From Watersipora subatra (taxonomy: Eukaryota; Bryozoa; Gymnolaemata; Cheilostomatida; Watersiporidae), in contig NC_088714.1 of NCBI RefSeq assembly GCF_963576615.1, forward strand, positions 35,691,143 to 35,755,142: DNA of 64,000 nt, written 5' to 3'. Numbering within the stretch: the stretch's first letter is position 1; each line of letters begins with the position of its first letter. The position numbers were made by a program, and so were the translations under genes. Of this stretch, positions 1-64,000 are shown one piece after another. Under the pieces are notes generated by a model. That model did no database searches. It saw only the letters and a program-made list of their open reading frames with translations, and was not told the origin of the DNA.

Positions 1-832
1 CAGAGAAAATTATTGCAACTGATTTTATTATAATTATTTTCAAATAATTATGTAATAATTATAAAATTATTTATATAATTATATATAGTTATATAACTAA
101 TGTAATTATATAAATAAATAATGCGTGTATATAAAATATGGCTATGCATAAATACCACATAGAGAGAGTTTACATAGGCATAATGGTTTGCCACAACTTG
201 ACAGCTTATCTGTCTAGCTGTAGGTCTGTTTGTTGATGCAATAAGAAATAAAAAAGAAAAAGGAAGAGGTGAACTCTATAGTTAGTGGCTGTACCATATG
301 TGTACATGTATGTATACCGTTGCAGTGTTTCAGCCAAATGATTCATAATCTTTGTTAGATTTGCTTATTTAGGTTAAAGACGAGCATCGTGCCTTACCTG
401 TCTGCCAGATGTTGCTCCATTTATTTGGCTAATTATAAAATTGAAAGGTTTGTTAAAATAAAAGCATTTTTCAAAGTAATTAATTACTGTATAGAGTATG
501 TAATCCTCTGTCCTTGTTCTCTCAAAAGGGTTTGCTGTAAAAAAATAAGTTACTCAAAAAACCACGGCCTTGAAAACAACAAAATAAAACTAATTGTACT
601 CTAGCAGCAAGCGGATATCTTTAGTTATGAAAAAAAAACTGTCTTATGTTTTGCGCTAGATTTGAAAGAAAACCATTTTTTATACATAATAAACAGATAT
701 TAACAAATTTTGATCAGAAAGGTTTGTAGGTAAATATGTAAAAACATACTTAAGTTGGCAGCAATCCTTCAAAGCTTATTCTAAGCGCTATATATATTAT
801 CTGATCGTGATGCAGTTTATAATGGCTTTTAG
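1..832. other. Intron of the EGF gene upstream of its first visible exon
   Basis: AT-rich sequence with no convincing exon. The 71-codon open frame at 389-604 has no domain character, and I see no splice context for an EGF module here. Confidence 0.5.
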
Positions 833-1067
833 GCTATTATGGCGAGAAATGTGAGAGGTACCAATGCTCTCCCAACCCGTGTCTTAATGGGGTCTGTTTG
901 ACAAAGACTCCTTATACCGGAGATCCTCAGTGTAATTGCCGGACAGGATTTGTGGGCAAATACTGTGACATGTGCGCACCCGGATACTGTTTTAATGGAG
1001 GCACTTGTACCGCAGGAAGATTTCAGGAGAGATTTTGCTCTTGTCCTCCAGGAGTTTCTGGTGATAG
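833..1067 (+). CDS. EGF gene exon (first in window)
   Basis: The acceptor is tttttag at 826-832 and the donor is gtgagt at 1068. The exon starts with two bases of a split Gly codon. It encodes the tail of one EGF (YYGEKCE), one complete EGF (RYQCSPNPC...GKYCD) and most of a third. Reading in at this phase shows that at least one more coding exon exists upstream of the window. Confidence 0.9.
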
Positions 1068-4000
1068 GTGAGTTTAATGAATTAGTATATGAATAGACAA
1101 ATGATAGCATGACATTAAGCTAAGTTCAGTCATTGGTCAAGTGAGTGAATAAGGAACTGAGTTAATGCCTGAATGAGTAAACAAATAAATGGACAAATTA
1201 ATAACAAATTAATAAAGAACTTACCAGATGAAAAAGTGAATCGATGAATAAAGGACAAAGAAAAGAACAATAAAATGAATAAATGAATAGTTGATGAATA
1301 AAAGAGTGAAAATGTAAATATAAATACACATATATAACATATAAATACACATGTATAACATATAAATACACACGTATAACATATAAATACACATATATAA
1401 CATATACATACACATGTATAACATATAAATACACATGTATAACATATAAATACACATATATAACATAAAATACACATGTATAACATATAAATACACATAT
1501 ATACCATATAAATACACACGTATAACATATAAATACACATATATAACATATAAATACACATATATAACACATGTATAACATATAAATACACATGTATAAC
1601 ATATAAATACACATATATAACATATAAATACACACGTATAACATATAAATACACATGTATAGCATATAAATATACATTTATAACATATAAATACACATAA
1701 ATAACATATAAATACACATATATAACACATGTATAACATATAAATACACATGTATAACATATAAATACACATATATAACATATAAATACACATGTATAAC
1801 ATATAAATACACATGCATAGCATATAAATACACATACATGTATATAACATATAAATACACATGTATAAAATGTAAATACACATATATAACATATAAATAC
1901 ACATGTATAACATATAAATACACATATATAACATATAAATACACATGTATAACATGTAAATACACATATATAACATATAAATACACATGTATAACATGTA
2001 AATACACATATATAACATATAAATACACATATATAACATATAAATACTCATGTATAGCATATAAATACACATACATGTATATAGCATATAAATACACATG
2101 TATAAAATGTAAATACACATATACAACATATAAATACACATGTATAACATGTAAATACACATATATAACATATAAATACACATATATAACATATAAATAC
2201 TCATGTATAGCATATAAATACACATACATGTATATAGCATATAAATACACATGTATAACATGTAAATACACATATATAACATATAAATACGCAAGCAAAT
2301 GAATGAATGCATGGATAAATGAACAAAATTATGAATGCAAAACAAATGTATGAAACCACCAATCAATTTATCAATCAGAAGTTTGATATCACATGATCAC
2401 ACTAACCATGCTACCTAGGAGAAATAGACAACGCTACATCCGCTACATCTATAAGTAAAGACTGTTTTCTATTTTAGGTGTGAAAATAACTACATAAAAT
2501 GTGGTTCACTAGTTTGCAAGAATGGAGCCAGTTGCAACAACGCATCAAGAACATGTGTCTGTCGCCCAGGCTATTTTGGTTCTACTTGCGATGATGAGCA
2601 CTGTGATACCAAGTTTAAGAAATGCAATGGTGAGATAACTTCCTTAAGAATTCATATGCCAAATTAGCCAGCTACGTAAATTTTGAAGAGTCTTAGCAGA
2701 TTTGCTAAGCAATAGGAAAGCAAAAACCTGAAGAGTTACTTGTCCACTTTGACTATTAGCAGCTCATAAAGGAGTAATTTGATGTGGTGTTAGCTGGCGT
2801 TAGCATGTGTTAGCAGGCGCTAGCATATGACAACCCCAAAACACTCGGTAAATATGAAACAAGAAGAACCTGATTTACAACACAGTTAAGAAGCTTGCTA
2901 AAACATCCATCCAGCAAATGTTTGACCAGTGCATTGAATAGGGAGCTAATATTCTTGAAAGCTTTAATGGGGCAAACTTCTTGCTTTTGAAAATTTAATT
3001 TCACTTGTTTTTAAGAACCATCTACAACATCATTGTTAGCAGATGATCAAACATATTAAACGTACATGTACCTACACAAGCCCTCTAGCAAAGCCGGTGA
3101 ATCGAAATTTGTGACAACTCTTTGCAGGTGGTGCTTGCAGCCCGAGTAGTGGTACACCTGGCTACACTTGCTCTAACTGCCCAACTGGCTGGTCTGGAGC
3201 ATTCTGCGATATTAGCCCATGTTCTCTAGCACCTTGTTCAAATGGAGGACTTTGCATTACAGCTACTAATACCTCCCTAGGCTACTATTGCTCTTGTTTA
3301 CCTGGATATACTGATCAAACGTGCAATGAGTCGATTTGTGACTCGCACAACTGCAACGGGGGCCAGTGTAAGGTAGATGATAGAGGAAACCCAAAGTGTT
3401 ATAACTGCTCTTCAGGGTGGAAGGGCTCAAACTGCCAGACCAAAATTTGTCCGGACGGCTATTGCGGAACCAATGGGCAGTGCAATCCTAAGCATGATCT
3501 ACCGAGCTGCATTTGTTCAGCAGGTTACACCGGGACCCTCTGTGATGATACTATATGCAAACCCAGTAGCTGCCTCAACAAAGGCATATGCACAGTGGTA
3601 AATGAATCAGCTTATTGCGCGTGCATCGGTGGTTACCATGGCGATAAGTGCGAACTTGACCCGTGTAGTGGTTACAAATGTGCAAATGGCGGACAATGCA
3701 AACTTGTTGCGGACAATGCCACTGTTGTTGCGGAGTGCAGCTGTTCAGCAGCTTACACCGGTGAACATTGTCAAACTCGAGTCTGTGAGCCATTGACTTG
3801 TGCCATCAACGGAACTTGCATACCTATTGGTGGAGGGCAGCATAGATGTAACTGTGAGCCAGGCTTTGGAGGAAACAGGTGTGAGGAAAACTTGTGTGCG
3901 AGTGGCCCATGTTTTCATGGAGGACAGTGTCAACCTAGCAGCAAAGGGTTTAGTTGTTTATGCCAGGAAGGATTCACTGGAAATCTGTGTGAAGTAAGAA

Positions 4001-7000
4001 GCATACCGATATAGACTAGCATTTCATGTCTCTCTGCTATATACAGTAGTTGCCATGTCTTTCTCTGCTATATACAGTAGTTGTTATGTCTCTCTACTAT
4101 AAACAGTAGTTGCCATGTCTCTCTACTATATACAGTAGTTGTTATGTCTCTCTACTATATACAGTAGTTGTCATGTCTCTCTACTATAAACAGTAGTTGT
4201 CATGTCTCTCTGCTATATATGTACAGTAGTTGTCATGTCTCTCCACTATATACAGTAGTTGTTGTGTCTCTCTACTATATACAATAGTTGTCTCTCTACT
4301 ATATACAGTAGTTGTCATGTCTCTCTACTTTCTACAGTAGTGGTCTTGTCTCTACTATACACAATATTTGTCATTTCTCTACTATATACAATAGTTTTCA
4401 TGCAATATCTATTTTCAGCCATTGCAACACAAAAAATGCCATGCTAGATGTTTTCGTTGAGATGCCTAAATCAACTTCATTGAAAATTATGTCATAGCTT
4501 GATCCTAACTTTGAAACTGGTGCATCTTTGAGGATGTAGGTTTCATTGAGCAGGTTGTCACAAAACTATAGATAAATCAGAACTTCTAGCGATGTCATGA
4601 CATCATCTGAACATTTAGGTTTTGTAGAAGGTAACAAACCATCTGGCAAACAGAATCGAAATGTTTACTTTAGTTTACTCAAATCTCAATGCATAGTTTG
4701 GAAGTTTCTAACAAATCTTGCTGCTCAGTAAGATTAAAATTCAAGAGTCTTATTGACAAGTACCTGCTTTTCTAACCCTTACGGACAGAAAAAAAACATT
4801 TATGTGATGATTTTGGCTGTTCAAACTTATTTTAGACATATCATTTATGATTTCGCAAAACTTTGTTGTTAGCTATGGCCGTGGAATCTAAATTCAAATA
4901 GTTTTACTTATAAAATATTTTTCAACATTTTTATTTCCATTACAGATAATGTTTCACATTTGCATTGATAAAATGTAATGTTAAAGATTTATCATCTATA
5001 AAATATATTACTGAATGTTTGCATTAGTAAAATATATTGTTCAATGATCGTTATCACTTGATGTTTGTATCCGTGACAGTTATCGCTTAGTGTCTGTATG
5101 TATGACAGTTATCACTTAGTGTTTGTATGTATGACAGTTATCGCTTAGTGTCTGTATGTATGACAGTTATCGCTTAGTGTCTGTATGTATGACAGTTATC
5201 ACTTAGTGTTTGTATGTATGACAGTTATCGCTTAGTGTCTGTATGTATGACAGTTATCACTTAGTGTTTGTATCTATGACAGATATTATTTAATGATTGC
5301 ATCTATGAAATTTGATGTAAAATTAATGTTTACAGCTGTAAGTTTTTGTGCGCAAAAACAGCGATTTTGTAGCTTATTCACTTAGTTTGGAATATCGCTG
5401 AAAACTACCAAATTTAATAATAATTACAGTTTTAATAAAGCAGTAATTGTGTAACCTTAAAACAGTTCGTAGGCAGCTGATTAAATAGCGAACATTCAAA
5501 TATCGAATTCACAACTATGTATTATAGTCCAAAAATATGATATATAAATCACAATAAATTGGTATGCCATATATTAGTAGATATACCCTGTAAGTTGTCA
5601 TAACATTTTAAATCCTCAAAATTACATTGTTCCGTGTGTTCATGTATTAGAATGTGTTCCTGAGAATGCTGTTTTTGCAGATGGACATGTGTGGCGGCTG
5701 CCTTCATAATGGTTCATGCGAGTTCTCAAAGAGTGGGAATTATTCTTGTGAATGCTTGGTGGGCTTCTCAGGCTCTCATTGTGAACATGATGTCTGCAAT
5801 GGCGCACAGTCTTGTTACAACGGAGCTACATGCATCCGAGGCAACTCTACATTTGACTGTTTATGTCCCCCTGGGTACGCAGCTCGAGTCGAGCTTCTTT
5901 ACATTTATTCATTTTCTCTATAGTTTCTAAGATCCAAAGTTTAGAGACTTAACCTTCAAGTACAAACATTGATGAAAGGATTAGAGTACTGCAGCTATTA
6001 TTTGATTAGCTAATTGTTGCTTTGTTGTTCTTGTATGATTCTTGTATAGCGTAACTTTGAACAAATTCTTGGATTAAAATATATATTTATATCCGTTTTT
6101 TCTATTCTTGTAAATATGGTCCATTTAAACTATGATTAGGGAAATTGTCGGCTTATTCATTGACTTGAACAAAAAAATTAAAGAATATGATTGCTGTATA
6201 AGAAGTTTTTTTGCTCCTGTTCAATGGTAATTAGAAGGCAGGAAAAACACCATTTAATTGAGCATCGCTTAGCTAATTTTTAACAATATTATTATATTAT
6301 TGTACTACGCTAATCACATTTATTACTAAGTGTTCTTAAAGCAGTTGGGGAAATAGAACTGTCTGATACATTAATTCACTAGCACCAAGTACCTCTTACT
6401 AACACTTTTATTATTCTTGTGATCAACTTTTATTCTTGACAACCTATGTAGGTACTCCGGGGCTTTCTGCAGCTCCCAAGTATGTGAATTAACTCCTTGT
6501 CTCAACAATGGCACTTGCAAAGAAGACTTGGATGCTGTAGAATTCTACAAATGTTCCTGTGTTGATAACTTTTATGGAGACAGATGCGAGCTAGATCCTT
6601 GTTCACATGCTAAGTGCCTAAATGGAGGGTCCTGTCAGCGCCAAGCTAATAAAAGGTTTGTTGAGATTAAAATAGAAGTAAAAATTTGATAAAACTGGAA
6701 GACCCAGGTTGATTCTCTACAAATCCTTTTGGCTCATTATTAATTACTTTGTTACTGATTTATCACTTTCTCATTTTTGTTTTAATTCAACAAAAGATCT
6801 GAAACATTTTTATTATTTTCCCACTGAAATTTGAAGAAAAAAAACTTCGTTTTTTCCATATATGAGATAAAAGGTTGACTTATAGTTGTGCTGCTGCTCA
6901 TACCATACAGCTCAAGCTATAAAAAGCTCATTTCATGATAATATTACCTGATCACCATGCCCATCCTTCAGCTATGGTAGATGATAGCAAGTTACAGGTA

Positions 7001-10000
7001 CCTATTCTGTTCTGTGAACTAAAACCTATTTGTTTCCTGTTTATTATGGCCTGAAGTCTATATGTATTTATCTGTTTGTCATCATCTGTATCGCTATAAC
7101 CTCCCACTTTCCCGTTATTTACTTACAACATTTGTTTTCTCATGTAAAATATCTTATGTAAGTTTGGTAGAAAAAAAGGCATCACTGTACACATTGGTAC
7201 ATCATTTTTAGTTATGAGTGCCATTGCAAAGATGGCTTCTCCGGAGACTTTTGTCAAACAGACCACTGCGATCTCAGTCCCTGTATCTACGGAACGTGTG
7301 TTCCTTTGCCTTCTGGCTCTCGGTGTGAATGCCTTGTCTGGTCTTCGGGAACTCGCTGCGAATTTGATCCCTGCAACCCCAACCCATGTGTAAGGGGTTC
7401 ATGTCACCGTCTAAGAGGAGGCAACTCCACATGCGCTTGTCCAGTGGGTAAGCATAACTTTATAAGTTAATCAGCATTGAACAGATTATAGCTATAGTGA
7501 AGCTTTTTTTCAAAAGCTAGATAGATGCTTGTTTCCCTTTTTAGTAACTTTTATAACAGTTTATTGATTAGGTCATGTCACAAACACCCATTTCATTGCC
7601 AAGTATATAATATAAATCAGGAGTTGCCTTCCATTAGCAACCAACATTACGAAAAGAAAAGGCGACTCCCTGCAACCCTGACCCCATGTGTTAGGGTTGC
7701 ATATTCATAGTATGCTGAACTTGGCTGAATGACCATTTAAAGTTTTAAACTAATATTTTAAAAATTTATTAGCATTCGATAAGCTGGTTGCAACTCTCTT
7801 TACTATCTCAACAAGCAGGACTTACAGACGAGATTTACAGACTTACAGACGAGATTTACAGACTTACAGATGAGATTTACAGACTTACAGACGAGATTTA
7901 CAGACTTACAGACGAGATTTACAGACTTACAGACAAGATTTACAAACTTACAGACGAGATTTACAGACTTACAGACGAGATTTACAGACTTACAGACGAG
8001 ATTTACAGACTAAGGTAACTTTCAAAAATGTTGTAAATTTTTTAACCAGGTTATACCGGAACCCTGTGTGAGGTGAACATAGATGATTGCAAAAATCACT
8101 GCCAGAATGGTGCTAACTGCACAGACCTGGTAGCTGACTATACATGTAGCTGTGCTTTCGGGTGGAAAGGAAGGAACTGCGAGACAAGCTACTGCTCCTC
8201 CAACCCATGTAAAAATGGAGCCAGCTGTTCTCAGGCTAATACTCCTCTAGGCTATCAGTGTCTATGTCTTTCTGGCTACCATGGACACAACTGCGAACTC
8301 AATTCATGCTATCCTAATCCATGTGCTCACGGGAGTTGCGAGTAAGTGCACTTAACTACGCTGTAGGTACTACAACTACACTGTCGACTCACTTATAATC
8401 TAGACGCAAACAATGGTATGAAAGATTGAAGTTGTTTCATGTTGGTCAATATACACATAGCTTAAACACTTGTCTGCCTGAAAAATAGATATAAGGCATA
8501 TCTTTGTATGAGCTTATATCTATGTGTGGAGACAACTTTCCGTAACAACCTATTCGCTTTTATTGACTTTTCTACCAACATGGAGCGCAGTAGAAAAGGC
8601 GTGAGTCAGTGAGGGATTGTTTTGATCAGATTAAATGGGATGCCACGGCTTTTAAAGAAGCGCCCTACCATGACAGAAATTTTTTTTTAATTATAGTGTT
8701 GAGCTCTATACGCAATAGTTCATTAAAAATGTTATCTCAATAACAATGTCTTAATCCTTAATCTTAATCCTTGGGCTAAAATAAAATCTCACTTAAATGT
8801 AAGTTGGTCTTTAAGTTCGTATGTAAGAAAACAACTTGGTATATGTGTAAAAGTCGGAACTTGTAGAAAGTGACTAACCGAGCATAGGTTTCGGTTATTT
8901 CGCAGGAAAGGCAGAGGTATTATTCAGTATAGCATGATATACATGTAATGTTATATTACATTGTACTATATTCTGCTCAACAGTTGACATACAGTGTTCC
9001 ATTATTTTATAAGAAAACTGTAGCATAGCATGAAACGTTTTTCTTTCATGAACTTCTTTGTACAATATACATGTATACTGTGATATGATGTAAGATACAG
9101 TGACCATAACATAATAACACATTTGTGAAACATATGGTATTAGAAATATCATGCAGAGCAATAAATTTAAATACCGTAAAACCTCTAATTGAGTGTCACC
9201 TCTATATGAACGCCACCTCCAATTGATCGCCACCCTGAGAGAAGGGTTGGGTTAAAAAATAGACCGCCACTCTCCAATTAAACGCCACCTCCATTTGACC
9301 GCCACGTTGACATTATTTGATCTTTATGAGCTCACAATATTAACTGATCAGGAGAAAAGTGTCCACAAAATCATATTAATAATAAATCGTTTCTATCAAT
9401 AACAATTAATGACCTTGTTGTCCAATTCCAAAGCTTTTTATCTTTTTAATTGAAACTTAGAAAGCAACACCATAGAAATAATCAATAATGGTCTCAGGCT
9501 AGTGGTAGTTCTCTGTTTGATGCGGTCTTTCTACTTCGAAGTAGCCTACATATAAAAATGCCAACAATGGTAGATTAACTTTCAAAGCAGCCCTATAGAA
9601 ATAATTACTGTCTCAGGCTAATAGTAGCTCCTTGTTTACGGGGTCCTAATACTTCGAAGGACATGAATATAGAAACTAGTTTGAAAGCTTTGGACCAAGG
9701 GTTACGTTAGCGCGCAAACATTTACGCGTTGCATTGGTGCTAAATTCAGCGCTCTGTTTAAAGTTTTGCTCCGTTAAAAAGATTGTTTGGACGCTAATAT
9801 TGAATAGTTCAGCAGTGCAGAAGATGAGTTGAAACTAAAAGATATTGTGGAAGGTGGACAACTAGATGATGTTTGTTCCAAACGATCGAAATATTTTTGT
9901 TTTAAAAACTTAATTTTTATTTTTTTAATAATGTAATGAATTTGCTAAGCTAAGCTATTTTTAATGGCCATTTGCATCAAGCTATTTTGGGATTAGCATA

Positions 10001-13000
10001 GTAATACGCAAGCCAGCTTTGTGAAAAGCCAATGGACTATCACATAGCTCCAGATATAAGGAGCCATAAGCCAGTGTTCTATAGGAGGGGTAAGAATATG
10101 CAACAAGAGAAGATACCCTAGTGAGGAAGAACAAGAGCACAGAGCAAGTGTTACAGACTACGAATGGCAGAACTAAGGACTGAGAATTACGTTCTTAATC
10201 TTCATTAAAAACAGCGTGGTAACATCAACCTACCTTTATGCAGCTTTGTGTATACATACATATCTTAAACATTCTTACATTTACAAATGTGGCCTAACTG
10301 TTTGAGTATTTATTAGTTGTAGACTCATTTCAGCATTACCCTTGATTGTATTGAATTATATCTAATTGTTCCGTCTTTTCATGCGTATAGAACTTGTGTA
10401 ATAAAGAACCATACTCATTCACCAGTCACCTTGCTTGCCACAACTACAGTTGTGCATGAGGGCTATTACTCATTTGGTATAAGACAATTTGTATGCGGAA
10501 GCCACTTGCAAGTGGCTAGTCAGCACTGACATCCACGGCAATAATATAAGTATGGTTTGTTTATGTCAGTTGCTCATGAATATATATTGGTATCATTTGA
10601 TAGATTATTGTTGTATAACTTATAAATATGCAGATTTATAGCATGTTATTTAATAGCATCCTTGCGGCTATCTTAACACGGCTTACAATGAATCGATGCT
10701 CATAACTCCACTTCTATTGCACATAAAAAGCTAGTTTTAGCTGCAAACTGTAGCAAATATATCGGTGAGTGCAATGAGCTTTTATTCAACAATGTCAAAT
10801 ATAGATATAAAATAAATTGTCTTCAAATTTAGAATGAGACTAAATTAGATAAATGCAACAAATTGCAAAGAAGGACACAGGCTATAATATTATCGCTGGT
10901 GAATTGCAAGCAATAGACATCAACTGGTAGAGATATTTCTCAGTTTCTCGATGCACATTTATTAAGATATCTTTGCCAAGTTAGAGGTAATTTAGATGTA
11001 TTGCATTCAAAACGTTTAATATCGGTCCACCGGCAAAAGAGGGCAAAATATAGGCGACATCCGCCTGGCCTGTAATAGGGCTAATTTTATCTTTGGAAAA
11101 TTCTGACGAGCCATTTGAAAATAGACCGCCAGCGTCTATTTGAGCGCTGGCTCCAATTGACCCTAGAGGAAAGGTGGAAAAATAGAGTGACATGGCATTC
11201 AATTAGAGGTTTTACGGTAGAATCATACCATATAGTTTCATAGTGTATATATTATACTATGAATAATGTACAATGCAATGCAGACAAATACCATTTTCAT
11301 TACTTCTCTGTAAAAGTATCATCTTTACTCACCAGGAAGCTTCCAGATGGAAAGTTCCGGTGTAACTGCCAGCCCGGTTATACAAATACCCTTTGTGACA
11401 GAGACATTAATGACTGCGACTCCATGCCCTGTCATAATAATGGCACCTGTACTGACATGCCAAATGATTATGACTGCCGATGTCAACCAGGGTGAGCCAC
11501 CTATTCACTTGTAATGCACCACCTGGCTCAGGTTAAGGATTTCCATAGTGCATATTCCGGTCAAAAACTGTCTGGCGCAGACTTTTTGGGCTTTTTGTCT
11601 GGCTTTTGGCTTTTCTGGAACTTTTGGTGACGGACTTTTTAGCGCTGCTACTTTTACGCCGAAGAAACTATCTATGTTTATATACAGTATATAAATAACA
11701 TAATGATAATAACAAGAAAATGCAAAAAAACATTATTTTATTCATGAAATTTCACATATACTACCTTTTTTGTATGATAACAAATGAGCTAAAATTTATC
11801 AATTAAATTTAATTCAAAGTTATGCGCTAACCCTTGGAAGGATTCTAAAGGTTGCCTTACATATTGTACTGCAATCGGAAGCTATTTGCCTTATTCTCTC
11901 CTCAGCGAGTAAACATTTCTTTATTTGGTGCTGCGGAAGCGTCTAGCTAGTGGCGGCTCATAAGCCGCATCTCTTGTTCTTTGCTCGCACTGGATTCCTT
12001 TGATAAATTGCCTGATGATTAGATGATGCATAAATAGTTCAAAATACAATGCAAATTCGCCTGTGAGTTACCTCTGCATGATCATTCGTTTTATTTTTTT
12101 AATTTCAAACTACTGATGGCATGAACTACATCTGTCTGAATTTAACCGCGACGAAAAATAGATAGACTCTGAACTTGTAGCCCGCATCAAAAAGTTTGCG
12201 CAAGAAACCGTGACCCGAAAAAGTCCTGAAAGTCTGAAAATTCAGTGTTCGACATAAGTTATCGATCCATTAGTTAGCCACTGAGCCACTCTTCGGGCTC
12301 CTACTGAGCTACTCATCATGATAAACTGATATTGCAGATACTCAGGGAAGATTTGCAATGAAAGTGTATGTGACAGCTCTCCATGTATGAACGGTGGCTT
12401 GTGCTCAACTAGTGGCTCAGGAGGATTTATCTGCACCTGTCTTGACGGCTTTAGTGGCCACTTGTGTGACGTAGATGCCTGCCAACCTAGCCTGTGCCTC
12501 AACAATGGTAGCTGCATTAGAGAACCTTCTGGTGCCTTCTCTTGTCTATGTAAAGCAGGTAATATACTGGCTTTCAACTGTGCACTAACGTTCACCGCAA
12601 TAATCTCAATGCTTTGCATAAAGATAGTGTCTCTTACCAATCCTAACCTATATTTCTCAAAGTTTGTAGTCTGTCTGTCTGTCCTTTGGTAAGTCTAGCT
12701 ATAGCTATTAAAATTTTGGAATTAGAATATCACATTATGCTGGAATTTAACTCACAAATATTGCGGCCGGTTTTGCAATCCGGTGCACTAACCACTAGAG
12801 CACTAACCACTAGAGCACTAACCACTAGAGCACTAACCACTAAAGTACTAACCACTAGAGCACTAACCACTAGAGCACTAACCACTAGAGCACTAACCAC
12901 TAGAGCACTAACCACTAGAGCACTAACCACTAGAGCACTAACCACTAAAGTACTAACCACTAGAGCACTAACCACTAGAGCACTAACCACTAGAGCACTA

Positions 13001-16000
13001 ACCACTAAAGTACTAACCACTAGAGCACTAACCACTAGAGCACTAACCACTAGAGCACTAACCACTACAGTACTAACCACTAAAGCACTAACCACTAGAG
13101 CACTAACCATTAGAGCACTAACCACTAGAGCACTAACCACTAGAGCACTAACCACTAGAGCACTAACCACTAGAGCACTAACCACTAGAGCACTAACCAC
13201 TAGAGCACTAACCACTAGAGCACTAACCACTAGAGCACTTACCACTAGAGCACTAACCACTAGAGCAAGTAAGCTTTTGCAATTACACTCATTGTTGCTC
13301 GATATGTATACATCTTTTTTTGTTTTCACACCCAAATGACGTATTAATTGAAACTCTATGAACTCTTTTAGCTTTATGAAACTCGATGCCTTTTTGTCGT
13401 CGTTGTACTAGGGCTAATTTGTTTTCAGCAAAAACGATATCAACAATAGATTCTCCCAAAATTAAAATTTGGCAATTGTTGTACTAACTACAGACGCTCT
13501 CCAACTTACGAACGAGTTATGCTCTGAACGATCGTTCGTAAGGTGAATTTGTTCGTAAGTTGCTTCAGTGCTATATTTCGTATTATGTATTATGTTTAAG
13601 GCCTATATAAGTATATTGAAAGTTTATATAAGTATGTTTAAGGCTTGTATAAGTAACCTGTATTGGTTTGTACTGAAAAACATTTAATAAAATGGAGAGA
13701 ATACTGTGGTGGACGCCAGGCCATGACAATGCATTTCTTATTTTTTGTATGTGTTGTCCTTTTTATTATATCGTTGTTTTAATCGTTATGCTATCACTTA
13801 TCGTTGTTGTCTTATTCTATTGTATGTGTTGTCCTTTTATTATATCGTTGTTTCACTGGTTATGCTATCACTTATCGTCACTTAAATTGTTGTCATACCA
13901 ACGCACTAGCGGTCCTATTGATTCACCTTGTTAGCCGGTGTTCTTATCGCTTGCCGGAACGGTTGATATTATTGTATATAAAGGAGCGCGCTCACTTGGT
14001 TGAGCAGAGCAGATAGCTGTACGCTCCTCGGCTAGTGAAATTTCTTTCACTAATAAAAAGCTGAATGAAACTACACGCACTCTCTTCTCTTTATTTATTA
14101 GCCTAGATTGTGCCAAGTAAAAGCAGGTAAAGTCCTTTACAATACGTACAGTAAAAATAAAAAAAGTTCTTTGCGCACTGAAGATACGTTCACGTACTTA
14201 TGCGCTGTAACAAACTGGGCAGAGGAAGGCGGATGCTGGGTGGTGCTTCCGAGTAGTGCCTCTTTCTGCCGCTAACACGTCGGTAATACCGTAGCTAATA
14301 GCGTCGATATTAGCGGCAGACATACACGTAGACATGTTTGTATGTACCGTTGTTCGTAACTCAAATGTTCGTAAGTAGGGAAGGTTCTGTACAAACGAAA
14401 TAGCTATTTTTATTTGATTTTCTCAGTTTGTAGTAGTTGTATCATTACCAAATCATCTGTTTTGTAGTTTACATACTTGCTGTTTATTTCACATCTATAT
14501 TTATTTGCTCTCCTAATTTATTTCAGTTGCTTTGAAGACTTTTCCCCTAGCTACATTACGTTTCCTTAATTCTGATAAAAGCGTATTAATTTATAGGTAT
14601 TTCCATGCTCAATGGCGTGTTAATTTAAACTCTATTATGAATTCTATTAACTCTATAAAACGTGATGATTTTTTCGTTTTTGCCGTGCTATTTCTAAATT
14701 GTTTTCCGGAAAATGGTATCAAGAATAATTCTTCTCGAAATTAAAATTTGGTGATTATATCTCAGTTCATCGTCACCCGTTATGATAACAAAGGTTCATC
14801 GTCACCCGTTATGATAACAAAGGTTCATCGTCACCCGTTATGATAACAAAGGTTCATCGTCACCCGTTATGATAACAAAGGTTCATCGTCACCCGTTATG
14901 ATAACAAAGGTTCATCGTCACCCGTTATGACAACAAAGGTTCATCTTCACCCGTTATGATAACAAAGGTTCATCGTCACCCGTTATGATAACAAAGGTTC
15001 ATCGTCACCCGTTATGATAACAAAGGTTCATCGTCACCCGTTATGATAACAAAGGTTCATCGTCACCCGTTATGATAACAAAGGTTCATCGTCACCCGTT
15101 ATGACAACAAAGGTTCATCTTCACCCGTTATGATAACAAAGGTTCATCGTCACCCGTTATGATAACAAAGGTTCATCGTCACCCGTTATGATAACAACGG
15201 TTCATCGTCACCCGTTATGATAACAAAGGTTTGCAAACATAAGTGATAAAACGTTTAGTTAAAAGTTTACCAAAATTCGAAAACTTCTTTAAAGTAGTTC
15301 AGCGTTTCTGCATTTATTCAGTGTTTATCTGGTGTGTTGTATGCGTGCTGTATAAAGATTAATAATGTGTTGTTATACGGTTAGATATGTACAGTGAAGC
15401 GTTTATCTGGTGTGTTGTATGCGTGCTGTATAAAGATTAATAATGTGTTGTTATATGGTTAGATATGTACAGTGAAGCGTTTATCTGGTGTGTTGTATGC
15501 GTGCTGTATAAAGATTAATAATGTGTTGTTATACGGTTAGATATGTACAATAAAGAGTTTATCTGGTGTGTTGTATGCGTGCTGTATAAAGATTAATAAT
15601 GTGTTGTTATATGGTTAGATATGTACAATAAAGAGTTTATCTGGTGTGTTGTATGCGTGCTGTATAAAGATTAATAATGTGTTGTTATATGGTTAGATAT
15701 GTACAATAAAGCGTCTAACCGTGGCAGCAGAGAAATTGACAAGCCTTTACTGTAGTAAAAACTAGTACGTTGGCAGACGGGTGCTCCGTAATAGATCGTC
15801 ATGTGTAATAAATATGTTCACAATTATTCCGCTATACAGCAAGGTGTCTATGTGGTGCAATGTCGGTGCACGAAGTTGAATACATGCAATATATATTTAT
15901 ATTATATAATTCTTCAGTTCTATATGTGGTTTTGAACAGAAAATGGTCGCGGCTTTCAACTATAGCGAAAGAATCGGCATGTGTGGCCGTATCTTTATTA

Positions 16001-19000
16001 TAGTAAAGATTGGAGCATACACTATGACTTGACTATTTTTCCGGTTTAGATTTTGTTTTGTACATAATAATTTTTTTGTTATTAAAAATGATATTTACTA
16101 ATATTAATTATGTAGTTGCTTTGTTTCTATGCGCATGTACCTGAAATATTTACCATCAGGTTTACGGGCTTTCAAATGAATTAAATTAAATACAGCATAT
16201 TTTATCAGATTTTTTTCCAATGTTTCTGATTTTATACAGTAATTTAACTTAGTGTGCCAATGATTGGCTGTATAACCTTTGTAAGAACGTTTCAGAATAT
16301 TGATCGTTTATAGAGCTGCAAGAGTCATTCTATTGAAAGAACACAACAAAAGGATAAGTAGTTGTAGTCATCCTATTAGAGTGGTATCATACATTACTGT
16401 TTACTTACAGGGTACACAGGAAACAACTGCCAAGTCATCCTATTAGAGTGGTATCATACATTACTGTTTACTTACAGGGTTCACAGGAAACAACTGCCAA
16501 GTCATCCTATTAGAGTGGTATCATACATTACTGTTTACTTACAGGGTTCACAGGAAACAACTGCCAAGACATGCTATTAGAATGGTATCATACATTACTG
16601 TTTACTTACAGGGTACACAGGAAACAACTGCCAAGTCATCCTATTAGAATGGTATCGTACATTACTGTTTACTTACAGGGTTCACAGGAAACAACTGCCA
16701 AGTCATCCTATTAGAGTGGTATCATACATTACTGTTTACTTACAGGGTTCACAGGAAACAACTGCCAAGTCATCCTATTAGAGTGGTATCATACATTACT
16801 GTTTACTTACAGGGTTCACAGGAAACAACTGCCAAGTCATCCTATTAGAATGGTATCATACATTACTGTTTACTTACAGGGTACACAGGAAACAACTGCC
16901 AAGTCATCCTATTAGAATGGTATCGTACATTACTGTTTACTTACAGGGTACACATGAAACAACTGCCAAGTCATGCTATTAGAATGGTATCATACATTAC
17001 TGTTTACTTACAGGGTTCACAGGAAACAACTGCCAAGTCATCCTATTAGAATGGTATCGTACATTACTGTTTACTTGCATGGTACACAGGAAACAACTGC
17101 CAAGTCATCCTATTAGAATGGTATCGTACATTACTGTTTACTTGCATGGTACACAGGAAACAACTGCCAAGTCATCCTATTAGAGTGGTATCATACATTA
17201 CTGTTTACTTGCAGGGTACACAGGAAACAACTGCCAAGTCATCCTATTAGAATGGTATCATACATTACTGTTTACTTGCAGGGTTCACAGGAAACAACTG
17301 CCAAGTCATTCTATTAGAATGGTATCATACATTACTGTTTACTTGCAGGGTACACAGGAAACAACTGCCAAGTCATGCTATTAGAATGGTATCATACATT
17401 ACTGTTTACTTACAGGGTACACAGGAAACAATTGCCAAGTCATCCTATTAGAATGGTATCATACATTACTGTTTACTTACAGGGTACACAGGAAACAACT
17501 GCCAAGTCATCCTATTAGAATGGTATCATACATTACTGTTTACTTGCAGGGTACACAGGAAACAACTGCCAAGTCATCCTATTAGAGTGGTATCATACAT
17601 TACTGTTTACTTACAGGGTACACAGGAAACAACTGCCAAGTCATCCTATTAGAATGGTATCCTACATTACTGTTTACTTGCAGGGTTCACAGGAAACAAC
17701 TGCCAAGTCATCCTATTAGAGTGGTATCATACATTACTGTTTACTTACAGGGTACACAGGAAACAACTGCCAAGTCATCCTATTAGAATGGTATCATACA
17801 TTACTGTTTACTTGCAGGGTACACAGGAAACAACTGCCAAGTCATCCTATTAGAATGGTATCATACATTACTGTTTACTTGCAGGGTACACAGGAAACAA
17901 CTGCCAAGTCATCCTATTAGAGTGGTATCATACATTACTGTTTACTTACAGGGTACACAGGAAACAACTGCCAAGTCATCCTATTAGAATGGTATCATAC
18001 ATTACTGTTTACTTGCAGGGTTCACAGGAAACAACTGCCAAGTCATTCTATTAGAATGGTATCATACATTACTGTTTACTTGCAGGGTACACAGGAAACA
18101 ACTGCCAAGTCATGCTATTAGAATGGTATCATACATTACTGTTTACTTACAGGGTACACAGGAAACAATTGCCAAGTCATCCTATTAGAGTGGTATCATA
18201 CATTACTGTTTACTTACAGGGTACACAGGAAACAACTGCCAAGTCATCCTATTAGAATGGTATCATACATTACTGTTTACTTGCAGGGTACACAGGAAAC
18301 AACTGCCAAGTCATCCTATTAGAGTGGTATCATACATTACTGTTTACTTGCAGGGTACACAGGAAACAACTGCCAAGTCATCCTATTAGAATGGTATCAT
18401 ACATTACTGTTTACTTGCAGGGTACACAGGAAACAACTGCCAAGTCATCCTATTAGAATGGTATCATACATTACTGTTTACTTACAGGGTACACAGGAAA
18501 CAACTGCCAAGTCATCCTATTAGAGTGGTATCGTACATTACTGTTTACTTGCAGGGTACACAGGAAACAACTGCCAAGTCATCCTATTAGAGTGGTATCA
18601 TACATTACTGTTTACTTGCAGGGTACACAGGAAACAACTGCCAAGTCATCCTATTAGAGCGGTATCGTACATTACTGTTTACTTGCAGGGTACACAGGAA
18701 ACAACTGCCAAGTCATCCTATTAGAGTGGTATCGTACATTACTGTTTACTTGCAGGGTACACAGGAAACAATTGCCAACAAAGCTTCTGCACTAACTCTA
18801 CTTGTCTAAACTCAGGCATTTGTCAGGTTCACAAGAATGGCTATCGGTGTCTTTGTCTGCCAGGTTTTGGAGGGAATAATTGTGAAGTAAGTTTTTAAAA
18901 AATGAACATAATGATGGCGTGTTTTTATCTATTTTAGTGACTCTCTAAAGACTGCAATAAATACTTCTCTTTAACTCTATCTCCATTAATATTAGATTTT

Positions 19001-22000
19001 AAGTCAAGCCAATGAACTTACCTTTGCACACAACTGTGATCTTTGCAAAAGTTTTAGTTCTGTGAGCTACAAGTATAAATTACAATTCTTTGTCATTAAC
19101 AGAATTTTTTAGTTTGCCTGCATTCCTATAGACATGTATTTCTGGCTGCTGGCATTGTTATGAAGTCAAATTGAAATATCCAAGTACAGAATAATCTTTA
19201 AATGCTTATTCACTTGTTGTATTTTTCATTTTATAAATAAATGCTTTTATTTCATATAGATTCAACAAATTGTGTATGCTGATATTTATTATGCGTTTTT
19301 CCGAATCACCTCATTGTACTTGAATTTGTGCCAAAATATCATTTTGCCTTTCACCTACTCCTACATGTAAGCTAGCACATGACTGCTATACCCCCTTGTA
19401 AACTAGCACTTGACTGCTACACCACCTTGTAAGCTAGCACATGACTGCTATACCCCCTTGTGAGCTAGCACATGACTGCTATACTCCCTTGTAAGCTAGT
19501 ACATGACTGCTACAACCCCTTGTAAGCTAGCACATGACTGCTATACCTTCTTGTAAGCTAGCGCATGACTGCTATACCCTCTTGTAAGCTAGCACATGAC
19601 TGCTATACCCCCTTGTAAGCTAGCACATGACTTCTATACCCCCTTGTAAGCTAGCACTTGACTGTTATACCCCGTTGTAAGCTAGCACATGACTGTTATA
19701 CCTACATGCAAGCTGACACGCAACTGAAGCATGAAGCTCTACAAATATTTCGTGTAGTGGAACTCGGCTAGGATTTCTAGCCACCTAGCTACATGATTCG
19801 AGGGTTCCTTTTTCCTGCACAACCATTCAAAAAGCATGGTCTGTGTGAAGAAAGAACTGCCATCCATAAAGATAGGGCAGGAAATGCTTCAGGGGCTATA
19901 CCGCAGCCAACAGCTTTCTTCAGCTAACACAGTAGTTCCTTTCTGTGGGTGCCAAAATCTTGCTGAAGATTGCAGTAGTTCTATTAGTCTCATCCTGCAC
20001 TTGTGAGAGCACAGCTTTCTCTCCGCAGCTGCTGGCATCTGTGTTCAAGATATACGGCTGGCTAAGGTCAAGGTGAGCAAGCACAGGTGCCAAGGACAAA
20101 TGCTCTTTCAGTTCCTCAAAGGCTGTCCGCTCCTTCTTGCCCAAGGTCCGTTTCTCACCTTTTTTCTTTCAACCGGTGCAGAGGCTGTGCTGTGGTAGCG
20201 AAGCTCAGGATATACTGCTGGTAGTAACCTGCCACACCAAGGAAGCCTTGCAGCTCGCTGAGCCACCGAAGTAGTTAGCCATTCTTGGATCACCCACGTT
20301 TTCTTTGGGTCAGTAGATACACCAGCGCTAACCACATGGCTTAAGTAACGCACCTGTGACTGGAGTAGCTCACACTTGGAGAGTTACAGCTTTATTCTAG
20401 CTCCTTTCAGTCGAACTTCCTTTCAGTCTAACTTCCTTTGGTTGCTGGTACAGTTTATCCAGCCAGTGCAGGTGAGGATCAAAGTCAGGAGTGATGCTGA
20501 TGATCTTATCTAGGAAAAGCAAGAGCGACTTCCCATGCAAGCCCTGTAGTGCGCACTCCATTAGCCTTTAAAAGGTGGAGTAGGTGAGACCACAGGGCAG
20601 GATCTTCTTCTACAGGTTAGAGAGGGTAGCAAACGCTAACTGCTTCGGTGCATTGGTGCCCAAGGGTACTTGTCAGTAGCCACCGATCAGGTTCAGTGCA
20701 TCGAAGCTTTCGCCGATCCGAGAAAAGGGGTAAGTCGTTTCGCGTCAACTACCGACGACTGTCGTCACCGGCAGTTGGCAGTAAGTGCAGAAGTGCCGCT
20801 TGCCATTCTTCTCTTTGACCAACACCATCAGGAAACTCTAAGCACCTCCAGTCGGCTCAATGAGCCTCTTGCTCAGCAGGTCCTGAACTTAATACTTTAA
20901 CTCATGGAATCCGAGCATGAAGTTCCTCAGCGCCTCAGGAAGTTGAGCAGTGTCTCTTTTTCTGACCCTAGCCGATAGGGAAGCTGCTGACTTGGCCAGG
21001 TTCCCTCCTTCATTGAAATAGAATGCTCCACCTTGGAGGTTTGTCCCACACTTCCATAGCCGGGGCTAAACGTACTCTGGTAGGGTGTCAGCAATCGTGC
21101 CAGCCGCTTGGCCTGCCCCGGCTTTGTGCAGTTCCTTCAAGCTGCCGCAAACAGGTCTTCTAGGTAGGCTGGCACTCCAGGCTCAAGCATTTTTTCACCC
21201 GAAGGTACAACACTCAAGCCGAAGAGGGGTGGTTCATCATTCACCTGGTGGTCCTTCATTCCCGTGTACGTGTTAACCCTGACGCCGGTGTGGCAGTGTA
21301 GAAGTTGATTTGTAAGGTTTAGGCACTACATGACTACACTTGACTCGGTTTTGAGAATAACCTCAGAGGACAAAACTCATGGAGCAGGCTCCTGGATGGA
21401 TGGATCAATCTACCAGAGAGTCGTAAGGCATGTCAGACCGGCCATTAAGACAGGCTTCCGACAATGTATCGGCTAGAGTCCTTCTGGCTGATCCCCGAGT
21501 GCACTCCTGACAACACAGTCTGGTTTGGCTCAATTCAGTTCAGAGTATGTCACCATGTCCATACTGTCCTCTAGGCATCTGAGTTCTATGTAGTTCTTTC
21601 AGAGCCTTATAACAATTTTGGAGAGCTATGGACAGAGTCTCTTTCACCGGCATCTCAGCCAGAATATCCAAAAACCGTGTTCACATTAGTTTGGGATTAC
21701 TTTTTCTCCCTCCCTTCTCCATATACCCTTTCAACAAAGTGCTATAATGTACACATCAGCTGCCTTTACCTGTATGTCTATATGACCAATGTGAAAAAAC
21801 ACAACCCCATATTTGCACTAATTTTGTTCTAGCGGAACCTGTGCCAACCAAGCCCATGTGGAGCCTTTGGTACTTGCATAGGGCTAGAGAGAAACTATAG
21901 ATGCGATTGTATTGATGGATACACTGGAGAGAACTGCACTACAGGTTGGCGCTTGATCGTTGAACTAATATTTTGAAGTGTTCCTCCTATCTGTTCATTG

Positions 22001-25000
22001 TTGTCATTATCTCAAGAGCAACAAGCAAAACTTACATCGCTAAAATTTAAATGGTTGTTGACAAAACGTTTTTTTTTAAAACTGATGCCATATTTTCATT
22101 GACTACAGATTTATGTGATCCAAAATCATACCCTTGTGGCAATGGAGGGTTATGCCAAAGAAAAGCGGGAGCATATGAGTGCCAATGCATAGGTGCCTAT
22201 GGAGGACCTCAGTGCCAGATAAATCTATGCGAACAAGTAGTATGCATTATGAACAACACATCTCCCCGGCACTGTCAAATCAGCAATGGTGTGCCAATCT
22301 GTCACTGCTCTAAAGGATTCCGAGGTGACCGCTGCCAAGTAAGCATAATGTTATGAAATCATTTAACTTTAGCCTGAAGGCTAAAGGAGATCAGGAACTG
22401 ACTAAGTACAGTATATGTGTTTTACCAAAATGGTTATTGGACAGACAATTTTATGTTATTTGGGTGATTTTTTATAAAGAATCTTTATATTCGACGATCG
22501 ATATGTCCACATATCAGTCAGCAATATTGGCATGTTATTTGCAGCACATTATTACTGTATTATTTGCTTTCATAGTCCATTTCTGCAACTTTGCAGACTC
22601 AAGTAAAAAAGTATTACAAACAAAGCAGTGAACATTCAGTATCAGCAATATCTGAACACACTCTCCCAAAAAAGGCATAACTGAAGAGACAAATTTAAAT
22701 TTGATTTTAACACAGACCAAAACAAAAAAAACATCTCTGCTTTATAAAGTTTGTCAAATTTTCTTGTAAAGTCTTCCTAAATTTTACCAATTTACTCATT
22801 GTGTTTTAAAAATGATTAAGACACAATGACCTGTTAGATTATTTGAAGCCACGAGGGACATATGCTATATCAAAAGGAAGCATCAAAAGTACTGCTGCAT
22901 TAACTGTGGATAGTTGATTGACTTTGTGTACACAGGGCATGAATATAGGTCGTACAGACTGTGTATAGGTATGCAGATGACACTAAGCACATAAATCATG
23001 CAATTAGGCCATGCAGCATGTATATATTCAGATGACACTAGGTATATTAGATCATACATATAGGTCATTCAGTATGTATATATTCAGATAATATTAGGTA
23101 TATACTGTAGATCACGCATATAGGCGCAGTTGCAGTACACATGCATTTTCAAGTTTTGAAGAATGCGCATTTGCAGTATACATGAATTGCTGGGTTTCAG
23201 GTATTGTGTCATGGAAATAAATGCACAAAATATCACAGTGGGTAATTAGCAGTAGGAACACAGTTGCAGTAGCAGTAAATGTCTAATTTGCATTAGAAAC
23301 TGTAATGCACTGCACAATTACTGCATACTGCAATGGCGCAGTGCAGTTCTGAGGCATCCCAACCCTCGTGATTTCCATCTTTAATTCATATGGAGATACT
23401 GAGTAATATGTAATGTATAGGAGTTATTTGAAATACAAAATAAGTCATGTAATAAGGAACATATTCATAGGTGTAATGCACAATGCATGACATGTAATGC
23501 ACAATGCATGATATGTAATGCACAATGTATGATATGTAATACATAATGCATGACATGTAATGCTCAATGCATGATTTGCAATACACAATGCATGATATGT
23601 AAGGCACAATGCATGACATGTAATGCACAATGCATGATATGTAAAGCACAATGTATGATATGTAACACATAATGCATGATATATAATACGTAATGTGTGA
23701 TATGTAATGCCCAATGCATGATATGTAACGCTCAATGTATGATATTTAATCCAAAATTTACTACTTCCTGTAGTATCATGCTCATATTTAAAGAACAGCG
23801 CCACTGCCCTCTTTTAGTATGACGTGAATGAGTGCAAGCGCAGCAAGCCGTGTGTTAACGGAGGTACATGTGTGAACACAATAGGTTCCTTCTTCTGCGC
23901 ATGTGCAGCTGGGTAAGTGCTAAGACTTACATGTATATCATATTGCTGAATTCCTTTGAAAGCAGCACTGGAACCAAAATCTAATAGAACGTCTGCTGCC
24001 TGCTTTGAATGATAAACAAAAGTTTCCAGTTTGCTAGATGATGACAGTGTCGCCTTGTTACACGTCTTGATATGGTTTTCTCACAACTTTCAAAAGCGAG
24101 CAGTATATTTAGTAACATTTTACAAGATGGGATTGGAATCATATAGGTCATACAGTATTATATAGGTCATACATATAGGTCATACAGTATTATATAGGTC
24201 ATAAATATATGTCATACAGTATTATGTAGGTTGTTCAGGGTGTTCATAGGTCAAGTGTCTACAGGCTGTATAGTTGGTGTATAAGTCTTGCAAAATGTAC
24301 AAATGTCATTTAATATGTATAAAGGTCTTGCAGTAAGTATATACATATAGGTCATGCATATAGGTCATGCGGTATACGTATATATTCATGAAGTATATTA
24401 TCATAAGGGAACAGATAAGGGAACAGATGACCTGTAGAGCCGTAGCGAGGTAGCTAAAATTAGTTATTTAACTTCTCCTATGAAAAGATTAAATTTTTTA
24501 AAAAGTTGATCATGCAGAAATTGCAAAACATTCCAAAAAAGGATGTTGAATGAAAAAGGCTAAAAGTATGGCTGTTGGCAATAAACAAACAATCAGACTT
24601 GGATCGAATGTAGTAACAATCATATTCATACAGTAGTGACATACTTCACTTTGAGTTTTGATGAGCACATGTGTGCACAACTCACACATTCTAAACCTAA
24701 CCCTAACTGGCTGCAGGTATGAAGGTCACCTCTGTGATCAGAAAGAAGATCCTTGTGCTGAAAGCCTGTGTCTAAATGGAGGCAGCTGTCTGACGCAGAA
24801 TTCCAGTTATTCTTGTATCTGTCCTGATGGTTTGACAGGCCAACATTGCGGAGCAGTTGTGTGTGGTCAGCACAACCCTTGCTTGTATGTATTCACATCT
24901 GTATTATAACTATATCACTAAACCTGCTTGTATGTACTTATATCTGTACTATAACTAAATAACTTATCTAGTCTTTATCTAATCATCTCTGTATTACAAC

Positions 25001-28000
25001 TACACCACCCATTACATGTTCTGTCTGTTTAGAAAGCATCCACTATCATTAATGTGATCGATAACAAAAAATAATACACAGAGCAGCTGCTTGAAAATCT
25101 ATCATAAACAAAAAAATTATGTCAACTTGTAGGAATTGTTTCGCCTTAAACTTTGAATGGTATTTCTCCATTCTAATCCAAACAAGTTGTAAAACTTGTT
25201 ATCTTTATCAACATAATAAGTATTCTTTGTAGGAATGGTGGTACATGCAACCATCCAGTAAGTGGGAAACCATACTGTAATTGCCCAGCTGGATTCCAAG
25301 GAATAAGGTGTGATGTAAATACTTCCACACACGCCAGTCAAGTCTGTACCAATAATGGCACTTGTATGGACTCGATGAGTGGTTATAATTGCACTCGCAG
25401 ACCAGGATTTAATGGGTCAAACTGTGAGATTGACGGTTGCAGGTCAAACCCTTGTCATCACAATAGTGTTTGTATAGAGGATTCTGATGAATTCAGATGT
25501 TTATGCCCAACTGGCTACACGGGTCTGACTTGTGCTACTAATATTGATCCTTGTATTTCGAATCCATGCAAAAACTCAGGTACTTGCTTAGCTGGACTGC
25601 TTGACTTTTCTTGCCAATGCGCGACTGGTTATTCAGGGAAAACATGTGAAACTAATACTTGCTCGCTTTTGCCTTGTTTAAATGGAGGAAATTGTACGAT
25701 GGGTTATTCAAGTAAGAGATATATTTGTGACTGCCCTCCAGATTATACCGGAGCACGATGTGAGAATAGGATAGATGATTGCGAGTCCAGTCCTTGTTAT
25801 AACGCCGGAGTCTGTATCGATGGAATCAACTCATTTAGTTGTAAGTGTATAGATGGCTTTAGCGGAGCCTTATGTGATGTCGATCGCTGTTCTTCAAATC
25901 CTTGCACAAATGGATTTTGCAATATGACCAGTTCAGGGAACTATAAGTGCACATGCAACGCTGGCTATGAGGGTGAAAACTGTACGACCAACTCGGATGA
26001 TTGTGCATCGGCGCCGTGTCAAAATCAAGCTATCTGTAACGACAAGTTAGACGACTACTTTTGTCAATGTAAAGATGGGTTTGCAGGAAAAAACTGTGAG
26101 ATCGATGTTTGTGGCTTGCAAAAATGTCAACACAATGCAAAATGCCGTGGAAAGCCTCTAGGAAGATTTGAATGCCATTGTATAGCAGGTTTTACGGGAA
26201 GATTATGTGAAATAGACATTGATGACTGTAGCAGCCACAACTGTGAAAATGGGGCTATTTGTGTTGATCAAGTTGATGGCTACATGTGCAAGTGTTTGGC
26301 TGGATTTGGGGGAGAAAACTGCTCAAATGATTTTTGTACCATTAATAGATGTATGAACAATGGCACATGTGTTCCGCAAGTCAATGGCTCTTCATGTTTG
26401 TGCCCACCTGAATATTTTGGTGACAGATGTCAGACACTACGGAATCATTGCGATTCTCACCCGTGCGCTAACAATGCAACATGTATAAATAAGTTCACAG
26501 ACTTCGAGTGTATTTGCAGTAATGGCACCTCAGGTGAGACATGTCGCAAACATGTATGCAGCAGCGACACCTGTAAAAACAATGGCACATGTATAGTTAC
26601 AGAGCGTGGCTTTGTCTGTAGATGTTACCATGGTTACCAAGGTGTACAATGCGAAAAAAAAGCTGATGAATGCAAATCTTCACCTTGCCTAAATGGAGGT
26701 GAATGTATAAACACAAACAAGGGCTATGTTTGCAAATGCGCGGATGGGTACACTGGAGTGACCTGCGACACTGATCGTTGTCATGCACAGCTTTGTCAAA
26801 ATGGGGGTACATGCAGTCGCTTGCCTTTAGGAAGAATGGAGTGCTTATGTCCTTGGAATTTCACTGGAGAGTTTTGTGAGACGGAAGTTGACCACTGCCA
26901 AAGTAATCCATGCTTTAACAATGCCACTTGCTCTAATCTAGTGAATACCTACCAATGTGAATGTCCTGAAGGATTCGCTGGAACAACATGTGATCTGAAT
27001 TTATGCATGGGCAATCACTGCATGAACAATGGAACTTGTGTCGGACTGAAACACGGATATAAGTGCTTGTGCTTAGCAGGGTTTGTAGGTGAACTATGTC
27101 AAGTGGATTTAGATGAGTGCATGTCAAACCCATGCCAAAATGCAGGAACCTGTTGCGACAACGTCGGAGGTTTCACATGCTCATGTCAAGATGGCTACAC
27201 TGGAGAGCTGTGTCAAATCTCCAACAATAGCTGCATGTCATATCCTTGCCTGAATAATGCTTCTTGCGTTAACTCGCTTAACGGTTATGAATGCGAGTGT
27301 CTTTCAGGGTTTTTTGGAAAACATTGTGAGTTGGACTACTGTCATCCTAACCCGTGTTTTGCAGGCAAGTGTATCAAACAAGATGATGGCTTTGATTGTT
27401 CTTGTTCAGATGGATTCACCGGTAAAAATTGTAGCATACTTGTCAAGGGATGTCAGGAAAATCGCTGTTACAATGGTGCATTATGTGTTAATGAACGAGG
27501 TAAATATTCTTGTAAATGTCCAGATGGGTATGCAGGTGACTTATGCCAGATGTATGTATGTGACAACAATGGTCCTTGTGGTTCAAATGGACTCTGTGAA
27601 CCAAAAGCAAATGACAAACGGTATCAATGTAGATGTGATGTTGGATATTATGGCAACTTATGCGACCAGAATTACTGCCAGCCTGATCCCTGTGGCCATG
27701 GAATCTGCAAAGGTAGCGCTAATGGTTTCACTTGCATTTGCCATTACGGGTTTGACGGAATACGATGTGAAAAAGACATTAACGAATGTCAAACGATGCC
27801 TTGTTTAAACAATGCAACTTGTATTAACCTCTCAGGATCATATGCGTGTGACTGCCTTCCTGGTTTTGATGGTGACCACTGCCAAAAAGATCTCTGTGAG
27901 CCATCTCCCTGCGCTAACAACGGTTCGTGTGTTAGAGAAGTAGGAGGCTTCAATTGCACATGTCCGGTAGGATATTCTGGGGAAACATGTAACTCTTATG

Positions 28001-31000
28001 TCTGTGATAAGATGGTTTGCGTATATGGTGAATGCATTCTAGAAGGTGACAAGGCTGGTCAATGCGCTTGCTCAGCTGGCTATACTGGCAGGTTTTGTTA
28101 TTCCCTTATCAAGGAATGTCAATCCTCACCATGTAGAAATAATGGCACCTGCCAAAACCTTATTGGGGGTTATCAGTGCCTATGTCCAGCAGGATACTAT
28201 GGAAAAGATTGCGAATATGATTACTGTGATCCTAACCCGTGTGATAATGATGGGAGTTGCATTCAAGTTGCGAATGACTTCTTCTGCAATTGCAAAACGG
28301 ACTACGCAGGAAAAACATGTACTGAAGTCATTAAGGAATGCTTATCATCACCTTGTCTTAACCAAGGCAAGTGTGTTGAAGCTACTGGAGGATTTTATTG
28401 TCAATGTTTTCCTGGCTACGAAGGCGCTTTTTGTGAGGTTAACACTGATGAATGCTTTGATAGCCCTTGTCACAAAGGGTTTTGTACTGATCTCATCAAC
28501 GATTACAGTTGTGCTTGTCCACTTGGAACAGTAGGAAAAAATTGTTCCATTGATTTATGTGCTTCAAATCCATGTTCATATGGAGTATGCACTCCTTTAG
28601 ATGGAGGTTATCAGTGCTCTAGCGATTTGTGTGCAAGTGACCCATGTGACAATAGAGGTAAATGTTCCGTAAGCTCTAATGGCAACTACACATGTAATTG
28701 CTATGATGGCTTCACGGGTGACTCATGTTCGATGGACCTATGCCTACCAAATCCATGTTATAAAGGTACGTGTTTCGGTGTTGACCGTAACTATACATGT
28801 AAATGTGACCCCGGTTTTAGTGGTAGAAACTGTGATGTTGATCTATGCTCATTCTGTCAGCATGGTACATGTTTTACGACTTTTGATGGAGTTGATTGTC
28901 TGTGTCAGCCAGGTTGGAGCGGTCAAATGTGCAGTGTGAATATAGATGACTGTTTGGCAGATCCGTGTCAGAATTTTGCGGTGTGTACGGATCATGTAAA
29001 TGATTATTTTTGCACGTGTACAGATGGATACAGCGGAAAAGATTGTAGCTTGGATTTGTGTGTTGCTGCAAATTGCGGTAATGGAACCTGTAATCGTTCT
29101 CCTGGTAAAGCTAATTGCACTTGCAGTCCTGGATTCAGTGGTACCCAATGTCGAGATAATATTGATGAGTGTGCATCAAACCCTTGTATGAATGGACGTT
29201 GTTATGATAAAGTTGGAGGATTTGAATGCATTTGTTCAACTGGATTTTATGGTGAGCTTTGTGAACATGACTACTGCAATACATCTTCATGCGTTCAAGG
29301 ATCCTGCGTTCGAGTTGTTGATGGATACAGATGTGCATGCTTTAGCGGCTACACCGGAGCTAACTGTGACGAGAACTTTGATCGCTGTATTTCAGATCCT
29401 TGCTTGAATAATGCTACTTGTATTACACAAGTCAATGGCTACAGATGTCGTTGCGCGGTCGGATTTGGTGGTAGTTTATGCGATAAAGACTTTTGCAATC
29501 CCTCACTTTGTAAGTTTGGAGACTGCGTACCCTTGCTTGGGGGATATCGGTGTAATTGTTTAAATGGATATATGGGTTTGCATTGTGAAACTAACATCAA
29601 TGATTGCTCAGGAAACAGCTGCCTACATGGAGGAAGCTGTATAGATGGCACTAGTAATTTTACATGCCTCTGCCCGATTGGCTTTTCAGGTTCAAAGTGT
29701 GAAGTTGATGAATGCCAAACTAATCCATGTCAGAATGGTGTGTGTCAAAGAATTTCAGGTGGTAGTTTATGTATTTGTGAGCCAGGTTACACTGGTAAAC
29801 TATGTGAGACCAATTACGATGACTGTCTGTATAACCCGTGTCACAACAATGCTAGTTGCATAGATGAAATCAATGGCTTCAGATGTCAGTGCAAGCCAGG
29901 GTTTGTAGACAGACTATGTTCCTCTGATTTATGTAGTGCAAGCCCATGTATCAATGGTCGATGTGTTGGAACCGATGGAAGCTATGCTTGCATGTGTGAC
30001 TTTGGTTGGACAGGTGTTTGGTGTGAAGCAGCACTCAATAGTTGTGTATCAGATCCATGTATGAACAATGCTACTTGTTTGGACTATGCTGGAAATTTTC
30101 GCTGTAGCTGTTTGTCTGGATTTTCTGGATCTGATTGTTCTGTTGATCTTTGCAGTTTGCTTGACTGTGGCCTCAATGGAACATGCCATGTTAGACTTAA
30201 TGGAGTGTCATGCAGCTGCGATGCAGGATTTACTGGCAATAACTGTAGAACAAAAGTAGACCATTGCGCTAATACGGTTTGTCACAATGGTGGAATCTGT
30301 GTGAGCAACCTCACTGGCTTTGAATGTATCTGCCCAGATGGTAAACTCGGAAGGCTTTGTGAACAAGACCTATGTTTTCCTTCACCTTGCAAACATGGTC
30401 ATTGCCTACCTTTACCACAAAACTACTCTTGCGAATGTTTCGCTGGATATGAAGGAAGACATTGTACAGCTAAGAAAAATGACTGTGCTTCCTCTCCTTG
30501 CCAGGCTGGAGCATGTAATAATCTAGTCAATGATTTTGAATGTATTTGTCCACCAGGTAAAGCAGGCATTTTGTGTGAGACAGATTTGTGTTCACCTTCA
30601 AAATGCATTCGAGGTACATGCAAACCTGAAGTTGGGAATTTTAGCTGTCAGTGTCCACCCGGATATACGGGTCATTTGTGTGAAAAAGATATTGATGAAT
30701 GCGCTACAGGCTTTTGTTCTAAAAACTCACGATGTGTAGATGGCATAAATGACTACACATGTATATGTGATGATGGGTTTGTGGGCAAGTCATGCTCAGT
30801 TAATCTTTGTTCAGATGTTTTCAATCCTTGTGACCATGGGACATGTAGAGGAACCCCCAAAGGTCTTTTTTGTGACTGTGACAAGGGATATGAAGGAAAA
30901 ACATGTTATAGAAACATAAACGAGTGTATTTTCACCAACTGCTCTGGAAATGGGGTATGTATCGATTCCATAGGAACCTACTCATGCGCTTGCAATCCAG

Positions 31001-33099
31001 GTTTTGAGGGAAAAGATTGTGAGGTAGACTTGTGCAAGATAAGTGGCAATTGCAAAAATGGTAAATGCGTGTCCACTCGAGGAGCTTCGACTTGCCACTG
31101 TTTAGCAGGATTCACAGGAGTGGCTTGTGACATGGAAGTAGATGAGTGCTCAAATGATCCGTGCCAAAACAACGGCACATGCACAGATGAAGTAAATGCT
31201 TACAGTTGTCGATGCCTATCCGGATATTACGGTGATTCTTGTGAAAGTGATGTTTGTGTAGAAAGCCCATGTAAAAATGGAGTGTGTCAAAGATTAGGTA
31301 ATGGCAGCCGCATCTGCCAATGCGATCTGGGCTTTCAAGGTGAGAGCTGCAATATCAGCACTGATGGGTGCTTGTCAAGTCCGTGTCAAAATCGTGGAAC
31401 ATGCCTTGACACTTCAAACAGCCACTCCTGCATCTGTGTGCCTGGTTATAGTGGCTCTAATTGTGAGCATTCAGTTTGCAGCTCAGATCCTTGTATGCGA
31501 AGAGGAGTGTGTGAAATACAGCCAAATGGAAACTATCTCTGCAAATGTGCGGAGGGATTTGCAGGAACCAATTGCGAGGTAAGAATTGTTTTAAAAGAGC
31601 AAACATAAATGGCTATGAGGCTTTAAAATAATAAAAGTTAATACAAAGAATATTTAGTTGGATAAAAATAAACTAGTAATATGAGCCAGTTACCAACTGC
31701 AAATTATGCAACTAGAAACAGACCTCACAAATAGTTAGTCAGGTGATGACTTGGGCATTTCATCCATACAATATTTTTGTATTATAGTCTCAAGTATTAC
31801 AAACTCAAGTTTTATTCGTAGAAAACTTCAATTACATCCTCTTGCTACGTGATTAGTTATTGTAAATTATTGATGAAATTTCAGAGCGCAAATAGTAATA
31901 AAAGACACTGTCCGAGAGGTTCTCTGCTATCAACTTACGCTCATTTGACTCTATAATTAGTTGATGATGTCACCACCTGTATAGTAGATACTGCCTACAC
32001 TTACTCCACCCTATAATTAGTTGATGATGTCACCACTTGTATAGTAGATACTGCCTACACTTACTCCACCCTATAATTAGTTGATGATGTCACCACTTGT
32101 ATAGTAGATACTGCCTACACTTACTCCACCCTATAATTAGTTGATGATGTCACCACTTGTATAGTAGATACTGTCTACACTTACTTCACTCTATAATTAG
32201 TTGATGATGTCACCACTTGCATAGTAGATACTGTCTACACTCTCTTCACTCTATAATTAGTTGATGTCACCACTTGTATAGTAGATACTGCCTACACTTA
32301 CTCCACCCTATAATTAGTTGATGATGTCACCACTTGTATAGTAGATACTGCCTACACTTACTCCACCCTATAATTAGTTGATGATGTCACCACTTGTATA
32401 GTAGATACTGCCTACACTTACTCCACCCTATAATTAGTTGATGATGTCACCACTTGTATAGTAGATACTGTCTACACTCTCTTCACTCTATAATTAGTTG
32501 ATGTCACCACTTGTATAGTAGATACTGCCTACACTTACTCCACCCTATAATTAGTTGATGATGTCACCACTTGTATAGTAGATACTGTCTACACTCTCTT
32601 CACTCTATAATTAGTTGATGTCACCACTTGTATAGTAGATACTGTCTACACTTACTTCACTCTATATAATAGTAGATGATGTCATCACTTGTATAGTAGA
32701 TACTGCTTAGAGTTACTTTACATATTTGTATGGTAGATGCCATATCAGAAGGGCAGTGTTATAATATTTTTAGAACGTGATTTACCAGAAAGCTATTTAA
32801 AACTTGCATCATATTCCCTTATGATTAGACTCTTTTTTTTTAAATGTACAAAAGCTTCAGGATATATTGTAGTGGTTGTAAGTTGAATAGTGGATATAGG
32901 GACTTTTGTTCAAATGTCACATTTATTATGGTTATTATGCTATGTGTCCCTTATAATTTAAAACCATTCACTAATTTTTTAGTTTGTCACCAACCAATGC
33001 GCACAGCGTACGTGTCAAAATGGAGGGCTCTGTTTCGGCACTGAAGATGACGCTGTTTGTATCTGCCCAAAAGAATTCACCGGAAAACTCTGTGAACAG
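833..33099 (+). CDS. Giant EGF-repeat extracellular protein, multi-exon, 5' end outside window
   Basis: Sixteen exons join in frame: 833-1067, 2478-2629, 3128-3993, 5681-5874, 6452-6655, 7212-7447, 8050-8341, 11336-11491, 12338-12558, 18756-18886, 21833-21944, 22109-22338, 23818-23912, 24717-24884, 25233-31578, 32983-33099. All introns are GT-AG and all phases match, giving about 3,250 codons in the window. Apart from linkers the product is EGF modules only (six cysteines, CxC-x2-G-a-x-G-x2-C ends). Many carry the D-I/V-D/N-E/D-C start of calcium-binding EGFs. No LNR, ankyrin, laminin-G, EGF-CA/TM-kinase or transmembrane segment is seen, so Notch or Crumbs cannot be claimed. EGF arrays of this kind act outside the cell in adhesion, matrix or signalling; the specific role here is unknown. 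The first exon begins mid-codon, so the start codon and any signal peptide lie upstream. A last exon may lie at 36,034. Confidence 0.93.
1318..2290. repeat. 21-bp AT-rich minisatellite (about 46 units)
   Basis: The unit is close to ACATATAAATACACATGTAT(A). Blocks containing catacatgtatat recur at about 1,832, 2,071 and 2,225, showing higher-order duplication. Because the unit is seven codons long, open frames of up to 381 codons appear on both strands; they are artefacts. Confidence 0.95.
2478..2629 (+). CDS. EGF gene exon 2 (window numbering)
   Basis: Acceptor ttttag at 2472-2477, donor gtgaga at 2630. It completes the split Arg codon (AG|G) of the previous exon, encodes the final Cys of that EGF and one compact module, and ends in phase 1. 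Confidence 0.88.
2630..3127. other. Intron 2, no feature seen
   Basis: Apart from a few irregular copies of gttagcnnnngttagc near 2,785-2,825, I see no structured element in this intron. Confidence 0.4.
3128..3993 (+). CDS. EGF gene exon 3, about 7.5 EGF modules
   Basis: Acceptor tttgcag at 3121-3127, donor gtaaga at 3994; 866 bp. It encodes a run of seven to eight EGF modules from GGACSPSSG to GFTGNLCE. It is the second-longest coding block of the gene and, like the giant exon, has no internal introns. The open frame runs on past the donor to a stop near 4012. Confidence 0.92.
4018..4410. repeat. About 29-bp minisatellite in intron 3
   Basis: The unit is like TCTCTCTACTATATACAGTA plus gttgtcatg, about 13 imperfect copies. 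The internal ctgctatatacagtag varies between copies. Confidence 0.85.
5056..5285. repeat. 29-bp minisatellite in intron 3
   Basis: About eight copies of a unit starting TGACAGTTATCGCTTAGTGT. Copies alternate between cgcttagtgtc and cacttagtgtt, suggesting duplication of a two-unit block. Confidence 0.85.
5681..5874 (+). CDS. EGF gene exon 4
   Basis: Acceptor gtttttgcag at 5671-5680, donor gtacgc at 5875. It encodes MDMCGGCLHNGSC...GSHCE and most of a second EGF ending CLCPPG, in phase 2. Confidence 0.9.
5875..7211. other. Introns 4 and 5, no mobile element recognised
   Basis: Two introns (5875-6451 and 6656-7211) flank exon 5. Both are AT-rich and contain no tandem array or inverted-repeat element that I can see. 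Confidence 0.4.
6452..6655 (+). CDS. EGF gene exon 5
   Basis: Acceptor tatgtag ends at 6451, donor gtttgt at 6656. It finishes the previous EGF (GYSGAFC), codes one full module (CELTPCLNNGTC...GDRCE) and starts the next (LDPCSHAKCLNGGSC). Confidence 0.87.
7212..7447 (+). CDS. EGF gene exon 6
   Basis: Acceptor atttttag ends at 7211, donor gtaagc at 7448. AG|T makes the split Ser. It encodes the end of one EGF, the module DHCDLSPCIYGTC...GTRCE and the start of FDPCNPNPCVRGSC, in phase 1. Confidence 0.9.
7812..8012. repeat. 21-bp minisatellite in intron 6
   Basis: About nine copies of GAGATTTACAGACTTACAGA(C). The unit is seven codons long, giving a spurious 76-codon open frame. It ends about 35 bp upstream of the exon 7 acceptor. 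Confidence 0.92.
8050..8341 (+). CDS. EGF gene exon 7
   Basis: Acceptor aaccag ends at 8049, donor gtaagt at 8342. It encodes YTGTLCE, a calcium-binding-type module beginning VNIDDCKNHC, another full module and the first half of a fourth (CYPNPCAHGSCE). Confidence 0.9.
8342..9171. other. Intron 7, left part, nothing recognised
   Basis: AT-rich sequence between the exon 7 donor and the left end of the TA-flanked element. No exon, tandem array or RNA gene is seen. Confidence 0.4.
9172..11219. mobile_element. TA-flanked 2.05 kb DNA transposon remnant (mariner/pogo-like)
   Basis: The left end TACCGTAAAACCTCTAATTG is mirrored by the right end caattagaggttttacggta. Both start or end with TA, the target duplicated by Tc1/mariner/pogo elements. 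Sub-terminal blocks with 'cgccacctccaattga' occur inside both ends. Part of the interior is duplicated (tctcaggcta blocks at about 9,490 and 9,610). No transposase frame is left. It fills most of intron 7. Confidence 0.75.
11336..11491 (+). CDS. EGF gene exon 8
   Basis: Acceptor ctcaccag ends at 11335, donor gtgagc at 11492. GA|G joins exactly to exon 7. It encodes KLPDGKFRCNCQPGYTNTLCD and then the module DINDCDSMPCHNNGTC, ending CQPG. Confidence 0.88.
11492..12337. other. Intron 8, weak tRNA-like segment
   Basis: Region 11,550-11,640 is rich in ctttttgg/cttttggctttt runs. On the - strand, about 12,317-12,245 resembles a tRNA-derived A box (TAGCTCAGTAGG), but the B box is poor, so a SINE remnant is only a possibility. 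Confidence 0.3.
12338..12558 (+). CDS. EGF gene exon 9
   Basis: Acceptor atattgcag ends at 12337, donor gtaata at 12559. It encodes YSGKIC, one full EGF (ESVCDSSPCMNGGLC...) and most of the next (DACQPSLCLNNGSC...CKAG). It is followed by a 6.2 kb intron that is mostly tandem repeats. Confidence 0.88.
12784..13267. repeat. 15-bp minisatellite (about 32 units)
   Basis: The unit is ACTAACCACTAGAGC with occasional taaagt and tacagt variants. The unit is five codons long, so frames of over 200 codons stay open on both strands (repeated ALTTR or ALVVS). This is not a gene. Confidence 0.96.
13338..14752. repeat. Diverged direct repeat flanking the TACAGA element
   Basis: About 135 bp at 13,338-13,475 (ttaattgaaactctatgaac ... 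aaattaaaatttggcaatt) is clearly related to 14,613-14,752 (ttaatttaaactctattatg ... aaattaaaatttggtgat). The two copies flank the inserted element. Confidence 0.6.
13489..14391. mobile_element. TACAGA-ended 0.9 kb MITE-like element
   Basis: The left end TACAGACGCTCTCCAACTTA (then CGAACGAG) pairs with the right end, whose reverse complement starts TACAGAACCTTCCCTACTTA (then CGAACA). Further inside, both ends carry repeated 'gttcgtaa' motifs. The ends fit a mariner-type TA-target element. No transposase frame is seen. Confidence 0.65.
14764..15230. repeat. 29-bp minisatellite, 16 units, with a 6-unit higher-order period
   Basis: The unit is GGTTCATCGTCACCCGTTAT plus gataacaaa. Unit starts at 14,766 and 15,201 are exactly 15 periods apart. 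A double variant (gacaac plus catcttcac) recurs 174 bp apart, which is six units. Confidence 0.95.
15323..15712. repeat. 78-bp tandem repeat, 5 units
   Basis: Units start with GTTTATCTGGTGTGTTGTAT at 15,323, 15,401, 15,479, 15,557 and 15,635, exactly 78 bp apart. Confidence 0.95.
15713..16366. other. Unique spacer between two arrays in intron 9
   Basis: AT-rich, non-repetitive sequence. No exon, RNA gene or inverted repeat is visible. Confidence 0.4.
16367..18778 (+). repeat. 67-bp minisatellite containing a 3' splice site, 36 units
   Basis: Each unit runs actgtttacttacag | GGTACACAGGAAACAACTGC, then caagtcatcctattagagtg and gtatcatacatt. The GGTACACAGG of the first unit is at 16,411 and that of the last, functional one at 18,756: 2,345 bp, exactly 35 x 67, so there are no net indels. 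The AG|GGTACAC boundary of each unit equals the acceptor and exon start (Y-T-G-N-N-C) of EGF exon 10. A variant pair (tcattctatt, then aattgcc) recurs 737 bp (11 units) apart, showing block duplication. Confidence 0.97.
18756..18886 (+). CDS. EGF gene exon 10, its 5' end is the last unit of a 67-bp array
   Basis: Acceptor cttgcag ends at 18755, donor gtaagt at 18887. It encodes YTGNNCQQSFCTNSTCLNSG onward to GFGGNNCE. The acceptor and the first ~20 exon bases are identical or nearly so to the unit repeated 35 times upstream. The 36th unit is the only one followed by an open EGF reading frame, which is why this AG is chosen. Confidence 0.88.
18887..19361. other. Intron 10, left part, nothing recognised
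   Basis: AT-rich unique sequence before the 30-bp array. Confidence 0.4.
19362..19712. repeat. About 30-bp minisatellite in intron 10
   Basis: About eleven imperfect copies of CTTGTAAGCTAGCACATGAC plus tgctatacccc. Confidence 0.9.
19745..21300 (-). pseudogene. Decayed Ty3/gypsy-type pol fragment in intron 10
   Basis: On the - strand, broken frames encode reverse-transcriptase-like text. From high to low coordinates these are FDALNLIGGY-like sequence near 20,690, the connection region (RYLSHVVSAGVSTDPKK, 20,350-20,300) and the start of RNase H (LAHLDLSQPYILNTDASS, about 20,080-20,030). Frames change several times and stops interrupt, so no protein can be made. The first Asp expected in the RNase H 'ILDTDAS' block reads Asn. 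No LTRs are recognised around it. It lies antisense inside the EGF gene. Confidence 0.75.
21301..21832. other. Intron 10, right part
   Basis: Possibly more retroelement remnant up to about 21,700, since base composition stays GC-richer than the flanks. No readable protein block is found. Normal AT-rich intron follows to the exon 11 acceptor. Confidence 0.3.
21833..21944 (+). CDS. EGF gene exon 11
   Basis: Acceptor tgttctag ends at 21832. The donor gttggc at 21945 is a weak match to consensus. It encodes RNLCQPSPCGAFGTC...GYTGENCTT, one module, and ends in phase 1, which fits the next exon (G|AT = Asp). Confidence 0.8.
22109..22338 (+). CDS. EGF gene exon 12
   Basis: Acceptor gactacag ends at 22108, donor gtaagc at 22339. 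It encodes DLCDPKSYPCGNGGLC...GPQCQ and an unusual module INLCEQVVCIMNNTSPRHC... ending GDRCQ, in phase 0. Confidence 0.9.
22339..23465. other. Intron 12, left part
   Basis: AT-rich, with loose repeats of 'taggtatat...atcatgcatataggtcat' between about 22,940 and 23,120. No element ends are seen. Confidence 0.4.
23466..23745. repeat. 21-bp minisatellite in intron 12
   Basis: About thirteen imperfect copies of GCACAATGCATGATATGTAA(T), ending about 75 bp before exon 13. The unit is seven codons long, giving cysteine-rich spurious open frames on the - strand. Confidence 0.9.
23818..23912 (+). CDS. EGF gene exon 13
   Basis: Acceptor ctcttttag ends at 23817, donor gtaagt at 23913. It encodes most of one calcium-binding EGF: YDVNECKRSKPCVNGGTC, with the N-T-I-G-S-F-F-C segment typical of cbEGF. 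Confidence 0.9.
24140..24380. repeat. Irregular 'ataggtcatacagtatt' repeat in intron 13
   Basis: Several short copies of TATAGGTCATACAGTATTAT with variable spacing. It is related to the looser repeats at 22,940-23,120. Confidence 0.7.
24717..24884 (+). CDS. EGF gene exon 14
   Basis: Acceptor ggctgcag ends at 24716, donor gtatgt at 24885. It encodes YEGHLCD, the module DPCAESLCLNGGSC...GQHCG and the start of VCGQHNPCL, in phase 2. Confidence 0.88.
25233..31578 (+). CDS. EGF gene exon 15: 6.35 kb exon, about 57 EGF modules
   Basis: Acceptor ctttgtag ends at 25232, donor gtaaga at 31579. 2,115 codons read without a stop. Counting C-x-S-x-P-C starts gives about 57 EGF modules of about 38 residues. 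Modules of the D-I/V-N/D-E/D-C type alternate with shorter 'D-x-C-x-x-x-P-C' modules, so the underlying unit is often a pair (about 78 residues). Two modules are abnormal: one near 25,396 has Arg where the fifth Cys is expected, and one near 28,560-28,620 lacks its last two cysteines. Several smaller open frames on both strands inside this exon are out-of-frame shadows caused by the repeat composition. Confidence 0.97.
31579..31946. other. Intron 15, left part
   Basis: Unique AT-rich intron sequence. The giant-exon frame closes 30 bp past the donor. Confidence 0.4.
31947..32702. repeat. 60-bp minisatellite in intron 15 (about 13 units)
   Basis: The unit is CTATAATTAGTTGATGATGT, then caccacttgtatagtagata and ctgcctacacttactccacc. 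A 57-bp form lacking one 'gat' recurs together with the 'ctctcttcactc' variant, showing spread of a marked block. Confidence 0.95.
32983..33099 (+). CDS. EGF gene exon 16 (last certain exon)
   Basis: Acceptor aattttttag ends at 32982, donor gtaaga at 33100. It encodes one EGF, FVTNQCAQRTCQNGGLC... ending GKLCEQ, in phase 0. No further EGF module is visible downstream. Confidence 0.9.
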
Positions 33100-33117
33100 G
33101 TAAGAAAAGAACGTAAT

Positions 33118-33410
33118 TGACTGCAACAGTCAGTCACAGGCGTTGGTAATTGCCTGCGACACCCAGTCACAGGTGTTAGTAAAAGACTGCAACAGTCAGT
33201 CTCAGGCGTTGGTAATTGCCTGCGACACCCAGTCACAGGTGTTAGTAAAAGACTGCAACAGTCAGTCACAGGCGTTGGTAATTGCCTGCGACACCCAGTC
33301 ACAGGTGTTAGTAAAAGACTGCAACAGTCAGTCACAGGCGTTGGTAGTTGACTGCGACACCCAGTCAGTTACAGGCGTTAGTAAATGATTGCGACACCCA
33401 GCCACCGGTG
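33118..33410. repeat. 66-bp tandem repeat just after exon 16
   Basis: About 4.5 units starting GACTGCAACAGTCAGTCACA, with an internal near-repeat (gcctgcgacacccagtcaca). It begins 19 bp after the exon 16 donor. Confidence 0.93.
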
Positions 33411-34104
33411 TTGCAAAGAAATGTATAATTAATATTGGATTGTTTCAACACACAGTCTACCATCTCTTTTCCAACAAAACAGTAACTGAAGGAATACAGT
33501 ATAACTAAAATCATTGCTGTAGAATGTGTCATTTAGTCCTCGGTGCCCAGTCGACAGTTTAATAGTTCTGGTAAAAGACTGAAAGCTCAATCATCAGACT
33601 GAAAAACTTTGCAAGTTTCAATTTCAAAGGAGTGACTGAAAATTTAGATAATTTTTTCCACACATTTTAATATAGAAAATTTTTTTGTTCTGAAAATCAC
33701 TTTAAAAATTATTGAATTGAACTTAATTTGCATTTGCTGTGTTGAAATGACTGTGGATGCGTTATTTTACTTACGAGAATTTTAACGACAGCATAAGCTA
33801 AAGCTTTCGTCACAGCACACTTTTAGGTGCCAGCTAATACGATACATTTATAAAATGTTGTTTATCAAATTCATCTTTTTTGTCTGGATTCATTTAATGG
33901 GTGAAATAAAGGCTGTAATAGCACTACTAGCTCAGAGAGATGCATTACTCATAATCACGCTAAAGATCAGTACTCCAACATCCACTTACAATCAACTCAC
34001 AATGCAAATTTTCTAATGCCCAATGAAGGTGCCAACAATAAGTTTTACAAGTGAATAAGTAGAGGGCATGAAAATCTAATTACAACCAATTCAAATTTGG
34101 TTTG
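33411..34104. other. Intergenic or intron 16 sequence
   Basis: AT-rich. No EGF-like or other exon is recognised. Confidence 0.4.
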
Positions 34105-34318
34105 AACCTTAGTGTAAGTTATAGCAAGGTAAGTCTTTATCGCTACCTTAGTGTAAGTTATAGCATGGTAAGTCTTTATCACTACCTTAGTGTAAGTTAT
34201 AACAAGGTAAGTCTTTATCACTACCTTAGTGTAAGTTATAGCATGGTAAGTCTTTATCGCTACCTTAGTGTAAGTTATAACAAGGTAAGTCTTTATCGCT
34301 ACCTTAGTGTAAGTTACA
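34105..34318 (+). repeat. 39-bp repeat with a 5' splice-site-like core (5.5 units)
   Basis: The unit is ACCTTAGTGTAAGTTATAGC plus aaggtaagtctttatcgct. Each unit contains (a/t)ggtaagt, and three units contain the full AAG|GTAAGT donor consensus (about 34,125, 34,202 and 34,280). Confidence 0.93.
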
Positions 34319-36033
34319 CTATTATCCAAGTTTCCCATGAAGAACTTAATTTATTATTTATACGTTGTTTACTTTTTTACTCATAATTTTGTCATTAAAT
34401 TTGTTTTTTTTATATAACGTGTTTATTTGAATTATATGCCCAAAGGCATGCAGTATTTATAGTAAATACAGAGACTGTCAAACATAAGAAATGAATTGTA
34501 ACATATTCTCATTGGAATATTTGCTCCAACTCAGACAGTTTTAACTTATGCAGAGATTTCACAGCGAAACTACTTCATAGCTAGAGGTGTTGCTGTACAT
34601 CCAAAATTTTTCGCAGACCAACTGAGAACCTTGGTCCAAGCTCCTTTGGCTAGGTGCCTTATGCATTTTTTGCGCTCACTTAGGAGATAGCCGCTGTCCT
34701 AGACTTACTTTCTTTACCTAATGTGAGGTTTGCCTGCACAACTCCAGCTATCACAAAGAGAGCGTATACAGTATGTGCTCCGTAGTCACAGCCAACATAA
34801 TAATTACCTTGCGAGACCAGCTTGTGCCTGCTGCAGACTGTCAGCCTCAATAGAATATGTGCTATTGGCGACATACCATCCGTAAGCATATCATGCAGCA
34901 AATATTTGTCTCAACTGATAATCAGACTATTGATTAGGATTAACACTGATACAAATATCTTGTCTAAGTATATAAAGAGTTATCTGCTCCTTTGCAAATG
35001 ATAGGGAATATAATTCCTAAATTTGTTAGCTAGGAATTCACAGTGGTTCTTGTGGTATGCCAATTGTTCCTAGCATTGCCACCCAAAATGGTGGGTTATT
35101 GAGTGTTTGGCCACACATTTTTTTATAAAGTACAACTTACTATAGTAAATCTAAACATTCATACTTATATTTTTGGGTTGAAAGCCTGGCAAAAGATTGT
35201 GCATATTTTGAAATTTTCATGTAGAGCTGGGAGCATGTAGGAAAGCATTAACTTAATCTATAATTGTCAGAAAAACATGACTCGAGCACTTCCAGGCATG
35301 ACGAGCAATTGTATGCAAATGGGTATCCACAGTCGGTCATTTTGGTCCACACTTGGTTACAACCAGAAACAACTTGGGTCTGAATCTTAGTTTCACCCAT
35401 CTCGCTCAATGACAGGTGCTGATCCTAATTAGAGGTTCTAGTAGCTAACTTACTAAGTAGAACTTCAGCTGCAGTTTTATAATACATGTAACTACATTCT
35501 TCATTAGTTCTAGGAACGAGATGTATCTACTTTCAAATGTGAGCACAATTAGGACTCACCAGACCTTTCACATATCCCACAAGTATACAGGAAACCAAAT
35601 ATAGTTAACTTGTCCGCATGGTTAATTCTACCAGAGCAATTGCAGCAAAGAGTGCTATATCTATAAATATATTTCTCAAAGTTGTCATCATTGTATATGT
35701 CCAGCTATAGCTATTACTATATCTTGGATTAAAGAACCCGTACCAAAAAAGATTTGATCTCAGACCCTCGCACTCACCAGGCTGATGCTGTACCAATTAG
35801 GCCACAGAGCTTCATTTGTTAGCTAGCTGATATACAAATTATGTTGCTATATGGGAGCAAATACCCACGACTTTGCGTACTACAAAGGGTGATTGCGATA
35901 TTGGGTGAATAGTTCTCATTAGTAAGCTTACTCAAATTTTCCATTGACAAATGTGCCAGGCTAATAGCAAGTGGCAGGCAGCTCTCATTACCTCTCATCG
36001 GATAAGCTGATTTTTAATACCTTACCATTGCAG
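34319..36033. other. Intron 16 or 3' flank of the EGF gene
   Basis: No EGF exon is found. Apart from the tRNA-like segment listed separately, the sequence is unremarkable. Confidence 0.4.
35740..35815 (-). repeat. tRNA-derived SINE fragment or tRNA pseudogene
   Basis: On the - strand it reads GCTCTGTGGCCTAATTGGTA and continues to GGGTCTGAGATCAAATCTT. TGGCCTAATTGG matches a pol III A box (TRGYNNARNNGG) and GAGATCAAATCT resembles a B box. The acceptor stem does not pair cleanly, so it is not a working tRNA gene. Confidence 0.45.
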
Positions 36034-36119
36034 GTTATTGGAAGTTCCAACCATGCAACACGACCGTGATGCTATCACGACAGCAATGCCAGTGCAACTG
36101 TGATGACAACACAAAGTGA
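36034..36119 (+). CDS. Candidate terminal exon of the EGF gene
   Basis: A good acceptor (ttaccattgcag, ending 36033) is followed by short open frames with stops, and an AATAAA lies 100 bp further on. Spliced directly from exon 16 (phase 0) it would add about 11 residues and stop at TGA 36067-36069. Read in another phase, through an unseen intermediate exon, it encodes a cysteine-rich tail (CNTTVMLSRQQCQCNC) ending at TGA 36117-36119. The Cys-rich frame looks more protein-like, but I cannot place the exon that would supply its phase. Confidence 0.35.
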
Positions 36120-36217
36120 CATATTAAATTGCTTCTTCAGCAAATTATTGATTCTAACCTGCAAGTCTAACTGTTTTGGTAGTTTATGCCTTATTTTGTG
36201 AAATAGACTACAAATGT

Positions 36218-36223
36218 AATAAA
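36218..36223 (+). terminator. Candidate polyadenylation signal of the EGF gene
   Basis: AATAAA lies 99 bp after the stop codon of the candidate terminal exon, within an AT-rich stretch. Confidence 0.4.
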
Positions 36224-36783
36224 TATTATCGTATATGGCATATACAGTTTTTGTTTAGTGGACAGCACAGTGTACTCAGTGATGAGTCCTTCAACTAGAT
36301 CTAAAAATTCACATGTTGATGAAAGGCTATGTTCAATCCAATTGAACAATTTCCTTTCAATATACTATTATTTATTAGCTGTTGCGTTCAGAAAGACAAT
36401 AAATGGTTATACGCATAATTTCAGACAATGCTGCAACATAGAAATTTGTCCATGAAAAAGTACAACAGTATAAATAATAGGCTTTGATCTAGTGACACAA
36501 TAGCCATACCATAACACATAGCACACAACATTAAGAGTTGATAACATGTCATTCCGAGAGCTGAGAGACCACAGTTAGCGTGTGTTTGCTTACGAGTGTA
36601 TAAAATGACTTGCTGCAACCGCTATGCTTGCTTCTTGCCTTCAACCTCATGACATTGGTGGTGGCCATTGTCCCTGCAATGAGTGGTGCTGGATGAGAGT
36701 GAGAAGATGATCTGCACACTAACAATCAGTACAATAAGTATAGAGGAGCATAGAGGAGCGCAGACAATGCTATGAGACAATGC
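36224..36783. other. Intergenic region between the convergent genes
   Basis: No feature is supported here. The missing last exon of the ceramide synthase might lie in this interval or up to 39,457, but I could not identify it. Confidence 0.35.
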
Positions 36784-37408
36784 TACAGTCAGACCTCAAC
36801 TCATCGTCATCTCTAGATATAAACTTACTGACATATAACGAAGTTTGAACACCTACTTACGACGGTTTTGCCTTGACATAAAGTCACTTCCGACATACGG
36901 CATCCATAAATTCTTGAAACAAAAACTTTACAATTTAAAGCAAAAGGTCTGATAGAAATTAAGTCCAAATGTAATAGAACAAATGTTTTAAATTAGTTTG
37001 AACTAGATCTAGGGTAATTTAGAGCGTGTTACGCCGTGTATTTTTATCACTAAATTTACCCCAAACCTACACATCGCTGTGCCTAGACTTTCATTCACAT
37101 CTCTCAGAAATAAAGTAAAGATTTTCCCAATTATTGCTTTTTAATTTAAGTTTTACATATAATTTAAGTTTTATATAAGTAGCTCATCGCAGTTTTATGT
37201 GGAGTCTTTGCTGTAATCTTACATCTAACTGTAGTTACATGTAACGTAACTACAGTTAGATGTTTGTAATGTAACGCACCATATTTATGGCTCTAGAATG
37301 AACCAAAAAAATACAACGAAATCATAGAGAAATATACGTTCCTACATACGACAGTTTTGAAACATGAAATAATTATTAGAACAAAGTTTTTATGTCGAGG
37401 TTTGACTG
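36784..37408. mobile_element. CAGTC-ended inverted-repeat element (pogo/mariner-like)
   Basis: Left TA|CAGTCAGACCTCAACTC and right gtcgaggtttgactg are inverted copies, and sub-terminal parts carry 'acatacgaca'-type repeats. A matching TA directly at the right end is not seen. Confidence 0.5.
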
Positions 37409-37724
37409 TGTTATATAATGCGCATTTCCATCACAACAGGATAAAAAACATGTTACTACGGAAAGAAATAAGCCAAAAGAAAGGCTGTGCAATAGTTAGC
37501 ATTCGCCGATAAGGATTGTAATAAACAGAAATGACAAGAATGTAGCAGAGGTTCCACGCTACAAGCAGTAAAAATGGTAGGGTAACAGCAAAGTTTCACC
37601 TGACAAGTAAGTAGAAAAAATTTCATAGACTACTTGGTTAGATAAATCTTTCCTATTTGACTAGAGAAGTCTATCCACCATTTGATCAGACAAATTTAAC
37701 TACAGCTTAATAGAACAGATCTAA

Positions 37725-38631
37725 TTAAAGGTTGACTTGCAATAAAATTCACATCGCAGTTATTTGGTATCAAAAGATTCACCATATCTTACTCTGGTGT
37801 GTTGTAGGTGCAAAATATGTGGAAATGTGATTACAAGCTCTTAAAGGCTCAAAAACGAACAGTTAATCGCAGCTATCACGAAAACGCTGTAGATTGGAAT
37901 CCCTTTCCAAATCGGCTCAAATAGGATGTAGTTGAACGTGATGGCTTCGGTTTATACTTCATGCCATCTCATTCGTCATAATATTTTCACAAATATACTT
38001 CACGCATTTAATAAAACCATGTCTATTGTCCTTACGCGTTTATGTCATCATCATTATAATGCTGTCACTTTAAGAACTAATATCTCACAACCTACCATAA
38101 AAATTCGTTTAAATTTTTAACCTTCACTCGAAGGAGTGCATATCATCCTCTGATGAACATGATGAACCTGTTGGTCCCCTGTGATAGTCGAAAAATGCTG
38201 CAGAATTTCTTCTGTCCATTTGGCAGGAAGTATGGGTCACATGATCAGATTACGACTAGATTAGAACAGGCTGAAACAAAACTGTGAAGTAGCGAGCATC
38301 TATATTTGATACCGGCTTTTCGGTAGAACCCGAAGTGTTTGTCTTTAAGTAGTGTTACGAGACGTTTTATATTGAGTCTTTTATTGGACTTTAATTCCAC
38401 GTAATAACATGTGTCAAAACAATAACTACAATGTTTGAGTAAACCATCGAAATGAAGGGATTCCAAACTAGTATTAGTGATGGCCGCAATTAACTGTTTG
38501 TTTTTGAGCTTTTAAGAGCTTGTAATCACATTTCCACATATTTTGCACCTACAACACAGCAGAGTAAGACATGGTGAATCTTTTGATACCAAATAACTGT
38601 AATGTGAATTTTGTTGCAAGTAAACCGTTAA
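37725..38631 (+). mobile_element. TTAA-flanked foldback MITE, copy A
   Basis: TTAA at 37725-37728 and 38628-38631 borders ends AGGTTGACTTGCAATAAAAT and ...TTGCAAGTAAACCG. The inverted ends are about 150 bp long, both reading 'acttgcaa...ttatttggtatcaaaagattcacc...'. The interior contains cacatgatcagattacgac and agtagcgagcatctatattt. TTAA targets are typical of piggyBac-type elements. Related copies occur at 46,006 (truncated) and 55,016. Confidence 0.75.
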
Positions 38632-39457
38632 CATTTGATCGAAAAAATTCATTTAATATTGAATAACTATTTTCTCCAATCTGCTGCCTTGCGACCTCAG
38701 ATCTCCAATCTGCTGTTAAATTGCGACAATCTTCTCCAACTTATACAGTAGTTTGCTATAAAAACCATCTACTACTAAACACTCTGGCTCGAGAAACAAA
38801 CATAATAAGAGCCACAGTCACAACCGAACTCACTTTGCGGTTGCCATATCTAGATTTCTCTGTATCACTTCCTCCTCTCTGATGTCATCAACCTCACTTA
38901 TCTGGCCTGTCACAACCTTTACTAGGAAGCTTACTATGTACTGTAATCAAAGCGATATCATATACAAGAATGGTAACCATTTAACCACCTTACCTCTAGC
39001 TAATCTCTTCTCAATCATAAAAGGACAACCACCAGTTACTAGTGTTACAACGAGAGGATCAAAAACAGCAGTTACCAGTGTTACAGCAAGGGAAGACTAC
39101 CGGTTACTAGTGATATAGAAAGGAGAGACATTACAGTGCACTCTACACGAGTTGGAGAGGAAATGAGGTGCACCTACATGTACATATCCTGTTCAACAGA
39201 AAAATATTGGTTACTCTCTAACAAATATTGTGTTTCACAATAAATCCTTACAATAAGTGACATGTTGTAACTATCTGGCTATATCAATCTACTCCAGCAA
39301 GAACTTAACCCTACTACGATAAAGCGTTCAAACAGGATAAAAATCTTACGAGTTTCTCTCCTTGTCAATATTTAGTAAAAGGCCAGCAATTAGAAGTCGT
39401 AGATATGACACCTCTCAACGTTGCGTGTTGGCAACAGAAAGAGCGTGTGACACTCAC
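38632..39457. other. 3' side of the ceramide synthase gene
   Basis: Contains the short direct repeat 'tctccaatctgctg' near 38,675-38,720. No exon with CERS C-terminal character is recognised. Confidence 0.35.
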
Positions 39458-39614
39458 CAGGAACCAATAAGCGTTGATAAGCTGTAGTACCCATAGCATA
39501 GTGTTGAAGAAAAAATAAAACGGAAGGTGACCAGTCTCGCTGTACCTGACCATGGAACCATAGCCGGCGCTGTGAAGGATCTTTAGAGGCATCCAGTAGA
39601 GGCGTAAGACAAAC
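39458..39614 (-). CDS. CERS1: CERS1-like exon 5
   Basis: The acceptor catcactcag lies above 39614 and the donor gtgagt below 39458. It encodes [13 protein letters not shown]..., [20 protein letters not shown] and AYWFL in phase 0. The frame stays open 30 codons past the donor to a stop near 39,365; that read-through has no conserved character and is probably intron. Confidence 0.9.
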
Positions 39615-42600
39615 CTGAGTGATGATCAACCAAAGTGAAGCTTAACTAATTGACTATAATGTGGCAGCTTTCAGAGAAACAGTATAGGTGGCAGTTTTTA
39701 GAGAAACAGTAACGGTAGCAACAATTGGTGAGTTTCTTTGGCCAATTGATCATTCACTAATTATAGATGCCTACAACAAATACCAAGCGCAGATTGTAAG
39801 AGCAAGAGGGAGTACTGAGTCAGAGTAAGAAGGAGTACTGAGTTAAAAAGACTACTGCGTCAGAGAGAGTACTGAGTCAGAGTAAGAGGTAGTACTGAGT
39901 CAGAGTAAGAGGGAGTACTGAGTCAGAAAGACTACTGCGTCAGAGAAAGTACTGAGTCATAGAGAGTACTGAGTCAGAGTAAGAGGGAGTACTGAGTCAG
40001 AAATACCACTGCGACAGAGAGAGTACTGAGTCAGAGTAAGAGGGAGTACTGAGTCAGAGAGAGTATTGAATAAGAGTAAGAGGGAGTACTGAGTCAGAAA
40101 TACCACTGCGTCAGAGAGAGTACTGAGTCAGAGTAAGAGGGAGTACTGAGTCAGAGTAAGAGGGAGTACTGCGTCAGAGGGAGTACTGCGTCAGAGAGAG
40201 TACTGAGTCAGAGAAAGTACCGAGTCAAATTAAGAAAGAATACTGAGTCAAAGTAAGAGAGAGTATTGAGTCAGAGTAAAAGAGAGAGTACCGAGTAAGA
40301 GAGGGTACCGAGTCATTGTATTTATAGTAAAATACAAGAACTATCAGCAGATGCGCCTGAGGGTTTAATGGAAACATAACTCCAACAATGGATGTATCTA
40401 GACTCATATCAGCGTGTGTCCGAATAAAAATAGATGCTAAGCTTACCAGAATAGAGCAAAGGTGATGAAGCCTATGGTAGAGAGGATATCATGCAGCCGG
40501 TAAAGTAGACCACCGCGGGTCTTGAAGTAGACATTACACTTGGTAAACTCCAACACAACATCCGTTGGATCATGAATAAAAAGGACTAGCAGGCCAATCT
40601 TATGGTACCTGCAAAGTATGCCAAAATCGATACCCTTTATTGATAAGCGAGAACGGTTATATGTTTTAAGAATATGCCTTGTGACACTGTGAGCCTTTGT
40701 GACACTGTTATGAAGTACAGTAGAACCTGGCAGTACGAGTTAAAATCGCTCTCTGAATAGGTTTATATTGTAATTTACTCGTATTACATGGCAATTGTAT
40801 AACATTGAAATCAATGTTATACAATTCACAAGATAGTGCATATCATTGATGTCATACTGTCATATTGTTGTTCCATGTACACTGCTCACACCTTTGCTTC
40901 ATGCTGTTGCATTAGTTCCTCTATTCACTTCTAAAGAGATACATAGCGCTCGGGATCTTACAGCTACGAGGTGAGACGAAATTGTGAACTGCGTGAGTGC
41001 AGGCTGCTTTCAGTGGCAGAAGGGTGATAAATTGGGCGAGAGAATAGGTGAGGTAGATAGTGATCAATAACTAAAGTACGAGAGAAAGAAGCAGTCGACT
41101 GCGTTGAAAGCAACTATTTGAGAAGCGCTTTAAAATACTCCAGCTTGTCACATATCGAGCTCTTTTTGATAAATCTACGATACAAATTAGCCTCTCCTCC
41201 CCTTAGTCATCGCCTCAACTGATGATTGCTCCCACTACAAAATTTTACTCATTATACGGAACAAAAGTTTTTATGAGTGGCTGAAAGAGTTGCACTCAGA
41301 TGTTCTAATGCATTTCAAAAATAAGCAGTCAGAGATTAAAAGGCATTTAAATTAACATTTTAATACAAACCAAACATACTTCCAAACTTACTCCTATGTA
41401 TAACTTCCTTACTCCTATGTATAACTTCCTTACTCCTATGTATAACTTCCTTACTCCTATGTATAACTTCCTTACTCCTATGTATAACTTCCTTACTCCT
41501 ATGTATAACTTCCTTACTCCTATGTATAACTTCCTTACTCCTATGTATAACTTCCTTACTCCTATGTATAACTTCCTTACTCCTATGTATAACTTCCTTA
41601 CTCCTATGTATAACTTTAATAACTTAATATTTATGATTTATAGTACAAGCAAACTTTACCATGCTAATGAAAGGTATACCTCTCTAGTGTACACTCTAGT
41701 ATACATTACACACTCACGTGTAAAATGATAAAATACCAAAATCACTAGCATTTTAAACGATGTGAATAAATTGTATCATAAACTGTCAGTGTGAACAGCG
41801 ATGTTCCCCGCGATAGCAACTTTAGTCTCGGCGTCTAAATAAAATAAAACATTGTCTCATTCTGAGCGCCTAAACGCAGCTTGGTGTCCAATCCGAGTTC
41901 ACATCATCAAAGTGTTGATAACATGATCCGGTCTCTTCTCAAGGCAGGTAGTTATAATAGTAATCATGTTTATTCTAACTAGTTATTACACACCTCACAC
42001 CGCAATCGATAAACAACTGTTTTAGGACAAAGTTTAAAAATTAATTGGTTTTGGACTATGAATATAAACTAGTTGCCCGGATAATAAAAAGTCTTTGGTC
42101 AAAAAATTTATTTTTATTTAACATACAACATTTACCATTCTAACTTTTAAACTTCATATCATGAAAAGAGTATTTTTGTGCAGTTCAAATGAATTAGGAG
42201 AAAAATAAAACAACTGTAAAGGTTTTCAAAATTTGTCAAAAAATTAACTTTTAAATTTCATATAATGAAAGAAGTGTTTTGATAAAATAAATTAGTAGGA
42301 AAAAGAAAACCGTTAAGGTGTTTAAATGAAATCATTAGCAACTTAGCAAGTAATGGCTAAATATAGTCTGTTTTGCTACGATTACAGTGAAAAATTATTT
42401 GGTATACAATTATGATTTTAGTTCATTTCAGTGTTGACATCATAAGGAGAAAATATCGTAGATAGTGGAATAAAAACCCATAGTCTAATTATATAATACA
42501 AACACCTGGTAAAACTCATCAAAATCATCATCATTAAAATAGTAACCAAACAATATATTAACCTTAGTAACTATAGTTACCTACAACAACTTTCGAGGAT

Positions 42601-45600
42601 TTTGCGGTTATGATCTGCAAGATAATGTAACATTACAGTGCACTACGCTCAGAACGTACCGTGGGGAGTTTTTAGCTTCGAGACAGATATGTAACATAAA
42701 CGCTGAGTCTAACTTGAATGAATTTGGCTTATTAAACACGTACTTGAAGGAAATTGTAGTATGTATTTTAGTAAACTTCAAACTTTTAACTAAAATTTTA
42801 TCACTTATCTGTTTGTGAATCCGTTTTTATCATAACAGATAACGCTGAACTCGCGTATAACTGTGTATCTGTTAATATCGGTTATAATCAATACACAAAT
42901 CGCCAAAATTCAATTTGAGAGAAATTTTTGTTGATATCGTATGGCGGGAAAACTAATTCACCCTAGAATGGCGAGGACGAAAAAGCATCATGTTTTATAG
43001 AGATGGGCGGAAAATGTTTTATAACTGGGGCCTCATAACCTGTAGGGGCAATGTACCAATTAATATGTCATTTAGCGAATGAAATCAGGGAAAAGGGTAT
43101 TCAGTATATAGTGAGAGCATTGGAAATGTAAGAACCTCCATAGACTTGTGGTTAGATCATTGGTTTACAAACATGGTTTTAATAGCTATAGCTGGACAGC
43201 AAAGTACGTAAACGCTGAGATTTACAATGTATAGATATACAAAGATGAGCCAATTCATGAGTAATAGCATTCAAAAGCACTATCCATCGCTGACAGAAAT
43301 GAACACAAATTTTGCACAAACCACTAGTTGGGCTTTACTACTGCGACAACTGCATCAGGACAATCGCCGATAATATCAACCGCTTCGCTATTGGCTTATA
43401 TGTGAGCAATAAATAAAATGTGCAAAAATCATTCGTAAATTGGGTCACCTACAGCACCGAAAATGAGCTCCTGTCACCAATGACATAGTGTCAAACTACT
43501 GTCACCAATGACATAGTGTCACCAATGACATAGTGTCACCAATGACATAGTGTCACCAATGACATAGTGTCAAACTACAAAACACAAACAGTACACGCAC
43601 TCCAGAGTAAACCCAGGTAAGCGAAGAATTTTCAGTGAGAAATCATATTTCAAACATTTTTGTAATTTTTAAAATGTTGAAAAATATGGATTTTACGTAG
43701 AATTTTGCATGCATCTATGTGAGGAGTTACGTTACCACTTCTATCAAAATTAAACTAAACAGCTGCAACTGTGACGCATCGCTACGAAATTATTTTTAGT
43801 AAAACCATAAGTTATCAGCAAATGTTACTCATTGGGAAAAAAACAAAAATGTAATAAGAGGCCACAAGACTTGCTATGCCTTGATCCAGCACTTACCTTG
43901 TCAAGTATGAAAATCCAATAAGTGAAATTGCCAAGAAATGGTGAAAAATCATAAGATTGCTGTCACTGCGCCACGCGTCCATGCAAAGACTAGCATAAAT
44001 AGAATGAATATAGAAGGAGATCTGTAGAGCATAAGCCCAGGAAATTACTGGTTCAACCCGCATACCAGGGACATGATCTGCAACAAAGAGCAAGCCTCAA
44101 ACCGGTGTGCTACAATGTAGGTCAGATACAAATTGTTAGCCATTCTTATCAGCTATTTCGGGAACTAGAACTTGTCAAAATATCTGCAATGACGACTGCT
44201 AATAATGAGTTTACATATGCTACTATTAGATAAAAGATAGTTAAAATATTTTTTTTAATTTATATTTCCAACCTGATCGACCATTGAAATTTTTTTTTAC
44301 TCCTGTGAAAGTTATAATTTAATAATTACACTAGTATATGAATACACTAGGTCATAAAACACTAGTGTATTCCATTAATTTTTTAGTTTAATTCATTAAC
44401 ATTAATAAAAATTTTATATATCATTTTGCTTTTTAAAAAAGTTTTTCAAACTTCATTAAAAGGAAAACTTCATGCGCTAAATCTTTTAAATATTTTACTA
44501 AACAGTAAACTCAAAGGTTTCATAAAACCTATTCATATACCCTACAGGATGAAATTATTCAAAGGATTTAATAATTCGCGTACTGGCGATTCAGCGAATT
44601 ATTAAAATCCGCGATTAATTTGCTTTACTTTTTAACAGAAGGGAGAATAACTACTACCTCAAATTAAAAACTAACCGCTAGGCAAAGTTAGTAAACGTAG
44701 CCGAGTTCCAAACTATTCTAAAATCATAGCCGGGGCTTTGAGTTAAGCCATTGCCAATGCATCACACTTCTATACAAAAATTATTCAAGGTTACCACAGG
44801 TTATTTGGAATTTGGCACGTTGTCATCATTGCAAAAATCTCTCCTGTAATTCTTTACATTGAAAAAACTCATAACTTACCACAAGTTGTTGGTTTACCAA
44901 AAGCCTCCAAATCGATAAATATTCATAAAAACCTCTGGATTCAGTCAAAAATTTATAGCTTAGCATGATCGACATGAATTTCCTAGCTAAATAGAAACCT
45001 AAACATGTGTATACGCACGTGAAGGTTTTACTCTATTGCTAGCTGCTTTCACAGATTAATTTATTCACGAATGTGTTCATCCACGAACAATTTATTCCGC
45101 GAATATGCATGAAAAGACAATTCTTAGGAAATTTAACTTCACGAATAATTTCATCCTGTAGGGTAGTAAAAAGTCATGGTAATTTCACTTAGCACCAAAA
45201 CCAACATCAACAGTAACATGACAAGATGCCACAGTGCCAACATATTGAGCTAAAAACTTGGGCATCGATGGGATTAAGAATGAAATTGTCTCAGCCTCTC
45301 AATAACTGTGTGCTTTCAAAATGAAAGCCTCTCAATAACTGTGTTTCTATGATGCGCATATTTTGCAAATTTGAGTCAATCCGCAAGTTATCCGCATCAT
45401 TGAAACGGCATAAATCCGCAAGCTAAGTGTGTTTTGCAATCAGCAAAATTTTATCGAATCCATCATGCTTGCGAATCATGGAAACAGCACTTTCGAATCA
45501 TGCGCATTGAAATATCGCTAGCTATTCCATTATAAATATTTTCACGCTTCAGTCGTTTTTTTATTTCGATTTGAGCAGTCTCAATGCGCCGATGTTCAGC

Positions 45601-48600
45601 ACTAGTGCTGGGCACAGGTAATAAAACTCGTAGAACCCGCAAGCTTATCTTCTTTCGAGTCTCGGGTAATAGAGATTTTGAGCATTTCGATCGTGCGGGT
45701 TCGCGTTTTGACTTGCAAATCAGGTTTTGGTACACGGATCGGTCGAGTTGAGAGGACAAAAACTCGATTTATAGCGCCCTGCGCTATAAAAACTGTTTAA
45801 TAACACGCATGTCAGCCCTTTGAACCCTGGGTTTTTGTCAATGCGCAGCAGTAACCCTGGAAAATCTGTCCAACGATCCGAACTTTTTAAGGTTTCATTA
45901 GATACAGTCAAACTCGGATAACTCGCCCTTGGATAGCTCGAACGGATTTTTTGGTCCGTTCCCACGCAATGATAAACTGCTTCAAATAACTCAACCTCAA
46001 CTTCGTTAAAGGTTGACTTGCAACAAAATTCACATTATAGTTATTTGGTATCAAAAGATTCACCATGTCTTCCTCTGTTGTGTTGTATGTGCCAAATATG
46101 TGGAAATGTGATTACAAGCTTTTAAAAGCTCAAAAGCGAAAAGCCGCTGTAAATTGGAATCTCTTTATTTCAATGACGTAGCCATGAAATTTGGTTGTCT
46201 TGTCACGTGATGTTCTCACGTGAATTGAAAGGCCAATAAAAAGCTCAATATAAAACTTATCGTAGCACTAGTTTATGACAAACACTTCGGGTTTTACCGA
46301 AGACCCCGTATCAAATATAGATGCTCGCTACTTTACAGTTTTGTTTCGGCTTGGTCTAATCGTCAAGTCGTAATCTGATCATGTGACCCAATACTTCGAA
46401 AATAATTTTTGCAGCACTTTTCGATTATCACAGGTAACCAACAGGCTCGTCATGATTATCAGACAATGATATGTACTCCTTCGAGGTAAGGTTAAAGAGT
46501 TTAGCAAATCTTTACGGTAAGTGATAGGATATCGCTGCTAAAAGTGACAGCATTACAATGACGATAAAACAGACGTGTAAGAACAATAGACATGATTTTA
46601 TTGAACGCGTGAAGTATATTTGTGGAAGTATTTCGACGAATGAGGTTGCATGAAAGTGTAAACAGAAACCATCCTGTAACAACTATGTCCCATTTGAGCC
46701 GTTTTGGAAAGAGAATCCAAACTACAGCGTATTAGTGATGGCCGCAATTAACTGTTCGTTTTTTAGCTTTTAAGAGCTTTTAATCACATTCCCACAGCAA
46801 ACGCTGCTAGGGTGACCCCTAGTTGGAAATACTTTTGAGCATGGCAAATCAATCCTGGGGGAAGTATATGGGTGAAAGCGAGTACAGCGATTAATATTAC
46901 ACTTTCCAACATGATTGCTAATCTTTGCCATAACACCATCATAACATCTATACACCGATACCAAATCATTCACCATTAAGGATAGAAAGATACCTCAAAA
47001 AGCTTGAAGGAGGTGTGATACAGAATAAGAAAGCATTACATTTCCGGAGAAGATTTACATTTTACGTAAATCATTACACAACAGCGCACAACAGCACTGT
47101 TGTGCGCTGTGAAAACTGTTAAAGAGCTTCAATAGCCCAACATCCCAGAGAAGAATATTATCAATATATTAACTGTGGGTGCTATGCTATTCCACCCCAT
47201 TCTCCCGATTCAAATTTTTAAAGAACTTTAGTTCATCATTCTCACACAGTCTATTAATCGCCATCAAGTCGGCACATTTCAATGTTGCCGGATTTTTTGA
47301 CTTTATCAAACTTAATTCTCAATAAAACTTGCGCTTTTTTATGTATTTACTGCAGCTAAAAAATTCTTTCAAGCTGCAGTAAATACATAGAACAGCGCAA
47401 GTTTTTCCGTCTTCAGCCACATAAGCATGTATCAAGTATTGCATACTCGGCAATTAAAAGCAGCAGTTGCCTACATTTCAGCATCCTATCACACCCGAGG
47501 CTAGCCTGTCTTGACAAGCTGTTGTTTTTGCGTAGTTATCCCCCCGTCGAGCGGCGAGCAACAACAGCTTGTCACAAGACGTACGGCACCTGATGCATCA
47601 GCTGCACTTATAAGGAGTTGTTCTCTTCCGTCTACGCAGCTTGGCCGCGATGTTATGTCGGTCGCTCCATTGGTAATCATAACGGATTTCACGCAAAAAT
47701 TTATGTAAAAAAATTAAGATAAGAACGTTTAACTGGCGACCCCTCTCTGCAGTAAACTTTATTAGAATTTGAGAACTTAGGCAACAGCAGCGACTAAACA
47801 TGTCGTTATTTGTGCGCTCAGTCAGTTTTATTTTTATTTTTGTATCAGTCAGTTTTATTTGTTCTTATGGATTTTATTTTGAGTTTATTTTATTCTCAAG
47901 TTCTACTAAAATTTATTACAGAAACTGGTCTTTGGTTAAACGTTGTAATCTTGTTTTTTTCTACATAAATTTTTGCGTGAAATTCGTTATGATTACCAAT
48001 GGAGCGACCGACATAACATCGCGGCCAAGCCGCGTAGAAGGAAGAGAACAACTCCCTATAAGTGCAGCTGATGCATCAGGTGCAGTACGTCTTGTGACAA
48101 GCTGTTGTTGCTCGCCGCTCAACGGGGGGACAACTACGCAAAAACAACAGCTTGTCAAGACAGGCTAACCCGAGGCGGACCAATGTAACAAGTATATATG
48201 TGCCATGATCACAGAAACCATGGTCAAGTCGTTATTATAAGATTTAGAGTTATCTGCATTAACTGAAGGAGAAAATTCTCACAGTTATTTTGCAAAAAAA
48301 ATTTGATTCTAGCTTAAATACAGCAGATTTTATGGTCAATAAACTGAATGCATGTTTACCATCAGTGCGAAAACATAGTTCCGAGAAAACTGGTGTTAAA
48401 GTCTGAGAAACGAGAACCGATGCACAGATTTGTTTACATTTCAAAACGTCATAGCAACCAATATTAAGAGGTTGTGATGTTTATCTAGATTTCTGTCTTT
48501 ATATCAAAAACATTATGCTGAATTTAAAAATCTAAACAGATTTTGGCTGGTTGTCATAGAAATGGCTGTATATCTATAAGAAAATGTATTACCTAACGTT

Positions 48601-51600
48601 GCAGATGTTAAAAAGGGCTTGGCAGTGCCGCGATATTGAGCACAACCGTAGTATCATCAACAAAATGTTAAAAAAATAATAACAGTAACATATTGCACAT
48701 CATCGGTCACCCTATACTTTGATCTAGCAAATTCGAATAATTTTTTTTATAATCAAATCTTATAAAATCGAATAATTATTCTTATCATTAAATATTGTAA
48801 AAATCTTATAAGAATGGTTATGAATATCTCATGGTCATTCCCTTTACTTACATTGCTTTTGGCATCAGTTGGAATACCAAAGAACTCATTATAAGTGTCC
48901 AAAATGTCAGAATTATCCTTCAAATCGGCAAAAAAGAAACGATTACGTTTTTCGGACGCCATTTTTTAGTACTTCCTGTTTAGCATAGCAACGGTTTTAA
49001 GGGTTTTTTCTGAGGTTTTAAGCCATTTATTATCTAAACTGACTTCAGATTCAGAAAGATCACTCTTTGATTGGTCCAGAAGCACGTGTTACAAAAATCC
49101 TTACCAAAATTATAAACTCAGTTAGTGCAACTTTAAAGTCGAATTTAACTCAACTTCGTGATTTGCGACTTAATCATGGTTTCTGTGACCGCAACCCATA
49201 TTATACATTTTATATACAGTCAAACATGGATAACTCGCCCACGGATAGCTCGAACACATGGTTAACTCGAACGGTTTCTTTGGTCCGTTCCCACGTAATA
49301 ATAAATTGATATAGATAACTCGAACTCAACACTGTTAACTCGAACTGTTTTTTCCCAACGGCTACCGAAACGGTTGTTATCGCTTTAGAAAATCACTTTA
49401 TTCCAAGCCATAGAGGTAAACCTCAACTTTTCGTAATTCATAAGCGTCGTTATTACCACCATCGCCAAAATATTTTTGTCAACATATTTTCTAAAGGTTT
49501 GGTGAAATTTGATTTATACCAAACATCCGCTTAGCGATCGCCCTTCGGAAGCAAGTTAAAGTGAGGTAATCTTTGCATAAACTTCAAGAAAAATCGGCAA
49601 AATTGATCGTGGGTAAAACGCTCAAAAGAAAAAGATGTCTTTTCTTTTGAGCATTTCAACAACGATCGGCAAAATTGATCGTGGGTAAAACGCTCAAAAG
49701 AAAAAGATGTCTTTTCTTTTGAGCATTTCAACAACGATCGGCAAAATTGATCGTGGGTAAAACGCTAAAAAGAAAAAGATGTCTTTTCTTTTGAGCATTT
49801 CAACAACGATCGGCAAAATTGATCGTGGGTAAAACGCTCAAAAGAAAAAGATGTCTTTTCTTTTGAGCATTTCAACAACGATTGGCAAAATTGATCGTGG
49901 GTAAAACGCTCAAAAGAAAAAGATGTCTTTTCTTTTGAGCATTTCAACAACGATCAAGTTTTGCCAATGTCAATCTAAAAGACGTCCTGGCAATAACATC
50001 ACCTCAAACAACAAACCAATCTCAAGTAATAGAAAAATCTCTATACTTTTTAATAAAAACGTTTTAAACTTTACATTAGAAGCATTTTATTTGAAACAAG
50101 CCATTTGTGCTTTTGATTTATATTATAGTTTGTATATGTACATGTATATACTAATAAATAAGTAAATACATGGACTTGTGACAGTGCTCTGATAACTTGA
50201 ACGCTCTGATAATTCGAACACTTTCGCTCGGTCCCATGAAGTTCGAGTTATCCATGTTTGACTGTATATAACTGATTTTAAGGCTATGAGTATAAATTCA
50301 AACAAGAAATTCTAAAGTAGGCCTATCAAGTCATTGACATTTTCATGCCACACCATCTTTAACTCTTTCACTGCTGCAAGCCGAGGTATCGACTTGGGTT
50401 ACCTTCTCTTTGTGGCCGGAAGCGGATACATGGGCTTTTAGACAGCGCGTTAGATTATCTGATTACTCAGCTTCAGATAGACCAATAAGATTTGGTTTCC
50501 ATGAAAACAAGCTTGTTGCTACCGATGTAGACTAATTAGCAGGCCTCTCACTAGCAGCTTACTGACTATCCAACAGAAAGTTCACGGAAAAAAGCACAGA
50601 TAAAAAAATAATACCGCAGTCGTTCAAGCTGTAGAAGCTTCTAATATTCTTAGCCATAGAGACTCCAGTAACTCTATATCGAGTGATTCTGAGTCTTTTA
50701 GTGCATGTATTTCATGTGAAAAATTGTAACAATAACCAAATATTATGGCAACAGTCTAAATACGACAATCGAAATCACTGGCAAAATATTGTTGATAAAG
50801 TTGGGTAAAATTTTTTATTATTTTTAAATGAAGTTAATTTAAGATTTTTTTTTAATTTTCTGATAAAGTATCTTTCTTTCAACAACCTGTCTTGTAAACT
50901 AGGGGGATATCTTCATTCTTTCTCAAGTTACTACAAAATTAGTGACGTTATGTCAACATTTGTGTGAATAAAAAAATTAATTCGGTAAGAGCTAGAAATA
51001 AATTTGATAGCGAAAGAGTTAACATAAAAACACAAAATGTAGCCTCGAGGAACAACAAACATATACAGATAGTCAAAACGTAAACAACATGGAAGCCCTA
51101 GTTTTTCTTACAAAAAAAGCATGGCAGTGTGGGATATACACCAGCAATTAAACAAATATAAGCATGCAGGGATGAGCGACTATAAAAAAGAGGATTGAAA
51201 ATATGAAATGCAAACCGCAAATCAGAGTGGAACGAATACGAAGCAGAATCAAACGCTGCTTTCGTGGTAGCAGTGACCATAGAGTTATCTCCCCCTAGAG
51301 TGACACACCATGAGCTGCTTATAGGAGATGTTGCATGGTCTCCCCTTTTAAAAAAGTCTATGTATCACACTTGTGGGTCAGCAGAATTAGCGATGCCCCA
51401 GAGGTTACGATCTGGATTGATATCGACTGGTCTTTCCGCAAACAAATTTGAAAAATTCCGGCACTTCCGACAAATGTTCTGACGACTTTAACGGTAGCAT
51501 TTAGTCTATGACACTAAAAAATAAAACAAAGTGAATGCTGTTTAACCACTCAGACATCAATTTTTAATCAATTATAAAAGATTTTATTATTCGCATTTGA

Positions 51601-54600
51601 ACAATGCAGCTGATAAATTCAGTGACTAACTTTCTTGTTTTAGTCAGGATGCAAATGATATACATTGAGGTTCCCATTTACAATGGCAAAAGTTAATAAG
51701 GACCAATCCCTGCCGTGTAGTACTCCTAGTTACCAGCACTACAAAAGTAAATTACTTTTTTTCTCACTGATTAATAAATAAATATAGGCTATGATTTATT
51801 CATATGTTCAGTAATAAATGAAATTTATTACCACGGCAGGAAATCTTATTTCGTACTTCTAATACAGCCTGGCTTCATGAAACGATCAAGCGTGCAACAC
51901 AAAGAATCTGGATGGTTATCTGATTAGTGTTTATTGAGGATAGGTGAATCAGATAAGGATTTATATCGGCTCTTGCAAGTTGAAACCAGAGCATCTCTAA
52001 TTAAAATTCCGTGCTTCAAACTTTACATTTTCAAAAAATATTTTATCGCAAGCTAAAAAGTTTTATCGTAAGCCAAAATATTAACTTTTTGCAACTGTAA
52101 CAAGTTTTAAATGTGGTTTTAATGCTAATGATGTGGAACCAAAAAGAATTATGTTATAAAATTGGTCATTCTTGTCAAAGCATGCCAGTAAAAAACCTGC
52201 AGGGAAGAGCAAGGCCCAACAAATACTAGCACAGCGATTCTAAGCCGAGACAAGAAAGGAGGCTTGCTAACATACATGTATATATTACACAGGGGAAGGA
52301 GAAAGCGAGTTAACTATCACCAGTGTTTCATATATCAACCTGGACTGATCTTATGCCAAATTATTCTACCTTTGGTAACTAGCACAAATTACTTTTCCTT
52401 TACTATTACTTTGCATTCAGAGAGTTGTCTTCTCATGTTCTAGAGAAATTATGTTCATAGATAGCTTTATGACAGTTTTACAACAAACAAAGGTAAGATT
52501 AGGCAGACCATTTTACGATAAAAAATTATTTTAACATTTGTTATGATGATAATCAAATTTTATTCCATTCCTCAATATTTAATACCTTGTCATACCAACA
52601 AATATGATATGATAACAATCAGCCATTAACTTTCTTGACACACTTTTTCTGAAATTGAAAAACAAAACAAAATAGATGAAAAAAAGCAAAAGTTGTTTCT
52701 TCGGAGATTGGTGAGAAATTGAAATGAACTTAAGGACTAACTGCGGACTTATCTAGCAATGTTTGACATGAACTACGGCCGTTACTTAGCCTGACTGAGA
52801 TTGATACTTTCACCGTTACCATTTATTGAAGTTTTACGCGACCAGTCCAGAATGGTAGATGAAACAAAAGTGTCTTATACATTGCGACTTACTTGGCAGG
52901 CCTGACTGAACAAGCACATAATCTGAAAAGAGGACAAAGGTGACAAGAAGAGCAAACATAACCTTTTGACTAAATAGATAAGAGAGACGAATGTTGATAT
53001 GACACCCAACCCATTGACCCGAACTGTCACTAGGAATGTTCAAAACATGCACGCTTTCCATATATAACAAACAATTAGGTTACAGTGCAGGCCACCGGGT
53101 GAAGGAAGCAGGACAACAGTACATTAAAAGACTATAATTGTGCTTTATCATAAAACCACCTGAAAAATCCATCACCTCAAACTTTAGCTTAGATATGACT
53201 CAATACTACAATAAGATGACGCATTACTACTATGAAATGACGCATTACTACTATGAGATGACGCATTACTACTATGAGATGACTCATTACTACGATGAGA
53301 TGACTCATTACGACCATTAGACGACGCATTACTACCATGAGATGACTCATTATGACCACGCGATATATGCTAGATATGTTATATATCTGGCAATACATGT
53401 GATACATCGGAGAGCTGGCCATCATAGTATGAATGCATGATACATGTGCTATTATATTAAATGGACCAATGCAGAGTTAGAAGCCTGCTTTCTAGTTTTA
53501 TAGATTAGCATGCATCGTAACAGCACCAAATAAAATGCATGACTTTGATAAAGTCAGCAACAAAGACCAGGGGCTCACTATCCCTGCATGAGACTATGGA
53601 CTTTGGAAGAAGCAATAAGCATCAAAAACATTGAAGGCTTTGTTACAAAGGTCTCTCCAAAACTCCGGTGCTACCCACAAGGTTCCAGGGGCATACACTA
53701 AATCGAAACCATTATCACCTACCATTCCAAATACTATCAGGTTCGTAGAATATGTGGTTGTACTGCGGCAGGCCAAAGATAATATAGCATGACAGGCTCA
53801 GTGTGATCGTATAAACAATAAACTTCCATGCACTCTCAGGATATTTTGCGGCATCTGGCTGCCTTAGCTTGGCTAACTTGGCTATGGGCTGCAAAAAATG
53901 ACATAGCTGTAATACTGAAGAACATAACCAACAGACCAATATTAGCAATTAAAGTGGCATAAACACAATAATAAGCTGTCAAGCTATGCTCAAGTGTAAA
54001 GGTTAGAAGGTCAGAAATGAGAATGAGCGATAAGAGTGAGATAACATGTAGTCCTACACAAACGTTGAGCATTATTGTAAGCGGCTAAAGGCAGAGTCAT
54101 CTAGTTATTCCATTGTTCTGAAGCAAAGGGAAGCGGTGGTGATATAACAAACCTGGTCTTTGCTAAAGTTGGCCTCAACTTTCATATTGACTCACTATGT
54201 TCCCATGACACATTTAACTTTCACATTGACTCACTATGTTCCCATGACACATTGACTCACTATGTTCCCATGACACATTGACTCACTATGTTCCCATGAC
54301 ACATTTAACTTTCACATTGACTCACTATGTTCCCATGACACATTGACTCACTATGTTCCCATGACACATTGACTCACTATGTTCCCATGACACATTGACT
54401 CACTATGTTCCCATGACACATTGACTCACTATGTTCCCATGACACATTGACTCACTATGTTCCCATGACACATTGACTCACTATGTTCCCATGACACATT
54501 GACTCACTATGTTCCCATGACACATTTAATCGGGCCACAAGTTGAGCGAGTTTTGTTACTTGCAATCTTTATCGAATGTTTTAGCATGCAAATGATGGAA

Positions 54601-57600
54601 ATGGCACTTGGAAATGATGCATAAGACAATGTGGCGCAAGCTAATTCACTTGAACATTTTCTACAATTCCATCGTTAATATTTCGATTTGACGCAACAGA
54701 AGTGCACCACATTGACCTCGGCGTAGAAATCCTTATCTTTTTTAACAAATCGCCCATATTGATCCACAATATGACATTCAATGTCCTTGAAGTACTTATC
54801 ATGAGGTAACTCAATGTGCACATAATTCCAAATCGCCACCATAAGCGCAATGGAAACATAGTGAAAATGATTGTCGAATCCATGGAGCCAGATGGTTGAC
54901 CACAAGGTCTTGAGGCAAATCAGGATTAAGAGCTTACCAGCACATGACGGGCTTAGTGTGCTGACAATAAGAATGATAACACGTTTATTTCTCATACTAA
55001 ATATTGCCTTTTTCCGTAAAGGTAGACTTGCAACAAAATTCATATTACAGTTATTTGGTATCAAAAGGTTCATCATGTCTTACTCTGTTGTGTTGTAAGT
55101 GCCAAATATGTGGAAATGTGATCACAAGCTCTTAAAAGCTCAAAAAAGAACGGTTAATCACAGCCATCACAAAAGCGCCATAGGTTGCAATCCCTCTCCG
55201 AAATGGCTCGAATTTGAAATGGCTTGAACACGATGTGCTTCTGTTAACACTTTCATACAAACCATTCGTCGAAATATTTTCACAAATATACTTCACGCAT
55301 TCAATAAAACCATATCTATTGTCGTTATGCACCCACTTCATCATCATTGTAATGCTGCCACTTTGAGCACTAATATCTCAAAAACTAGCCTAAAAATTAG
55401 TTTAATTTTTTAACCTTAACTCGAAGAAGTGCACATCATCCTCTGAGAGACATGAGGAGCCTGTTGGTCACCTGTGATAATTGAAAAATGCTGCAGAAAT
55501 TGTTCGTGCTATTTGCCAGGAAGTATGGGTCACATGATCAGATTACGACGAGATGATTAGGCCAAGCCGAAACTGTAAAGTAGCGAGCATCTATATTTGA
55601 TTATAAGGGCTTTCCGATAGAACCAAAAATGTTTGTCATAAACTAGTGCTAAAATAAGTTTTATATATTGAGCCTTTCATTGGCCTTTCAATTCACATGA
55701 TAACATTATGTGTCAAAACTAAAACCACGTCGAGTTGAGTATACGTCATCGAAATAAAGGGATTCCAACCTATGGCGTTTTCATGACGGCTGCGAAAAAA
55801 TGTTCGTTTTTGAGCTTTGAAGAGCTTGTAAACACATTTCCATATATTTTGCACTTACAAAACAGCAGAGTAAGATATAGTGAACTTTTAGATACCAGAT
55901 AACTGTTATGTGAATTTTGTTACAAGTTAACCTTTAATGATATACAGGTAATTGGATTGCCACCCGCAGAAAATACTGCAAGAAAAGGCTATGATGGAAA
56001 AATGTAGGCAATCTCAACTAGAGATATGAGGTAAATAGATTGAAGACTAAAAGAGTATGATACATCATCGCAGCACAGCGCACGAGCAATAACTAGCCAC
56101 TAATAAAAAGAAGCAGAAACAATTGTACATTTCGCAAGCACTAGGAAGGAACAATGAAATGATTTATTCACCACGCTTAATTTACCTTTCAAAATTGCTA
56201 ACGGTATTAGAACAGTTTACGTATAACAAAAAGTGTGCTGCAACCTTCTACAATGTGTCATTATAACTCTGCAACAATACCTTAAAGAGAGGGTATTTGT
56301 ATAGCACCTTCTCAGCCTAATAAACTTGATTTCAGCTATTCATTGGTACTGATATTGACAAGTGTAACTGCTAACTATTACAAATAGTTAGCAGTGCAAA
56401 TTAAAACCAACATGTCCCCGTGGAACATTTCCTTGAATGCCAAACAACCACCGATACTCTTCTACAGTCTGTATAAATCTTTTTGACTGATAAAACCTAC
56501 AACTACACGATTCACACAAAAAATGCACACTTTTCGATTGCGCTGGATTGATTTTGAGATTAAATGATTGAAAGCAACTCATGTAACCGGGAATGGAACT
56601 AATGCATGCTAAATTTAATATTAGTTCTACTTTGTGCTTTTGTTTCTATTATTAGAATTATAATACATTAGAAAAGATGTGAAGCGCTACTATATTAAGT
56701 ATCATCGATACCATGAAATTTGAAAAGCTTAAAAATGAAAATAGTTTGTCTAAAATGGAAGACAGTTGCGCCGTAACAGCACATCAGTAGATTTGACCAA
56801 TTTAAAACACATAATACTAAATTAGTGTTTTAGATGATATTTAAATAAACTATCCAACATTTCATTTGCTTGAAATTCTAAAATTCTACAAACAGATTTC
56901 AAAAGCAAAGAAATTAAATATTCCATATCATCCGTAACCATGAAAAAATTACAGCAACCTAAAATTTATGAATTAGGCTAGTTTGAGCTGCCCTCATTTT
57001 TTAATATCGCTGTGGCTACAACAAACATAATATATGAATACAGCCCTCTATACCCTAATAATATATAGTGTATTATATATATATCACAGGTGTCCTTTAG
57101 CGGGATATTGCCGAAGCCGAGATTGGGCCGTAGTCTACACACACAAAAAAGCAACAAAGGTCCACGTAGTTATGAGCAAAAACAAAAGTATCCACCCAAA
57201 TATCTCACTAGTTCGATGAGCAGCACACACAAAAACTAAACCAATCGACAGAGCCACCCATCATGTCAAAATATTCCAAGTTTCAAGTCATGTCTTGCAC
57301 AACTCACCTTATGGTTTCTCAAACCTTGTCCCAAAGTCCCTATTAATTTGAGGCTGTCCGATTGCTGTTTTAGAAATGGTCGCCGCTAGCCTAACCTAAC
57401 ATCCTGATTCAACATCTCACTAACTATCGGAGCATTGCTAAAAGAGGAAATCAAAAAGTTCGGGAGCACTCAGCAATGCCCCGATAGTTACTGAGATGTT
57501 GAATTAGAACGTTAGGCTAGGCTAGCGGCGACCATTTTCAAAACAGCAAACAGACAGTCTCAAATTAATAGGGACTTTGGGACAAGTTTTGAGAAACCAT

Positions 57601-58831
57601 AAGGTGAGTTGTGCAAGACATGACTTGAACTTTGGAATATTTTGACATGGGTGGCTCTGTCGATTGGTTCAGTTTTTGTGTGTGCTGCTCATCGGACTGG
57701 TGAGATATTTGGGTAGATACTTTTGTTTTTGCTCATAACTACGTGGACCTTTGTTGTTGTTTTGTGTGTGTAGACTACGGCCCGGCCTCGGCAATATCCC
57801 GCTAAAGGACACCTGTGATATATATACATGTATATATATGAAATATATATGACAAAACGGTTGTCTGCCATGTGACTATGAACCAAGCAGTACATAAGCT
57901 AAACTACGCTTTCGTACCTGGCTGTACGTTATAGGTTTGTAAGTAAAAATATCAATTGTTAAAAAATTCAATGAAAACATTTTATTTTAAGCACTTAAAC
58001 TACAATCGAAAGCCTATCATGCACGTGACCAGGCATGGTGCATTACAATTGAGAGCCTGGAGTGAGAATATTCAACAAATAACCTCATCAAAAACATGCA
58101 AAATATGTTTCTGGTCCATTTTTGTCTTTATTTGGGCAGAAATGCTTCTGTTCTTGAAAAAGTCGTCCTGTGAGCTTGCAGAATTAACATGGGTTCAAAG
58201 TGAAGAACACCAAGTTTAACAACGATTATTGATACCTTGAAAACAAGCAACTACATTTAGTTATTGTAAATTTATAACAGTGGAACATATAACTCTAATA
58301 ACAATACTACGCCGTCAGACCTGCCAACCCAAGAGTGGTGCAATGCGTGAGGTTTGGTTTTGGGGCAGTTGATGCATCATTGATAGTATATATAAAGTTG
58401 TGGAAATTGGGGCAAACATCTCACGCATTTCTCACGCATTTTCATTTTTTCTTTGGGGTGATTGCGTGAGTCTCACGCCCAATGCGTGAGAGTTGGCAGG
58501 TATGTACGCCGTCTCCAAATAAGTGAAACTACTGTTTTTTTAAATACATGTATAACGTTATACAATCAAAGCTTACCTCAAATATAAAAAACGAGAGAAG
58601 ATATCGAAGCAAAGTCCAAAAAATCGCTAGTGCAATCACAACACCAAATTCGTTTCCAATATTGTCTAAGACAGCAAACCTTTCAAATGTGCGAAAAAAT
58701 GTTAGCGGCTGAAAATCTCCGGAACAATTTGCGAGACAATACTCCACGCCCCATTTTATATCGTTGAATGTCTTTCCGTACGACGGTACTCCACCAGAAA
58801 CAAAGGTATTTAGTTGTTGAACGTATTCCAT
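39458..58831 (-). CDS. CERS1: Ceramide synthase, CERS1-like (TLC domain), last exon not found
   Basis: Five exons on the - strand join in phase: 58831-58577, 53888-53723, 44077-43897, 40608-40447, 39614-39458, giving 307 codons. Known family role: an ER membrane enzyme that acylates sphingoid bases to (dihydro)ceramide. The sequence follows vertebrate CERS1 rather than the Hox-containing CERS2-6: no homeobox-like segment lies between the first membrane span and the TLC domain, and the block [13 protein letters not shown] is diagnostic. The Lag1 motif is intact: His-His at residues 186-187 (exon 3) and [12 protein letters not shown] at 213-224 (exon 4). Residues from YWMPLK to PFYFFFN...NAYWFL (exon 5) match the end of the last conserved spans. 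Only the short cytoplasmic C-terminus (about 40 residues in relatives) is missing. It sits tail to tail with the EGF gene. Confidence 0.92.
39805..40318. repeat. Irregular 'gagtactgagtcagagtaagag' array in CERS1-like intron 4
   Basis: About 20 copies of GAGTACTGAGTCAGAGTAAG with variable spacing and actgcgtcag variants. The array occupies most of this intron. Confidence 0.9.
40447..40608 (-). CDS. CERS1: CERS1-like exon 4, Lag1 motif
   Basis: The acceptor actttgcag lies above 40608 and the donor gtaagc below 40447. It encodes [19 protein letters not shown], then [15 protein letters not shown] and [17 protein letters not shown], the conserved second half of the Lag1 motif. Confidence 0.94.
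40609..41389. other. CERS1-like intron 3, proximal part
   Basis: Unique sequence. A short inverted repeat is seen around 40,795-40,830 (attgtataacattgaa / ttcaatgttatacaat form). No exon is seen. Confidence 0.4.
41386..41616. repeat. 21-bp minisatellite, 11 nearly identical units
   Basis: The unit is CTTACTCCTATGTATAACTT(C). The units are virtually identical, so the array is young. The seven-codon unit yields a spurious MYNFLTP frame. Confidence 0.96.
41617..43896. other. CERS1-like intron 3, body
   Basis: AT-rich. Contains a short array of about five 17-bp units (TGTCACCAATGACATAG) at about 43,478-43,575. No gene or element ends are recognised elsewhere. Confidence 0.5.
43897..44077 (-). 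CDS. CERS1: CERS1-like exon 3 with catalytic His-His
   Basis: The acceptor tttgttgcag lies above 44077 and the donor gtaagt below 43897. It encodes [38 protein letters not shown] and [18 protein letters not shown]. The HH pair is the invariant histidine motif of ceramide synthases. Confidence 0.94.
44540..45163. mobile_element. TA-flanked MITE with CCCTACAGGATGAAATTATTC ends
   Basis: The left end CCCTACAGGATGAAATTATT is matched by the right end aataatttcatcctgtaggg, with TA outside both (…ATA| and |TAG). The length is 624 bp with no coding frame. A Tc1/mariner-type non-autonomous element in CERS1-like intron 2. Confidence 0.75.
45164..45902. other. CERS1-like intron 2, unassigned repeats
   Basis: A 'tgctgggcacaggtaa...acccgc' segment near 45,606-45,720 resembles the tips of other animal MITEs, but I cannot find its second end. 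Confidence 0.3.
45905..46005 (+). mobile_element. 5' end of a CAGTCAAAC (pogo-like) element, cut by copy B
   Basis: CAGTCAAACTCGGATAACTC, then gcccttggatagctcgaacg, is about 100 bp of the same family that is complete at 49,217-50,264. It stops exactly where the TTAA-flanked foldback element begins. Confidence 0.65.
46006..46796 (-). mobile_element. TTAA foldback MITE, copy B, truncated
   Basis: TTAA plus AGGTTGACTTGCAACAAAAT opens the left end at 46,006. The interior (atagatgctcgctacttt, gtcgtaatctgatcatgtg) is in the opposite orientation to copies A and C. The right inverted end stops at about 46,796, so its outer ~100 bp is missing and no right TTAA is present. Confidence 0.7.
46797..47492. 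other. CERS1-like intron 2 spacer
   Basis: Contains a short inverted repeat near 47,075-47,105 (acaacagcgcacaacagcac / gtgcgctgt) and an imperfect palindrome at 47,325-47,405 built on 'tgcagtaaatacat'. No gene is recognised. Confidence 0.4.
47493..48176. mobile_element. Palindromic element with 9-bp target duplication
   Basis: ACCCGAGGC occurs at 47493-47501 and 48168-48176. Between them is a 666-bp element with ends TAGCCTGTCTTGACAAGCTG and cagcttgtcaagacaggcta. The arms are about 245 bp and very similar (shared blocks include ggtcgctccattggtaatca and catcagctgcactt). The core is about 180 bp. A 9-bp duplication with long inverted arms is typical of Mutator-type foldback elements. Confidence 0.75.
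48846..48962 (-). CDS. Candidate first exon of an unknown gene nested in the CERS1-like intron 2
   Basis: ATG at 48962 has a good start context (aaaaATGG). It opens [20 protein letters not shown]..., 39 codons ending at a perfect GTAAGT donor (complement near 48,845-48,840). The composition is protein-like and charged. I do not recognise the product and find no following exon, so this could be a TE fragment or chance. Confidence 0.3.
49215..50266. mobile_element. TA-flanked CAGTCAAAC (pogo-like) non-autonomous element
   Basis: TA|CAGTCAAACATGGATAACTC at the left pairs with gagttatccatgtttgactg|TA at the right, 1,048 bp between the TAs. Both ends also repeat 'aactcgaac'. The interior holds five 72-bp repeats. 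CAGT-starting ends with a TA target fit pogo/Tigger-like elements. No transposase motif is read. Confidence 0.75.
49591..49955. repeat. 72-bp tandem repeat (5 units) inside the pogo-like element
   Basis: 'cgatcggcaaaattgatcg' starts recur every 72 bp (for example 49,663, 49,735, 49,807). Each unit contains a strong hairpin: gctcaaaagaaaaaga, tg, tcttttcttttgagc. The unit is 24 codons long, giving a spurious repeating frame on the - strand. Confidence 0.93.
50359..51022. mobile_element. TTAA-flanked element with CTCTTTCRCT ends (piggyBac-like MITE)
   Basis: TTAA|CTCTTTCACTG at 50,359 and cgaaagag|TTAA ending 51,022. It is 656 bp between the TTAAs with no coding frame. The end match is short, so confidence is moderate. 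Confidence 0.5.
51023..53206. other. CERS1-like intron 2, distal part
   Basis: AT-rich unique sequence. I see no exon, tandem array or element ends with support. Confidence 0.4.
53207..53355. repeat. 21-bp minisatellite, about 7 units
   Basis: The unit is ATGACGCATTACTACTATGA(G), with the later units diverging (gactcattacgaccat). It lies about 370 bp from CERS1-like exon 2. Confidence 0.9.
53723..53888 (-). CDS. CERS1: CERS1-like exon 2
   Basis: The acceptor ttttttgcag lies just above 53888 and the donor gtaggt just below 53723. It encodes [20 protein letters not shown], then WKF...[20 protein letters not shown] and one base of the next codon: the start of the TLC domain and its first span. 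Confidence 0.92.
54176..54530. repeat. 26-bp minisatellite in CERS1-like intron 1
   Basis: About thirteen copies of ACATTGACTCACTATGTTCC plus catgac. A longer variant with 'tttaactttcac' occurs in the first part. Confidence 0.93.
54660..54975 (-). other. Open frame of unknown nature in CERS1-like intron 1
   Basis: The - strand frame contains [20 protein letters not shown] and continues ...[19 protein letters not shown] to a stop near 54,675. It reads more like protein than its surroundings but matches nothing I recognise. It lies between a minisatellite and foldback copy C. It may be a remnant of a mobile element. Confidence 0.2.
55016..55937 (+). mobile_element. TTAA foldback MITE, copy C
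   Basis: The left junction is GTAA (one mismatch to TTAA) followed by AGGTAGACTTGCAACAAAAT. The right end ...acaagttaacct is followed by TTAA at 55,934-55,937. It has the same ~150-bp inverted ends and the same interior orientation as copy A. Confidence 0.75.
55938..57084. other. CERS1-like intron 1, middle
   Basis: AT-rich unique sequence without recognised features. Confidence 0.4.
57085..57817. mobile_element. 733-bp foldback element (arms about 350 bp, loop about 30 bp)
   Basis: It starts CACAGGTGTCCTTTAGCGGG and ends cccgctaaaggacacctgtg. The arms match over nearly their whole length (for example ggtccacgtagttatgagca on the left against tgctcataactacgtggacc on the right), with small indels. 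The unpaired centre lies at about 57,438-57,467. It sits in a TA dinucleotide run, so the target duplication cannot be read. Confidence 0.85.
58308..58512. mobile_element. hAT-type MITE, 189 bp, with 8-bp target duplication
   Basis: TACGCCGT at 58308-58315 and 58505-58512 flanks an element that starts CAGACCTGCCAAC and ends GTTGGCAGGTATG. Eight-base targets and CAG/CA ends are typical of hAT elements. The interior holds a single 'tgcgtgagtctcacgcccaa' unit. Confidence 0.88.
58577..58831 (-). CDS. CERS1: CERS1-like exon 1 (start codon)
   Basis: ATG at 58831 opens [10 protein letters not shown]..., with a luminal N-terminus and then a first hydrophobic span ([18 protein letters not shown]). 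The donor gtaagc (revcomp at 58571-58576) follows codon 85, phase 0. This ATG is the first in frame, and its position relative to the first span matches CERS1 relatives. Confidence 0.88.
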
Positions 58832-59438
58832 ATATTATGCTCTTCTAATTCAAGCTAGTGCAAGCAAAGCGAGCGGTTTGCTTAACTGTCTTAGTCGCGG
58901 CAAGCACTAACAAAATATGGCACCATCACAAGAATTACGTTCAATGATTCGCGTTAATGATTTCGGAAACTTATATTCGCCTATATTTTCGTACCGCCCT
59001 AAAAACTAACTTTATTATCGCGCTTCTAGCAATAGGCGCGCTAAAATAAAGTTGGCGACGGCCATCATATTTTATTAGGACATTACCAATAGGACACACG
59101 ATCAGTGCTATAATATAAACCAGGACTTCTTCTCCACGTGTGGAAAATAGCGCATGTTCCTAATACCGTTACCTTCAAGTCGGAAGATAATTGTAGTTCT
59201 TACTAATTAAAAAAAACTCGTATCCCGTTATTTAGTTGACTCGCTGTTGATCGGAAAAATATAAGATATTCGTCCGAGCAGTGAACCTAAGCGCGATGAT
59301 TAAAACAACTTCTAAACAACATAAAATCATTCAGAAACACTCATGAGTTTTGGATGATTTTCAGTTCAGTGAAGAAATTACGTGACACTGTGTAAAGGCT
59401 TAATGATGCCAGATCGTCATGAAATTGCTCCCAATGGC
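58832..59438. other. 5' flank of the CERS1-like gene
   Basis: The presumed promoter and 5' UTR of the - strand gene lie here. No clear TATA box or initiator can be assigned. Confidence 0.3.
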
Positions 59439-60171
59439 TTGCCAGACAGACCTGCCAACCCAAGAGTGGGGCAATGTGAGATTGGGTTGTGGGGCAATTG
59501 ATGTATCAATGATAGTATATATAAAATTGTGGAAATTGGGGCAAAAATCTTACGCATTTTCCTTTTTTTCTTTGGGGTGATTGCGTGAGTCTCGCGCCCA
59601 ATGCGTGAGTCTCGCGCCCAATGCGTGAGTCTCGCGCCCAATGCGTGAGTCTCGCGCCCAATGCGTGAGTCTCGCGCCCAATGCGTGAGTCTCGCGCCCA
59701 ATGCGTGAGTCTCGCGCCCAATGCGTGAGTCTCGCGCCCAATGCGTGAGTCTCGCGCTCAATGCGTGAGTCTCGCGCCCAATGCGTGAGTCTCGCGCCCA
59801 ATGCGTGAGTCTCGCGCCCAATGCGTGAGTCTCGCGCCCAATGCGTGAGTCTCGCGCCCAATGCGTGAGTCTCGCGCCCAATGCGTGAGTCTCGCGCCCA
59901 ATGCGTGAGTCTCGCGCCCAATGCGTGAGTCTCGCGCCCAATGCGTGAGTCTCGCGCCCAATGCGTGAGTCTCGCGCCCAATGCGTGAGTCTCGCGCCCA
60001 ATGCGTGAGTCTCGCGCCCAATGCGTGAGTCTCGCGCCCAATGCGTGAGTCTCGCGCCCAATGCGTGAGTCTCGCGCCCAATGCGTGAGTCTCGCGCCCA
60101 ATGCGTGAGTCTCGCGCCCAATGCGTGAGTCTCGCGCCCAATGCGTGAGAGTTGGCAGGTATGTTGCCAGA
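59439..60171. mobile_element. hAT-type MITE enlarged by an internal minisatellite
   Basis: TTGCCAGA at 59439-59446 and 60164-60171 flanks a 717-bp element with the same ends as the copy at 58,316 (CAGACCTGCCAAC ... GTTGGCAGGTATG). The outer parts match the 189-bp copy; the extra length is the tandem array listed next. Confidence 0.88.
59581..60150. repeat. 20-bp minisatellite, 28 units, inside the hAT MITE
   Basis: The unit is AATGCGTGAGTCTCGCGCCC, repeated with almost no variation (one ctcgcgctca unit near 59,751). 20 bp is not a multiple of 3 but contains no stop in three - strand frames, so several spurious frames of up to 267 codons result. Confidence 0.97.
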
Positions 60172-60297
60172 TGCATTTGAAGTAATATCTCAACAAACCA
60201 GTGATTTTCTTTTCAAACATAGTATATTTTCCAGCTAATACAGCTCGAAATAATACACGAATAATTTCAAACTAAACATGAATTGTTCACTACTACA

Positions 60298-60760
60298 TGT
60301 TTTTTGTATTAAAAATACTGTCAGCAATAAAACAAGGATGTTGCTCCGCCAAGCTGCTACGATGGCACAACAACCTGCCCTTTGCCACCAGCCTTAACCA
60401 CCATGGTGATACACGCCCACAGCAGAATGCTGTCACTGATCTCACGGCAGTCCTTACTGCCAACCCGTAGGCAAACCAAATCAGCAGCCTCACTTCTACC
60501 CAATAGACTCTCAAGTCCGATCTCCACAGCGCAAATTGCTTGTCAGTAGAAGCATGGCAATATACACGATTGACTCACTTGCTTTCCCGTTGGGCCTTCT
60601 GTCCAAGCATCTATTTAACGCCTGTTTATATAGCGAAAACTGTTAGTCCTTTGGCTTTCCTGTGAAAAACTAGCTGTTCAAAGCCCCGGCTTTCCATGAA
60701 AGCCAATCCCATGTTAACGGCTAATCACTAGGTAGCCTCGAATATTTACATAATATCCCA
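60298..60760 (-). repeat. Candidate 3' LTR of the adjacent retroelement
   Basis: On the - strand a purine-rich tract (gctgggggagatg) immediately precedes TGGGATATTATG. About 460 bp further on, the sequence reads ...caaaaaaCA, giving TG...CA ends. A TATA-like 'ctatataaacagg' is inside. The partner LTR would lie outside the window, so this is not confirmed. Confidence 0.4.
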
Positions 60761-60828
60761 CATCTCCCCCAGCTTCTTACAAAGCTCACAAAAAAGATGC
60801 ATTAGTCTCAAGTGACTAGCACTCATAG

Positions 60829-62346
60829 TCATCCAAATACATAGGATGCCGTCGCAAACGTCTGTCGCAGTCTGTCCGCCTCAACTGCTGGCCTGTCTGC
60901 ATTAGTCTCGAGTTCGACTTTCTCAGCTGGCAACTGCGCTCTGTTGCCTCCCTGATTCTCTGCTGCCTCGCCATCGGCCTCACTCACAACAGGCAATACA
61001 GGGTCAATAGCTAGCTCCATCGGCGGCGTATTGACTGCATCCGCCTCCATAAAGTGGTTGCCACCTATACCTAATGGCCTAGGTCGAATGTCACTGACAA
61101 GTCCATGGCTGTCATGGCCAGTACCTATGTCGTTGCCATAGCGTCGTCGCCTGACATCTTTTACATGCCTAAGCATGCCATCCACACACACTGTGTGCTT
61201 AGAGACGACGCTGATAACCTGGCCCAGCGTCCTCTGTTTTGTGCAAGATGGGTGGTATGGTTTTAGCCACACCTCATCATCTACACTCAAACAGCTCTCG
61301 ACATCTTCCTCAGATGCCTTACTGTTGATATCAAAGGGTACTCGCCATCGGTATCGAAACGGCACATTCAAAGGAACAGAGGTCTTCTCCGTCTCCTTCC
61401 GAAGTGTCACATTATACCAAAATGTCGCCTCCTCCAGGGTGATCCCACCCTTTTTGGCACTCCTCTTGATTGTCCAATGATTTCTCTCAATTATTCTATT
61501 ACCGCCAGGGGCGTAGGCAGCTTGAAAACGAAGATAAATTTCCCACCTGTTAGCAAGCTGATGAACAGCCGCTGACCTGAACGCCGCTGAGTTGTGCAGC
61601 AAAAATTCATAACACGGCCCTCGCGCAACCACCATGCTACACAGCTGATTCACTATCTGGGCTGCAGACTCAGTTTGCAGCTTATGCCAGATGGCAAACC
61701 GCGACAGGCCACAGTACACCATTGACAGAAAAGGACTATCACCATAATGAGTCACATTAATAACAGCTCGGCACCAGTTCTCTTCTACAGCCAAATCTTC
61801 AATGGCCACAATACTCTCGCCGTGCAGGGTCAATGTACTGGCATGCCTCACACCAATCAGGTTAGTCTTTACCTGTTCCCATGACAGATCTTTATGAATC
61901 TGTCGTGCAAGGTAAAGCATCCTGGCAATTCTCGAATGGTGCAACAAATGTGCTGTCCAAATGGTGTCTTCAGGACTTTCTCTGCTGACAATCGCAGCTG
62001 ACACCTCAGCTACTTCACAGTCAGCCTCTCGGTACTTTAGCCAACGCCTTGGTACCCTGGTCATCCTATCAGCTTTATTCTCTACAGAAGGAACTAAGTG
62101 AACAGACACTGCAAGTCCATACTCGGCTATTGTATCACGGATCACCTCCAAACGGTACTCCACAAGCATCTCCGCAAAATCCTTTGTTCGGGCGCGGTTT
62201 CGTCCATCAATGGTGTTGATCAACCAGTTAACAACTGTAAGTGAATCAATGGTCAACGTGAAAGTTTTGCATCCCCCACGCAATTGCCAAATTGATCCCC
62301 TGACTAACTGCCTCCAACTCAGCAACATTGATGTGCTGATGGTCAA
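60829..62346 (-). pseudogene. LTR-retrotransposon RNase H end and integrase, degenerate
   Basis: A 505-codon - strand frame. The N-terminal part is the end of RNase H (LTIDSLTVVNWLINTIDGRN, ENKADRMTRVP). A His-containing segment (HLLHHSRIARML) follows, then an integrase core. In the core the Glu of the D,D,E triad is present (NRIIERNH), but the first and second Asp positions read Tyr (SMVYCGLSRFAIW) and His/Asn (LLHNSAAF). A C-terminal tail with 'SVDDEVWLKPY' and 'VSVVSKHTVCVDG...RHVKDVRRR' resembles the chromodomain-free C-terminus of gypsy integrases. Long yet catalytically broken. Confidence 0.85.
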
Positions 62347-62870
62347 ACTGCTTTAGAGCCATAAAGCACCCTCCACAATGTTGCCATTGACCTCAACAGC
62401 CACGCCAATGCCAAGAGAGCTTGCATCAGTCCACACTGTAACAGAACTACAAGGGTTCACCTTCCAAGCTCCTTTGACTGGATCCTCGCCACAGACTCTT
62501 GCCAAGAGCTCATCAGCCAGACTGCTGACTGTCTTCCCGACAGGGGAGTCCTAAGCTCCACTGCAGCCCAGTCATTTTAAAAAACTGTACTGTGGGCGCA
62601 GCCACCTTGCCACAGGGTAGTGGCCAACCAGTCGGCCACATACCGAAAACAGCTCCCTCTTCATTAGCGCTGATGGCTCAAAACTGTACTCCAAAAAAGC
62701 TGTTCCCCTCAACATCTGCAGATGCCCGCTGGAATATTTTTTCAAAGCAACACCCAGCAACCGACCATCCAAGGCCTCAAGCTCCTTTGCCTCGAGCTCA
62801 TACCTAGCCAAGTGGTCTCTCAACTTTTGAACACTCAGCACGAACTCCTGAACCACGGTATACAACTGCC
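62347..62870 (-). pseudogene. LTR-retrotransposon RT/RNase H connection, frame-broken
   Basis: The - strand frame 62,865-62,572 carries LFSVCGRLVGHYPVARWLRP, a block seen in a branch of gypsy-like pol proteins between RT and RNase H. It is out of frame with both neighbours, so at least two frameshifts or stops break the pol. Confidence 0.75.
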
Positions 62871-62874
62871 AACT

Positions 62875-63300
62875 CTACAGATCGGGACAGCTCGTCTTTG
62901 ATGCTGGTGAGGGCTTTAGCTTTCCGGTCCTCCAGTACCACAGACAGTTTTTGCAGAGCAAGTCTCTGAGCAGTGTACTGAGATCACCTAGACACATAGT
63001 GAACTTACTAAGTTGGTTGACCATGCCAAAAAAACTCCGCACATCCCTCCAATATTTCGGTGGCGCGAAATGTCTGATGCCCTGAATGGCATCGGGGTTA
63101 GGTTTAACGCCACTGGAGCTTATTACATGGTCTAAGAAATTGATGCTGTCACAGAAAAGCTGGTATTTGGATTCATTTAGTGTCATACCGGCTTGTACCA
63201 TTTGATCTAATACAGCACAGACTTTGTTATCGTGTTCTTGTTGGTTGTTTTCCCATATACACACATCATCCATGTGGTAAATTACTTCATCAAGACCATC
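62875..63300 (-). pseudogene. LTR-retrotransposon RT, fingers/palm C-terminal half
   Basis: The - strand reads HMDDVCIW (the catalytic Asp-Asp box, with His for the usual Tyr), then AGMTLNESKYQLF, INFLDHVISSSGVKPNPD and a connection segment (WRDVRSFFGMVNQLSKF). It is separated from the N-terminal half by a frame change near 63,300-63,430. Confidence 0.85.
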
Positions 63301-63430
63301 CCGTACGCTTGATATAAATCTTCAAGTAAATTTCAGGTCTGGACAACAGCTCGAATGGTAACCGATTAAAAGCAGAACGGCCAAATGGAGTGAGGAATGT
63401 TGTCAGCATTCTGGCTTCAGGGGTTAACTG

Positions 63431-63958
63431 TTACAGAATCTGGTAGAATCCTGAGTTTGCGCCTAGCTTGGTAAACAGTTTATTAGTGCCTAGCTTTGCC
63501 AGGCTCAACTCAACATTAGTCATTGGATAGATTTCTCTCGTGACTTCTTTGTCTAATTCAGTATAGTCAACACAAATACGGACATGGGAGTTTGACTTTG
63601 GCACAACCACCATTGGAGAGCACCAGTCACTGGTTTTATCAACAGGAATGATTACCTTGCCCTTAACCTTCGTTTCTATTTCTGACTTGACATGGTCGAG
63701 CAACGGATAAGGTACGGTTCTTGGCGTGTTTATGGCATACGTTTGGCAACCTGATTGCAGCGTGATATCAGCCTCCTGCTTCATACAGCTCAGACCCTGA
63801 AACAGCTTAGGAAATTCACATTTAAAACAGTTAGCAGTATGCACATGGTCAGTATTACAACTGACTTTTACCGGATCTAACTTAATGCATGCGTTTCTCT
63901 TTAGCAACGCTTTGGTCTGGTTGACTACATATAAGCATTCATAGGGCTCAGCACACAC
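63431..63958 (-). pseudogene. LTR-retrotransposon RT, N-terminal half
   Basis: The - strand frame has FPKLFQGLSCM, a segment with PYPLLDHVKSEIE, then KVIIPVDKTSDWCSPMVVVP and VRICVDYTELDKEVTREIYP. The motif A Asp (normally in K-L-D-A-N-S-G-F) reads Gly (KLGANSGFYQI), so this RT copy is inactive. gag, protease and the 5' LTR would lie beyond the right edge. Confidence 0.85.
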
Positions 63959-64000
63959 AACTTAACTGAAAAATAGCTTAGCACGGTTACTTTATTATTT

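Follow-up and report, generated by a model that had tools for sequence, protein, structure and literature searches.

A 67-bp minisatellite of 36 copies across the predicted acceptor of an EGF-coding exon in Watersipora subatra

An EGF-coding gene and the array in one of its introns

The DNA analyzed here is a stretch of 64,000 nucleotides of the bryozoan Watersipora subatra (contig NC_088714.1, positions 35,691,143 to 35,755,142 of the forward strand), referred to below as the window. A pattern search of the long open frame at 25177-31608 yielded 54 EGF domains. We built a profile from these, scanned the open frames of the window with it, and derived a gene model by a phase-consistent search across candidate splice sites. 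Splice scores were computed from a hand-set consensus and are rough. The predicted model comprises 16 exons between 833 and 33099 and is open across 3251 codons without a stop. One predicted exon of more than 6.3 kb (25233-31578) lies inside an open frame of 2143 codons, the frame in which the 54 EGF domains were found, and contig C10 carries a similar open frame of 2234 codons, i.e., a second giant EGF exon. A reverse transcriptase RNase H-like frame (19920-20168, minus strand; Pfam RT_RNaseH_2, E 3e-18) is located within the predicted intron 18887-21832. The window held no Rfam family, at the Rfam cut-offs, and no tRNA gene.

In the model, an exon on the plus strand at 12338-12558 ends in phase 1 before GTAATA and is followed by a predicted phase-1 intron of 6197 nt (12559-18755, plus strand), which holds the array described here and several other minisatellites. 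The next predicted exon is an EGF exon of 131 nt (18756-18886, plus strand; GYTGNNCQQSFC...), followed by GTAAGT at 18887. Across the 12558/18756 junction the predicted protein reads ...CLCKA-GYTGNNCQQSFC..., which completes one EGF domain, and 18756 is the best-scoring phase-compatible exon start; the placement of the boundary at this position is a result of the gene model. An earlier note on this DNA had called the exon EGF exon 10. An EGF exon is indeed predicted to start at 18756, but the number 10 is a count within the window only, because EGF-like segments on the plus strand, presumably of the same gene, can be followed as far as 19.3 kb beyond the window's upstream end.

Tandem Repeats Finder (TRF) placed a minisatellite at 16366-18778 on the plus strand, with a period of 67, 36.0 copies, 96% matches and 0% indels, in agreement with the 36 copies of 67 bp reported earlier; a repeat of this kind is beyond chance expectation. 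The array straddles the predicted 3' splice site of the EGF-coding exon. When the units were laid out in register, each was seen to consist of an intronic part of 45 bases, with AG at its end (AT in two units), and an exonic part of 22 bases. The proposal that the unit joins a 3' splice site to the start of an exon is therefore supported by the array layout together with the gene model, in which the boundary is predicted, although its exonic part had been put at about 20 bases. All 36 boundary motifs are spaced by exactly 67, and the first and last are 2345 bp apart, or 35 x 67, as claimed. The acceptor predicted to be productive lies in unit 36 (18711-18777, plus strand), with its AG at 18754-18755 and the exon beginning at 18756; this unit reads straight into the open EGF-coding frame. 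In the unit alignment, the acceptor AG reads AT in units 11 and 12 (17036-17169, plus strand), so that it is intact in 34 of 36 units. The 35 decoy acceptors that had been counted ahead of the real one are thus many, as stated, but number 33 with an intact AG.

Among the 36 units, 10 positions vary and 17 distinct types occur, with the variants interspersed along the array. Block-wise, higher-order duplication of units was considered and rejected: the longest identical run, seen when the array is displaced by 11 units, measures 241 bases, and 17 of 300 shuffled unit orders match that. A degenerate unit copy in the left flank was rejected as well, because its alignment score of 13 was equalled or exceeded in 228 of 2000 shuffles and in 28 of 202 other stretches of 150 bp. 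A query of 257 bases (the last two units and the exon) gave 17 matches in the whole assembly, all at its own locus, and neither a second haplotype nor a close DNA copy of the query was found there. A dispersed repeat as the source of the unit was likewise dismissed: in a search that skips very common words, the unit had no match elsewhere in the genome, and it therefore appears to have arisen locally.

Decoy acceptors: frames, scores and partner donors

Under the gene model, joining the exon at 12338-12558 to any of the 35 upstream positions brings in a premature stop at a distance of 3 to 62 codons from the junction, usually 56. It had been proposed that most upstream sites would shift the frame or hit a stop; their non-productive nature is borne out by the model, and it extends to all 35. 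On our hand-set score, the unit acceptors reach 4.9-5.3, which equals the best of the 15 modelled acceptors (range -3.8 to 5.3). Intronic AGs that score at least 4.8 on the same scale make up 33 of 154 within the array, compared with 5 of 1120 elsewhere in the gene. These scores and the reading frames were read from the sequence, as were the array itself and its lack of donor-like sites: the best of the 164 GTs in the array scores no higher than -1.04 on a rough scale on which the 15 modelled internal donors range from 0.0 to 6.5. By their sequence, the decoys look like acceptors without partner donors.

Exon definition, an established principle, would favor the copy that lies 131 nt ahead of GTAAGT at 18887. 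Because the GTs of the array score far below the modelled donors, the donor at 18887 probably favors the last array copy in this way. The next two acceptors upstream, both decoys, would extend the exon to 198 and 265 nt, respectively, as opposed to 131 nt from 18756. As these exons are only that long, exon definition alone does not clearly exclude the nearest decoys, and the two could leak despite it. Furthermore, 33 of the 35 decoys keep their AG, with no sign of weeding out, and some of them may be used. RNA structure that might hide the decoys was not indicated: in the last two units, folding was no more stable than in shuffled controls (z = -0.34).

A separate array upstream in the gene (7819-8011; 21 bp x 9.2) contains many TTACAG-like acceptor motifs and ends 38 bases before a predicted acceptor (exon at 8050).

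Arrays and splice sites in the gene and in the genome

The genome is rich in minisatellites. The modelled gene contains 21 arrays that cover 7584 of its 32267 bases and 34% of its intron sequence, and arrays account for 16.7% of the window, compared with 10.8% of twenty 10-kb stretches taken at fixed coordinates from eleven contigs. One of the 30 modelled splice sites is spanned by an array. Circular shifts gave 4.25 spanning arrays on average, with one or none in 2.1% of the shifts, under a crude null in which arrays may land in exons; under an alternative null, the expected number of founder units straddling a boundary is 0.83. The single overlap of an array with a splice site in the modelled gene is chance expectation, no more.

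Several further arrays were noticed in and near the window. That at 12785-13267 has a 15-bp unit in 32 copies (GCACTAACCACTAGA), which we take to resemble part of a tRNA D-arm beside an anticodon-arm-like stretch; neither ARAGORN nor Rfam found a tRNA in it. At 15323-15714 there are five copies of a 78-bp unit, and copies of one period (about 67-78 bases) are scattered across the genome: among the matches listed, 38 of 43 lie elsewhere, with the best 40 of 840 candidates scored. An array of 20 bp x 28 at 59582-60149 shows 99% matches, a GC-rich unit and long minus-strand open frames. Finally, about 13.9 kb before the start of the window lies an array of 8 bp x 18 (ACTCAGGT) that repeats a CAG-GT motif.

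We searched the assembly (784 Mb, 239 contigs) for EGF domains and obtained at least 143 matches, with the best 150 of 981 candidates scored. In the 7 kb adjoining the second giant EGF exon on C10 (locus L035), a repeat of 33 bp x 2.3 on the reverse strand (1312-1386) crosses a predicted donor boundary in another EGF gene. Its unit consists of the last 13 exonic and the first 20 intronic bases, including GTGAGG, and read-through past the first donor would lead to a stop. A tblastn search of the same 7 kb for a counterpart of the exon at 18756-18886 showed general EGF similarity only.

We also surveyed 40 stretches around further EGF matches, which contained 55 open segments; these had candidate splice sites at 106 exon edges, and the best two candidates of each edge were tested. 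Three loci were flagged and one, L062, was upheld after inspection; at L045 the repeat sits within the intron, before the acceptor, and does not span the boundary, and at L046 it adjoins a doubtful exon scrap and was dropped. At L062 (385-468, plus strand), a 17-bp unit in 4.9 copies, counted as five, lies across the predicted donor boundary of an EGF exon; the first copy reads GGTGACAG|GTAAGAGCA, and the GT is kept in four of the five copies. These loci suggest that boundary-spanning minisatellites recur in this genome, at 3' and 5' boundaries alike. One of the 106 exon edges was spanned, compared with about 10% of nearby non-exon positions (1889 of 18738), which indicates that such arrays are rarer at splice sites than nearby. 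Arrays at splice sites thus look depleted, not favored, as expected if most boundary arrays are selected against.

A probable mirage-type minisatellite and rival explanations

Tandem repeats across an intron-exon boundary have been described in amphioxus as "mirage" minisatellites, in Adh3 and in the globin genes BflGb6 and BflGb9 (PMC3087553). In BflGb6, the repeat joins the 3' terminus of an intron to the 5' portion of exon 2, with 6 units in one haplotype and 3 in another, and unit lengths in Adh3 range from 10 to 72 bp (PMC3087553). The array at 16366-18778 is like these in that its tandem unit crosses an intron-exon boundary, here the predicted acceptor at 18756, and carries splice signals. 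Its unit is composed as in BflGb6, of an intron end followed by an exon start, here at a predicted boundary, and its length of 67 bp falls within the Adh3 range. As in the published description (PMC3087553), the splice signal is retained by many repeats but lost from some (AG in 34 of 36 units), and both 5' and 3' boundaries are affected in the genome, the former at the predicted donors of L035 and L062. It differs from BflGb6 in its 36 copies and in the gene concerned.

In human segmental duplications, internal tandem repeats located at exon-intron boundaries change gene structure; 27 intron modifications were counted, and the repeats can give novel introns or alternative splicing (PMC2812944). 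Our array resembles those repeats in its location at an exon-intron boundary; unlike them, its units have no donor-like site and no new intron is predicted. Repeats that create introns carry both donor and acceptor in their units, whereas no GT of the array exceeds -1.04 on our rough score. Zhuo et al. 2007 are said to have shown that human introns were born from tandem arrays, with repeats that carry splice signals feeding splicing change; the 67-bp array, unlike such introns, copies the boundary of an existing one. In open-licence literature, mostly titles and the beginnings of abstracts, we noticed no array of comparable size at an acceptor. The class is already known, and the array at 16366-18778 looks like a new and unusually large mirage-type case.

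We consider it probable that the array is a mirage-type minisatellite that is tolerated rather than used. A short tandem duplication would by chance have straddled the intron-exon boundary of the EGF exon and would then have expanded inside the intron to 36 copies, perhaps through slippage or unequal exchange. The gene would still work, since only the last copy sits a normal exon length (131 nt) before a good donor and the rest of the exon. Since the decoys would be good acceptors but have no donor to pair with, exon definition would leave most of them in the intron, and occasional use of the nearest decoys would yield frameshifted RNA that is probably decayed. Under this explanation the array would be neutral.

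It is unlikely that the array acts instead as a splicing rheostat, a reading close to the suggestion in the earlier note that length variation could tune the output of the gene. In such a device decoys would compete with the true acceptor by copy number, decay would remove the frameshifted products and the length of the array would determine how much protein results. The 33 intact decoys, which score as strongly as the true acceptor on the hand-set scale and are all non-productive in the model, speak for it, and the length of amphioxus mirages varies between haplotypes (PMC3087553). Against this, the array has no donor-like partner and array overlap with splice sites looks depleted, not favored. 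In addition, RT-PCR is reported to suggest that the amphioxus mirages do not disturb regular splicing; the authors allow for cryptic-site use and cite somatic instability at Adh3 (PMC3087553).

We give slightly less weight to an assembly artefact, in which the true copy number differs and is perhaps much smaller or larger. Long near-identical arrays misassemble easily, and for one amphioxus mirage the authors termed the draft version aberrantly assembled (PMC3087553). The 17 types among the 36 units and the interspersion of the variants argue against it, and a wrong count would still leave an array of the boundary-spanning kind. It is most improbable that this is an ordinary intronic repeat whose likeness to the exon is irrelevant since the exon starts elsewhere. 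The exon boundaries are predictions and the genome is full of intronic arrays, which such a reading would draw on, but among phase-compatible starts 18756 scores best, and an exon from there completes the EGF domain that opens in the exon ending at 12558.

If array length did set splicing output, individuals would differ in their output of a giant EGF-repeat protein. The mirage kind may extend beyond amphioxus. The array keeps the branch region, the pyrimidine tract and the first exon bases almost constant across competing acceptors, and it is a natural experiment on the way in which one acceptor is chosen by the splicing machinery among 34 near-identical ones.
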